From Tachypleus tridentatus (taxonomy: Eukaryota > Arthropoda > Merostomata > Xiphosura > Limulidae): 64,000 nucleotides of DNA. Where the stretch lies: NCBI RefSeq assembly GCF_004210375.1, contig NC_134830.1, forward strand, positions 46,381,094-46,445,093. Direction: 5' to 3'. Positions 1 through 64,000 of the stretch are shown here, in pieces. Below the pieces are notes generated by a model that had not been told where the DNA came from, did not search any database, and was given only the letters and a program-made list of their open reading frames with translations. The position numbers and the translations under genes are program-made. Position 1 is the first letter of the stretch, and each line of letters opens with the position of its first letter.

Positions 1-406
1 AAGAGAAAGAAGTACGTGTAAAGACAGTTCACAATATTACTTACCCAGAGGCTCGAAAATTACTATTTCTAATTCCATCTTGGACTTATGCTGCTGTAAT
101 CCGCTTCACTACTACATAGGAGTCCAGACAGACCTTTCCGTACCTCCTAGAGAATCCTTAACAGCACATCTTAACCTAGTACCCTCCAAAATCAAAAAAG
201 TTAATGAATCAGTATCTATTTCTATCTCTGTCCCTATCATATCTTCCAGTTATTGTACAACTTCATCTTGTTCAAGCCCAGATGTTTTCATGGTGTTTTT
301 CTCTCTTGACACCCCAAAAATTAAACCATTTGTTCATGCCCTCAATCACTGGAATGTATGCCTACAAACACCGACCTGCCTACTCAATCCAGAGCAGGAT
401 CAGTAG
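1..406 (+). pseudogene. LINE ORF1 remnant
   Basis: An open stretch rich in Ser/Pro/Cys lies just upstream of the endonuclease reading frame and ends near 406, followed by a poly-A run at 430-449. Position, not similarity, suggests that it is the end of the nucleic-acid-binding first ORF. No zinc knuckle is visible. Confidence 0.4.
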
Positions 407-501
407 AGGGTGACTGACCCACATCCAGTAAAGAAAAAAAAAAAAAAAAGTGGCCACAAGTAGAAGGTATTTTTGCCATATTCTCCTCCAAAATAAATAA
501 A

Positions 502-1582
502 ATGGCCATGCTAATCCAATGGAACTGTTGAGGTTTTCAGTCAAATGTGAATGACATCAATGATTTGACTTTTATCATCCCAAATGTCTTTCTTTGCAGG
601 AAACATTTTTAAAATCTACTAATACAGTCACAATTTGATAGTACTCCTCATACCGAAATGATGTAGGACAAGGACATAGGGGACTAGCACTGCTGGTTGA
701 TTAGCATGTGCCCACCCAGTACTTGTCATTGAATATGCCCTTGGAAGCTGTAGTCATCCATATCTCCTTGGGTCATACCATCAATGTTTGCTCTCTGTAC
801 CTTACCCTGGAAAAAAAGTATAAGCTATAAGACTCTGATGCCTTCATTGAACAACTGCCAGCCCCCTTTTTAATTTTGGGGGATCTTAATGGGCATAATC
901 CCCTCTGGGGTGGTTCTAGTATTGATGTGAGGGGTTGCGCTATAGAGCATATGTTCTTGAATCACAATTTCTCTCTTCAATACACTTGTTTTCATGCTTC
1001 TAGTCAGTCATTTACTGCTATAGATCTTTCTGTCTGCTTCACTTCACTTTTCACTTGCTTTTCTTGGGAGGTTGACATCAATCCACATTTTCCTATCATA
1101 TTAAGAGAGATTGACTATGATCAGTGCCAACCGACGCGTGTGCCTAGGTGGAAGTTGAACCAGGCCAACTGGCCCTCTTTCAGTGCTCCCTCGGAACTTG
1201 ATCCTGCCATCTTATGTAAATCATTGATAGGCGATTGTGTAGCAACACTAACTAATTGTATTGTCCAAGCAGCTGCTCATTGTATCCCCAAAACCTCAAC
1301 ATCTTTCTCACGGCTTTCCCGCCCTTGGTGGAATTCTGCTTGTTATATAACACAAAAAGCTCAGATATGCTTGGGATAAATTTCGTAGATATACCACGCT
1401 TTCAAACTGCATTGGATTTCAGCAAGCCTGTGTACAGGCTTGGTGAGTTAGACATCAAAGCCAGAAGGAATCTTGGTTTAAATATACCTCCAGCATTTCT
1501 TAAACCACCAGTTCAAAAGTCATATGGGACAAGGTTTAGAAGATCAGTGGATGGTATACTACTGCCCTCCTCTCTATCTTAA
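502..1582 (+). pseudogene. LINE endonuclease domain (broken)
   Basis: Starts at ATG 502 with MAMLIQWNC then a stop, equivalent to the WNCRG start of this domain. About 876-1379 is open and carries GDLNGHNPLWGG, the conserved catalytic N-H block of APE-type endonucleases that nick target DNA. Frame changes and stops separate the parts, so no functional enzyme is possible. Confidence 0.75.
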
Positions 1583-1949
1583 TATCCAATGGCCATGAAG
1601 TTGCTAATGCTCAGAGCATTGCCAATACTCTTGGTGAATGTTTTTCTCATGTATCTAGCTCTTCAAACTCATCTCCTTCCTACTTAGCTATTAAAACACG
1701 AGTTGAACATCTACCTCTTTCCTTTTCAACTGATCATCCCTATGACTACACTCACCCTCTTACACTGGTGTAACTCAAACTTGCCATTCATTGGTCTGGC
1801 AATACATCCGTTGGACCTGATGATATATATTATGAGATGCTATACCATCTTTCTCCTGCCTCTTACTATTCTCCTGGCTGTCTTTAACTATGGCAGAAGA
1901 ATGTCTTTCCTGATGCCAAGCTATTATACTCCCTATTCTTAAACCTGGG

Positions 1950-2877
1950 AAGGATCCAAAGATTCCTTTGAATTACCATCCAATTACTTTAATGGGTTAT
2001 CTCAGTAAGATCTTAGAGAGGATGATTAATGCTCATGTTTGGTTCCTTGAGTCAAACAACCTTCTCTCATCTGCTCAATGTGGGTTCTGAAGACAATGCT
2101 CCATGATATACCACTTAAGTTGCCTTGAAACATCAGTCAGAGAAGCCTTTTTGAAGTGACATCTTTTATCTTTTTTTTATTTATTTAGAGAAAGCTTATT
2201 ATACAACACGGAGATATGACATCTTGTGGAACCTTCACTCGTATGGATTGTGTGGCAGTTTGCCACTTTTTATTAAGTATTTTTTAATGAACTGCCGATT
2301 CCAGGTCCATGTGAACTCGATACTTTCCTGTTTTTTCCTACAGGAACTTGGAGTCCCTCAGGGTTGTGTTCTAAGTGCCACACTTTTTATTATAAAGATT
2401 AATGCCATCAGTGAAGAGCTACCCCCTACAGTGGCAAATGGTCTTTTCATTGACTTTCACATCTCATTTCAGTCATCAAACATGAGGTTTATTGAGCAGC
2501 AGCTACAAACTGCAATCAATTATATACTTAAGTGGACCACAGCAAATGGTCTTCAACTTTCTCTCCCTAAAACTGTTTGTGTACATTTCTGCCACCAACA
2601 GGGTATTCATCCAGAACTTTATATTGATGATGTCATACTTCCTGTCATTCCTGAGGCAAAGTTTTTAGGTTTTATATTTGACTGTAAATTAAACTTTATT
2701 TCCCATATCAAGCAACTTCGTGTCAAATGTATGAGAGCACTGACCATCCTCCGTGTCCTCTTTTTCACTTTTGGGGAGCAGATCGATACTCCATGCTTAA
2801 AATTTATCATGCCCTTATCCGATCCAAACTTGACTATGGGTGTATGGTTTATGGTTCTACCAGAACCTCAGCACTGA
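1950..2877 (+). pseudogene. LINE reverse transcriptase domain (broken)
   Basis: Motifs in order: SKILERMINAHVWFLESNNL, then SAQCGF, then GVPQGCVLSATLFIIKINAI (RT motif B region). The catalytic Y/F-x-D-D box is reduced to LFIDFH, missing one Asp. Then come the KTVCVHFC and EAKFLGFIFDCKLNFISHI thumb motifs. The lost aspartate plus frame breaks show the copy is dead. Confidence 0.82.
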
Positions 2878-3650
2878 AAATGCTGGATCCTATACATCAT
2901 CAGGGGTTTTGGCTTTGCACTGGGGCCTTTTGTACTTCTTCAGTCCATAGTTTGTATGTGGAGTCCCATGAATACCCTCTATATATACTCTGTTTACAAC
3001 TGTCTCTTATGTATGCTTCCCAACTTCACTCTTTACCACAGCATCCTACTTGGGGTTGTATTTTTCATCCTCAGTGGGCCACACTTTTTTATAATAGAAA
3101 ATCTGCCATTGTTCCTTTTAGTCTTCTTATCCAGGTACAATCAGAAAAATTGGATCTATCTTTGAATAGCCTAGCAGTATCCACAGATCAAACTCTTCCA
3201 CCATGGCTAATTACTATCCCCAACTGTGACCTATCTTTGAGTCAACTGAGGAAGGCAGATACTCCTGATTGGAAATATCACTCTTTATTTGTTGAACATC
3301 TTTCAAACAATCCATCCATTCCCATATGTACAGATGGTTCAAAATCAGGTGATTCTGTAGACTGCCATGGTTTGTTACAGTTTGGTTACAGCACACAGAA
3401 TCCCCTCTACAGTTCTTGTATTCACTGCTGAATTGTATGCCATTTCTCTTGCTCTGAATCATATTGAAACTATGCAATATACGAATTGTATGATCTGTAC
3501 TGATTCACTCAGCTGTCTTTTGGCCCTGACATCATTCCATGTTAGTTACCATCCTATTCTTATCAATATCCAAAACAAAATAGTTTTTTTGGATACCAGG
3601 TCATGTTGGTATTTGTAGGAATGAGCTAGCTGACAGAGCAGCAAAGTCCA
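2790..3650 (+). pseudogene. LINE thumb/connection and RNase H-like remnant
   Basis: Contains YHALIRSKLDYGCMVYGS and ALKMLDPIHHQG, typical of the region after RT in this clade. Then follow PICTDGSKSG (first RNase H Asp), FTAELYAISLAL (Glu motif) and CTDSLSCLLAL (second Asp). The RNase H motifs are spread over two frames. The domain normally degrades the RNA strand of the RNA:DNA hybrid. Confidence 0.75.
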
Positions 3651-3789
3651 TCTGCTCTGGCCTATCACCACCGTACTTATTCTATACATGGACTATGGTC
3701 CAGTTATCAAAACACAACTGTACACCAGTTGGTAGTCAAGCTGGATTGAGGAATGAAATAATAAGCTTTTTCAAATCAAGTCTTCTATA

Positions 3790-4099
3790 GTTCTTTGGCC
3801 ATCTTGTTTCTGTAAAGGTCAAAGGGAGGAAGTTGTTTTGGCTAGGCTACGCATTGGTCACAGTTTAACTCGCCACTTCCTTTTGTCTGGTACTGATGCA
3901 CCAATGTATGGTCTGTGTGGCACTTAGGTCACAATCATACATATTTTCATGTCGTTACAACCAAGAACGACAATGCCATTTTAAACATATTTTTAAGGTA
4001 GGTTTGCCCTTGACATTAGCCAATGTCACAGCTGATACTGCCCACCTTACTCATGTTTTTACATTTTTAAGAGCCATTGGTCTTTTTCACTTAATTTAA
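3790..4099 (+). pseudogene. LINE C-terminal Cys/His knuckle remnant
   Basis: Open segment with spaced Cys and His residues (C-x2-C in the second copy, C in FSCRYN) and HFKHIF, the C-terminal knuckle that follows RNase H in such LINEs. The same segment recurs in the truncated copy at 4619-4849 in better condition. Confidence 0.55.
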
Positions 4100-4365
4100 G
4101 GTTTTTATTGGACTATATACTGTTTTAGCATGATTTCTTTTACACATTTTAATTTTTATTTTAACCTGAACCCAGGACTGGAAAGGCTAACTTCAGGTGA
4201 CTGACAGCAAGTTTAAACTTAATGCTTTAGTCTTCCTGGTGGGTCTTAATTTTACACATTTTGCATATTTTTACCTTAATTTCCATATACCATTATGGTA
4301 TACTACATCTTGTTTGGCACAGATAGTCTAGTAGCTTTGTGCCAATAAACATGAAATACCTACCT

Positions 4366-5275
4366 ACCTGGCACTATCACTGGTGTGCTTGTTCCATATA
4401 TGGACTATGGTCCTGTATTCAAGGCTAGGCTTTGTGCCAGTTGGCAGTTGACTTGAAGTGAGCAACATGAAAACAAGCTTTTCCAACTAAAACCCTCTAT
4501 TGGACTTTGATCATCTTGCTTCTGTAAGGATTGGAAAGAGGAAGTTGTTTTAACTAGACTATGCATTGGTCACAGTTTTTTAACTCATCGTTTTCTTTTA
4601 TCTGGGACTGATGTACTAATGTGTTGTCTGTGTAACACTCAGGTCACAATAAGCCACATTTTACTTTCTTTCTGTCGTTATGACTCTCAAAAACTGCACC
4701 ATTTTAAACACGTTCTGTCCCAAGGTTTATCAGTAATGTTAGATGGTATTATTGGTGATAGTGACACTGTTCACCTTAGAAATGTTTTTAGTTTTTTAAA
4801 GGCCATTTATCTTTTTAATGCTATTTACGTTTTTCAATTTATACATTAGACATTTTTTTTAATGTGATTTCCTTTTAAGAATCACAGTCTATCTAGTTCA
4901 ATTTGAAATTAGAAAATGGCCATAATGTCAAATAACTTGAAACCAGGACTGGAAAGGCCAACTTCAGGTGACTAATGGTGGTTATTGAACTTACGTGTTA
5001 GTGTCTTCCTGACAAGTTATAACAATTAAAATTATGCTACAGAAGTTCTTTACAACTTTTATTATTGTAGTTTTTCTCTTACTCCTGTAAACTAGATATA
5101 AAAATTGGTTTTAATGTTTGTTTTTAATTCAAAAATTAAACTTTGTTTTGTTTTACCTTAATTTCCTTTTATGAATTTTAATGATTTTACTTTAATTTTA
5201 ACTTTTACCAGATGTTTGGTGCAGATAGCCTTGTTGCTTTGTGTCATAAAACACCAAACCAACCAATCAACCAAT
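4366..5275 (+). mobile_element. 5'-truncated second copy of the same LINE
   Basis: Begins inside the RNase H/C-terminal part. GGACTATGGTCC at about 4401 repeats the sequence at about 3690. It contains the knuckle ORF (MCCLCNTQVTISHILLSFC) and has the same ending (CTTCAGGTGACT, then a cassette like GCAGATAGCCTTGTTGC, then ACCAACCAATCAACC). The tandem placement suggests insertion of a truncated copy at the tail of the first. It is 5'-truncated, as is common for target-primed reverse transcription. Confidence 0.75.
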
Positions 5276-6050
5276 TCTACTTATCTTTTACTTGGTTTAT
5301 ATTACCAGATGTAATTTTGGTTTCCATTTTTTGTAATAATCATATATAAGAAGGTCGACAAACACTTTGAGAAAACTAGTTTTGCAAAATGTTTATTTTT
5401 AGCTAATTTTGGAAGAGTAGGAACGTTAGCCAATTATATTTTTCATATTTTCTATTAAAAAGCAGTTTATTTAGTATGTTAATTTGCTTACTTGTATATG
5501 GAATAAACTTTTGTTGTAATGTTGCTTTTTGTAGGTATGTCATGTTTAATGTCTATGTAAATTTCTGAATACACAATGTAAATATGGCTATATTCATTGG
5601 TTGTAAAAGGTAAGTATATTTTATTTATAGAAGGGTAGGCCATCATTCCTAATTACTTGTGTAGTTTATTTAAAAATTATTTCAAAGTTAATAGATTAAA
5701 AGAAAGGCTTGGATAACCTTCTTTACCTGTAGACAGACAGGATGCATAAAATGGCTAAATCTATTACAATGCTTCTCCAGATGAGTAAATTCTGTTCAGG
5801 CTCCTAGCATTGAATATGTTTTCCATCAATTGCAAGTTAAATTTGAAGTCTTGAGATGTGTTAAAGAGTGTATTAATGATTTTCCTACCAGAGATTCCTT
5901 TAGGTAAGAAAAAATATTTTGGTAATCAAGAAATTCTTGAAACATATCAGGCTACATATATGTTTAAAATAATTCCACATACTATATTTTGTTTGCTTTT
6001 AAAGTGTATTAAGGTTTAAGTGATGTTTGTATATATTTATATCTTCTCAG
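5276..6050. other. COX7A intron, no feature seen
   Basis: AT-rich unique-looking sequence between the LINE tail and the presequence exon. I found no convincing exon, RNA gene or repeat. Confidence 0.5.
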
Positions 6051-6152
6051 GCTCTTGCTCGAATTGCCCAACAGAGTCGGAAACTTACTACAACTTCTAG
6101 TTGTCGTGCATCAAGACAAGCCAGAATCAAAGAATTGCAGAAAAAATTTCAG
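6051..6152 (+). CDS. COX7A: Cytochrome c oxidase subunit 7A, presequence exon
   Basis: 102-nt exon between TCTTCTCAG and CAG|gtagaa, phase 0 at both ends. It encodes 34 residues beginning ALARIAQQSRKLTTTSSC and ending RIKELQKKFQ. The first part is Arg/Ser/Thr-rich without acidic residues, as in mitochondrial targeting presequences, and the KLQKKFQ end aligns with KQKLFQ just before the mature COX7A domain. The exon holding the start Met is not identified. It should lie upstream, either left of the window or hidden in the LINE-filled intron. The product is a small nuclear-encoded subunit of complex IV in the inner mitochondrial membrane. Confidence 0.82.
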
Positions 6153-9111
6153 GTAGAATGATATAAACAAAAGACAAGCATTTTATCTTGCATTACAATA
6201 CTCCATTTAGAGTAACTTACAAGAATAATTATACCTCTTTTTACTTGTATGTGATTTGTTTTAATTGGAGCACTCCAAATTCTCTGTCTGTACTTTCATA
6301 CTTGTAATGTTTGTTAAAAGCTTGTCAAGTTTTGTGAAGATATGCTCAGTGTGTATAGCTGCAGAATTACATTGTGATGACAAGGTTGATTAAGTTCACT
6401 GAATGTGTACATATATTTAAAGATATTCACAAAATATTCCTCATTGAAAAGATTTGAAGATCCTTTCAAAAATAGTACACATCTTCAAAAATATATTTTT
6501 AACTTACAGAAAAAACATTCACTTTCATCTTTTTATGTTTATTGGACAGGGATTTCTGGTATTTTTTTAGTTTTTCTTCTAAACTTTGCATCTTTTCATT
6601 AACTATTTTAGCAGCTCTGGAAGCCTGGTCTTACAAAAGCTGTTTTTAAATGTCAAGATTTTATGGTAGATTTTATCAATAAAAAGATGCCAATTTGCAC
6701 ATATTGCCTGAATTGTCTCCAAGAACATTCAATTTACCAAAATGTCTTACTGTAACGTAGGAGGTTATGAATATTTTTTCTAATTAACTTTCTAAATTTG
6801 GTGGGATTCTCCGAACCAAGTGATGTATGCATCCAAAGGATTGTAAGAGTTTGTTTGGTCTTTAAGTATCCACCAGTTATATCAGCAACAAGCTGATATT
6901 TTTGGTTCTAGAATATATGGCTCTGGCAGTTAATGGTTGATTCAGTATTAGCTTAGATTGTATCTATGTGCATATCTTTAGTTCATCTTTGTTTTGTCCT
7001 CTTCTCTTCTCTAGTTTTCTTTACATATATAAAAAACAAGTGTTGCTTTTCTTATGCATCAAGACTTTATTTTGTGAAATTGTATGTATTTTTGATACTT
7101 CATTAGAATTTCAGAGTTCACTCATAGGTTAAAAAAACCCCAAAACATTGATATGTACAAGTTTTGTTTAAGCTTTATGAAACTCTTTAAAACTGTAAAA
7201 TGTCAACTTTACTTTCATTGCTTTAATGTTTTATGAACTAATACCAATCGTAGAATAGTTAAACGAAACAAATCGTGTGTCACTGAGATACAGGTTGGCT
7301 GACGTGACCTTTTGTTGTTGTTGAGTCTGGGCCACAAAGCACAGTTAATGTTCCAGTAAAATAATATATAGCAAAACAATAAAGACCTATTTGTTTCAGA
7401 TGCAAAGTGCTCCTTTATTGAAAGTCATTCTTTTTAACCCAGTTTTTATGAAAATTGCTTGTTTAAAAATTCTGATTCCACTTTCTTTAATTACCTTGAA
7501 CACTTTGTGAGTCCTGTGGAATAGTATATTGCTGACTGGCAGTGTTTCTTTACCTTTGTTAATATTGTACAGAGAATCATTATCCCATGAATTATGATTT
7601 AGTTTTTATTTCTTCTCGGTACATTCAGTTTCGTGTTATTTGTGACAGATTTCATCATGTAGTTTTGTGTTATTATGGTAGTATTCTCTCCACTTCTTCA
7701 TTCTACAGAGTTTTCTTTATCTTAAGGTTCTTCATTTTCTGCACATAATTTTTACTTTATGGTTGCCTGATGTCACCTTTAATGATTTCAAGTTGATGAA
7801 TACACGAGTTGTTTTTTTTCACCTTGTAATTTATTTCCAATACTTCTGTCATATATAAAATGATGGTGGGATTGCGATTACTTAATGTATGTCCTATGTC
7901 CGGTACATTTGTCATTACATGACAGTAGTATAATCGGTTGTACAGATGTATAATCATTGGCTGAAATGTAGAAAACATTAATAGATAATTCTGTATTTTA
8001 TCCTCTTGTTAGTTTAGTGGATGTGTGATAAAGAAAAAAAACTTGTTCAAAAATATTTTGTTGAAACAACACAAATTTGAAAATGTTCACAAAATTTGAG
8101 TGTACTTCTAATTGTACTTTTCGATGGCTATGATTGCATGGATTGTTTGATAAATATTTTAAGAGTATTTTATCAATCATAACTTGTTTCATCTGCTCCA
8201 TCTCTAAAAAGTGCTTTGTTTAGTACTGCTTGTTTGCACTGTTTTATAAACTTCTAGAACATTTCAGATATACACAACATTTAAGAAGTATCTAGAATTT
8301 TCTACAGAAAATAATAAGAAACTTTATTGATTATTCCATACTGTTCTATAATAAGAATGGTAAGATTCTGAAATAACCTTGAACACACAGTAAACATGGA
8401 GTATGAGCAAATAATTTGTAACATCACATAAGAACATATTCTTACCAGATATACTGTCAGTTGGATTTACTCTTAAGACATAATTTCTTGTATGAAAGAA
8501 TATATATATGTGAAATTATCCTTGTCTGTTAATAGGCCTGAAGTTACTCCAGTAAAATGGATTGCTGGAGACCCATATTTGTTATTCAGAAGATAAAAGG
8601 ATAATTTTGAAATTATTTTACAGGCCTTTTCAAGTTACAGTGTTATTGGTCAATGTTTTTTTTTAAGTATTTCTTATCAGTCAAAAAGAGATATTGGTAT
8701 ATCTTTAATATTCAGTCCAAGTAATGTGCAATCAATATATTTCATGTGAAAATGGGTGAGAAAGTTCTATTAATAGGAAGAAGTATATAGTGTTAACACT
8801 AGTTTATTCAATATCAACTGAGTATTTTACATATGTATTTTCACAAAAGATTATTTCAAGCAGCTTTAACAAAATGTTGTTTTTGTATGAACTTAACATT
8901 AATTCATGGAAGGACTTTATATTTTGTAGTGAGTTTGAAATTATGGTTTGGATTTTCCTCATTTCAATCTATTTGGTTGTACCTGCACCACTAAGTTTCC
9001 CTGGTATTGCTTATACAGACTGAAAGAATTAATTTAATTAAAACCTATTAACATATTTTGGTGGTTTAATTTCATCAGCTTATCCTAACTAAGTTAACAA
9101 TCTGTATTTCA
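6153..9111. other. COX7A last intron, 5' part
   Basis: About 3 kb of AT-rich intron with only short ORFs lacking codon bias. No recognisable repeat apart from homopolymer and AT-rich patches. Confidence 0.5.
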
Positions 9112-9154
9112 GGATGGCTGGTATGGGTATTAACACTTTTATTAATAAAACCGA

Positions 9155-9192
9155 GAATAACGTTTTGACCTTCTTAGATCATCTTCAGGTTA
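9155..9192 (-). ncRNA. Hammerhead-like motif, copy A (mutated)
   Basis: Minus strand: CUGAAGA (the CUGANGA core box, plus 9182-9188), then a short stem, then GGUC followed by AAAACG where the core expects GAAAC. One core base is therefore mutated in this copy. Other copies supply the intact box. Confidence 0.4.
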
Positions 9193-9296
9193 ACAAAGAG
9201 AGAGTTTGCAACTGACTGCTAGTCATGTCTTAGGGACAAGAATATAAATGGATACAGGATTGTAGGGGGTGTTGCAGTTAGATGTTAAGTTATTAA

Positions 9297-9660
9297 TTAA
9301 TATAGGTATAAAGGTGTTCCTTTATAGTGCATTAATTTTGGTTTGAGTTGTTGTATAAGTAAGGCTTCTTTGATTTTGCATTTGAGTGTTTCCTGTGGTA
9401 ATGTTGTGTTTATTTGATTTGAAGTGTTCAAAAACGTGTGGTGTTTTTTGTTTTTTTCCTGCATTCTTTGAGTATAGTTTCCATTTTTTGCGTGTTTCTC
9501 CAATATAGAAGTCATGGCAGATGTTGCATTGTATTTTATAAATAATGTTGGTGTTGTGTTTGTCAGTTTAGTTTTTACATAGTATGGACTTCAGTTTTGT
9601 ACCTGGTTTTTGAATAAACTTGGTGTTAACAATCACATTAGTGAACTAAGTTTCTTATCT
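9297..9660 (-). pseudogene. GIY-YIG endonuclease domain of Penelope-like element
   Basis: The translation contains NIIYKIQCNICHDFYIGETR, i.e. the I-Y-K-I...F-Y-I-G-E-T-R core of a GIY-YIG nuclease (catalytic Tyr and Arg present). It ends with IKEALLIQQLKPKLMHYKGT, matching the usual conserved C-terminal helix with the Glu and the K-P-x-L/N end. Upstream the frame is interrupted by a stop (KN*TDKHNT). In Penelope elements this domain cuts target DNA for insertion. The reverse transcriptase part is absent. Confidence 0.75.
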
Positions 9661-10022
9661 TGCATGGCTGAAGCTTGATAGATTTTGTGAACTACTGTAT
9701 TCTTTGACCATCAGATATGATTGTTTGTAATTGGTTCCCAATCCCTGAGGGAAAGTTATTGATTTCTAAACTGTATACTTACACTATAATACAATTGTTC
9801 CTCTTGACCCATTGGCACAGTCAGTACCACTCTGAAAATGGATCATTGTCTGAAGTTTGTAGAATGCCTTAACTTTGAAATAATAATAATTATTAATCAA
9901 TTATCACATGCCTAAAGTTGTAACCTGCACTTTAAGTTATAAAAAGTAGATTTAAAGCATAAACACATTAGTTTGGAACATGTATGTTCTGCAGTAGTTA
10001 ATTCTAACTTTTTCTTTTTTAG
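9661..10022. other. COX7A last intron, 3' part
   Basis: No repeat or exon recognised before the acceptor of the terminal COX7A exon. Confidence 0.5.
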
Positions 10023-10166
10023 GTTGATGATGGTCAACTTGTACATGTTAAGGGAGGAACATTTGATAGATTGATGTATCATGGAACTCTTGGACTATGT
10101 GTTTTTGCTTTGTGCTCTTGTATTTATACAATAGTAGATCTTTCTTTCCCTCCAAAACAGCAATAA
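10023..10166 (+). CDS. COX7A: Cytochrome c oxidase subunit 7A, terminal exon
   Basis: After a pyrimidine-rich acceptor (TTTTTCTTTTTTAG) 47 codons run to TAA at 10164-10166. The peptide has VDDGQLVHVKGGTFDRLMYH, a single hydrophobic membrane helix (TLGLCVFALCSCIYTIV) and a short DLSFPPKQQ tail. This matches COX7A, in which a conserved (V/L)(H/Y)LKGG...D.LLY segment precedes one transmembrane helix and a FPKK-type end. Spliced to the preceding exon it gives about 81 residues, the usual size for the family. The muscle/liver isoform distinction of vertebrates cannot be applied. Confidence 0.92.
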   Translation, partial: VDDGQLVHVKGGTFDRLMYHGTLGLCVFALCSCIYTIVDLSFPPKQQ

Positions 10167-10275
10167 TTATGTAACTTTGTTTCATATCAAGAAAGAAATT
10201 ATAAATTGGTAGATATGGTTTGGTCAATGTAAATTACCACCAGATCAAATACAAAAATATTAGACACCAGAATGT

Positions 10276-10417
10276 AATAAAATTAGAAATGATTGATGTT
10301 AAAAATGATTAAGTTATCACTAACCAGAAATAATGGAGAATAAAGTATAATAAAATAGAAACTGTTTCCAAACAGTTTATTTGCCTGATTTTCCAAACTT
10401 CACTGAAGAAAAATAAA
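10276..10417 (+). terminator. COX7A polyadenylation signals
   Basis: AATAAA hexamers at 10276-10281, 10339-10344 and 10412-10417, the first about 110 bases after the COX7A stop. Any of them could set the 3' end. The gene converges with SRF, whose probable 3' end is about 1.4 kb further on. Confidence 0.45.
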
Positions 10418-11097
10418 ATCTAATTAACAGCACTATATTAAATTTTGTGTATATAAATATTCAGACTATTTTGGTAGAAAGTTTCTGAAGTTTGCATTAT
10501 GCAGAAGGTCACTTGTAAATGGGAATGTGCCAGTAGGTTAAAATTTACTTGTTAGGTGTACAGACATCTAGTGAGACATTATCAAAAATACAGCCAAAAA
10601 ACGTTTCTGAATACACAAATTAATTGAATCATACAATAGATAAATGGGATATTTTCTGTAATGAAAATATGTAAATCTAACAATAGATTTCCCATACATG
10701 GACTGCCCACTTTAACTAATCTGTTATTTACAAAACATATGCAAGTAACATTTAGATCTTAAGCCAGAATGTAAACATAAGCCTCAAGATAGTTTGGTAA
10801 TATTATTATTACCTTTTACAACAGTTGTAAATATGGCAAAGAAAGCAATTAGAAAAAAAGTTATATAGCTATTGTTAACTGGATATACTTAAGAGTTTCA
10901 ATGAATGGGAGGTAAAACCAGTAGTATTCAAAACACTAAAGGTGTTCAATATTATCCTAAACAATTAAGTATTTATGATATTCAATAAAAGAAACCTAGT
11001 TAGTGAAATTAGTGATTTTATGAGTTCTGTCTGAGAAATCTTTAGCTGTGAGACAACATACATTAAGGACTTCAACTATTGACACAAGATGCTAAGG
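10418..11097. other. Intergenic between COX7A and SRF 3' ends
   Basis: AT-rich sequence with no supported feature; the 3' UTRs of the two convergent genes probably end here. Confidence 0.45.
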
Positions 11098-11160
11098 TTT
11101 GTTTGGTTTGGTTTTTGGAATTTTGCACAAAGCTGCTCGAGGGCTATCTGTGCTAGATGC
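11098..11160 (-). repeat. SINE-A tail fragment
   Basis: TTTGGTTTGGTTTTTGGAAT followed by GCACAAAGCTGCTCGAGGGC matches the 3' tail of the SINE-A copies elsewhere in the window. Only about 60 bases remain. Confidence 0.65.
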
Positions 11161-11789
11161 TAAGGACTGAAGCCATTAAAGAATACACAGTAAGGACCTC
11201 AAACATAAACACAATTTACATTTATTTCAGCCATTACTAAATCTGTCAATCAGTTTAGTTTTTGTAATTTTTTCCATATTTTTAAAATTGATTGTTGATT
11301 TAGAACTCACATTTTAGTTTTTCAATCAGTATAAGAACAGACTACTGTTTAAAAAACAAAATAGCAAACTTTTGTGACATTAAAATATGTAAAGTTGAAA
11401 AATAAATTTTAAATTAAACAACTTTCAAAATATTAGAATCAGAAACAGGAAACCAGATGTATTAATCCACTTCTCACATTTAGGTGATAAGGAATTTACC
11501 AATTCTTGTATAATACCTCATATACCTGTCAAACTTCCAAAAACATTATAAATACCATTATGAAACTTGGCAAGCTTACCATATGATCCATTCTTTTGCT
11601 TGTACTGTAAGCTGAGGTCTAATATTTATAGTTAATGGCAATATTTCATAGTGAAAAATACAGTACAAATATTCTAAGTCTTAAAATGTTCAATATATGT
11701 TGTGTGTGATTAAAAATAAAAGTATTATCCAACTTTCATGAGACTAAGCAACTGACACAGACAGAAATCAAAACATTTTTAATGAGATT

Positions 11790-11795
11790 TTTATT
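11790..11795 (-). terminator. Candidate SRF polyadenylation signal
   Basis: TTTATT on the plus strand is AATAAA on the minus strand, about 800 bases beyond the proposed SRF stop. Another lies at 11221-11226. Which one is used cannot be told from sequence. Confidence 0.3.
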
Positions 11796-11835
11796 TCAGA
11801 ATAAATAGCATTTTACACATTAAAAAAAAAGTACT

Positions 11836-11949
11836 TACATCCTCATATACATATGAATTATTGTTATTTGTATGAGGTATTGAATTACTGGGTAACACAA
11901 GAACACTGGGCTGGGGATTCATTAAACTTAAAAATAACTGTTCAGAATG
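11836..11949 (-). other. Possible additional exon near the SRF 3' end
   Basis: On the minus strand an acceptor-like TTCTGAACAG is followed by an open stretch (LFLSLMNPQPSVLVLPSNSI, then an Asn-rich run) up to a consensus donor GAGGAT|gtaagt. Both ends look splice-competent and phase 0 would follow SRF exon 7. It may be an alternative SRF 3' exon or fortuitous. Confidence 0.25.
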
Positions 11950-11988
11950 TAATTTCAATAAAGATACATGAAACAAGGTGGAATAACT

Positions 11989-12121
11989 TCATTTCCTAAG
12001 TCTTGTAAACATGTCTTCTTTATAGTAGGAAACAATCTGGATTTGGTTTTTGTCATCAAAATAATACAGTGGTGAATGTTTAGTGCACACATGCTGTTTC
12101 TTCAGTGTTCCACGTAGCCCT
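11989..12121 (-). CDS. Unidentified exon-like ORF 3' of SRF
   Basis: A strong acceptor (TTTCACTTTTGTAG) is followed, after one base, by 43 open codons and TGA. The peptide starts GLRGTLKKQHVCTKHSPLYY and ends with IVSYYKEDMFTRLRK. It is basic, rich in Tyr and Lys, and much less AT-biased than its flanks, so it looks like a genuine C-terminal exon. I do not recognise the family. It could be an alternative last exon of SRF: a donor inside exon 8 (CAACA|gtactt) has the matching phase. It could instead belong to a separate minus-strand gene with exons inside SRF introns, or be chance. Confidence 0.35.
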
Positions 12122-12600
12122 CTACAAAAGTGAAAGTATGGATGTCAAACTAGATTTTATCTTATGTGGATCCCAAAATGTACTATTTAAAACAATGTGA
12201 TATTAAAAATGGTATTTTACATTAAACTATATAGATAATGTGAAACTCAAACCTGTTTTAAATGTCCATTTAAATAGTGGCTTATAAAATTGCTTCCTAA
12301 CAATTTAATAACTTAATTAAATATACTTTTCCTTATATAATTCAGTTTTGTTTTCAAAACAAAAGGATACACAGGATTTGATGTTTTTGTTAACCTTGTT
12401 TTAACTAAACTTACATACATTAATGGTTAGTTTGGTGTGGTTTGAACAGAATGCAGCTTGGTTTTGTACACAGCAAGCAACATATAATATTCTACTAGGC
12501 CAGTCACACTACTAACACAAGAAAATTATTATATACATATGTACAAGCTTGATGAAGTATCATAAGGCACTTGAGAATTGCAAACTAAACAAAACAAGAG

Positions 12601-12720
12601 TTATTTCCCGTCTTTTTCTCGTTTTACTGTGGTTAAGTACTGTTGGCTGTGGAGTCTATTTGCTCCTGAGGTAGTCTTGACAGTTGATGATGAACCATTC
12701 TGGCTGAAGCTTTGGAACAA
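12601..12720 (-). CDS. SRF: Probable SRF terminal coding exon
   Basis: After the acceptor GTCATAGTAGCAG a phase-0 reading gives LFQSFSQNGSSSTVKTT, then a polar tail, and ends at TAA 12601-12603 (39 residues). A Gly-Ser-Ser-Ser motif near the C terminus also occurs in vertebrate SRF (GSSSNLTELQ), but the similarity is weak. Other nearby AG sites would give different frames and shorter ends. Phase agreement with exon 7, the local rise in G+C and the serine/glutamine composition support the call; the exact end is uncertain. Confidence 0.6.
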   Translation of the reverse strand: MFQSFSQNGSSSTVKTTSGANRLHSQQYLTTVKREKDGK

Positions 12721-13127
12721 CTGCTACTATGACAATGGTACAAGAAAGATATTAAATACAACACATATTTACATTATTACAATAATATGGATACAAAGTG
12801 ACACTGAATATAATATTACCATATACACAAATATAGAAGCACAGTAACACCATCAGATTTAGTCAATTTTCTAGTATGCTATAAATCTTAAACATGTATC
12901 CATACGTGCACTAGTATAAAATGGAGAGAAAAGAACTGTTGGGTAGTAATCAAAATAATTCCATTTGGCAAAAATATATAAATAAATAACATTAAAAATC
13001 TAACATTTAAAGTGGTTTTTAAACACAATTATTTTAATGTACAAAGGATGGCTGTAAGTTTAGTGATATTACTGATAACATGGAGTTAAAACAGTGACTA
13101 AACTGACCTAATGAACAATGAACCCAC

Positions 13128-13189
13128 CTGTTGCTGAGCAGCTGTAAGTGTCACTGGCACTGGGATTGTAATGAACTGCTGACCACTAG
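13128..13189 (-). CDS. SRF: SRF exon 7
   Basis: 62-nt exon, acceptor ACATTGCAG (phase 1), donor CAACAG|gtgggt (phase 0). It encodes ASGQQFITIPVPVTLTAAQQQ (first codon split), matching the vertebrate ASSGTVQIPVSAVQLHQ block. Reading through the donor instead would add only about nine residues before a stop, a possible retained-intron terminus. Confidence 0.86.
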
Positions 13190-13725
13190 CTGCAATGTAA
13201 CAGTCATTTCAAAAAACCTTTTAGCTACTTTTAGCTTCATATCATCCACTGATAAATAAAATATGGTAAATCCAAAATGTCTCACTTAAGGGGGATATTT
13301 AACCACCATTGAGGGATATATTTGTCAACTTGATTCAAGCTTATTAATTCATTTAAGAGGAATTTTGACTGTTCCTAAGGGATATATTAAACTGCTTGAC
13401 CCATTTGTTTTTTTAAGGAGAATTTTGACCATTACTAAGGGTATACTACACTGTCTGGCTGAAGCCATGTTTTCATTTAAAGGAAATATACTCTTCAAAA
13501 AAAGAAACGCAAAAGGCAAAATATGAGACACATTGTTAACAAGTTTATTCCGGGTAGTTCTGTATGACGTGTGAAAATTTGCACATTCACTGCTGAACAT
13601 CCAAAGTCTGCAAATGCGAAGTCCACGCTCACTAGGTGAAGTTTAACGTCAATAACGAGTATGCCCCCCATGAGCATCAATAACTGCTTGGCATCTCCTG
13701 CCCATGGAAGTGATGAGATGACGAA

Positions 13726-13938
13726 TCACATCCTGTGGAATGGTTGAGGTTGTCGCCCTCGCAGACGTCGGTCCAACTCGTCCCAAAGATGTTTGATGGG
13801 GTTTAAATCTGATGATCTGGAGGGCCAGGGAAGAACGTTGATGTTGTGGTGTCTCAAGACAGTGGTGATTCGGGCTGTGTAAGGATGGGCGTTGTCATGT
13901 TGAAAAACGTTGTTGACGTTCACCATGATGGGTTGCAC
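13726..13938 (-). pseudogene. Tc1-like transposase, C-terminal DDE part
   Basis: Contains FQHDNAHPYTAR (the second catalytic Asp of DDE) and PSRSSDLNPIKHLWDELDRR. Family members have PIEHLWD, so the third catalytic acid is replaced by Lys. The first Asp region is deleted between this and the HTH part. The enzyme cannot be active. Confidence 0.82.
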
Positions 13939-13954
13939 ATGGGGCCTAATAATC

Positions 13955-14215
13955 TCAGTTGCGTACGGTCTGATCAGAAATCCTACACAGCCCTGGTATG
14001 GTTGAGGCAGTAGACATTGCAGTGGTGGTCCTATCCCGAAGGTGACATAACTGGATGTTGCGATCTTGTGCGGGCGTGGTCACACGAGGTCTGCCAGATC
14101 GTGGATGGTCACGAGTTGATCCATGTTGTTGGTGACGATTCCATAGCCTTGTGATGGTACTTGGGTGGACATTCACAGCTCTGGCAACATCTGATTGAGA
14201 TTCGCCTGCTTCCAA
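13955..14215 (-). pseudogene. Tc1-like transposase, N-terminal HTH part
   Basis: Begins MEAGESQSDVARAVNVHPST with ITRLWNRHQQ, a helix-turn-helix of the paired-like DNA-binding domain. Then comes DHPRSGRPRVTTPAQD, the GRPR AT-hook-like linker, and a second helical segment (LCHLRDRTTTA). This domain binds the inverted repeats. It ends abruptly at ISDQTVRN, where the catalytic domain should begin. Confidence 0.82.
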
Positions 14216-14760
14216 GCGATCAATGGTTTTGTTGCGTTGTGCTTCAGTCAGTCTTGGTGTAACTGTATTGTGTGTTGGTGGCTTAACACTGAGCTATGGA
14301 AACCGAGAACCTGTCACTTTTATAGGGATTTTGCACATGTTGCACTTGCAGATCTCTCAAACAAATTTATTGGACACGCATGCGTTTTGGCGAAAAATCC
14401 GATGTTTTCCTCCGTTTTCAAAGTGCACAACTTTTATTGTCATTTTGGTCTGACAATCAGTGCCTTAACACGTGTAACATCACATACTCTGAGCTTGTAA
14501 CATTATTACATATATTTCTCTTTAAAATAACAAAAATATCCCTTTTGCATTTCTTTTTTTTGAAGAGTATATTTACCATCAATGAGGGATATATTTGCTT
14601 GACTTAAAGCAAAATGATTAATGTAAGAGGTGATCTGAATTATTGTTAAGGGATACATATGACAACTTGGTTAAAATCAATTCATTCATTTAAGAAAGAT
14701 TTGGACTATTAACAAATGACATATTCCCTGCTTGACTGAACCCCATTAATTAAAGATACT

Positions 14761-15475
14761 AATTTTTATGAGAAAAAAATCTACTAAAGTAAATACCCAG
14801 TCATTGTGCTATTGTATCATCACAAAAATTAACATTAAAAGCTTGCTAATACCAGAAATATAATAATAAACATGTAAATGTTCTTAAGTTGATTTAGTGT
14901 AATTAAGTTCTATCTAAATTATTCTTCTGAAAGAGATACTTTCAGAAATGTCTGAAGTAAAATATATATTAACAGACAATATTGTTAACACAAGCATTAT
15001 AAATACCTGAGAAGATAAATTAATGTTGAAAACTGAATTTATGGTTTTAAAAGAATTTATTAATAAAATTCAAATGAGATTGTGATGACTGAAATAAGTT
15101 ATAAACATGATAATACATTAAGCAACTTTTTGACAGCTCTAAAAAAAGTTGTGATAATTATATAAACAATGATCTATTAGTTATTGTATAAATCACAGAA
15201 TAATACATATAACCTTAAAAAATTAATATTTATTGCTATAATTCAAAGATTTGGTTGGTTCACATAGTATGTTGTAATGGCCTTTTTTACTTAAAAAAAC
15301 CTACTGAAACTGAAAAATTTTTATGTGAAAGAATTTGTTTCTCAGGTGAAAGAACACTTCATTTTTGAAGTCCAATGACTTCAAGTTATTCTAATAAAAC
15401 TGCAGTTATTTTCACATGCTAACTGGAACACTCAAACAACAACTTCCATGTGCTAAACTTTCAAAGTTTATTTAT
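14761..15475. other. SRF intron 6 interior
   Basis: AT-rich; no exon or repeat supported. Confidence 0.45.
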
Positions 15476-15715
15476 TAGTTTCTTTTGTTTTTGAATTTTG
15501 TGCTAATCTACAAAACAGCTATCTATGCTATCCATCCCTAATTTAGTAGTGAAAGACGAGAGGAAAAGAGCTAGCTAGTCAGCACCACCAACAAACAGTG
15601 GAATTCACTGTCATATGACTGAAAGGGCAAGAATGTTTGGTTGGGTAGAAATTTGAACCTGCATCCTTCAGATTCCAAGTTGAGTCCCTGTACTTTCTGT
15701 CCATACCAGGCCTAC
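15476..15715 (-). repeat. SINE-A copy, old
   Basis: Minus orientation, tRNA-like head at the right (B-box-like ATTTGAACCTGCATCC) and tail at the left. It is full length in outline but strongly diverged and has lost its CpGs. Confidence 0.75.
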
Positions 15716-16178
15716 CTTTAAAGAGCAACAGTATTGAAAAACTGTCTAACTTTTAATCATACAGTAGCAAGGCTATATTAAACAACAGGCAGAAAGTTTA
15801 TTACACATTCCAATAAGGAAAAAGGATGAGAATGAGGTGGGTGATATTAAGCATTATTTTGTGTTGTAAACAACTGGCATTTGTCTAAAGCACCAGAATG
15901 TTTTGAACAGAATTGACAACTGGTTGCATACACATATATTTGCTCATAATGCTGTTTAACAAACATCTGTTGTTAGGTTTACATATAACTTGTCTATGAG
16001 CACCAAAAACAACAAAAGTTTATAGAAATATGTCAGAACATTATATCAACAAAGACTAATGAACAACAACTAACAACTTTGAGGCAAAGTTGTTTTTAAA
16101 AAGAAACAATAATCTAGTCTGATAGTAAAAGATTTAAATAATGTGTAGGTGCATCTACACTAAAAACATATGAATTAC

Positions 16179-16304
16179 CTTGATTCTGTGGGACAGTAAA
16201 TGCTGTTTGAGAAGACTGTCCAAGGTTTAAAATAATCTCTGGTAAACTACCACTTGCAGATGTAGCATATACAACTCCATGCTGGGCATGGTACATGACT
16301 GTGC
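16179..16304 (-). CDS. SRF: SRF exon 6: conserved MYxxxHxVVYA block
   Basis: 126-nt exon, phase 1 to 1, with a strong acceptor (CCCTTTATTTAG) and donor CAAG|gtaatt. It encodes GTVMYHAQHGVVYATSASG and SLPEIILNLGQSSQTAFTV. The first part aligns with vertebrate SRF GGHMMYPSPHAVMYAPTSG and the second with SLTVLNAFSQAP. It is the best conserved motif of the C-terminal half and was the first clue that the whole minus-strand exon series is SRF. Confidence 0.92.
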
Positions 16305-17070
16305 CTAAATAAAGGGAACAGGAAAAAAAATATGCATTTTATTGTTACAATAACAATGTAGTGTGGATTCTGTAATAGATAAATTTCCACAATCTGTTCT
16401 ACTAACTTTAGTAATAAGATGAATCATATTTCTAACAGTAAAGATCAGGAAAAGGGAAAGACGTGTAGTTAACCCTAATATTTATTGATAAGGTAAGTTA
16501 CTTGGGAGGCTTAGACATTTGGGATAATTTAATGATGAATTTTTCTTATACTGTATGCCAAAACGTTTCTTGTATCTTTATACCATGGGCTGCAAATTCT
16601 TTACAATAACAATTCTTTTACAATATGTTGCATTTTGCTCACTGCAGCTGGGGTATGAATTATTGCAGATCTCTTCTTGGATGGTTCTTATGCTTCATTT
16701 GATCCACATTTCTTTGTTTTCCAATGCTAGTAAGTCACAGGCATATGTCTATATTAAGAATTCTAAATCCCAAACTGGAAAACATTTTTTTTAATCTAAA
16801 CATATGTATATTTTTAGATTAGAAAGGGCTCTCAGTTACCTTTCTCAAAAGTGATCAATTTTTGGTGGCATCATCTTATGTACAAAGTGCCACATGATGC
16901 CAAAATTCAGTTTTGATACATGCTGTTCTATCACTTCATACTGGCTGTAGTTGTTGCATGACTTGCTAATTTTTACGTTCAAACTCACTTTAGCACAATG
17001 CACAATCCTCTGTGATTTGATAGTTTCCACTGTTGAATATAACATGTAGCTCAAGAGAATTCTTACTTAC

Positions 17071-17169
17071 CTGGCATAACTGAAAGTTCTTGTGTACTGG
17101 GAACCATTGTAACAGCAGTAGGTTGTGATGCTCCTGAACTGGAGGCTTGACTATTTGATGTCCGAACTC
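17071..17169 (-). CDS. SRF: SRF exon 5: Ser/Thr-rich transactivation segment
   Basis: 99-nt exon, phase 1 to 1, donor CCAG|gtaagt. It encodes GVRTSNSQASSSGASQPTAV followed by TMVPSTQELSVMP, similar to the vertebrate stretch around TSSSGTVTLPATIMTSSVP. The acceptor is a tandem pair (AAG then GAG three bases further), so two forms differing by one residue are possible. The upstream pyrimidine tract (TTTTTCTTCC) is about 20 bases away. Confidence 0.82.
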
Positions 17170-17317
17170 CTTCGTTATGTGATAATGTGTAAAAAAGGAA
17201 GAAAAAACCTTTTAATCAATTTAACCCCAAAACAGAAATATTAAATGTATAATAATTAAGATCAACACATATAGGGAAATATGGGAAGTCTTGAATAGAT
17301 ATTGGTCATTAGTTGTA

Positions 17318-17492
17318 CAGTGGAACCCCTCTAAAGCAACCACCTTTGGGACTGAGACAAACTGGACTGATTAGAGGGGTTCCACTGTACATAATTAGGG
17401 ATTATGTAAACAAAAAAAAGGAACTGTGATTGAATGACCGCTTTCAAGGGGTGACCGAATCTGAGGGGTGGCCACTTAGAGGGGTTCCACTG
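17318..17492. mobile_element. Pogo/Tigger-like MITE with three TIR copies
   Basis: Starts TA|CAGTGGAACCCCTCTAA and ends TTAGAGGGGTTCCACTG|TA at 17492. A further complementary terminus lies internally at 17371-17387, also followed by TA. The CAGTGGAACC start and TA target suggest a pogo/Tigger-type non-autonomous element. The extra end points to a nested or partly duplicated insertion. No transposase is encoded. It lies in SRF intron 4. Confidence 0.75.
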
Positions 17493-17499
17493 TATTTGC

Positions 17500-20400
17500 T
17501 TCTTGATTAATTGATGGGCCCATTAACAGATTAGTAAGGTGTTCTTCAAACTGTAGTGTACACTCCTCTGCTCACACATCCTGCTATAAGGAAAAAAGAT
17601 AGAGAGTGAAAAAGAAAGAAAGAAAGTACCCCATAAGCTGAAAGGTGGGTAATAGCCACTTACCTTCTCTCTGGTCAGCAGACATTTTTAATAGCTTTCT
17701 CATTACAAATATAAGGTAAGTAAGTTTACTGGAGATGGATATTGAACCTGTGATCCATGAAACACTACGTCATGCTGACCCCAAGCTGAACATGTTTGAA
17801 TTTTAAAAAACATTATAATGGAAAAAACTGAATTTCAGTACCTCCAGTGAGCAGATCAGATAGCCCATTATAAAGCTTTGTGCTTCACAATAGCCAAACA
17901 TAATGGCAATATTTTAATTAAATGGATAGTTGCAATAACAAAAATAGTGACAACTAGATGATCTAGTTTTGATCAGTTGTTTTTGAAACATGAACCAATT
18001 TTATCATAAAGTTTTAAGAAGCTATTAATTTATGGGATGCTAATAAATGTAATCAATTAGGTCACTTGGCTCAACCCTTGACCACATGGGAGGCTTGACC
18101 TATCTTTGAGTTTTCTTGGTTTTTTAAGAGATGATACTGCTTACCACTTATAGGAAATTATCAATACTGTTGAGGCAGAAAAATATCAAAATGTGGAGGG
18201 TGTGAGTTATGATACTGTTGAGGAATTCATGTATTTATTTTTTCTGTTTGAAAAGTATTTTCAAAAATATCTGCAAGATTACAAAGTAGCTTATTTCAAA
18301 AAACATAAGAGTTGACTTGCTATGTAGAAAATGGACTGCCAAATATTGTAAAGATAATAATGGAGCATAATGCTGTATACTTAATTTTCAAAATGGTCAC
18401 CTTGGAAGGCTTAGTTATGGTCATGCTTCCCCCACCTAGAATTTAAGTTGCTGGAAAACAACAGTAGAAAAGGAGTTATGAAAACCAAATAATAAAACAA
18501 GAATCTCTGTAAATTCTGTGTCTCATAGTGAATGTTCAAGTTGTGTTTCTTTAATCTGAATGAAACACAGGCTAGAGTTTTGCAAACACATAATTTATTC
18601 AAGATAAACATATTCTAACTCTTATTTGTCATTTCAGAATGATATTCCTTCAGAAACCAAAAAGGCAATGTAAAAAACATTCACCAGAAAGAATGAAGTT
18701 TGCAATTAAGAAAGTAGTTATGTAGGATTAACCATCAGAGCTGCTGCCATGAACTGTGCATCACATAGGAGTGTGATGTTAAAATATATAGAGATGACAT
18801 TTGAAAATATTTAGTGAAGACTTCAAAGCTTTATGACAGGTTTACATCTAAAACTACTTGCCAATCTATGTGCCTGTATGGAAATGCAATCAACATAAAA
18901 ATACCAACAAAAAGTGGGAGGTAGGTAAACTTGCCAGCTGTGGCTCATTCAGATGTTCATGTGCAGACATAAGTATCTGTAACTGAGAAAACTTGAAGCT
19001 ATCAGACTGAGAATAGCAACCAGGTTCAATAAAATAAATGTTAGATTTTTTTTTACCAACCTTAAAAATGATATAGAGAAATGCAAGTATAGTCCTGAAC
19101 CAATATATTAGTTAAAAGAGGTGTGAGCAAAGTGAACAAACTTGGTAAAATAATTTCAACAAAAGGAGAAAACAGGTAACTGTATTTACATCTAAGAAGC
19201 GAGGTACCATAGTAACAGTGTAATTTTCTACTACTTATGTTCTTCCTCTTAGGAAGGACATTGAAATGGGAGATTTTATTCTTGTAAAACTTTAAATGAA
19301 AACAAATGCATTATATTTTGTTGCAACAGTGACTATAAAAGAACCAATCCCAAATGAATATGAAATTATGTTTCTGAGAAGGTATACATCAGGTTATTCC
19401 TTACCTTGAATGAAACAATGTGTCTTTAAAAAGATATTATCAAGTAACCCATTCAATTTGAATTTCAATTCTTTTCTTTCAAGAATGTAAAATAACTACA
19501 CATGAACCTCAAAGAAATACCTCCACATGTTGAAGTTTCTTTTCTTTATTTTGAGAGGTTAATTAGTGTATAATTTTTAGAATTAATATTTTTCTTTGTA
19601 ACATGCATAAATGTTCAACTTTGAAATAAAACATTTTAATTCCCATAAGTTTTTATTGTTCAACTTATTATTTTCAACTTGGGTTAAGCCTTCCTAATTC
19701 TTTGTCAAGACTGCTATACAAAAGGACAAATGGTATACAAAACTGCTTTCATCCTTGGATAGGAAGAAAAAATAAAAAATTAAATATTTATTACAAATAT
19801 GGACAAGGTTTCCCAGATTTCCATACCTTTTATAAATGACTAAACAGAATTCAAAACCACTGAAGATACTGGATAAAATTTTGTAACAATATAACACTGA
19901 CATTGTAAAATTGTGATATATGTTACAAAAAACAGATGTACAATAATTCATACCAAGTAAAAATCAGAGTAAACATTATTACATTATTAGTATACATGTC
20001 AAAAATTAAAACTGTTAGAAATCCAGGTATGTACCCAAACAAATTAAAATGTTCTCTCTAAAAGGATTAACTTTGTAACAGAGAACACATATGACAATAA
20101 ATTGTGATAAAAGTCAGTATGCATTCTGATTGTAATGTAGCAGATATACACAATATATTGTATAAATCTAATTTAACTTTTGGCAAGAAATCAGGAAAGA
20201 TCTGCAAGGATGGCTCTTAGATTGGAAGGGGTTATTATATAAGGATAAGCTAAAATCCACTGACTTGCTTTTACTTGATAAAACAATAGCTGAAAAGAAC
20301 AAATAAAGTATTTTAATACTGTTTAAGTTTTGGAATTCACAAGTCCAGATGTTAGTTTAAAGTGTTGAAGACTCAAATTTCAGATACAAGACATGACCCC

Positions 20401-20785
20401 AGTATGCCTCTAAAGAAGAAAGGTCCACCTTTCAAAAGTGCTCAGCTTATAAGGTTTTTATCATTTTATATCAACACTTATTGAACCTATATGCTTTTTC
20501 AACACCATGAATGACTCCAGTTAAGGTGGTATTACTTTTCTTAAAGGATGTTTGGCTTATTAAAATATTTTGCCTTCATATGTAACAGAAGCTCCAACAT
20601 TGATAAAGTTTAACAAAAGTCTGCCTAAGCATCTCAGATATAAGGGTTGTATATACTGGGTTTCTTTATGCAGTTTGGAGTACAGTGGTATTAGAAAATG
20701 GAACATCTTAGATGGGATTAAAAGCTCCTCATTATCCCTTGGAATAAACAAATAAACTGGGATACTTATAAATAATAGAGAGTAC
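17500..20785. other. SRF intron 4
   Basis: About 3.3 kb without a supported feature. Small GA-rich simple repeat at about 17608-17627. Opposed ORFs at 20560-20755 have no codon bias or motif that I can recognise. Confidence 0.45.
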
Positions 20786-20929
20786 CTGCAATAGAGGCTA
20801 CTGAACCTTGAGGAATCCTGTACACTGTCTGAGTCTGTGAACTTGAGCTGGTTTGCTGGCTTGTGCTGTTCTGAGTGGTTGGTTGAAGATTACCCAGCTG
20901 TAAAGCTGTACCTGAAGGCACAGTCCCAC
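20786..20929 (-). CDS. SRF: SRF exon 4: Gln/Ser/Thr-rich transactivation segment
   Basis: 144-nt exon, phase 1 to 1, between CTTTAG and GCAG|gtactc. It completes the APGG.TVPSG junction, matching MPGGAVAQQ in vertebrates, then encodes a glutamine/serine/threonine-rich stretch (LQLGNLQPTTQNSTSQQTSS) ending VYRIPQGSVASIA. Composition and position fit the activation domain that recruits coactivators. There are no internal stops, and base composition is clearly richer in G+C than the flanking introns. Confidence 0.85.
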
Positions 20930-21530
20930 CTAAAGCAGTTTAACTTAATCATCAATACTGAATTTTAATTAAACTACTACATCTCAAATGAGAAGTATTG
21001 AAAACAGTTGCTTCACAAAAAATGCATATTTATTCTCTTTTCATTTGCACTTAATTTCACTGAAGCCTGCTGAACATCTTTGTACTTATTAATGATAGTT
21101 AAATTACACAAATACTATACTCCATTGTCCCTTAAATAAGAAGAGTTTCTTCCTAGTAATGGACAGAAAATTGTGCTGGAATATTTTATATTACATTCTT
21201 TAAATAGCAAATACAAACAGGACCTTAGACTCAAATTTTCCTGAAACATCTATTTCAGATTTATAGCAAAAACTTCTTTAAATTACTTGTTTATTTATTC
21301 AATGTACACAAATCATGTCTCTGTCTCGTTTGAATTACAAACATACCTTGTCTGCTTTGATTAAGTCATGAGGTTAAGGAGGTAGTGTTGATACTGTATT
21401 CTAAATGGTTTAGCCTGTGTTAGAGAAATAATGCTTTTTTTTTATCATTCCTGAGAATTTATCACACTGAACAACTGTCAAAGATCAGGGGTGTTGTCTG
21501 TGTGAGAAATATAAACTAGTTGTTAGTCAC

Positions 21531-21810
21531 CTGGAGCCAGTATTGTTGCAAAATTGGCTGTCTGGGGGAGTTGCATGGAAATAGTAGGTGAAGTGGTCCT
21601 GGAGGAAGAGGAACTTGTAGTGTATGTTGTTCCTAATGATGAGAGTGCACTCTGTGGTAGGAGAGGCAATGAGGTGATAGGGATTAGACCTGGCATTGAG
21701 GATGCAACTGTTAGCACAGGAGGAGACAAGGAGGCATTTGCACTGCTGCCACTAGATCCTCCACTCTGTACACCAGTATCTGGACTCTTTTCTGAGCACC
21801 CAAGAACTCC
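21531..21810 (-). CDS. SRF: SRF exon 3: start of transactivation domain
   Basis: 280-nt exon; acceptor CATTGCAG at phase 0, donor CCAG|gtgact at phase 1. It encodes about 93 residues: an acidic/polar start (GVLGCSEKSPDTG), a Ser/Thr/Pro-rich middle (including TTYTTSSSSSRTTSPT) and MQLPQTANFATILAPG. The last motif aligns with the conserved MQLPTSF..MPGG block in the vertebrate SRF transactivation domain, and it identifies an otherwise low-complexity exon. The exon lies about 39 kb downstream of the MADS exon in the transcript. An intermediate exon cannot be excluded, but the direct phase match (AAA|GGA) makes none necessary. Confidence 0.88.
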
Positions 21811-23777
21811 CTGCAATGCGAGTCAAAAAATGTCATTGTAATTTTTTTGGTGTCATCAAGTTCCTTCTTTGTAAAAAACATATTTTTATAGTTAAAATAA
21901 TGTATTGCAATGCAATACAGAGGCTAATCTGTAGGCTGTACTAAAAACAGCTCTTGTAGGTAGTTTGAAATTATTACTTTTATACAAAAATGGAGCTTGT
22001 ACAATATAAAAAATACAAACTTTGAACTCTCACATACTACAAGGGTGTAAAAAAACAAAATATCATTCTGTAATTAAATCATGTGGTAAAATATATTTGT
22101 ATAATCAGAAACCAAAAAAATCTTAAAATTGTATATCATCAAGTTTGAACTAAAACAGAATTTTTCACTCCTTACATATGAATTAAATATTAGTATAAGA
22201 AAAAGAATTTGACATAGACATTAATAAAACAATATTCAATGAAGTGTGATAAACATTCACAAACTAAAGGTTTTGAAAATTATTCAATATAAAAAGTAGG
22301 AAAATGATAAAAAGCACAAATATTTATATAATAAACATCAAAACTATATTGACACAAAAAAGCCTAAAAAATTAAAAACTGTATAACTTTATACATTGTG
22401 AAAATGAAATATGTTGATTGTGAAACTGTATTGACAGGCAAAGAGTTATATAATGGGCTATCTATGCTATATGTGGGTATCTTAAACAAAATATTTACAT
22501 GACAAAATAAAAACAGTATTAAAACTAGATCATATAAAAAGGTGTGAAAATTACATAAACAAATACAAAAGAAATTTATATATCAGAAATATAATGCATA
22601 AAAACTTGTAGTTTGTTGTGTTTCTTCATAATGTCATTATTAAAATATTTTTCTTAAAAGATACAACACTTTAAGCCATCTGAAATACAACAGCAACAAA
22701 ATTGGAAATACTTAAAATTAAATTAGCAATCACACAGCTCACTTCAATGTAAATTTGCTGTTACTTCACACATAATTTGTGCAGCTGAGAAATATAAGCA
22801 AAATTTAATTTTTTTACTAATGCACAGTGATATACAAGGACTCATACATGAAAAATTTGTATACAAAGGTTCCTCTAAGTATAAAAACAATTATTTATAC
22901 CTTTGTTGCAGTGCTAAATCATCCTACTTATTTGAAGGATACATTGTAAGTGACTAAAGTCTTATTGTTAAACTCGTATGTAATCCCATTCTCAAGTCCT
23001 TATGTATCAGATACAAGGGTAGTACCCACTTCAAACATTTCTTCTAACAAACACTGATAGTGAATCTGACTGAAGTCAAAATATATTTTAAAAGAAAAAC
23101 AACACACATAAATAGCTTAATGGTTTCAAGTAGTATACTAACACTGTAAGTATAACATATTTTATTTATGTTTTCTTTTCTATGGTGGCTGTAAAAATTC
23201 ATTTTTTGTTTTATACAATTGTCCATGAGATACAGTTATTCAAGTCTTGACTTAATGTTTTACCTCACATGTCATAGTGATGAAGTGATCAGCTTTTGAA
23301 TAAATATATTCTAAGCATAAATATCTAAGTCAAAGCAAATTTGTTTCTAGCTCTGTGTTTCCCACATCACACGAGTATGCCACAAATAAGATGGTAATAT
23401 GCCACTAAACATTCCACTTTTCTACAGACATTTTAATAAAATAACCAATTACAGAAGTATGTTAGAGGAACTCTAATGAGGTAACCAAATGAAAATATAA
23501 TTACAAATCAGTTTATTTATCACTGCTTACTTTGCTATGTTTTGTAGTTTCAGGTGTGCCTTGGAAAAAAATATGTTTGGAAAACACTGAGTTAGTTGAT
23601 ACAGAAAAGAATTCACTGAAATGTTTTTTTTTTTGCTTTGATTAATATATTTAATGATTGTTCCAAAAACAAATTAAATTTGATTTTCTTATTTCCAAAG
23701 TATCAAACAGATGCACATGGCAACATGATTTACACTATGCCTTTCTTGACTGTTTAAAGTAATATGTAAATAAAATA
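21811..23777. other. SRF intron 2, 3' end
   Basis: AT-rich, CpG-poor; only a short SINE-B scrap (GGGCTATCTATGCTATATG) at about 22441-22482. Confidence 0.45.
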
Positions 23778-24026
23778 CAGGGTGTTCGGAAAGTCACTGT
23801 GCAGTTTTGAAAGCAGTGATAACAACATTCATTCAGTCTATTTCAAGCCAGCAACTGATAGCAGTGTTTAGAAACAAAATAAGAAGGATCCAGGCCTGTA
23901 TTGATGCCAATGGGGTTTACTTTCAACATTGTTTATAATTGTCATACATATTTACCTCCTGTATTCTATATTGAAACATGTCTGTTAATAAATATATAAG
24001 TGCACAGTGACTTTCCAAACACCCTG
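23778..24026. mobile_element. 249-bp MITE, mariner-superfamily type
   Basis: Inverted termini of about 27 bases: CAGGGTGTTCGGAAAGTCAC at the left, GTGACTTTCCAAACACCCTG at the right, each flanked by TA. There is no coding capacity. TA duplication and the CAGGGTGT start fit non-autonomous IS630-Tc1-mariner elements; the exact family is not determined. Confidence 0.8.
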
Positions 24027-25085
24027 TAGTTTCTTTGACCATTTTCTTCATGAAAAAGCAGTTAATTTTGAGATATGACTAGAAGCTTCAGAGTCTTCGT
24101 CAACTTAAAATCTTTATTGCATTAATGATATGTTCAAGAAGATATATCCAGCCTCACTGCAATGACTAATTTTTGGGCTGTGGGGTTCTCTAACTTCACC
24201 GAAGCCTCTTCCACATTGCAGAAGAGAGCATTTATTCTGTCTGGCTTGGGGTGTAATTACAAGTTTGTTGTTGCTCTAAAAACCCACTGTGAAACTTTTT
24301 CACTTCCATGGAGATCACCAAAGACTCCCTTCTATTGTCCTCTGGTTCTACACAGTTTAGTAATTTGGCTATATGAATATTTCTCTTAGGACAAAATGAT
24401 TACTGACCATGTTTTGGGATGAGATTGGTCAATACAGTTCACTTTACATCTGAAACAGATTTATCACAGGGTATGCTATTGAGCTATTACATTATTTGAG
24501 GAAATCAGTAGTTACAGATTCACCACGTGAGAATTGGAGTTCAATTAAAACCAGTGGCACCATAACAAAAATTTTAAATATATTTATTCAAATCACATCA
24601 AAATCTACAGACTTCATCATCACCAATCTGCAAAAATAAAAAAAATATGTACAATGTGTAAAAATATATATTTACAAAATGTATGGAATAAAAGAAGTAT
24701 ACAACTGTTGTTTCTGTCTTTGTTCAAAACCAGTAGTTGACTTACCTATATTTTTGTCATCTGTAAACAATCCTATGTATTTAATATTTGAAAAATCAAG
24801 TCCCAAATTTTAGCACTGGTAAGTCTGTAAACATATCACTGTTCTACCAAGGGGACAGCATAAATGCAACATATTACTTATTTTAGCTCAATTTTTTAAA
24901 CAAAATGCTGCTTAAAATTACACATTTTGTTTGTGATACTAGTACTAGCAGGAATGTTTAAAACTATGATCATGCAAAAAAATTAAAACTATTCAATACA
25001 CTTTATTTCTATGCAGAAAATACAAGCTGGAATTGTTAACTTTTCTTGGTTATAGTCACCGTTATTACACATTCTCAAAAATCAC

Positions 25086-25345
25086 TAAGGTAAACCACCA
25101 GGACCACTAGACTCATAACCTGAGGGTTGCAGGTTTATATCCTCATTACATCAAACATACTCACCCTTTTAGCTTTGGGGGCATTACAGTGTGATGATAA
25201 ATCTCATTATTTGTTGGTAAAAAGAGTAGCCCAAGAATTGGTGGGTGGTAATGACTAGCTGCCTTCCTACTAGTCTTACACTGCTAAATTAAGGATGGAT
25301 AGCACAAATAGCTCTTCTGTAGGTTTGTAGGAAATGAAAAAACAA
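25086..25345 (+). repeat. SINE-A copy, old
   Basis: tRNA-like head at the left (CCACTAGACTCATAACCTGA, then GGGTTGCAGGTTTATATCC for the B box), body motif AAAAAGAGTAGCCCAAGAAT, CACTGCTAAATTAAGGATGG and an A-rich end. CpG-depleted compared with the copy at 28.0 kb. Confidence 0.75.
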
Positions 25346-26469
25346 ACGACCAGAACACTATATTACATTTACCTTAAAATATTAATTAGACGAGCAGTAA
25401 ATTTAATAAAGTTGTGCCATATTGTTATTAGTAATAATATTTCCTAAAATGCTAAAAAGTTCATACAGAAATGATGTAATGGTGCCATTTTAAAAAAGAA
25501 AGGAAAGAAGTTGCACTTCTATAAACAAGAAATGATGCTAGTTGTGCCATCTTGTAATCAATAATAACTTAGCAGTGGATTCACGATGGAGAAACTGAAT
25601 ATAACATAATGATTGGTTTATTTTACTTTTTTATGTTATATTGTGTTATAGTTATAGTAATAATCACCTCTGTAACATAATTTTCAGATTTTGCTGATGA
25701 TAGAATAAGTTATCAATAATAACTTTAAATGTTTAGGTATCTGTGAAATACAAACAAGAAGCACATCTGTCTCAAGGAAGACTTGTCAGTGGTGTGTTCT
25801 GTGATCAGTAAAAACATTTTCTGAAAGAGAAAGTCTGATGTAAGGTGTGCACTGGCTTATATTTTAGCTAAAATACTTTAATTACCCCTCAGGTACTTTT
25901 TTTAAATTACTTTTAATTTTGTTATTACCAAATCACCTAAGAAAGCATTATATTTATTGTAGTATACTGAGATCACCACAGAATTGCTAACTTTATGGAT
26001 CAAACATTACAAAAGAAATAAGCCAATGAAAGTAATGTAGAAGTAGAGGAACATATATCGTATTCCATCAATAAGTAAACAGAGCTACAAGAGTAGATAA
26101 AGCTCTAAGATACATAACAAACTGCATGCTAAGAACTACTTAGCATAAATGTAGATTACAAATCAACTTTCATCTGAAACATTTGAAAAAACTTGATTCT
26201 TTAAATAATTACAAATTCAAGTAGCATACAAGTTAATTTTTTAAAAAATCATTTAAACTAAACTTGTATTTCATAATAACAAAAACTATGTTAATATTGC
26301 TTAAAGAACTTAGAAAAGTACAGAAGAATTACATATCCATTTGAAAACTTGCCATATATGAAAATATTCTCAGAAGTTTATTCTCAAAATGAGAAATTGA
26401 CATAAAATATCTGATTCTATGTATGTGTCAATTTGATAAAACAAACATGTATAGAGTTAATTTGCATTA

Positions 26470-26602
26470 CTTGTTTGTTTGTTTGTTTTTGAAGTTGAGC
26501 ACAAAGCTATACAATTGGCTATCTGCTCTGCCAACCATAAGTATCAAAACCCAGTTTCTAGCACTGTAAGTCTGCATGCACACTGCCGTGCCACTGGGGA
26601 CA
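26470..26602 (-). repeat. SINE-B copy
   Basis: Second tRNA-derived SINE family. On the minus strand the head reads CCCAGTGGCACGGCAGTG, with the B-box-like GGGTTTTGATACT, then CAAAGCTT-type body and TTTG-rich tail (TTGTTTGTTTGTTTG on the plus strand). Confidence 0.65.
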
Positions 26603-26872
26603 TTTGTCATCAGTTAAATTATATTTGAATCATGTAATATTATTTTAAAATTAAATTCATGAAGCATTATGAGTATCACTAAATATAGGGCAACATATAA
26701 AATGGTCAAATCCATAAATTTTTTCAACATGTATATGTGTGTGTATATATGTATGTATATATTTTAGTGAAATTAAACAAATATGTGTAAATTAAGTTAA
26801 AGTATACATAATCATGAGAAAGGGCTGCATTATAAACAACAACTCCCAATCTCTGATTCATTATATTATAAC

Positions 26873-27541
26873 CATAAATTTTTAAATGCTAAAATAAAAC
26901 ACATTACAATTAAAAAATTAAGCAAAACATGCTGCATTTAAAAAAAAATCCTTGTACAAACTACAATGTGGGATTACAAAGTGTATCCTAGGTTTTGAAG
27001 GTGACTGAAAAAGTAGGACGAACATTGCAATGGGAAGACACCATTTATCAGTCTTAACCTCCAATTTGCTAGTCTCACATAAGAAATATACACAATTAGA
27101 CTAGAAATTTTAGTGCCTCTACCATATTGGGAGCAGAAATGCTAACATAATGAGGTTTCATCTTACTTACCACCAAATGGTAGTACCTTATTTCCCTTAT
27201 TTTTATCTTTCTACCTTTATCTTTTTCTTATTTTTATTTTAACTTGGGAGAGTAGTCACCTTTCCACAATTGTGATATAGATGTGGGACATTGTGGGCTT
27301 AAGCACCCACATCTCACTCTCCTAATTTCTAATCTAATTGTGCCTGTTTCTCATGTAAGACTAACAGATGGTGTATCCCCACCTCAATGTGGGTCCTACT
27401 TCTCAGTCACCTCCAAAACCTAGGATACACTTTGTAATCCCACATTGTAGCTTGTACTCAAATAACTTTTTTAAAAAATGCAGGGTATTTTGTTTAATTT
27501 TTTAAATTTTAATGTGTTTTGTTTTGGCTTTTAAAAATTAT
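26873..27541. repeat. Large inverted repeat (foldback)
   Basis: Arms of about 230-240 bases with roughly 80-90 percent pairing by eye: ACAATGTGGGATTACAAAGT at about 26963 pairs with ACTTTGTAATCCCACATTGT at about 27431. Similarity extends outward into AT-rich flanks and inward to about 27115/27310, leaving a central spacer of about 200 bases. No TIR of a known family or coding sequence was seen. It may be a foldback/MITE-like element or an inverted duplication. Confidence 0.8.
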
Positions 27542-27590
27542 GTGTGTGTGTACGTGTGTGTGTGTATATATATGTGCGTGTGTGTGAAAA
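27541..27590. repeat. TG/TA microsatellite
   Basis: Mixed TGTG and TATA dinucleotide tract directly outside the right arm of the foldback repeat. A similar tract lies at about 26734-26765 left of it. Confidence 0.8.
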
Positions 27591-27689
27591 TATATTTTTA
27601 TTACGGATATGTACATCAAGAAACAAATAACTGCACCAGCAAACCTTTAACAAAATGATGTATATATACACTCTTTATACTTTTCTATA

Positions 27690-27855
27690 AAGTAACTAAA
27701 CCATGACTTATACCTACAGAAGGTAACTTTATTAGCTCAATATTTCGCTATTACAGCTTCATCAGGTGCTACCAGTACCATATAAATTTACTAACTAATC
27801 CAGCGGATGAAGGTGTAACAGCGAAATATTGATTTAATAAAGTTATATTTTGGAG
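27690..27855. repeat. Inverted pair with hammerhead-like cores
   Basis: Two complementary halves. On the minus strand CUGAUGA (27759-27765), a GCU/AGC mini-stem, then GAAAUAUUG. On the plus strand the diverged counterpart CGGATGAAGG...AGCGAAATATTG (27804-27831). Both are followed by AATAAAGTTA. Likely a short retroelement remnant or a foldback. Confidence 0.5.
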
Positions 27856-28008
27856 GTATTGATCCTGATTTTATTTACGTTTATAGAAATGTTTTATAAT
27901 AAACTCCAATTTGCATTAAACAAAGTTAAAAAAAAATGCATAATTGGTCTACGGCCATATCATCCAAAAAACTACTGGTGCTACAATCCATAACATCACA
28001 GATCCTAA

Positions 28009-28279
28009 GCCTGGCATGGCCAAGCGTGTTAAGGCGTTCGACTCGTAATCCAAGGGTTGCTAATTCGAATCCCGGTCGCACCAAACATCCTCGCCCTTTC
28101 AGCCGTGGGGACGTTATTATGTTACGGTCAATCCCACTATTCATTGGTAAAAGAGTAGCCCAAGAGTTGGCGGTGGGTGGATATGACTAGCTGCCTTCCT
28201 TCTAGTCTTACACTACTAAATTAGGAACGGCTAGCGCAGATAGCCTTCGATTAGCTTTGTGCAAAATTCAAAACAAACA
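28009..28279 (+). repeat. SINE-A copy, young and CpG-rich
   Basis: The best full-length SINE-A here. tRNA-derived head with A box TGGCCAAGCGTGTTAAGGCG and B box AATTCGAATCCCGGTCGCACC, then CCCTTTCAGCCGTGGGG. Body contains AAAGAGTAGCCCAAGAGTTG and GACTAGCTGCCTTCCTTCTA. Tail GCAAAATTCAAAACAAAC. Retained CpGs imply recent insertion or an unmethylated location. Confidence 0.88.
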
Positions 28280-30639
28280 CAGTTCCTAACTTTTACTGAA
28301 TTTCTAGATACTTTTATAATTTTTCATCTGTTGCTTTGATTATGTCTTCTATCTGCTAGACAACGTACCCCAAAAGCTTTTGGCTGTTTTGGCCAAAAAC
28401 ATTTTCACTTTTGTATAAATGATATAATTTTACATTGTTTTGTTACAGATTTGCTGGTGCAATCATGTATTTGTTGGTACGTATATCTATTATAAAAATG
28501 TTGTATTTCTATGACTATCTCGACATGGTTGTGCAGTTCTCAGTAATCTCCTTACACCTTTTGATGCAATACAGATAATTGTGAAATACATACACAAGCT
28601 TTTAAAGTGTCTCTCAATTCTTCAGCATCTTAAAATACTTAACATAATATTCATTTATCCCTCAACGTGTTATAAAAGCTTGACATGTTCTTCAACGCCA
28701 TCTGTACACAAGAATTAGAAGACTGATCAGCGTAAATGCCAAGTACGTATACTTGTGTGAAATAAACCACTCTTGTACTTCTACTTGGCAGAGTTACAGT
28801 TACACTACCATGTGACGTAAATAAACTATCAAGAAAATACGCGAGGAATCAGAGCATGTAAATGAAAACAATTAACGATACAATGAAAACTAACAGTGCA
28901 AGCTGATAAAAAGAAATAAAACCAAAAACTAATGTAAAACATGCTTAATTATTTATTTACTAGTTTTGAAAACTCTTAATGTAGAAAATAAATGCATCGA
29001 AGCACATACTATGCACCAATCCATTTATGTAGTTATTTATGGAAGGGGAGCTACGTAAGTATTCGTCGTAAATTCACTTATGAATTATGCCCACAATGAA
29101 GACTGTTGAGACTGTCCAAGATACACACTTCAAAAAGTGTTAGCTTTTTGCTAGTAAACTCTGACTCATTACACGTGATCATTTGTTCTAAGCACGTCTC
29201 CTAGACAAGGTACCGTACAACTTCACTGTTAACATGACACCCAAACGTTTCGCACTTTTAGCTTGGGCGGTACACGTGGCCTTTCAACGGTGACCCTGGC
29301 AAAGGTGTATCTGGTGTGTTCCAACCTCATTTCGCAGACAGAATCCATTACCACAATGCTTTGAATGTGGGGTGAGAAAGTAGAACATGTAATTATCTAT
29401 TACTAGATGTATTTCCACAGGGTATCCGAAAATGCTTTGTTTCGAGAGTAAATAAAACCAAAATTAAGAGTAAAAATGCTTTTATTTCTTGTTTTCGAGT
29501 TAATACGTCATGCTGTGTTGTAGCCTACAAAGAGTATAACTCCTCTCGTGATTCATGGCATACGCAAGTTTTACTGACAGTACAAATCGCAACGGAAAGC
29601 GTCTCTTATGTGACGGCATTTTATTAATTCGTGACCGACTTGTAGACAACACTTTGTTGCATAGTGGTGCGAATCGTTAAATAGATGATCACTCCCATGC
29701 GACCTCAGGCCCTCTTTCAGAGAAATAAAGATATTCTTTGTTATAAAATAGGTTTACGGAATACTTTATAAAGCAATCACGCTAAACGAAATATTCAAGA
29801 AAGTTAGAACAAATTAAAAAAAAGAAACGAGAAACACCTCTTATAAGAAAGTTACTTTTTTAATAATCACGTTCTTGAAAAAAAATATATATATAATGCT
29901 GAATATGCTTGTCTTGGTGATGATAAACTGAATCAAGCACATTGACTAAAGTTATCTGTTCTAGCTGTCCCTAAGTTTAAACTGATAAGACTAGATTTTA
30001 CCAGTCAAAAGTAACCAATCATTATCTCTTGGTATACTTTAATCAAATAGTAGGAATTTACCGTCACACTTATAACACATAGACGGACCAAAGGCGTGGA
30101 TTATGATTTTTTGGTAACGGAACAAAAACCGCAAACCGGTATGCCAACCACTTGATCACACCCAGTCCTTCATCTTATTAGAATGGTGATATCACGTCTT
30201 CATTTCCTCTTTTCTAGTCAAAGTAAGTTACACTTATAAGATTTGACTGATGTAAGAGCTTTGAAGACTATGTTTACTTTTTAATATACTAATCACACGT
30301 ACATATATAACTATCTATATATAAACTTATCCCGTTTCGTATCATACAAGTGAATATGTTAGTTGGTGCTTATTTTATCTTGTAAAGCCTACTATGCGTT
30401 TAGGAACGGCTAGACTAAACTACGCTATCATACTAAATTTCGCATTCCTAGCCAAAAAACAATATAAAAAAGTAACATCCCCCCACTGCCTTTTAAAGTT
30501 TAAAATGTTGGGGCCACTTTCGATACTGAGACTCTTCGCTCTGTAAACTCCGCAAAAATTGTTCAAGGTTAACTTGTATATATACATCTGTCTTTTGTTT
30601 CAATATCCACTTTCTTTTAGCAGATTAATTATGTCTTTT

Positions 30640-30770
30640 GTTGTTATTGTTGTTTACTTCAATGGTGTGATAATAATTTCGCTTCTCCTTGTCCTGGTTT
30701 TGGTCTTATAGACCAGGGAGGGTCAGATTCGCTTGGACCTCTTCCTCCTGAGAGGATGTAACACGATTTG
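30640..30770 (+). repeat. Repeat with hairpin, copy 1
   Basis: Shares TTCGCTTCT..., a hairpin (TGGTCTTATAGACCA), GGGAGGGTCAG and ACCTCTTCCTC with 32635-32725. A dispersed family of unknown type. Confidence 0.45.
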
Positions 30771-31659
30771 GGACGAACACACGCGCGCTAACTTAATTAA
30801 TCTGTTAAATGCAAGAGAAAGACAGAGTCCCTCACCCTCAAGGTGACATCTCAGAGTTGGTAATAATCAATCTAGCGTTTACACTATAATTGCGTATTCA
30901 CTCTTATATCCTGGTCGAAAAACTGCATCATGATAATAAATTAAAATATTTCTTTAAAATAAGTTAACGGTGCTTTATCAATGAAGATTTCGTTTTGAGG
31001 TAAATACAAATAAGCACTAAAAGTTATGCGTTTGCGAAGTGCTACGTAGACGTATTCGAAACTAGAAAGTATCGTCATTAGACAAGTGAAATATATATAT
31101 TTATTATGAAATACAAAATAGGCCCTTCCATAAATGGAAGTCAAAAAACGAAGCACCCATATATTTGTTGTTTCTTTACTAAAACACGTGCCAGATAGCC
31201 CGAGAGAGGCATCTATGACTCACGTTTACCAAAAACGTTCCTTCCTTCTCAAACATATGAAGAGTTTAGCTCTCCAAATAGGCTTCCTTTCGACGTCAAG
31301 ACTGTGACTGAAAAGAGCCACTGACTTTAAACTGTGTTACCTATTTTGGGCTTTCGATGTGCAGGAGGGTTTTTATCCAAGTCTACTGGTAAATGTATAA
31401 ACGTTGATGACGTCTGTTCTTTAAAAACACAACACCAACTTTGTCTCACACGTCAACACTAACATCTTTAGTCCAGAAGTGCTAAATTAGATCGGTAAGT
31501 CTATTGAAAAATCCTAGAGAAACAGTGTAGGTTTACAAAATCAGAATTAGAATGTACAGAATAGACAATAAGTGGAAGCTCGCTCGCTACAGCCCCCCTC
31601 CCACTAGGAATGTGCATGGGTTATACCAAAACGTAGTTCTTACGTGTAAGATCTTCATT

Positions 31660-31780
31660 TCAAACTAGAGCCGCGAGCTTAAATATAGCCTTTTAAGACC
31701 TGGATCTCAGAATCCATATTTAGAAGATCCCTGCTGCATGGCAATTAGAAAGGGGAACCAGGTCGCGGAGCTACAGTGAG
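31660..31780. promoter_or_regulatory. Candidate regulatory patch with MEF2/CArG-like sites
   Basis: Within a CpG-retaining area: TTAAATATAG fits the MEF2 consensus YTAWWWWTAR, and CCATATTTAG is one base from a CArG box, about 30 bases apart. Function is inferred only from motifs. Confidence 0.3.
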
Positions 31781-31937
31781 GTAGTTTACATAAGCCCATA
31801 CAACACTCGGGGAACAATATTTAATATATATTTCTGAAACAGGTTCTTTGTTGTGGCTAACCCTAGACTTACAAAATTGATAAGAATTACAAAATACTCA
31901 CTTCATATGCATAAAACATAAAAAATATTTAACTATG

Positions 31938-32056
31938 TGTTCGTTTTGTTTTAGCTCAAAGCTAAACAACGGACTATACACGTTTTGTCCATCGTGGAGA
32001 ATCAAACCACGAATTTTAACGTTATAAATTCATAAACTTATTGCTGACACACCAGG
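31938..32056 (-). repeat. SINE-B copy (tandem trio, 1)
   Basis: TTCGTTTTGTTTTAGCTCAA with AAGCTAAACAACGGACTA and, at the right, the diverged tRNA-like head (GAATCAAACCACG complement of a B box). First of three head-to-tail copies. Confidence 0.65.
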
Positions 32057-32093
32057 GAAAGGACTCTAATAGCAATAAAAACAAATAAGAATG

Positions 32094-32218
32094 TTTGTTT
32101 TTAGTTTCTTTTATCACAAAGCCACACAATGAACTATAAGTGGACTGTCCACTTCAGAAAATCAAACTCCGGATTTTAGTGTCACAAGTTCGTTAGCTTA
32201 CTGGTGACCCACCAGGGG
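32094..32218 (-). repeat. SINE-B copy (tandem trio, 2)
   Basis: TTTGTTTTTAGTTTCTTTTA, then CACAAAGCCACACAATG, GAAAATCAAACTCCGG and the CACCAGGGGACTC head end. Same orientation as its neighbours. Confidence 0.68.
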
Positions 32219-32227
32219 ACTCTTATG

Positions 32228-32345
32228 AAAACTGTTTGCTTTTTAGCACAAAGCTCACAATGAGCTATTTGGGTTTTGTCCATCGCAAACGAATCGAACC
32301 TCGGTTTTTAGCGTTATAAGTCCGTTAATTTATCGCTGACTTACA
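32228..32345 (-). repeat. SINE-B copy (tandem trio, 3)
   Basis: TTTTTAGCACAAAGCTCACA, TTGTCCATCGCAAACG, ATCGAACCTCGGTTTTTAGC. Third tandem member, about 10 bases after the previous copy. Confidence 0.68.
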
Positions 32346-32634
32346 AAACGACAAAGTGTGAGATAATATTATAAATGTAAGATAAGCTAGATGCATTTTT
32401 CACGCACGAGACAATTATGAAGGGTTGTAGAATAAATAATCTTTAAAGTACAGATATCAAAAATACGAATGAATACCGCTGTTAGAACGTACAAGAACTA
32501 AAAATATGTAGATAAAAACCATAAATAAATCTACAAATGTTAAAATCTGTTGCAGGTTCATATAACCCCACACTCAGTTGTTAAAAAGCATCATTACTAT
32601 TATTCACACACTCACATTATACGGCTATTTAGCT

Positions 32635-32725
32635 ACATTATTATTCGCTTCTTCTTTGTGGATATTTGGGTATTTTTAAATACCCAGGAAGGTCAGGTGC
32701 ACAAAACCTCTTCCTCGATCCCTAA
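32635..32725 (+). repeat. Repeat with hairpin, copy 2
   Basis: ATTCGCTTCTTC, hairpin TGGGTATTTTTAAATACCCA, then GGAAGGTCAGGTGC and ACCTCTTCCTC. The loop sequence differs from the 30.6-kb copy while the hairpin is kept, suggesting a structured RNA or element end. Confidence 0.5.
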
Positions 32726-32978
32726 CTTTCATGTCGGCTACTACTATGTTGTTGTAGTGCTTTTGGGTCAGAGTAACCCACAGTAATCCGGCCCTTTTTG
32801 GGGCAATGTCTATGTATTGTCTTGATTTGCCCTTTTTTTCTTTTTTATGTATGTTCTATTTTTTTCCATTATTACTTTTATTTTTTAAAATTATATATAT
32901 ATAACGGAAAAAGAGAAAGAAGAAAGTAAAAAAGAAAAACATATTAATAATAATCCACATTATTGTCCTTACATCAGT

Positions 32979-33256
32979 TTGGTTTGTTTTGAGCTTCGCG
33001 CAAAGCTACAGGTGGGTTATATGCGCTAGCCGTCCCTGATTTTGCAGGGTAGGTAAGACTAGAGGGAAGACAGCTATTCATCACCACCTACCGCCAACTC
33101 CTGGGCTACTCTTTTACCAACGAACAGTAGAATTGACTATCATATTATAACGTCCCCACACCTGAGAGGGCGAGCATGTTTGGTGTGACGGGGATTCGAA
33201 CTTGCGACCCTCGGATTACAAGTTGAGTGCCTTAACCACCTGGCCATGCCGGGCCT
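32979..33256 (-). repeat. SINE-A copy, young and CpG-rich
   Basis: Full-length minus copy: tail GTTTGGTTTGTTTTGAGCTT at the left, body GACTAGAGGGAAGACAGCTA, B box GGGGATTCGAACTTGCG, head ACCTGGCCATGCCGGGCC at the right end. Confidence 0.88.
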
Positions 33257-33697
33257 TTTACATTAGTTTACTAAAGCAGTCCAAATTTCATGAAATAAAA
33301 GATCACCAACACGAATAAAACACTTGAGATTTCAGAGTGGGCGTAGCTTCTAAAAGTCGAGGGAATATGGTATAAGTCAAAACGCTCACGTTCCAATCAA
33401 GCACGATGAATTATACAATCTTATAGGTCGTTTGATACATGTGAATCTGACAGTAAGAGATCCCTACTTGTATTTCAAAGCACCGGTTACAAGTAGGAGT
33501 TGATAACGCGAGTAAACCTCAATAATCTGTTTTTGTTTTTTAATCATTCCTTTCTAAGTTGAAAGTTAATGTTCTCACCTAAACATAACAAAGCAGTATC
33601 TATTTTAATTACCTCTCATCTGTGAATACGTGCATGTAAAAAATCTGGAAGATCATATACAGTGATATTAATTTTCTCAGTTGTCGAAATACTATCA

Positions 33698-33918
33698 GTT
33701 TGGTTTGAATTTCGAGCAAAGCTACACGAGGGCTATCTAGTCATCACCACCCATCGCCAACCCTTGAGCTACTCTTTTACCAAATAATACTGGGATTGAC
33801 CGTTATATTATAACGTCTCCATGGTAGAAAGGGGGAGCATGTTTAGGAAGACGGGGATTCGAACCTGCTACACTTAGATTGCAAATCAAGCGCCATAACC
33901 ACCTGGCCATGCCGGGCC
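33698..33918 (-). repeat. SINE-A copy with internal deletion
   Basis: Minus orientation. Tail AGTTTGGTTTGAATTTCGAG runs from GGGCTATCT directly into AGTCATCACCACCCATCGCC, skipping about 50 bases of the body. The head ACCTGGCCATGCCGGGCC is intact. Confidence 0.85.
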
Positions 33919-34119
33919 CCGGACTGTACTATAACTTAATCCAATTCGTACAATTTGTGTACGGAAAATTAGTTAAAGACTATTTCAATACAAAACTGCT
34001 TTTCGTGCTTCAAACCTGCACGACGAGTTAGTTATAATACTACACAAACGACTTCGTCGGAAACTTCATGAAATGTGTGGTTATGTTGCTTTTAAATACA
34101 CTTTTTCTCGAAACGTTTC

Positions 34120-34232
34120 TGCTAGCTCAGCGATAAGTCTAACTGTTTATAACTCTAGAATTCGGGATTCGATCACCGCAGCAGACACAGCGACGATTAC
34201 CCATCATGTGGTTTTGCGTTAAACCAAAAGAA
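34120..34232 (+). repeat. SINE-B copy, plus orientation
   Basis: Head GCTAGCTCAGCGATAAGTCT (A box), B box ATTCGGGATTCGATCACCG, then CAGCAGACACAGCG and the TGTGGTTTTGCG tail. Reads as a tRNA-derived SINE in the opposite direction to the trio at 32 kb. Confidence 0.65.
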
Positions 34233-35006
34233 ACCTCGTTTATTTGTTTTTTTCTGTACAGCAGATTTATCTCAGTCCAGTCCGCCGACGGAAAGGATTC
34301 CGCGAGACATTAAAGCTTCTTAAAAATCGTGGGGTAGCATCAAAATTACAATCAGTCTTATCAAATGAATTTACATGATCACATATGTATCTAAGGTAAA
34401 AAAAAAAGGAGGGTGAGAGTTTAAAAATAATTGTATATTCCTCTTTACGTTTTGTAGTGTTATTAATATATTTTATATATATTTCCGTATCATGATTTAT
34501 ATCAGCACATGTTAAGCACGTGCTACTTAAAATATTATTACTATACTACGTGTTGACTAAATAAACAAATATTAGTGTAAATTCTTATGTAAATACGATT
34601 ATACTGTGTTAAATCACTTCTGTTCACAATCGTCAGTTACCGCGTGCCAGATTTCGCTACAGATATTTATGTTTTAAAGTGATTGGCACTTACCCGCCAG
34701 AGCGTTTTCATTTTAAAAGATTTCGTATTTCTCGAAATGGTCGGTTTAGCTAAGGCATATAACAAAAAACACAATAAACCGAAACAATGCTACATACACC
34801 TCCTGAGTTTTGTTACTTATGAATTACAATGATACCAACAAGCGCAAATCTTGAATGTTTTGTTCTTAATGATACAATTTTATTTCGTATACACATTGCA
34901 TAAGCTTTGGGCTTAATTACACTTTTAATTGTAACGTACTGTAAATACGTAAAAAATTCAAGAATAACAACAGCCTTTTTAGTAATTTTACATTAACTAT
35001 AGGTTA

Positions 35007-35270
35007 GGCTCAGGTTAGGTGGTTAGAGTGCTCAGCTCAGAATCTGAGAGTCGTGGGTTCGAACCCCCATCATACCGAACATGCTCGCCCTTTCAGCCGT
35101 GGGGGTGTTATAACGTTCGATCAATTCCACCATTTGTTGGCAAAATAGTACCCCAAGAGTTGGCAGTGGGTGGTGATGACTAGCTGTCTTCCCTCTAGTC
35201 TTCCACTGCTAAGTTAATAACGGCTTGCACAGATACCCCTGGTGTGGCTTTGTGTGAAATTCAAAAACAA
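35007..35270 (+). repeat. SINE-A copy
   Basis: Head CAGGTTAGGTGGTTAGAGTG, B box TGGGTTCGAACCCCC, CGCCCTTTCAGCCGTGGGGG, body CCCCAAGAGTTGGCAGTG and an A-rich end (AAAAACAAAACGACAAAAAA). Confidence 0.87.
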
Positions 35271-35648
35271 AACGACAAAAAACAGAGAATATTTAATTGC
35301 AGCTTGTAAAGAAATAAAAGCTTCTTTTAAGTATTATGTAACTTCCCCTATATTTATTTCATAAACAGCTACAATTAAATAATGTATCGTTTTATGCTTA
35401 TGTACTGTTGTTTAACTTGTCATTTAATACCCATGTTCTAATAAGGATGAATCCATTAAAATGATGGGTTTTATTATGAACAAGTTACATGGAAATTATG
35501 GCATTTTCTAGAGGCTTGACACTTTAAGTTTTCTTGTAAAATTACGACCTGATGAAATAAATGTTGACAAATTATTATGCTCAATATTTGATGTTTCCCA
35601 AAACAAACCTTTCTCATGTCTAAATCTCACTTCATCATTTCATAATGC

Positions 35649-36230
35649 ATGTGTGCATCCATACACAATGGGCAAGACATAGTTCTGACAGACCACAAAG
35701 ATATCCTCGTTGATATATTCTTTGCAAATATACCAATTAAACCCATGGAAATTAGGGATTACCTGACATTACTTGTGGCTGTATCAGTGACAGTGAGGAT
35801 CAAACAAAGTACCAAGAACAGAGAAAACCAGCAGCAACTTCTACAAATGCATAGTTTCTAGAGATTAACAAACCTTGGAGACATCAAGCCAAGCTCAATA
35901 CACCAGCAGATGTAGCATCACAAGAAACTTGACATCACCTATGGGATAGGAATATCAGTATCCTGCACATTTTACTAGATCACAGGTGTGACAGAATGGC
36001 TATTATTACCAGCATATCATAAAATTGAGGTGAATGTTTCATCTGTGATTATCATAAGCACTGAAAACAGACCAGTCCATGTCAAGTTCCTTTTCAGACT
36101 AGGAAAAGGTATAATCCATTTTGTCTCAATATCAGGCCCCAAGTTCCAAGTTGAGTATGGTCACCAATCTGGACGGAAGGTTAATCTTCATGTCAATAAG
36201 TGTAATGGTATGCTATGCACAAACTAGTAT
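35649..36230 (+). other. Coding-like relic, unidentified
   Basis: Two open stretches (70 and 79 codons) separated by stops, with fairly balanced composition and almost no CpG, in otherwise AT-rich intron. Segments such as LVDIFFANIPIKPMEIRDYL look protein-like, but I cannot place them. May belong with the degraded repeat protein at 40.5-43.6 kb or be another dead element. Confidence 0.25.
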
Positions 36231-38690
36231 CTAACTTATCCTACACATGGATGCATGGTTGAACAAGAAGAGTGTTGGTCCATCTTCTTACAGTTCAGTA
36301 CTTTCAGTAAAACCATCATTCAACCTAGTGAGCACCAACACTGAAAGAACTGCACTGATATTTGTGTTTCTCTTAGTTCAATATGTTTTGTATATGACCT
36401 TTAAGAAGTAAAAGAATTTACTATGATGGAAGTATGGATGGTATGTCTGTTTTTGACCTTTAGCCATGCAGAAGTGTATCATAAGACAATGATATGGATT
36501 CTGCATAGCTTGTTTCATAGTTTACTGTTCAGAGTACAAATGGAGACACATCTGGTACTAGCCACAGCCTTGTAGATCAGGAAACCAAAATCAATAATGC
36601 TGATACCATTGACTTACAAGTACCTATGTAATTCTGGTTTATAGTTTAATTATCTGTATATTCACAAGAAAGAATGAAGTATGGCCCACTTGCTGGAAGT
36701 GGTATGTCTGATGATAATAGGAAGAGAGAGGAAACTTCTTGCCATGAACAAAACATAGACACATTTGAAGTTGAAGCACATAAGTGTCAAGCCATACTTC
36801 AAAATAAATAGATGTTTTATAAGAGAGAGAGGTGACAAAAGACACTGGAATTACACTAATTCATACACATACCTGCTACATACCTCAATACAGTTCCACT
36901 GAACTTTTGTACCTTTGTTCTTTCCAGGTCATCTTGGAAGTTGTAGCCCACATAAGTAGAAGATCTGTGAATAACTTATGATGGATGTATGATCTAAGAT
37001 TGATATTGATTCCTTCATAGAAGAAAGCTATTGAATTGGGCTTGCAATGCTCTGTAATAGTGACATCAGTTGTGTGCAACCAATGATGGAAGTAACAGTT
37101 TCATAGAACTTGAAGTATCATTTTTATAATATGTAATTAATATTAAGTATAAATCTCTGAACATGTTGTGATGGGTATTATTTTCCCACATTATCTGCAG
37201 TGTATATTTCAATGATCAGCAGTGTATAAGATGATGTACATATAACTAATAATAATACTATATACATATATAGAAACAAAGTTCAAAAACACAAATTCTT
37301 AAACAGTACTCAGACTACTAAGATCTTTTGCTATTTAACTGTAGCAGCAGAAAGCAAAGTTTCACTAGTGATAGTCTATACAGTAAAAACTACGTAGCAC
37401 TGAGAGAATTACTGTGACAGTTTCATATTTTCAACACCATCTACATTTTAAAAGATATTTATGTTAAATTATTTAAAACAACTAATGTATTGAAAATTTT
37501 TAACTAACATCATACTACTCATAAAATTATCATGCCAAATTTTGGGTGTGTTGGTGTTTTTACAAATACAATAAAATTTTCATGCAGAACTTTGATTATG
37601 TTTTATAAGCACTATAAATTTCTTATTAATTTATTCAAAGCTTCTGACTAAAAATTATACATTTAATCTTCTGTTTTAAAAATTAAATTATCCAATTTTA
37701 ATGAAAAAAATTATTTTTTTTCCACATTACTTAATCCAAACTTCAGAAACATTATAACAATATTTAAATGACAACTATCACAAATACTAAAATATACTGT
37801 TGCAATTATAAAAAACATAGTAATAAAATAAGAAATAAATGTTTAATTTATAAACATAACATTTTGGGGCAACATGAAACATAGTGGTCTGTTTGGTTCC
37901 ACATTATAACATTAATCTATTTTGATCAATGTTATAATTATTCTGAAGTTTGGATTAAATAAAGTGCACAAAATAATTTTGTTCATCGAAGTTGGATAGT
38001 TTAATTTAAAAAAAAAAAAATTTATAATTAGTCAAAAGTTTTGAATAAATTAATAAAAACATTACCAAAGTTTCACATGAAAAATGAGTTACTGACTTAC
38101 TTTCACATTCATTAAGGCATTAGTGTAATTTTGACACTGCAACAAGTATTTTATGGGAGTGAAATTCCTCTTGTGACAACACTATACAACAGTACCCTGA
38201 AATGTACAGTTACGACAGAAAGTGTTCGTTCCACTGTACCGTGAGTAGTTTTTTCCTCATAACTTAAAAAGTATCACGATTAGGATAATGAAAGTACAGT
38301 ATATTACAAATATTATACTAACATACATCTACATAAATTTTTATGTACATTGAATGACAAATTATGACAGTTATGAGCAAAAACCACTCAGGACACAGAG
38401 GTATGAACACTTTCTGTCTAACTGTATTACCAGCATCCCATTTCTAAAATGCTATCATAGATGCTTAGGTATAAACTTTATTTCTGTGGGAGGTACCAAT
38501 AAAAAAACTAGTAAAATAAGCAACAGCCATTTTAATTTAAATATACTTACCAACCTGGTCATTTTAAGTTTCACAAATGAAAATAAATTGTGTAAAATAA
38601 GTAAATTATCTTGGATGGTTATTCCAGACTTTGTAAAAAGCTACACAGAACCCACCTGCAAATACTATCTTTAATTCAAAATCGATATGG
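36231..38690. other. SRF intron 2, no certain feature
   Basis: 36.2-37.1 kb continues the less AT-rich, CpG-poor texture of the relic to its left, with minus-strand open stretches at 36639-36845 and 36885-37079. From 37.1 kb the sequence is plain AT-rich intron. Confidence 0.4.
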
Positions 38691-38691
38691 T

Positions 38692-38945
38692 TTGGTTTGT
38701 TTTGAATTCAGTGCAAAGCTACATAAAAGCTACTTGTGCTTGTTGTCTCTGATTTAGCAATGTAAGACTAGAGGGAAAGCAGCTAGTCATCATCACCCAT
38801 CCACCAACTCTTGGACTACTCTTTTATCAATGAATAATAGGCTTGACCATCAAATTATAGCACTTCCACAGCTGAGAGGGCAAGCATGTTTAGTGAGATG
38901 GGGGTTCTATACCACAACCCTTAGATTATGAGTTGAGCACCCTAC
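38692..38945 (-). repeat. SINE-A copy, old
   Basis: Tail GGTTTGTTTTGAATTCAGTG, body GACTAGAGGGAAAGCAGCTA, decayed B box GGGGGTTCTATACCACAACC. CpGs largely lost; head incomplete. Confidence 0.8.
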
Positions 38946-38959
38946 CTCATAAGAGAAGG

Positions 38960-40509
38960 GGAAGATAGCTAAATGAGAGCATTCACTATCAAATCTTGGG
39001 ATATACTTATCAGATCAAATTGTAGGATTTGACCATCATTGTAACAATGCATCCATGGCCCCAGAATTTGAAATGCATTTTTGCATCAATGTTATAAACA
39101 TTAGTCTCCACATTCACAGCCTGAGTACACTAACCACTGGGTCATATCCAAACTACAAATTATCTTCTGAAGTTAATAACCTCACTTAACTGCACTCTCA
39201 GACTTGTATCTGATAAGGTACTTAAAATGTTGTCTGTGGATTATTCTTTTAAAAATTATGTTTTGCTAAAAAAAAAAATCCTCACAAGTTCTTTTAGAAT
39301 ATGGGCAAAAAGAATTTATTATTGAACAACAACCATAAAATTATAAACAAAATCTACTATCATTTCAACCTATTTTTGAAATATAATCATGATATCTAAC
39401 CTTACAAGCAATTCTGTTTTTACGTGGTCTGTAAACAGTAAGAAAAAAAAAAAAGGTGTTCTATGTAATTTATAGTATGTAAAACAAATTAAATGTTTCC
39501 TATGACAAACAGTTTAGGAATTTCAACTTTATTAAAGAAGTCATGTAACAACTAATAGCTTGTTGGCTAATGTAGCAACATTATAGTAGCATTTGAAGAG
39601 ACCAGACATTTTTTATTAGGTTAATATATTCCTGCTGATATTTCTTCGAGCTGTATTTCTGCATGTATATGTGTTCCATTGTTCATTCAGAAAGCATTTA
39701 CTCACTGACACTCAAATTGTCATTATTTTAATCTTTACATGTATATATTTTGTATTTTTTTTAAAAATGTTCATCTCACCTGACTGAGTACTCTACTTTT
39801 TTGAGAACTTTATCCCTGATTCCAAGTGTATATTCTGACATAAAAGACTTCCAAGAACAAGAGCTTTCTGCATAATAGTTACTTAGCAAGTAAGTATCCA
39901 AGGGAAAATAGCCAAAATTTCATGAAATTACATAGTGCAAAGTAGCATTCAGAATAACAGTGCTTGCTACAGAAACCTCTTCTAGTAAATGTAGAAGTAC
40001 ATTATTTAACATCATTCAAGAGCATGAAAAATGTAATAAATCCTGAATCACAAAAATTACTGTAAAAATGTGTTTAAGACAGAATGACATATTCCATGTA
40101 ACATTCCTTGTTTTTATTCTAGTTTAATCCAAAAGAAAAATCAACTTGAATTCTACTAAGTCATAAGTATATTTTTGACTCAACCACCTTTCTGGAAAAA
40201 GAAAATGTTAAACAATCAAGTAACAACTTCTTGAATTTCCAAAAAAACAACCTCTCAATAAGTGAACAGGTGAAAATTAGGATCAATGTGCAGCTTGCTC
40301 TAGTGAGTTCTAAGTATCATAACAGATTAATTTAGCTGTTAGTTTCAATTAGTTGATATGTTTAAATGTATATATGAATGTATAAAACTATCCCATTATT
40401 ATTATATATATTAATACACAAATGGTTGTAATTTTAACAGTGTGTAATATTTGTACTTTCTAGCAAATACAAATTATTTTTACTTGAATACTCTTTCATT
40501 TATTTTTAG
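38960..40509. other. SRF intron 2, no feature seen
   Basis: AT-rich with poly-A/poly-T runs; no exon, repeat or RNA supported. Confidence 0.45.
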
Positions 40510-43500
40510 ACATAAATAAAATGACCATTACAAGAGATGATGATGAAATATAGTCTAATAGACCAGTGCAGCTACATCCAAGTGCACAAAGATAACTCTT
40601 GCTAGTTACATAACACACTATACTGATGATATGACTAACTTTGAGATACAACGGAACATCACTTTATGGAGCAAGCTTCTCAGTGAAGTTAAGATGTGAA
40701 ACTGGGAAAACACTGACTTAGGGAGAAATATTTTGAATCAGCTATCATAACAAGTGCAGATCCTACCTCACATGAAACAAATCAACAGAGCCACAACTAT
40801 AAAGAAATCAGGATGTTGAAGAATGATGTTGGACTCTTCAAACCAGACAGTATGCATATGAACAGGTTTAAACATACAAATACACAGTAATACATCAGTA
40901 GCCCAAGACAATGTAGGCTACTTACCCACCACCGATGGTCCCAATAGCAAAGTAGTAGTCCATGGCAATGTAAACTATCTGCTTATATTGACACTCCAGC
41001 AATTAGTATGGCAGCTGTGTATAAAATTTTTGTCAGACAATCCAAATTGCATATGCTTTAATGCTTAATGAGATTGCGTGTCTCTGATCAAGTTACAAAT
41101 GCAAAAGCAACTGGCCATGTAATAGTGTGAAAGCACCATTACCAGTTCAACAGTGTTGTGTGGTGGCTTTGTATCTTTCACACAGCTTGTATGCTTTTGA
41201 GATTTACTGTGAAATGCTTTGTTGATGCTGGGTTTTTGCCTAGAAGTGGAGGTAATTACAGAATGATTTACTTCAGCCATATTTGAAAGTCATTATTAAA
41301 GTCATTCTGTAAGACTCCACAGTTCAATGCATGAGACATTTATGATGTTAGTTTAGATTGAATTTGTACTTTGGATTCTCAAAAGCTATCCTGAGAAAAG
41401 TCAACAAGATTATCCCATGGTTACAATCATTGCTTCCAAAGACTATGTGAATCCTGAATCATTCTCAAGTATCATCAACACTGACTAATTTCTATTTATT
41501 GCAAGGATAATTGACAGAGAGCTGAAAACTATCTCCTGTGACAACAGCAGCATGTCATCCTTTTGGGTGCCATGTACTGACTATGTTGAGATCTTCCTGA
41601 ATCTTGTTCATGCATAAAAGAAATTAAACTGGTCTCTGCATCTTGCATCAGTTAGTCACATATATTGTAAGGGTTTGCAAATGAGCAAATCAACTATGTA
41701 AAATATCTCCCACAATATCTGGTGGACATGATGAAGTTGCCAAACAGTCATTCAGAACAGGATAGACAACTCAAAACAAGTAGCTTTTCAATATAGTTCA
41801 GATCTTAGAATTCATTTGGAAAGATTCCAATGGATCAAAATTATGAATGAAATAACTAATCATGATACATAAACCCCAGGAATCACCAGCTGTTTCAGTA
41901 ATAATTTAGAACTGTTGGGAGGTACTGTATGACTTCTGAATACTGAAACACCTGTATGCACAATTTCTGAGAAATTATTTGTAAAATCAAAGATACATTT
42001 AATCATCTTGGCACATGCTAGGATTCTCATAGATGAATCAGATAAAAAGTCTCTATTGGACATGTTTCAAAATAACAGAACAAACTCATTAAAAACTAAC
42101 ATGTTGCACCTATTGAAGCAGATTTATGAAATGCCTACTCAGCAAGTTTTTGAGAACAAAGTATATAACAGAACAAAACATACGAGCTTCATGTTCATCT
42201 ACCAAATCTGGAGTTCAAAGCATTCTTTAGCTAAAATTAACTGCAATAGTTACGTCAAAGAGGATTAATGTAATGCAATAGTAGAAGTTGACAGCAACTT
42301 ATTTAAACAGCCAAATATAACTGTACAAAGTCACAAGCTAATCATGAGAGAAGCACTGGAAGAAGGTCTACTGGATGTTCTATTTGGGCTTCTTCCTGGA
42401 ACCTTAGTACTTAAGATGACGCTCTAAGAAAGACCAACAAGGCAACACACATACAGAAGGGTGCTGCAGTTCCCAACATCACTGCTTCCATTATTGGTGC
42501 AATGAATATCATTCAAATAGCTACAGGAAATCAAAGCATGTTTTCTTTTCTAGCAGACATCATATTTAGAATGGTAATGCCACAGGGTTTTCACAGCAGA
42601 AAGGTGATACTGTTTTTGTTGTATACTGAGATGCATCAATAAATAATACAAAAATTAAAAGAAAATAAGATGCAACACATTTCAAGAGTATTTTGAGCAA
42701 CAGTGAAATATATATGGCTCTCAAAATAAGATGGGCTTTTACTTTTCTTATGCAATGAGTGGAACATAACTATGTAGAGAACAAAGCTAAATGAAAAATG
42801 ATGTAAACAGCACATAAACAAGAATGCTACAAAGATACTGAAAATGATGTAGATTTATTTACAGCTCTGATGTGTACACATAAAAAAACAAACACTCGTA
42901 TAGTTTTGCAAGCTTGTCAAGCAGCTACATTGACAAATAGCTACAAAGGAGCCATCATTCCTCAATTTGCTGTGAATACTGCTGTAAGATACCTCTTATT
43001 CTGAGTCAAATGTAAAAATGGAAAATTGTAAAAGGTACATGAACACTGGGATACTTACACAACATTAGTAACTGCTGTATTTAGTGCTTTGCCTGGCCTG
43101 CACATATTTATAAAATGGTGGCACTTTTGTAAACCATGGAATGCTGTCTATGCTGAAATAAGCAAATGGTATTTCATGAAGTTAATTACTATTTGTCAGT
43201 TCCTGAAGAACTCAAGTAACAAGAGGCTTTCTTTGATATGCTCTATGCTCAATATAAATAATTTATGTTATCTTCATTTTTGTACTAGAAGGGGTAAGGT
43301 TAAAAGAAACGGTACCATGACCATTTCTATAAGATTGCTATCCAAGCAAATAACCAGGCTTTCACTTGGCATAATTCTTTGTCCAAGTGGTCATGGGTAG
43401 AAGACATCAAATAAAGCAAATCAGATTATACTGACTGGATGAGTGGACTTTCATCTCCTCAAACAGTGCTGTAACTGCTAACATGCATATGCTTCAAAGT

Positions 43501-43640
43501 GTAACTGTCTGTGCAAAACATTTTCTCAAATGGAGTGAAATGTGTCACTTGTAAACATGTAACACAATGCTCAGCCAATGAGGAGGGCAATAATTTTATT
43601 TTTTATGAACACATAACAGACATGGATAACATTGAGAATG
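40510..43640 (+). pseudogene. Degraded copy of an uncharacterised invertebrate repeat protein
   Basis: A 3.1-kb stretch reads as one long, heavily broken plus-strand coding sequence. Recognisable pieces in order: AQDNVGYLPTTDG (about 40.9 kb), ELKTISCDNSSMSSFWVPC with DYVEIFLNLVHA and LNWSLHLASV (41.5-41.65 kb), LPNSHSEQDRQL, the open 42008-42268 part (AHARILIDESDKKSLLDMFQ), GLLDVLFGLLPGTLVLK (about 42.37 kb), DWMSGLSSPQTVL and a cysteine-rich end (CVTCKHVTQCSANEEG, about 43.5 kb). From memory, this order fits a large uncharacterised protein found in many copies in cnidarian, mollusc and arthropod genomes (W-x-LHL-x-S block, WM-GL-P block and Cys-rich tail). Function unknown; it has many stops and no CpG, so it is old and dead. 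Confidence 0.5.
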
Positions 43641-43689
43641 AGTAGCCTCCTCTGGTGGTAGGAAAAGAAACCAAATCAATAAATTATGC

Positions 43690-45839
43690 AGTTCATTGCT
43701 GAATGGTAAGATATATTCTGCCTATACCTGAATATTGAACACCTGTATACAGTAATATTTGAACATAAATTATATTAATGAGACTGGCTGCTATCTTTAA
43801 CAACTGCAGAAATGTAATAATAAAGCATTATTTGCATTTTTGAGAATTTTTCAATTTGTGATTTTTTTCCAAGAAGGCTACAAGATTAATAAAAAGTCTT
43901 ATAATTTATTACAGAACCAAGTTATAAAGTTTATTTTTCTTTTGAATTAATAAGAATAACAGATAATTAAGGTACTTGTATAATATTGTTATAATGATAA
44001 GCAAATCTTTAACAGTAATAATACTGCTAGATTTTTTAAAAAACCACCAGAACATTGTAAGTTTAAGACAAATAACAATTTTATGATGGGAATACTTTAT
44101 TTGTTTCTTTATGCTTTCTTATGAAGTTAAGTTGTATAGGTAAGCATATAACTGCAACTTTCTGTGTTCCTAGAGTTATTATTCAGAAAGTTACCTTGCA
44201 TTATGCAACTTTGTAGGTGTTTTTTAACCATCTTTTATTTCCTTTGGCATTTATTTTTGAAGTGATTATTTTGCAGAAAGCTGTATCTTTTTTACAGGAG
44301 TCTATCAGCTCAAAATGTAAATTTAAAATAATAACCTACTAATTCTGATTAGTCACTCCACATGGTACTAATAACTTAAAATTTGGGGTTCAACACCTAC
44401 AGACATGAGCATTTGCAGAAATGTTTCTGGGGGGGGGATCAAAGTAGTGTGAAATTGTAAACTGAATAAAAAAATTCATGAACATATACTGAATGAATAA
44501 AGAAAAGAATGTTTGTTATTTTCTGGGGAGGGGCAAAATTCATAAATAATAATAATACTTAAATAACAAAATAATCAAAAGCAATAGAAATTGATTTATT
44601 TTAATTGACTGTTGAGTATTAATATTCTATATATAAATGTGTGTGAATGTATATATAATAGGAAAACTACACTCAAAGTAATTTACATACACCATCAAAC
44701 AGTGTCACAATATGTTTTGAAAGATGTACAAGTATGTATGTATTTACATACAAATAATATGTATGCACACGTTATTAGCTACAGGCTTAAGCTGAATGTA
44801 AAACAATTTAAAAGGATCAGTTAAAAGTCCTGCATGAAAATAGTTTACATTTGAGTGAAGTACAAGAATAGCATAGATACATCCTTTAATTTCATACACC
44901 TAGAATATATATATATGTGATCTTTCACAAATAAACCTGAAATATTGTTTCAACGCCTTTTATAGTCAACTACATTGCAATATGTTTCAGAGTTGGTTCA
45001 TTGACAAACCCTAGTAACTGATTTAACCAAATCTGGTTTCTTAAACCATTAGCTTATGTAGCCATGAGTCATCAGACCTTGTGCAAGGCCTCAGCTACTG
45101 ATACCTGCCTTGCGAAGGACAACAGGCTACAAAACTGGTTAACTTTATTCATTCCTATTACCTTATAAGGTCATGATGAACCCTGAGGACACTCTTTCTC
45201 TACTATTAGCGTTGTCCCATGAAAACAATATATAAGACAGTAGGATCATACGAATATGACAATAATTTATTTTGATATAGATTGTACTGTACTTAGGCGT
45301 GAATATGAACTAAAATATAAGTCATAAATCAACCCTAAAGTTGGCCACACACTGTGAACAGGTGGCTACAGGGTTGTTAGAAGTAATAAATTATAGAGGT
45401 GAGCGAACTCGTACTCTCTCACCTACTTCCCAGACCACCAGCACCGATTCCCCTTACACAAGTCGAAAGAGGCTAAAATGTATTATCAAAGTGCAAGCAG
45501 TAAGGGATTAACTTACAACCTTACAATGTACATACAAGTGATATGGACAATATACATCATCTTATATATCACATCGTTCATTCTCGATATATTTAACATG
45601 TATATTTGTTATTAAGCAAAAAGCTTTACTATGAACAATCTGTGTTATTTCCATCACGAGTATCGGAAACAGTTATAAGACCTCAGACATACAACTAAGC
45701 TGTCGGAAGGCTAAACAAATTTAGGCCAATTTCTTTCCCTAAATGTACGGTTTGTTCATAAAATCCATAATTTAAACAGTGCTATTAGCGAAAAGAGCAT
45801 AATGTGAACGTTGTATATTGTTGAAGTTACACACACACA
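43690..45839. other. SRF intron 2, unassigned
   Basis: AT-rich. A run of nine G near 44429-44437. About 44935-45245 is distinctly less AT-rich and could be an old repeat, but I could not match it within the window. Confidence 0.4.
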
Positions 45840-46265
45840 CACCTTGAATATGGATGTTGTGGGTTCAAATCCTATTGCCAAATATACTCACTCTTTCAAG
45901 CGTGCCGGTAAGTTCCACTATTTGATTAGAATAACTCGAGCGTTAACGGAGGGCGGTGTTGACTAGGTGCCTTACATCCAGTCTATCACTTAATATTAAA
46001 TTGATTACCAACGATTTACACGCACGAAGTGGTTTATTGCTCCAAGTTTAGAGATAACATACTACATTCTTAACATAGTATGTTCCCTAAAAATAAACCA
46101 TTTTATTTTTACAGATTTTACAGATTTATACAGATCGTTGCTTATCAAGTTACTGTTATATTACCATAATGTGCTTCCACACACAAATCGTCTATTACTT
46201 CTAACTTAGGAACAGCAAACGCAGATAACCGTCAAGTAGCTTTGCTCGAAATTCAATACACAAGC
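45840..46265 (+). repeat. SINE-A copy split by an insertion
   Basis: Head and body at 45840-46010 (B box GTGGGTTCAAATCC, GGGCGGTGTTGACTAGGTGC) and tail at 46201-46265 (TAACTTAGGAACAGCAAACG, GCTTTGCTCGAAATTC), separated by about 190 unrelated bases. Confidence 0.6.
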
Positions 46266-46504
46266 ACGCTGTAGAAAATGTTATCTATACGTAAATAAAT
46301 TTGTGGCTTAAAATGGCACTCATTTACAGTGTTGTGTAACTAATCCATCTGATTAATTAATATATTAATATATGAAACTTATTAATAAATCATACTCAAG
46401 AAAATATATCGTTTATTTTATAAGGTTTAGGTTAAAAATTAACTCAATGCGAAAAGTGGATTTACATTTTGAGACATTATTGTCATTTCTTCCTATCAGA
46501 GTCC

Positions 46505-46705
46505 AGCATGACGAGATGGTTACGACGATTTCAGCCGTGGGAGCGTTATAAAGTTACCATCACCCGCTGGTAAAAAAAGAGTAGTCAAAAAAGTTGGCGA
46601 CGGATAGTGATGACTAGCTGACTGTTTTCCCTCTAGTATTTCGCTGCTAAATCAGAGACGGTCAGCGCAGAGAACCCCCTTATAGATTTGTGCGAAATTC
46701 AAATC
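46505..46705 (+). repeat. SINE-A copy with deleted head interior
   Basis: CCAGCATGACGAGATGGTTA jumps from the A box directly to TTTCAGCCGTGGGAGCG, omitting the B box. Body GTTGGCGACGGATAGTGATG and tail TTGTGCGAAATTCAAAT follow. CpGs are retained. Confidence 0.78.
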
Positions 46706-46989
46706 TTCATATTACTGAGTGAAATAATTATTTTCATTACAGAATACACTAATTACATCAGCATACAGAGTACCTAAAACCACTTCATCAAAGTTCATGC
46801 ATAATTACTCAAACACACAAACAATACCAGATAGACTTCTACAGAGTACAATAAAATATTTTGATAAAAATTGGCGAAACAATGAGTTGTTATACGAACT
46901 AGACAGGTATTGCATATATGATGAAGAGAGACCTAAACACCTTTCCCCGTTAAATCTATACATTAGATCATTAAGACAAAATCATTTAA

Positions 46990-47150
46990 AATAATAATAA
47001 TAATAGTATTAGAATAGAGATAAAATAAAACAGGCCACCTACGTTCTAGACTTATTAATTTAAATAAAATAATAATAGTATTAGAATAGAGATAAAATAA
47101 AACAGGTCATCTACGTTCTAGACTTATTAATTTAAATAAAATAATAATAA
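46990..47150. repeat. 72-bp tandem duplication
   Basis: Two near-identical 72-base units (AGAATAGAGATAAAATAAAA, CTACGTTCTAGACTTATTAA) differing by a few bases, bounded by AATAAT repeats. Confidence 0.9.
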
Positions 47151-47264
47151 AATCAAAGAACAATATAAATGGACATTGCCCTGAAAAGGACCTAAGTTTA
47201 TGATATTACTCCATCCATTCTGTATTTAAATCGAAATATATATTAATCTGGCAAATTATGCGCA

Positions 47265-47372
47265 ATTATTATGCAAAATTATTATGCGCAAAGCTACACA
47301 GTAGGCTATCTAATCTGTTTCGATGTTTAGCGCAATACGCTTCCAAATTTACCGTTGAGCCACCAGGAGGTT
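47265..47372 (-). repeat. SINE-B fragment
   Basis: ATGCGCAAAGCTACACAGTA, GGCTATCTAATCTGTTTCGA and a GTTGAGCCACCAGGAGG head end. Central part deleted. Confidence 0.55.
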
Positions 47373-47381
47373 TTGTTCTGT

Positions 47382-47505
47382 TTGCTGGTTAGTTGTTTTT
47401 AAGCGTGCAGCTACACAACAGGCTATCCATGTTCTGCCCAACATGGGTATCGAAAACTGATTTTGTGTGCTCTAAGTTTAGACTTTTAAACTGAACCACG
47501 AATGT
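47382..47505 (-). repeat. SINE-B copy
   Basis: TTGCTGGTTAGTTGTTTTTA, GCTACACAACAGGCTATCC, CATGGGTATCGAAAACTG (B box complement). Same orientation as and adjacent to the previous fragment. Confidence 0.65.
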
Positions 47506-47584
47506 GTATCACTGATAGAAATAAACTATATCAATGTTGTTCATATAACTGGCGCTATGAGCCTTTAGGTCACCATGCACCTCA

Positions 47585-47935
47585 AAACAACTGGTACTGG
47601 TATTAAAACGTTTACTGAAATGAAGTATAAAAGAACGTTTCGACCTTCTTAGGTCATCTTTAGGTTAACAAGGAGATTGCAACTAACGTTGCCGGGCACA
47701 CGACTTGAGGACGAGAGCGAAAACGGGTACGGGATTGTAGCGGGCATTGTAGTATATGTTAGATTATTAATTAGTATAGGTATAAAGGTGTTCCTTTATA
47801 TTGGTTTGGGTTGTTATATAAGTAGGGCTTCTTTGATTTTGCGTTTATGTTTGTTTCCCGACTTACTATCTGGGTGTCTTCTATGGTTATGTTGTGTTTA
47901 TTTAATTCGCAGTGTTCAAAAACAACTGTCATAAC
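47585..47935 (-). mobile_element. Penelope-like element fragment B
   Basis: Minus-oriented 3' end. The decayed EHCELNKHNI...KSKKPYLYNNPNQYKGTPLYLY coding end corresponds to the C terminus of the GIY-YIG protein. The 3' region with a hammerhead-like core and the TACCAGTACC terminus follow toward lower coordinates. CpGs retained. Confidence 0.72.
47628..47676 (-). ncRNA. Hammerhead-like motif, copy B
   Basis: Minus strand: CUAAAGA (one base from CUGAAGA), stem GACC/GGUC around UAAGAA, then intact GAAAC. The complement on the plus strand reads GTTTCGACCTTCTTAGGTC. Flanking GUUAA and UUAAU could form helix I. Confidence 0.5.
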
Positions 47936-48404
47936 TTTAATCGCACCAGCTAACAGTGGCAAAATCTATATAGTAACTATATAAATCACATCAGCTTTGT
48001 GAATTGGTGAAATATTCCATTTACCACAGAGCCACTAGAGTAAGAAAGTTTCATGAAATACATAAATCGGACACACTTCAACAATTTCTGCTGGTACTTT
48101 ATGCAACAAGGTTTGAGTCATAAGATTATGTTAGTGAGACCTTGGATTCCTACTCATTAAAAACAGTTGTCAATTTGTGTGTGTAACGCTTATACTATGA
48201 GTCAGTTTTAATTTATACTGCATCATTCCCATTGATATTTTGAGTGTCATTGAAAATTTTTATTTTCTAAATATTTGATTGTTTATGTTTCATGATGAAG
48301 AGGGAAGTTTAGTGAACAAAGCTTCCTAAAGGAAGACTGCTCCCCTACCCGGCTTTTCTTTACGCAGCTCTAACCTGTAATTTTTTGACGAGTAAGGCAA
48401 AACG

Positions 48405-48640
48405 CCTACACTACTACTGTGTCTATATCGACCCAGACGAGCCCCGGTATTCGACGAAAGACCTCGTCGACAGTAAATATCGCAGATGTAGTGCGACTGA
48501 TATCAAACATATTCTCCTTTGCTTTCGTTATGACAAGAAACCCAGTTGAAGTAAAAACGAATCCCAGGACGGCTTGTATGGGTATTAACACTTTTATCAA
48601 AATATAGCAGAGAACAACATCCCAAAATACACATCTTATT
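48405..48640 (-). mobile_element. Penelope-like terminal fragment E
   Basis: Holds the family's terminal phrase (plus strand TTGTATGGGTATTAACACTT) joined to GACAAGAAACCCAGTTGAAG. The latter also flanks the copy at 59.5 kb. The adjacent 120 bases are CpG-rich and open on both strands, probably 5'/terminal-repeat sequence of the same family. Confidence 0.55.
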
Positions 48641-50552
48641 CGTTTTGTCTTATCTGTTCGTAAAAGAATTCATACACATTTGTTCGCACACAAGGTAATT
48701 TCCCCACATTACTTGTGTGTTGTTTGTGCATTTATAAAACTTTGAAAAATTAGTTTGTGTTTGCACATAAACACTTTTAAAATTGATAAATAATTTTAGA
48801 AAATGATAACACGGAACTCCATGTCCTTCACCTCTTCACTAATGTTATCACTTGTTCTGTCGTTTATTTTGAAGCATTATAAAAAGTTGTAAAACAGCAA
48901 AATAACCAGTTCACATACTCTTACTGTGGCTAACCTATCTGAAATATAAGCATATCACTCAGATCAAATGATTAAGGTATTGAACGAATGTTTCACACTA
49001 ATATCTGTTACAGCAATAATCAGATTTTGTTTGTCCTGAAAAATGCGTGCCTTCTTTATTATTGAAATGCGCATGCGCACGCACTTAATTTCGTCGGATG
49101 TAAATATACTTTCAGTAAACATATCGTACAACAATATATCAAGAGTTTTAAAAAGGGTCTAACGTTAAATCGTAGAATAGTATTATAAATTTATTTACTG
49201 ATTGTATTAAGTAAGGTAAAGTTTAGCCCTAACCAAGCTAAAGCAAAAATTTACACAAGTTAGTGTTAATTTACCTTTTATCAAATACAATACGTACTTA
49301 AAGGTTTAACTAGCACTAGGCTTAAGAAAAGTGGACTTAAGATTTCGGTATTTGCGATTAGAATTCTTTTGGATTATTTTTTATAAGTCCCGTATTTACA
49401 AAAAGGACTATTATAATAAGGTTACTAATGTGACAACAAATGTTTCGCAGGTCTCTGCTAGTATACCCATATTAGACACAATATGCGACTGCAGTAAAAA
49501 AAAAACAAAAAAAAAAACAAAACGTAAATGATTGTACACCACACCACTACGATGAAACCAAGAACACAAGTTTCATTCTGAGTTTACTTGCTGATTATAA
49601 GTACAGTGAGAGCACCAACTTTTAATAAAACAATAATAATATCATATTGGAGTATTTCATGTAATGATATTAAAAGTTAGTTCTGATAAAATTTACTGTA
49701 CGTTTTAGGAGGTTATTAGTATTCTTTGAGTGTATGCTCTAGTATACACATTTAGTGCATGGGTGGGCCCGTAACATGTGCGGTCATAAATGTGGACTCT
49801 GTTCCTCATACAGCTTGTGCAATCATCAGCCCACATGCCAATTCTCTCACAACATTAGTAGCAGTACTTTATTCGCTCGTTTTGAAGTATTCTACAAAAT
49901 GGCAAATTGTTTACATATGTTAAAACATAGACACTTTTGTATTGAAACACCAAAGATGATGAATTTGTCGTGAGTGTATAAGAAGGGATCTAAAAATGTA
50001 AATTCATATTTTAAAATTTACGAAAATGCAATATATAAGTTTCTTATTATTCTTTCAAGCTATTTATTACATGGGCAAACATATGGTGATTTTCTGACTG
50101 GTTTACCTAATAAAATTATTAAGAAAAAAGTATGTCAACATAGAACACAAATGAGCTTAGTGGTAACAAAACTTTAATGGACTTTCTTCCTAAAAACTAA
50201 TCAAATAATGAATACCAGCGTTATAAAATAATTATAACTGAAAACAAATGAAATCAATGGTGAAGTATTGAACAGTATTATGCTGAGTGGCTAAAGTTTG
50301 CAACTGCATTAATCACAAAGAAATAGTACAAAAGATTAAAATGATTGATTATCTGAACGTATACTATATCTTATTGCAGTTCTGTCTGTAACTTTAATAT
50401 CACTTTTTAATTTTGTTTTCAAAAGTTGGCACCTGAAAAAATAAACTGCCATTTTAAACACTGAAAACACCTGAATAGTGATTTATATACAAGATGCACA
50501 TACATGTATTCTGTAGTATATCCCTTGCAGGGGCATTCTATCAGTGCTTTTT
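48641..50552. other. SRF intron 2, no feature seen
   Basis: The first half retains CpG (GCGCATGCGCACGCAC at about 49071); the second half is plain AT-rich. No exon or repeat recognised. Confidence 0.4.
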
Positions 50553-50652
50553 TTTTTGCTTGTATCTAAGTGCAAAGCAACACATTGGGGTATCTGTTCT
50601 GTGTCCACTAGTTTATGGTGTTATAAGTCTGCAGACTTATCGCTGGAGGGAA
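50553..50652 (-). repeat. SINE-B fragment
   Basis: AGTGCAAAGCAACACATTGG, GGTATCTGTTCTGTGTCC, GTGTTATAAGTCTGCAGACT match the SINE-B body and A-box side. B box lost. Confidence 0.55.
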
Positions 50653-50769
50653 CTATTAATGCCACCTCACTGAAAACCAAAGAATCTTAGTTCTCCACTA
50701 TGTGAAAGAAACAATCTTAGATGCATTATATGAGGCTATTGTGTTTGATTAGTTGCAGTCAACCATTTC

Positions 50770-51120
50770 ATGACTCGCCTTAGTCATCTTCGATCCACAG
50801 CAAGCATGTATGTTGACCAACCCAGTCTTCTTTGCATAAAGCATTTGTTTCCTCTAAACCGTGGGACTCTTTTAATTCCAGCATGTACATGATACACCGC
50901 TTTGGTCCTGGCAGGTACAAAAAACACAATAGGTGTTCATAGTACACATAAATATTGGTTCCAGTGGTCAACTGTTCAGAAACTGTTATATGTAATATTT
51001 CCTACATAATTTTCACTTTCTTATCGCTACTTTCCAGGGCCTTGTTTTGCCAAACCCAATTTTATGGGTGCTTTCTGCTTCCACACCCTCAATGCCGCTA
51101 CATGTATTGCATAGTAAACT
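50770..51120 (-). pseudogene. Possible decayed coding relic
   Basis: Minus strand, shifting frames: KVYYAIHVAALRVWKQKAPI-like and LELKESHGLEETNALCKEDW with GQHTCLLWIEDD. Composition is more coding-like than the flanks and stops interrupt. Family not recognised; chance not excluded. Confidence 0.25.
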
Positions 51121-51377
51121 TTAATTTCTGCAGGTAATTTAACAGACATCCATGACACCCCTATGAAGAAATGTGTCACTTGGTCCTTAATCAGCTTTCA
51201 TTATCACAACTGAAGTTGTAAAATATATATATATATATTTTCTGGTTACAACATATATTTGTTTTCCACATCACGTTTCAATTAGTAAACATTTCAAACA
51301 TTCTTTGACGGTTGTTTTGGGTCTGTTATAATTTCACATGGGATACATGCAGATATCTAAGACACTGCCATTGCTGT

Positions 51378-51503
51378 TTTGTTTCTTTTTAAGCACAAAC
51401 TGAAGTTATGGGCTATCTATGCTATTTGCACCACTGGTGTCAAAACCCAGTTTTCAGCATAATGAGCCCTTAGATATATTTCTAAGCCACCGTGGTGGTA
51501 TTA
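51378..51503 (-). repeat. SINE-B copy
   Basis: TTTTGTTTCTTTTTAAGCAC, GGGCTATCTATGCTATTTGC, GTGTCAAAACCCAGTTTTC and the CTAAGCCACCGTGG head end. CpG-depleted. Confidence 0.65.
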
Positions 51504-53462
51504 TCATTGTTTTCTAGTGAAAGAGCTATATGCGAATTATTTCTTGTCACCAGCTACAGAAGACAATGACTGAATAAGTCAGTGTTAAAAATATTTGCCA
51601 TCAAAAACATCAGGGAAAATTCCACCACACAAAACATCAAAGTCTTCTTCAACTTTCATGACTTTCATCCGAGGCAAACTGAGGGTCATTCAGTAAGCTC
51701 ACTTTTCCAAACTAATCTATACGAGAAGGAAGTAAGATGTATTTGCAATTGCACTAAAACAGGAAGGCTGAGCTTACCAACTACACTGCTGAGGTTGTAT
51801 AAGTTTAAACATATCCATGAGAATTTTCTGAAAGACAAATATCTGATTTTCACTTTAATAAAATGCTCAAAAATCAAAATTTATAATATGAAATGATCCT
51901 TTAGTTTGAGAGTCAGCATACAGGATCATACACAAGTTTTTTTTTAAAAAATGAAAAAGAATAATACATTTTATTTGTTGGCACAGAATCTTAAGTGTTG
52001 CTTTGAAACACATTCTTAAATATTTCAAACTCATTAAAAAAAACAAAAAAACATTACAAACATATCAGTATATCCATTCTTAACATAAAATTAGCTATCA
52101 CAATCAGATGCCCTTTTTGAAAACTGATCTTTTTTCAGAATTAAATCTCAAATAATGAAAAACTTATTTTCTGAAAATTATTGGGCTTCTATATGCACAT
52201 GGCTTTTTTAAATTATTATTTTGTCCGTTCAATTATTAGCTATTTTTCTACAGTCAAATGCATTTATGAAATTTTAATATAGTTTCCTGCAAACACAAAA
52301 CTATGTATAATTATGTGAAATATAAGTATTTACTTGTTCCAAGAGCACATTCACTAAATACATGAATAAAATTTATAACATTAAAAAAACTTCCATTCTA
52401 GACTAATAAATTATGGATGTAATTATTTTAAAAATAAAACTTCCAAGTTTCCATAATTAATTAAGAAAGTGTACAATTGACAAAGTGACTCGATACTTAA
52501 ACAACGTGATGAAACATTTTTTTCTAGGGCAGATAACTAACCTTAACTTGTGTCTTGTGAGGATTAGATAGCTACCATTATTTCAAATGGGAAAAAAATG
52601 TCATCTGACCTATGCTGTGGTATTGTTCGTTTCACTTTTTCATGAAACAAAACATATATAATTATGTGACAGATTTCTTTCCTTTTCATTAAAGGTAAAA
52701 TTGAAAATATAAGATGTAGAGGCCTAATATATTATTTCGTTTGTCGTCCCATCTGCAAAGGTTCATTAGTACAACTTGGACCAGAAATAAAAATACACAT
52801 ATAAATCTTGCTCTTTATTGAATTAACTATTTTGCTACTATTGTGTAAAAAATTTGATGCAATATTAACAACAAATAACAATTAATAATACATTGCATCA
52901 GTCACTACTGAATAGATTTTTAGATTATGTATTTAAAAATAAGTTCTCTGTTGGCTTAAGTTAAAATACAGATACAACAAATTAAATATAGAATTTCTAA
53001 TTGCTTCCAACGTTTTTAATAATAAGATGATCAACAACCATAGTTTAAGAGCAAAGCATATGTTTTAGAAAGTATGTTATGTGGTAGCAAACAGAAACTT
53101 AAACTAGTCTTCATATTTTTATTTTGTAAGAAGTATTTTGTAACAGAGCACTGCAGTGCATCTCATAATTTTCCTTTATCACCTAACAGAAAAAGTGAAA
53201 TATAAGATGTAAGAATATGGAAATTATTGACTATCATAATTTTTGTTTCAAAGCAAAATTACTTTAAGAAACCTTTACTCTAACTTATAGTGTTATAGAT
53301 ACTATCAACAAATGACTATCTACTTTTATGACTTGATGTAATAATTCCAACTGTTTCATATAGTACCTAAGCTACAGTCACATTTCAAAAGAGTTCTGTA
53401 ATGAAGGTGGGATTTAAATATCATTAGCATTTAAAGCTGTAGAAAATGGCATGGCATGTTCC
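51504..53462. other. SRF intron 2, no certain feature
   Basis: A 104-codon open frame at 51582-51896 (plus) lacks a recognisable motif and is probably chance. The rest is AT-rich intron. Confidence 0.4.
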
Positions 53463-53730
53463 TGCTTGTTTGTTTTGCATTTTGCACAAAGCTACATGAG
53501 AGTAATCTGTGCTAGCCATCCCTAATGTAGCAGTGTAAGACTAGAGGGAAGACAGCAAGTCATTACCACCTAACATCAATTCTTGGGTTACTCTTTTTCC
53601 AATGAATAGTGGGATTGAACACAACATTATAATGCTCCCATAGCTGAAATGGAGAGCATGTTTGGTGAGACAGGGATTTAAACTTATGACCCTCATATTA
53701 TGATTCAAGCACCCAAACTACTTGACCATG
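53463..53730 (-). repeat. SINE-A copy, old
   Basis: Tail GTTTGTTTTGCATTTTGCAC, body GACTAGAGGGAAGACAGCAA, decayed B box AGGGATTTAAACTTATGACC, head end CTTGACCATG. All CpGs converted to TG/CA. Confidence 0.82.
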
Positions 53731-56699
53731 TTCCTGCTTATTTCAATTGCTTTACACAATTGTAATCAATTTAACTTTGGGTCACATAAAATTAAAAGAT
53801 CAAAGAAAAAAAATGCGTACTTGTTAAATCAAGTAAAACATTTTCTACATAAAAACTAAAAACTACAAAATGATTAAAACATCTCTTTGATGTGTAATAC
53901 AAACTTTAGGTAAAATTTTTATAATATTGAAATTTTTTTAAACAGCCATGTTATGGTGTTAGAAGTACAATACTTTGAAATTCAGCAAATTTATAGAAAA
54001 GGTAATAAATCATACTTTTTTATAAATAGAGTTTTCATACTAAAATTAATTTAGTACAGTTTTGTTAAAACAAACAAATTTTAGAAACAAAAACCACTAT
54101 TAAAAGATATTTTCAGCCTGTAAACCACCAGCAGTGAAATCAATGCATTATCCAACACACACTGCTACATATGGCTGAGATGCTAGGGAAATAGTTCAAC
54201 AATTCCAGACCTTTGCAATTTCCTATTAACATGCCATTGTATTTTGTATACCAAGTAGAGGCACTTAAAATATAAAGAGTAAAAAGTGTTTGGTTATGAT
54301 ACTTCTAGATGTATCAGCCATGTAAAATATTTTAGTAAATTTTGAAGTGAGAACAAAGTGATGCATCTATCACCACTGCCCAAAAAAAGGGGCAGAAGGA
54401 AGGTATGTTGTTTAGCTTCCTAAAACAACCAAGTTACTGAAGTTAAAACAACTGTGCTTCAAAGACAAAAGAACAGTAGCTGGATAGTAACACCTTATAA
54501 CTGAAACGTGACTGGTTCTAAAAACGATATACAAGGCATTATTCTGTTAGGTTATTGGCATACTGTATTACATTAAAACATGAATAATCCTACTATATCA
54601 GCCAGATCTTTTCTTCTACTCCGGAAAAAAAAAAAAGAAAACCAGGGAAATCTTTACTAGCTAGTGTGACAATAATAAAGTTTGGTGGCAGAACAGGAAA
54701 ACATTCCTGGTGGAATTGTCTGAATGGTTAGCTACAGTAGATGCAAAACCAAGTTACAGCTACATCCATACTGAATACATATATTGTAGTTTGATGGATG
54801 GTCCTAAAAAAAAAAAAAAGAAGGAAGATAAGCTTGTAAGAATTAATATCTAATGTGTCTCTTCATATTCCCACAAGAAACTTTCACTAAAATGTTTTGT
54901 AAATCAACAACACAGATCAAAAGTATTTCTTTCTATATTAGCAATGGTGAAATATAGCTATTAATGATAGACATTCATTGTTATAGTTACTCTCACTTTG
55001 AAGTTTTTTCAGTGGCTTTTACTGAAAATCAGGAGTAAGATTGATCTAAGGTTAAACTTGTAAAAGGAATTTCTAAGTAAAAAAATTGAAGAATTTTCAT
55101 AGATTATTATTAATAGAACTTTGTGTAGACAGTAAATAATACACTTATGCATGATATCAGTTTTGTATTAACAAAGAAAAAGATAAGAGAAATCACTTTT
55201 AATTTCTGGAAATATTTTTTTTTGAAAGGAGTAATTCTTTTTCTCACAAAACTGCTGTACGATAGATATCATTTAAATTTTATAATTCAATAATACGAGG
55301 TTATTGAACTTCTGGTCTATTCTGAAACACCACCACCAAGTCTGTGAGAAGAGGATCACCACAATGTGTTACACTGAATATAACAGCAACATTACATGAA
55401 CAGCAAAAGTAAAACTGTGTGCATGTGTGTAAGGATATAATTGATTTCTAGAGTTTCATTAAAATAATAATATATGATGTGCACAAATTTCAGTTTTCTT
55501 AAACACTGCCAAATGTGAAAAGTTGTCTTTCACCTAAACAGTATATTTCTCAACAACTGCACATACTATTTAACTCAAATGTTACAATTACAGTGCATAA
55601 AAAAAATATTTATTACCACAAGTGTTCACTTGTTTTTAAACTGGTTCACACCATAACAGTTATTATTCACAAAACTTTATATATATGATTTCACTTGCAT
55701 TAGATTTGACATATGTAGTACGTATGGTTAATATATTCTCTTTCAGTAAAGGGCTCTTAGGATTACTAATGTAGTTTTCTCCCAGTGATGTAATAGTTGG
55801 AACAGGAAGGCTAGCTTGATATTTAATCCAATGTTATGAGTGATAGTAAAGTCAATAATAATAAATATAAATAGAGAAATAACTGATTGGTGTTAAAAAT
55901 AAAAATAGTGTTTTCGTATTAATTCTTACCATAAAAATCTGGTTTGTACATAAATTAAATAAAATTGATAATTACAATTCACTTGGTTAATATGGTTTGC
56001 ATTATAACAGTTGCTCACAGAAACTAATGATACTATCTAGCACCTAGACTACTGCCATGTCTGTCCTATCCCATTCAAACTGGTAACACCTAGTATTGGG
56101 TGGTATTGTTGGAATTGGATATAGATGCAGTGTGATTGACATATTATAACATACTTTCCTTTGCTTTCAATCATGGGTTCTTTGAATGTAACGGAGATTC
56201 CAAAATAAGCATGGCTGTTATTAGTACTTATTATGAAACAAATCAGAATATTAGTTTCTGCTTGCTTCTATTTCACATAAATAATGCACACCTTAACACA
56301 GGTTCAAATGATTTATTTACTGTATAAAATATTTAGTTTTACAGAAATGTAACTTTCTCAACAACTCTCTCCTTCTAATATTGCTCTCAAACATCCAAAA
56401 TTGAAACTGGAAACCAGCCAGTTCAGGCAAATATATATACTGAATGTTTCAGTATGCATCTGGTACAAAAATATGGCTTATAATTTTATACTAAAAACTA
56501 ATATACCAACATGGTTCCCTAATTGCAACTTTAAAGCCTGCTACACAAAAATAAAGTGTTAACATTGTTCTTGATAAAAAGTGGACATGTAACATAAGAT
56601 CAAACACAAATGAAATATCTATCCCTAGAATCTACTAAAATGGCACCAGTTGTCTTGACTGAAACAAATCAGGTTGGAATGTTTATTATTTTATATTTA
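53731..56699. other. SRF intron 2, no feature seen
   Basis: About 3 kb of AT-rich sequence with poly-A runs; no exon, repeat or RNA gene supported. Confidence 0.45.
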
Positions 56700-58180
56700 G
56701 TTTACTGGTTACACATACACACAGCGCTAAGTTGATTGTCACCTTTAAAACACCACGAAATTTAACGGTATTTTATAAGTATTGTAATTTTTAGAGGTCA
56801 CAAATGTACAAAAATCTAAACTAATTTAGGTGAACAAGAGAAACAACTAAATTAATTACTCGAATGACCTACTTTGGACGACTTTTTAAAATGTTATCGG
56901 TCAGGTAAATCTACCGAATAAGTAAAGTATAATCCAAATATAATAAAAACATTTTATATTAAAATAAAGTAAATCTTTACTCTTAAGAATAATAATTATA
57001 CGTTACATATATAATTCTAATAAAATATCAGTTCTGTCAAGTTAAACGTTTCCTAAAAAACTATATTGTTCTAAATGTTGGCGAAATGTTAAGGATAACA
57101 AAAAGTAATGGTACTTTAACAACATCCGAGAGTGAAAAAAATACTAGAAATAATGGATTAACTATTAAAGTTCACGAAACTCTGTAAACAAAATTATACT
57201 AAAATTTATTAAAATAATTTTTGACCTTGTTATAAACGAAAACTAACAAACCATGCTAGCCACATAGTTTAATTCCAAACCGATAAAGTGAGAGGAAATA
57301 AAAACCACTGCCGCCCTTGTCTAATTTATCCAAGGGTATTTATTAACCCAACTTACACCATACTACATTTTATTTCTCCTAAGCAATTGAAAAACAAATC
57401 TAAATAATACGGAAAAATTATAAAGAACATTTATTACTGAACGTAAATGAACATCGAATGTATAATGTCAAAAACCAGCTTCGACATTTTCCATGTTCAG
57501 TACATTTATCAACTAACAACAAAGTCTGTATGTTTAATCCACCAATCGTTGAAAACTTGTAGCTGCAGAGATCATGTGATTAAGTACGGTCCAGCCGACT
57601 TCCTAGTAAGGAGAATCTGGTCTCACACTGGATCCACTGATACCACAGAAAAAAGCCGGTTTCCATTTTAGGGCACTTGGCCTTTCACATGGCCCCTCCA
57701 GCAAGGCCGGCTATGACTAATAAGGAACGAAGACAACTATAAAAGGAAATGGATACACCCTCCCTGGCCATATATGGAAAGACGTCTAAAACCCGCGAGA
57801 GAAAAACCATTGACAAAATCTCAAGGACAGATACAGAAGCTGAGGTTTTCGACGTCGTGCCTGAGAACCGCGGCGCCCGGCGCTACATGTGCATCAGGTC
57901 CGGTGCTGAACTGGTAGCTGTTGCTGCGTCTCGCTGGTCTGGATGTCAAAGGTTGTCAGTCGAAGGAAGTCCACACTAAATTGTATAGAAAGGGGGTAGT
58001 TTCTGCATGTTGTATTCGGGAACCTGGGCGAACATTTGGGGCTGGTGGTAGGACATCTGCAGAAAGGAGGGAGGAGAAAACAGAAAGGGGAAAAACATGC
58101 ATCAGTGCAAACGTCTAATGTTCAGGTCTCTCTAAGAAGTCAATAATGGTGCAAACTAGGGCTGGCCGATTTAACCCTTT
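56700..58180. promoter_or_regulatory. CpG-retaining, G+C-rich intronic island
   Basis: From about 56.7 kb CpGs reappear, and 57.58-58.12 kb is the most G+C-rich stretch of the window (CGGCGCCCGGCGC at about 57871). It lies about 2.6 kb downstream of SRF exon 2 and holds a CArG-box cluster and a TATA-like sequence. Plus-strand open frames at 57447-57671, 57749-57979 and 57921-58118 match nothing I know. An enhancer or alternative/antisense promoter is the best inference. Confidence 0.5.
57663..57777. promoter_or_regulatory. Cluster of CArG boxes (SRF binding sites)
   Basis: Perfect CC(A/T)6GG sites: CCATTTTAGG at 57663-57672 and CCATATATGG at 57768-57777. One-mismatch sites: ACTAATAAGG at 57716-57725 and CTATAAAAGG at 57737-57746, the latter also a TATA-like box. 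GGAA (Ets core) lies beside several of them, as in serum response elements bound jointly by SRF and ternary complex factors. Vertebrate SRF promoters carry CArG boxes and are autoregulated. Confidence 0.6.
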
Positions 58181-59479
58181 GGTTTTTTGTTGAACATTAC
58201 TTATTCAACCAAGCTTGTTTTAACTAACGGCCACTGCTCATGTACCCTGGTGAGCGGCCAACGCTAATTGTGCACCAATATGACAACCAGACATCACTAC
58301 ATCGTTGATTGAATAGAAGCAGCTCACAACTAGCAGCACCGGACCTTCTGTTGCTTACTTTCTTTAGTTTACTTAGCACTGCAATTAGAAGAAATGTCTT
58401 TCTTCAAGTAGTTCATACTTAATTAATTCCTGTAGCACATACACCTTGAATAATTATAATATTATTACTAATAACACAGAAAATAATTCTTAAAATTTAT
58501 TCAAGTGAATGCAGTAAAATCTTTCTTACTGCCATTAAAATGTTTAAAAATATTCAACAATGAATCTCCAAGTCAACCATACCAAAATGGTGTAATTTTA
58601 AGAGTAGGGTCCATACGAGATTCTTGAACATAAGAATAAAACACATGGATAAGTAGGGTTTCATTTGAAGTGTTTTGATGTTGCTTTTTCTACAGATGTA
58701 GTGGTTGTGGGTATTTTATATCACCACTCTCTCTGCTCTGGTTATAGCTGTTCATATTTTCTCACAATTCTTTAGACAACATAGTTGGTAGGAAGATGTG
58801 CCTTCTTCCTGACCACATGGCATTTTTCTCAGCATTAAAACAGAAATATTTCTCTGGTCTCTTATTTGACTTGCTTTCTCTGCAACTGGTAGTCTGTCAT
58901 GGTCATATACATCTGTTAAACTGGATGCACACTTATTTGCTATCTTACTCTTGCTGAATCTGATACTTCTGGTATATATTCAACTTCAACAAAACCTTCT
59001 GTTTTTTTCTTCATGATTACTGGTTTCATAAGAATCTCTACAGATATTGTATTACAGTAATACCAAGACCTCAGGTAAACTTTATTAACACAGTTCTTCC
59101 TCTATCAAAATAAAGTCCTTGTATCTCTTCTAAATCATTTTTTTGGATAGAGAAGCACAGTTGAATCCCTCAAATAACAAACACAAATTAAAATTTCCAA
59201 GAGTTGATGAAATATGAATGTGTGCCCCCAAAGGTGAAACACTGTATATGGTCTAGTTGATTCAGAGATTCATGGTTTTAAAAATATACTATCAGTTACA
59301 AATATACATTTTAACAGTTGAGTAAAACTAACTAAATTGTATGTTTCAAAAATCAAATATTATTGGAAGAATAAAAGGTAACATGCTGCACACTGTTATC
59401 TGGTTTTGTTTCCTTGGTGGCTCATGTTCACAGAAAATAAACTGAACCATTATTGTTACATTGCAACGCCCACCAACCA
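58181..59479. other. SRF intron 2, 5' part
   Basis: A hairpin-forming patch at about 58225-58262 (GGCCACTGCTCA versus TGAGCGGCC). Otherwise AT-rich intron without a recognised feature. Confidence 0.4.
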
Positions 59480-59757
59480 AAATATACAACATATACGATG
59501 ACAAGAAACCCACTTGAAGTAAAAAATGTATTCAGAAGACAGTTGGTATGGGTATTAAAACTTTAATAAAAATAACGTACAGAACAATGTTTTGACTTTA
59601 GGTCATCTTGAGGTTAACAGAATTTACAAATGAACATTTCTGGACATTTTTTAGGACAAGTGTGTGATTGGCCAAGATATTGTATGGGGCATTACACTTG
59701 CATATTAGGTAGTAATTAATATAGGTACAAAGGTGTTCCTTTATTTTCTTTTCTATG
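59480..59757 (-). mobile_element. Penelope-like element fragment C
   Basis: Minus-oriented 3' end. From the centre outward: the KGTPLYLY-coding end (plus ATATAGGTACAAAGGTGTTC), 3' sequence with a mutated hammerhead-like core, TTGGTATGGGTATTAAAACT and the GACAAGAAACCCACTTGAAG flank. Confidence 0.7.
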
Positions 59758-60070
59758 GTTATTTTGTGCTTTAGAATAAACAACATACTGAGTAGGGAAA
59801 CAAATGCAAAATAGAAGAAGCCCTTCCTATACAAGAACTCACACCAATATAAAGGAACACTTTTATACCTATATTAATTAATAACCTAACATATAACTGC
59901 AACACACCCTACAGTCTCGTACTCATTTACACTCTTGTCCCTAAGATGTGTCCAGCAACTGTTAATTACAAACTCTTTGTTAACCTGAAGATGACCTAAA
60001 GAAGGTTGAAATGTTGTTCTGTATTTTATTTTAATTAAAGTTTTTAATATCCATACCAACCATCTTATGA
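59758..60070 (+). mobile_element. Penelope-like element fragment D (inverted partner)
   Basis: Plus-oriented copy directly abutting fragment C. It contains the decayed end KCKIEEALPIQELTPI of the GIY-YIG protein, then the 3' region through CATACCAACCATC. Together C and D form a head-to-head inverted pair of 3' ends. Confidence 0.72.
59979..60016 (+). ncRNA. Hammerhead-like motif, copy D (core intact)
   Basis: CUGAAGA at 59985-59991, helix II GACC (59993-59996) with GGUU (60004-60007) closing a UAAAGAA loop, then GAAA at 60008-60011. This meets the CUGANGA...GAAA core of hammerhead ribozymes, which are known from Penelope-like elements. Helix I could use the GUUAA upstream and UUAAU at about 60045. 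Helix III is weak in this copy. Confidence 0.55.
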
Positions 60071-60578
60071 ATACAAAACATAACATACATTCAACACCAC
60101 AATTATTGACCTTCAAGATAATTTTTTTCTGAAGTGTTTAGGCATAGACATAACATTGCATCAACTAACACAGACACTTTTGTTTTCTACCTCTCTAAAG
60201 CCTAACTTTAAAGATAAAATATTTTTTAAAATTCCATTCATTTCATAAAAAACTTTCAAAATATAACAAATGATTTTTCTGAAAAACAAATAAGTTTTTA
60301 TATCCAATAAACTAAGAAACTATTATTTGAACATTAAAAACAATTAACTTGTAGAAATCTAAAAGGCAGGATAAAACCTAAGTTATCTTCCAATCTACTA
60401 ATGATTCCCAAGGACAAGTAATTCCTTCACTCAGCATTCAGTGTTTACAGGCTTAGAGACACTTTGAAGTCTAGCAATTTACAGTTGAAATTTTCCTCAA
60501 AATGTCTTTACAAAAATCAAACGAGGACACCAAAATCAGTTGGCGAAAGTTGACTGCATGCATTTGTTTACTAAATAC

Positions 60579-60609
<31 letters not shown>
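60579..60609. repeat. TA microsatellite
   Basis: About 14 TA dinucleotides just downstream of SRF exon 2 in the transcript direction. Confidence 0.95.
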
Positions 60610-60612
<3 letters not shown>

Positions 60613-60766
60613 TTTTATCTACCACCTTACATAATTTTTTTCTCACCCATGAAACTTAAGCACAATAATTTTCTTAATGTGATATACTAAACCTTGCTAT
60701 TAAACAGATCTACCCACAATAAAATACCACTACACTGTTATTAATACATAATGATATTTTACTTAC

Positions 60767-61028
60767 TTTGTTTTCTGTATCCTCATTTACACTGTAAACA
60801 AGTTCAGTTTCTTCAAAACCAGTAGCACTCATCCTCTGGTCAGGTCCCGAGCCACCTGGTCCAGCCGGGGGGATCAGGAGAGTTTAGACAAGTTTGGATT
60901 AGTGCTTTTCCAGCCTCACTAGTGATCATAGGTTGCAATTTTCTAGTAGCAAACGTATAAACATGTCCAGTTTCACTAGCTACCAGAAGCATCACTTGTG
61001 TGCCTGTCAGTGTTGACAGCTCATAGGC
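60767..61028 (-). CDS. SRF: SRF exon 2: MADS box C half and SAM extension
   Basis: The exon follows acceptor TTGTCAG and starts with AYELSTLTGTQ, the residues that follow KTGIMKK at the exon 1/2 boundary of vertebrate SRF. It runs through the MADS beta strands (VMLLVASETGHVYTFATRK) and the SAM region (KLQPMITSEAGKALIQTCL) and ends with MSATGFEETELVYSV before donor AAA|gtaagt, phase 0. This part mediates dimerisation, contacts with ternary complex factors and MRTF, and part of DNA bending. Oddity: the exon is 262 nt, and a one-base shift is needed in the run of six G (plus strand) at 60867-60872 to join LNSPDPP to GPDQRMSATG. Read literally the frame ends at a TGA shortly after. Removing one base would give 261 nt and a clean phase-0 exon. 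Confidence 0.95.
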
Positions 61029-63447
61029 CTGACAATGGAAAAGTAAACCAATGAGCAATTAAAACCAATATTAAATAGATCACGTCTATTACAGTATATA
61101 TGTTATAAAACCAAATGTGTACTTCTACTCAAACATGTTGTTTACTCTGCAGTTTAAACCATAAGTAAAGATTCTGTTGGACTAATCAATATTATAAAAG
61201 TGGGTTAAATGCCCAGTTGCTTAAAAAATAAAAAGTACAAATGTTTTTTCTTATAATCTGGAAGGTTACATAATATAAAGTATAATTAATCACAAAACTT
61301 AAAGCTGACTAGCATGCATCAGTGAAAATTTCATTTCTAGTTTATTTTTGACCTGAATATAATATTTATTGTATATTTTTACTGCAAAATTTGGTATTAC
61401 TAAAGACTGTTCCATGCTTTAAAAAACCAAAAACGAAAAAAATTTACTTATGTAAAATAATAAAACAAAAGTCCACATAGCAGGATAATCGATGCTTTGA
61501 ATCAACTCTATCTCAGTAAATGTCTAAGTTTGTCTGCTACAGTTGGAGACAAGATACCACTAAGAAAACATTTACACATTCAGAAAAAAAATAAATAAAC
61601 AAGGAGGGTATTACAAGTATTGCTTCATCTACCTAATAATGCTTTTAGAAATGCTAGAGAGCCCTTTTAACCTAAGAGCTAAATGTATAGTGTTTAGAAA
61701 TTGTAAAATAATACAAATTATGCTTAAAACTAGTATTTTCATGTCAAGATTAATTAAATAACAGTTGTAATTTGTGGACATACTGGTATTAATATGTACA
61801 TCATGTTACATGTACAGTAATTATTAGATAAAACTGGAAAGATGGAAAGTCATTAACAGATTGAAATGCACATACAGATATTTGGTTAATAATGTAAGTG
61901 GACAGATATTAACAAATCTCAAGACCTAACATGGAAAACAAAAATATTTTATTATCAAATATCATAGTTATAACCTCAAAGAACTAATCTCATATTCAAG
62001 TGTCTAAAAAGAAATGAACTGGGTCTCATTATACACGATTAGACATACATTTTACAATAACAAAATGAAGTACATGACAAGAATATGAGGGAGGAAGGTA
62101 ATGGGATAGATGTAGGGTGTAGTTACAAAATTAACTTTAAAAAGTTACAGTATTATATATTTTACTATTTTTAATAGTGGGTGGTACCCACCTGATGAAG
62201 CAATACATTCTAGTATTATAAGCAATATCATTTGAACATCATATTTAATTATTCTTAGTACTAGGTATATATCTTTAGTTTAGATATACACAGTTTACTT
62301 TGATCAGAAGTAAATATTCATAAATGCAATTTGTACATTTCTGCCCTTCACATTTTTCATTTTCACCTATATGATTTGGTTCACTTAATAACTATTACTT
62401 CTCATATATTTAACTCTACAAAAAATTAAAGCCACACTTGCCAACTCTTCATGAGCTTGTACTCCTCTAACTTCCTATACTAAAAAATATAATTTTGAGT
62501 TAAGTTAAGCATACATTCTGGAGCCGCTTTTAACTCTGGTTGAATATGAACAAAATGAAAAGCATTAAATACAATTTCTTCATAGCTTGTTTCACAAATG
62601 AGCTAATAGTAATATTAATTGTATTTTTGATCCACATAAAATAGTTATACTTCTATTAAATCAAAGTACAGTATTTAAGTTAGAGAAGCACAATTAACTC
62701 AATACCAAAGAGCACTGAGCATGTTGATAAGTGTCATGTATAATAAAGTTATGATAAAAGTTTTTAAATGTCCTGAAAATAAACAAGTGGCTGAAATATG
62801 CAATTCCAATTATTACATTATTATCATCAGAATATAACCATTGTGATTCTTATTTTTTCTTTATTACTTTAGGGTTATTCAATTTAATAATTAAATGCAT
62901 ATAATAAATTACTAAGCCTCACAATTAACAACTAACATTCCACTGATCACTCAGGTTTTGTTAAAGTTCAAAGATGATAAACCCCTTGATAAGGTGTTCA
63001 GTACAACCAACTGATAATTTAACAAAGTTTATATGACAAGTTACACAGGATACATGGTTTTGTAGGGTTAAAAAGAAGGGTTTACACAGATTTATCCAAA
63101 TATTTGGCAAATTACATTTAATTATATTAATTGCAAAGTAATGCATTCAGGTTATAATTTGAATCATGTTAAATACAGATAATATAATTACATAAAGTAT
63201 TTACAAACATATTGAAGTCAATAGAAGTAATCATCTCCATAGGAATCACCAGTTAGGCCTTGTTTAGAATACTGTTTAAACTTCTGGTCTCTTTTTCTAA
63301 GAGAAAATACTCACCAAGAGGAAATGGTCAAGGAAGATCACTAGGATATTTTAGGAGTAGAAGGGTTATACCATAGGAATAGGTTAAGGTCTAATTTGTG
63401 CTGAATTATGTAAATAATGATATAAAAGGATCTAACTAAGTTTTGGA
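61029..63447. other. SRF intron 1, no feature seen
   Basis: AT-rich sequence between the exon 2 acceptor and the terminal minisatellite. No MADS-box exon 1 was found here on either strand. Confidence 0.5.
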
Positions 63448-64000
63448 AAAAAAGCAAGCTATGCTAGTATTATAAGATAGTATTAATTAAAGCAAGCTAT
63501 GCTAGTATTAAGATAGTATTAATTAAAGCAAGCTATGCTAGTATTATAAGATAGTATTAATTAAAGCAAGCTATGCTAGTATTAAGATAGTATTAATTAA
63601 AGCAAGCTATGCTAGTATTATAAGATAGTATTAATTAAAGCAAGCTATGCTAGTATTATAAGATAGTATTAATTAAAGCAAGCTATGCTAGTATTATAAG
63701 ATAGTATTAATTAAAGCAAGCTATGCTAGTATTAAGATAGTATTAATTAAAGCAAGCTATGCTAGTATTATAAGATAGTATTAATTAAAGCAGCAAGCTA
63801 TGCTAGTATTATAAGATAGTATTAATTAAAAGCAAGCTATGCTAGTATTATAAGATAGCATTAATTAAAGCAAGCTATGCTAGTATTATAAGATAGTATT
63901 AATTAAAGCAAGCTATGCTAGTATTATAAGATAGTATTAATTAAAGCAAGCTATGCTAGTATTAAGATAGTATTAATTAAAGCAAGCTATGCTAGTATTA
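63448..64000. repeat. 35/38-bp minisatellite, runs off the window
   Basis: About 14.5 head-to-tail units built on AGCAAGCTATGCTAGTATTA plus TAAGATAGTATTAATTAA. Long (38) and short (35, lacking one TAT/TAA step) units alternate irregularly (L S L S L L L S L L L L L S), with one unit carrying an extra AGC and one a T-to-C change. Near identity implies recent expansion. It lies in SRF intron 1. Confidence 0.97.

Follow-up and report, generated by a model that had tools for sequence, protein, structure and literature searches.

The second intron of an SRF gene in the horseshoe crab Tachypleus tridentatus contains a 534-bp island with a cluster of CArG boxes that is real and exceeds chance, and five CArG-like positions of the island are kept in both SRF genes of this animal, with two perfect boxes per copy. 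We consider it likely, from the sequence, that the island is an SRF-bound intronic regulatory module, i.e., an enhancer that feeds back on SRF, and we judge this reading the most likely of those weighed below. As both of the SRF genes found have kept this block of SRF motifs, SRF probably uses it as a switch to tune its own production. SRF autoregulation is already known, and what is new is a precise candidate for it in a chelicerate arthropod, preserved in both of the SRF genes found.

Results

The host gene and its second copy

The window (the whole stretch of DNA that was analysed, 64,000 nucleotides) covers much of an SRF gene on the minus strand. In the PDB, the translation of exon 2 finds SRF chains at E values down to 2.6e-29. 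Exon 1, which encodes the first half of the MADS box, is located past the window end at about 65.8-66.1 kb in window numbering. Exon 3 gave no hit in Pfam, and its assignment leans, beyond the features in Table 1, on what we take to be a likeness to the C-terminal sequence of SRF. The intron between exons 2 and 3 spans about 38,956 bp and holds the island, which agrees with the 39-kb SRF intron named as its setting in the preliminary description of this DNA; the island thus sits in a long intron downstream of the MADS box, the position of the antisense RNA bsAS.

A search of the animal's own genome (2.17 Gb in 205 contigs, three candidates scored for exon 2) revealed two SRF genes, each on a contig of chromosome size, here called C6 (the contig of the window) and C1. 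Exon 2 is 85% identical between them and its protein 93%, and Ks between the two genes is about 0.74 (195 codons); exon 3 of the C1 gene was not found within the C1 stretch compared. Genome duplications have been published for horseshoe crabs (PMC7815833). Two further features of the locus were seen. At 60860-60880, in exon 2 on the minus strand, the reading frame appears to shift at six consecutive C near 60870, where the C1 copy is open; either the assembly is wrong at this homopolymer or one of the SRF copies carries a true frameshift. Between exons 1 and 2, a tandem array with a 38/74/112-bp unit occupies 63451-64000 and continues off the window end.

Table 1. Positions of the exons, conserved blocks, CArG sites and CpG-retaining domains discussed in the text, in window numbering
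Feature	Position	Strand	Remarks
SRF exon 2	61028-60767	minus	second half of the MADS box and the following segment
SRF exon 3	21531..21810, start at 21810	minus	placed by frame and splice-site words; 3' limit inferred from a GT
CArG array upstream of exon 1	66458-66508 (past window end)		promoter by position only
Paralog-conserved non-coding island	57535..58068		534 bp; 76.6% over 547 alignment columns against the C1 copy
Identical run of 32 bp	57589..57620		
Identical run of 30 bp	57692..57721		includes conserved CCCCTCC, 57693-57699
One-mismatch CArG CCTAGTAAGG	57602..57611		same in C1; within the 32-bp run
Perfect CArG CCATTTTAGG	57663..57672		C1 copy CCATTTTCGG, one mismatch
One-mismatch CArG ACTAATAAGG	57716..57725		C1 copy ACTAATATGG; gap of one base at this site in the MAFFT alignment
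CArG-like CTATAAAAGG, one mismatch	57737..57746	+	with TATA-like TATAAAA, 57738-57744; C1 copy CCATAAAAGG, perfect CArG
Perfect CArG CCATATATGG, 3'-most	57768..57777		C1 copy CCAAATTTGG, also perfect
GAGAG kept in both copies	57797..57801	+	
Second collinear conserved block, non-coding	56305..56479		73.5%; without a perfect CArG
Third collinear conserved block	45074..45181		70%; perfect CArG 45161-45170 CCTTATAAGG, C1 copy CCTTATATGG
CpG-retaining domain D1	27550..35282		o/e 0.94; perfect CArG at 31128 and 31340
CpG-retaining domain D2	45080..49904		two HMM segments, o/e 0.88 and 0.95, with a 208-bp gap
CpG-retaining domain D3, around the island	56706..58361		o/e 0.85; flanks 0.18 and 0.12

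A cluster of CArG boxes in the island

The two perfect and two one-mismatch CArG boxes listed in the preliminary description are all present, and a fifth CArG-like site, at 57602, is added here. The box at 57768 is a palindrome in both copies by way of two symmetric changes. From 57663 onward the boxes are spaced by 53, 21 and 31 bp in the window and by 56, 22 and 31 bp in the C1 copy; that they are in helical phase is a post hoc idea, and a weak one. Across the window there are 7 perfect CArG sites (4.75 expected) and 79 with one mismatch. In 4000 simulated windows that kept the local dinucleotide content, two perfect sites fell within 115 bp somewhere in 4.1%, any four sites did so in 15%, and four sites of which at least two were perfect did so in only 4 (0 of 200 in a first run). 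The perfect pair alone, which had been called striking, is thus only mildly unusual, whereas the whole cluster is rare.

Two kinds of element named beside the boxes overlap them. The GGAA cores said to be interleaved with the boxes (three in the span, at 57724, 57745 and 57776) each form where a CArG-like box supplies GG and the next two letters are AA, and are therefore not independent evidence; the TATA-like box, offered as an extra element, is the same site as the CArG-like box at 57737 and had been counted twice. The description of the island as the G+C peak of the intron holds at the 200-550 bp scale; at 400-550 bp it is slightly exceeded by DNA that resembles a transposon, at 13.7 kb, which is not part of the intron.

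Conservation of the island between the two SRF genes

Two possible refutations named beforehand, loss of the sites in relatives and membership of a genomic repeat, were addressed within the genome. The island has two matches there (very common words skipped), one in the same intron of each SRF gene and in the same orientation, 2.7 kb from exon 2 in the window and 1.5 kb in C1. Of 78 intron tiles compared with the paralog on the same strand, the two that match best are those of the island (80.8% over 276 columns, then 77.3% over 216). With the paralog standing in for a relative, 4 of the 5 CArG-like positions keep or improve their match and the one at 57663 loses a base. A transposable-element copy or a chance cluster, for which one could point to the perfect pair being expected by itself in 4% of windows, is hard to reconcile with only two genomic matches, both in SRF genes, and with strong conservation at a Ks of 0.74, and we assign it a probability close to nil; a repeat or transposon origin was rejected on the same two matches.

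Other identities for the conserved sequence were also considered. A conserved coding exon was rejected: two ORFs were without a Pfam hit, and the gaps of the island alignment, with lengths of 2, 2, 1, 1, 2, 1, 4, 3, 1 and 1, break the frame. No Rfam family reached the cut-off and no tRNA was found anywhere in the window. It might also be proposed that the island is a conserved regulatory element of other factors in which the CArG boxes are incidental, as parts of the longest runs of identity (32, 30 and 20 bp) fall beyond the perfect boxes. Since much of the conserved 534 bp has no CArG site, other factors are involved too; that the boxes are incidental is nevertheless improbable, given that CArG boxes have likewise been kept at 45.1 kb and in front of exon 1 and that control motifs of the same shape are not concentrated in conserved blocks, as described next.

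Concentration of CArG boxes in conserved blocks

The collinear blocks common to both loci are those at 45074-45181 and 56305-56479, the island, exon 2, and exon 1 with the part upstream of it. They are 5 of 39 BLAST rows, set with CArG content ignored, and 4 of them entered the count below, exon 2 being excluded. Nearly all of the remaining 34 rows are out of order or on the opposite strand; those that fit the order and were excluded are at C6 26955 and 66615 (inverted or further copies) and 96318 (short). The SRF locus has several CC(A/T)6GG boxes, namely those at 57663, 57768 and 45161 and one at 66499 upstream of exon 1. In the array there, CCATGTTTGG and CCATATATGG are common to both genes, CCGTATAAGG in C6 stands against CCATATATGG in C1, and the array adjoins GGGGAGGGCGG, again common to both.

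The four blocks make up 1.51% of 104 kb in C6 and hold 4 of its 9 perfect CArG boxes (P 6e-6); in C1 they make up 1.21% of 130 kb and hold 5 of 14 (P 5e-7), and the two counts are not independent because these copies are the sole homologs compared. Fifteen control motifs with other G/C end pairs fell in the blocks 0 times of 66 and 1 of 68. When all 39 BLAST rows were taken as blocks, repeats included, they covered 6.8% in C6 and took in 4 of 9 perfect CArG boxes (P 0.002), and in C1 they covered 5.5% and took in 5 of 14 (P 0.0006), against 2 of 66 and 4 of 68 for the controls. Conservation of CArG boxes between homologous loci is thus above chance, as judged on paralogs. The changes within nine CArG cores lean toward A/T swaps. 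These account for 4 of 7 changes as aligned by MAFFT (P 0.022 against a background of 17.8%), a register in which one promoter site is one base off and the promoter sub-range was poorly chosen (57.5% identity), and for 5 of 7 when the cores are registered by hand (P 0.003). Just downstream of exon 1, C1 has a perfect CArG pair 65 bp apart, at 76841569 and 76841634 (local 98739 and 98804); the site list holds no perfect CArG at the matching place in C6.

CpG-retaining domains

The window is strongly depleted of CpG (median o/e 0.17 in 600-bp windows). Within the intron, a two-state HMM called three long domains with o/e of 0.85-0.95, against 0.08-0.26 in the adjacent segments, and the smallest, D3, holds the CArG cluster; the CpG o/e around the island is therefore well over the depleted background. 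Elsewhere the HMM picked out minor patches and, at 13.5 kb, an element that resembles a transposon. The domain that bears the island measures 1656 bp here and 1582 bp in C1, and its edges lie 829 and 293 bp from the island here and 839 and 207 bp in C1, while the flanks align poorly. This agreement is suggestive only, because other domains lie nearby and 55% of the C1 stretch is CpG-retaining. D1 has no collinear match within the C1 stretch compared.

A repeat family with copies at 15.5, 25.1, 28.0, 33.0, 33.7, 35.0, 38.7, 46.5 and 53.5 kb, a tRNA-type SINE by eye, provides a natural clock of past germline methylation. Nine copies were aligned (fragments 11098-11156 and 46197-46260 were excluded) and 13 CpG sites scored, with CG required in at least two copies and the sites hence chosen on the inside copies. 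Ancestral CpGs were kept at 39 of 58 positions in the five copies inside domains and at 0 of 46 in the four outside, where 35 of the 46 lost sites read TG or CA. Non-CpG divergence overlaps between the groups (0.12-0.25 inside, 0.16-0.24 outside). When sites were chosen on the outside copies alone, a choice that by construction favours CpGs lost outside, the inside copies read CG at 18 of 40. A Penelope-like repeat, compared with one copy inside a domain, goes in the same direction. From this clock it follows that the domains escaped CpG decay, and the domain around the island is probably germline-unmethylated in both copies, as judged by CpG loss alone. CpG o/e has likewise been used to deduce that exons are methylated in Limulus, spiders and scorpions (PMC6409797), while by published averages for arthropods introns are less methylated than exons (PMC7343188).

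Perfect CArG boxes favour the CpG-retaining domains modestly, with 5 of 7 in 22% of the window (Markov expectation 0.8-1.2; rotation test 3.6%) and, over the wider stretches, 7 of 9 in 47% (C6) and 10 of 14 in 55% (C1); one-mismatch sites are not enriched (21 against 17.5 expected). The enrichment being modest, it is given no weight in our conclusion.

D1 and D2 are themselves candidate regulatory domains within this CpG-depleted SRF gene body. Nine ORFs from them were put through Pfam, with one sub-threshold match to MreD (47653-47934, 22.5 bits, cut-off 24). Three of the nine AP-1 words (TGA[CG]TCA) in the window are at D2: 45065, which is 15 bp before its edge, and 48114 and 48198, both in the CpG-poor 208-bp gap. 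Among the mobile elements of the window are transposase remnants with HTH matches at 13494-14480 (Tc1-like by eye, CpG o/e 0.74, perhaps a recent insertion), a decayed non-LTR-like retrotransposon at 831-4849 with a reverse transcriptase match at 2155-2877, and a dispersed repeat, Penelope-like by eye, at 9217-9590, 47.7 kb and 59.8 kb (9297-9590 without a Pfam hit).

Could the island be a promoter?

The main rival to an enhancer is an antisense promoter. In this reading, plus-strand transcription from the island would yield a non-coding antisense RNA that runs toward SRF exon 2 and is itself under feedback from SRF, as a counterpart of bsAS. The island lies in an intron downstream of the MADS box, as does bsAS in flies and an antisense transcript in Daphnia (PMC7793246). 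Its TATA-like site has the antisense orientation (TATAAAA here, CATAAAA in C1) and in both copies is 31 bp from the next CArG box; that same site is a perfect CArG box in C1 and may simply be a CArG box. The part richest in G+C and CpG, at about 57.78-57.95 kb, comes after the TATA-like site. The conserved GAGAG is just downstream, and in the fly GAF alone had sites at the start of SRF as well as that of bsAS (PMC7793246); however, the window contains 74 copies of GAGAG or CTCTC. The initiator-type words TCAGT, TCATT and CCAGT are absent at 57700-57900, and of the two plus-strand donor-like words conserved by pattern, one is upstream of the TATA-like site and the other degenerate. In addition, bsAS has been traced only to the root of Pancrustacea (PMC7793246). 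On balance, an antisense promoter is possible, if unlikely.

The preliminary description had also suggested a minus-strand start giving an SRF form without the MADS box. As both MADS-coding exons are upstream, a transcript starting in the island would indeed lack the MADS box, and the last CArG box, being palindromic, fits either strand. The minus strand of the alignment nevertheless has no conserved donor word by the pattern used, and we found no support for such a start; the alignment gap lengths speak against a conserved coding exon, although not against a non-coding one. An internal SRF promoter of this kind is very improbable.

Discussion

How might the island act as an enhancer? SRF dimers may occupy several of its CArG boxes; a GC-box factor and partners of the MRTF or Ets type would probably take part, and the island would then enhance transcription of SRF itself, working alongside the CArG array upstream of exon 1 and the intronic CArG block at 45.1 kb. 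What the sequence shows are the sites, the conservation of their positions in the two genes, their concentration in conserved blocks and the retention of CpG in both copies; the binding, the partners, the enhancer activity, the target gene, the sign of the feedback and the absence of methylation are inferred. The autoregulatory element first proposed gains support from the CArG sites kept in the paralog, while binding to them remains a prediction. Several observations count against the enhancer reading, namely that the CArG box at 57663 is degraded by one base in C1, that many of the conserved 534 bp lie away from CArG sites, and that the CArG pair of D1 is without a collinear match in the C1 stretch compared. 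Moreover, an element bound by SRF need not act on SRF. Among the matches listed in our literature search, whose coverage mostly leaves out subscription journals, no paper described a CArG module within an intron of SRF in any arthropod, and none was found on an intronic Srf enhancer with CArG boxes. More generally, pockets that retain CpG in a heavily CpG-depleted gene body suggest regulatory DNA and may help to find such elements from sequence alone.

An arthropod parallel is Drosophila blistered (DSRF), in which a 26-kb intron holds bsAS; the bsAS start contacts the SRF start TSS1, and bsAS represses the long SRF isoforms, which rise upon its loss (PMC7793246). The island resembles bsAS in being a candidate element in a long intron past the MADS box, with an antisense TATA-like site and a conserved GAGAG, and differs in that bsAS is a measured transcript whereas the island is known from sequence alone. 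Outside Pancrustacea, the arthropods listed for isoform annotation in the bsAS survey are Strigamia and Tetranychus (PMC7793246). It is doubtful that the island is an antisense promoter that responds to SRF and that insect bsAS is its homolog by both location and function. If this were so, the antisense switch on SRF isoforms would date to the root of the arthropods rather than of Pancrustacea, and would be wired directly to SRF via CArG boxes.

Muscle actin genes offer a second comparison. Their proximal promoters have a CArG box upstream of the TATA box, and the island likewise has one about 75 bp before its TATA-like site; unlike in those promoters, its CArG boxes are also on and after that site, and no coding gene was recognised beyond. 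Fly Act88F has one near-consensus CArG site close to its TATA box (PMC6467476).

Read as an enhancer, the island can be compared with the mouse Srf locus, where several CArG boxes also lie at the gene for SRF itself. The autoregulatory CArG elements of mouse Srf are mainly promoter-linked. A fall of Srf in the mouse was considered 'likely due to autoregulation' via CArG elements (PMC8806183), and SRF has been treated as its own target (PMC7311390). The horseshoe crab differs from the mouse in having a 534-bp intronic module with five CArG-like positions, predicted to be bound, in addition to an array upstream of exon 1.
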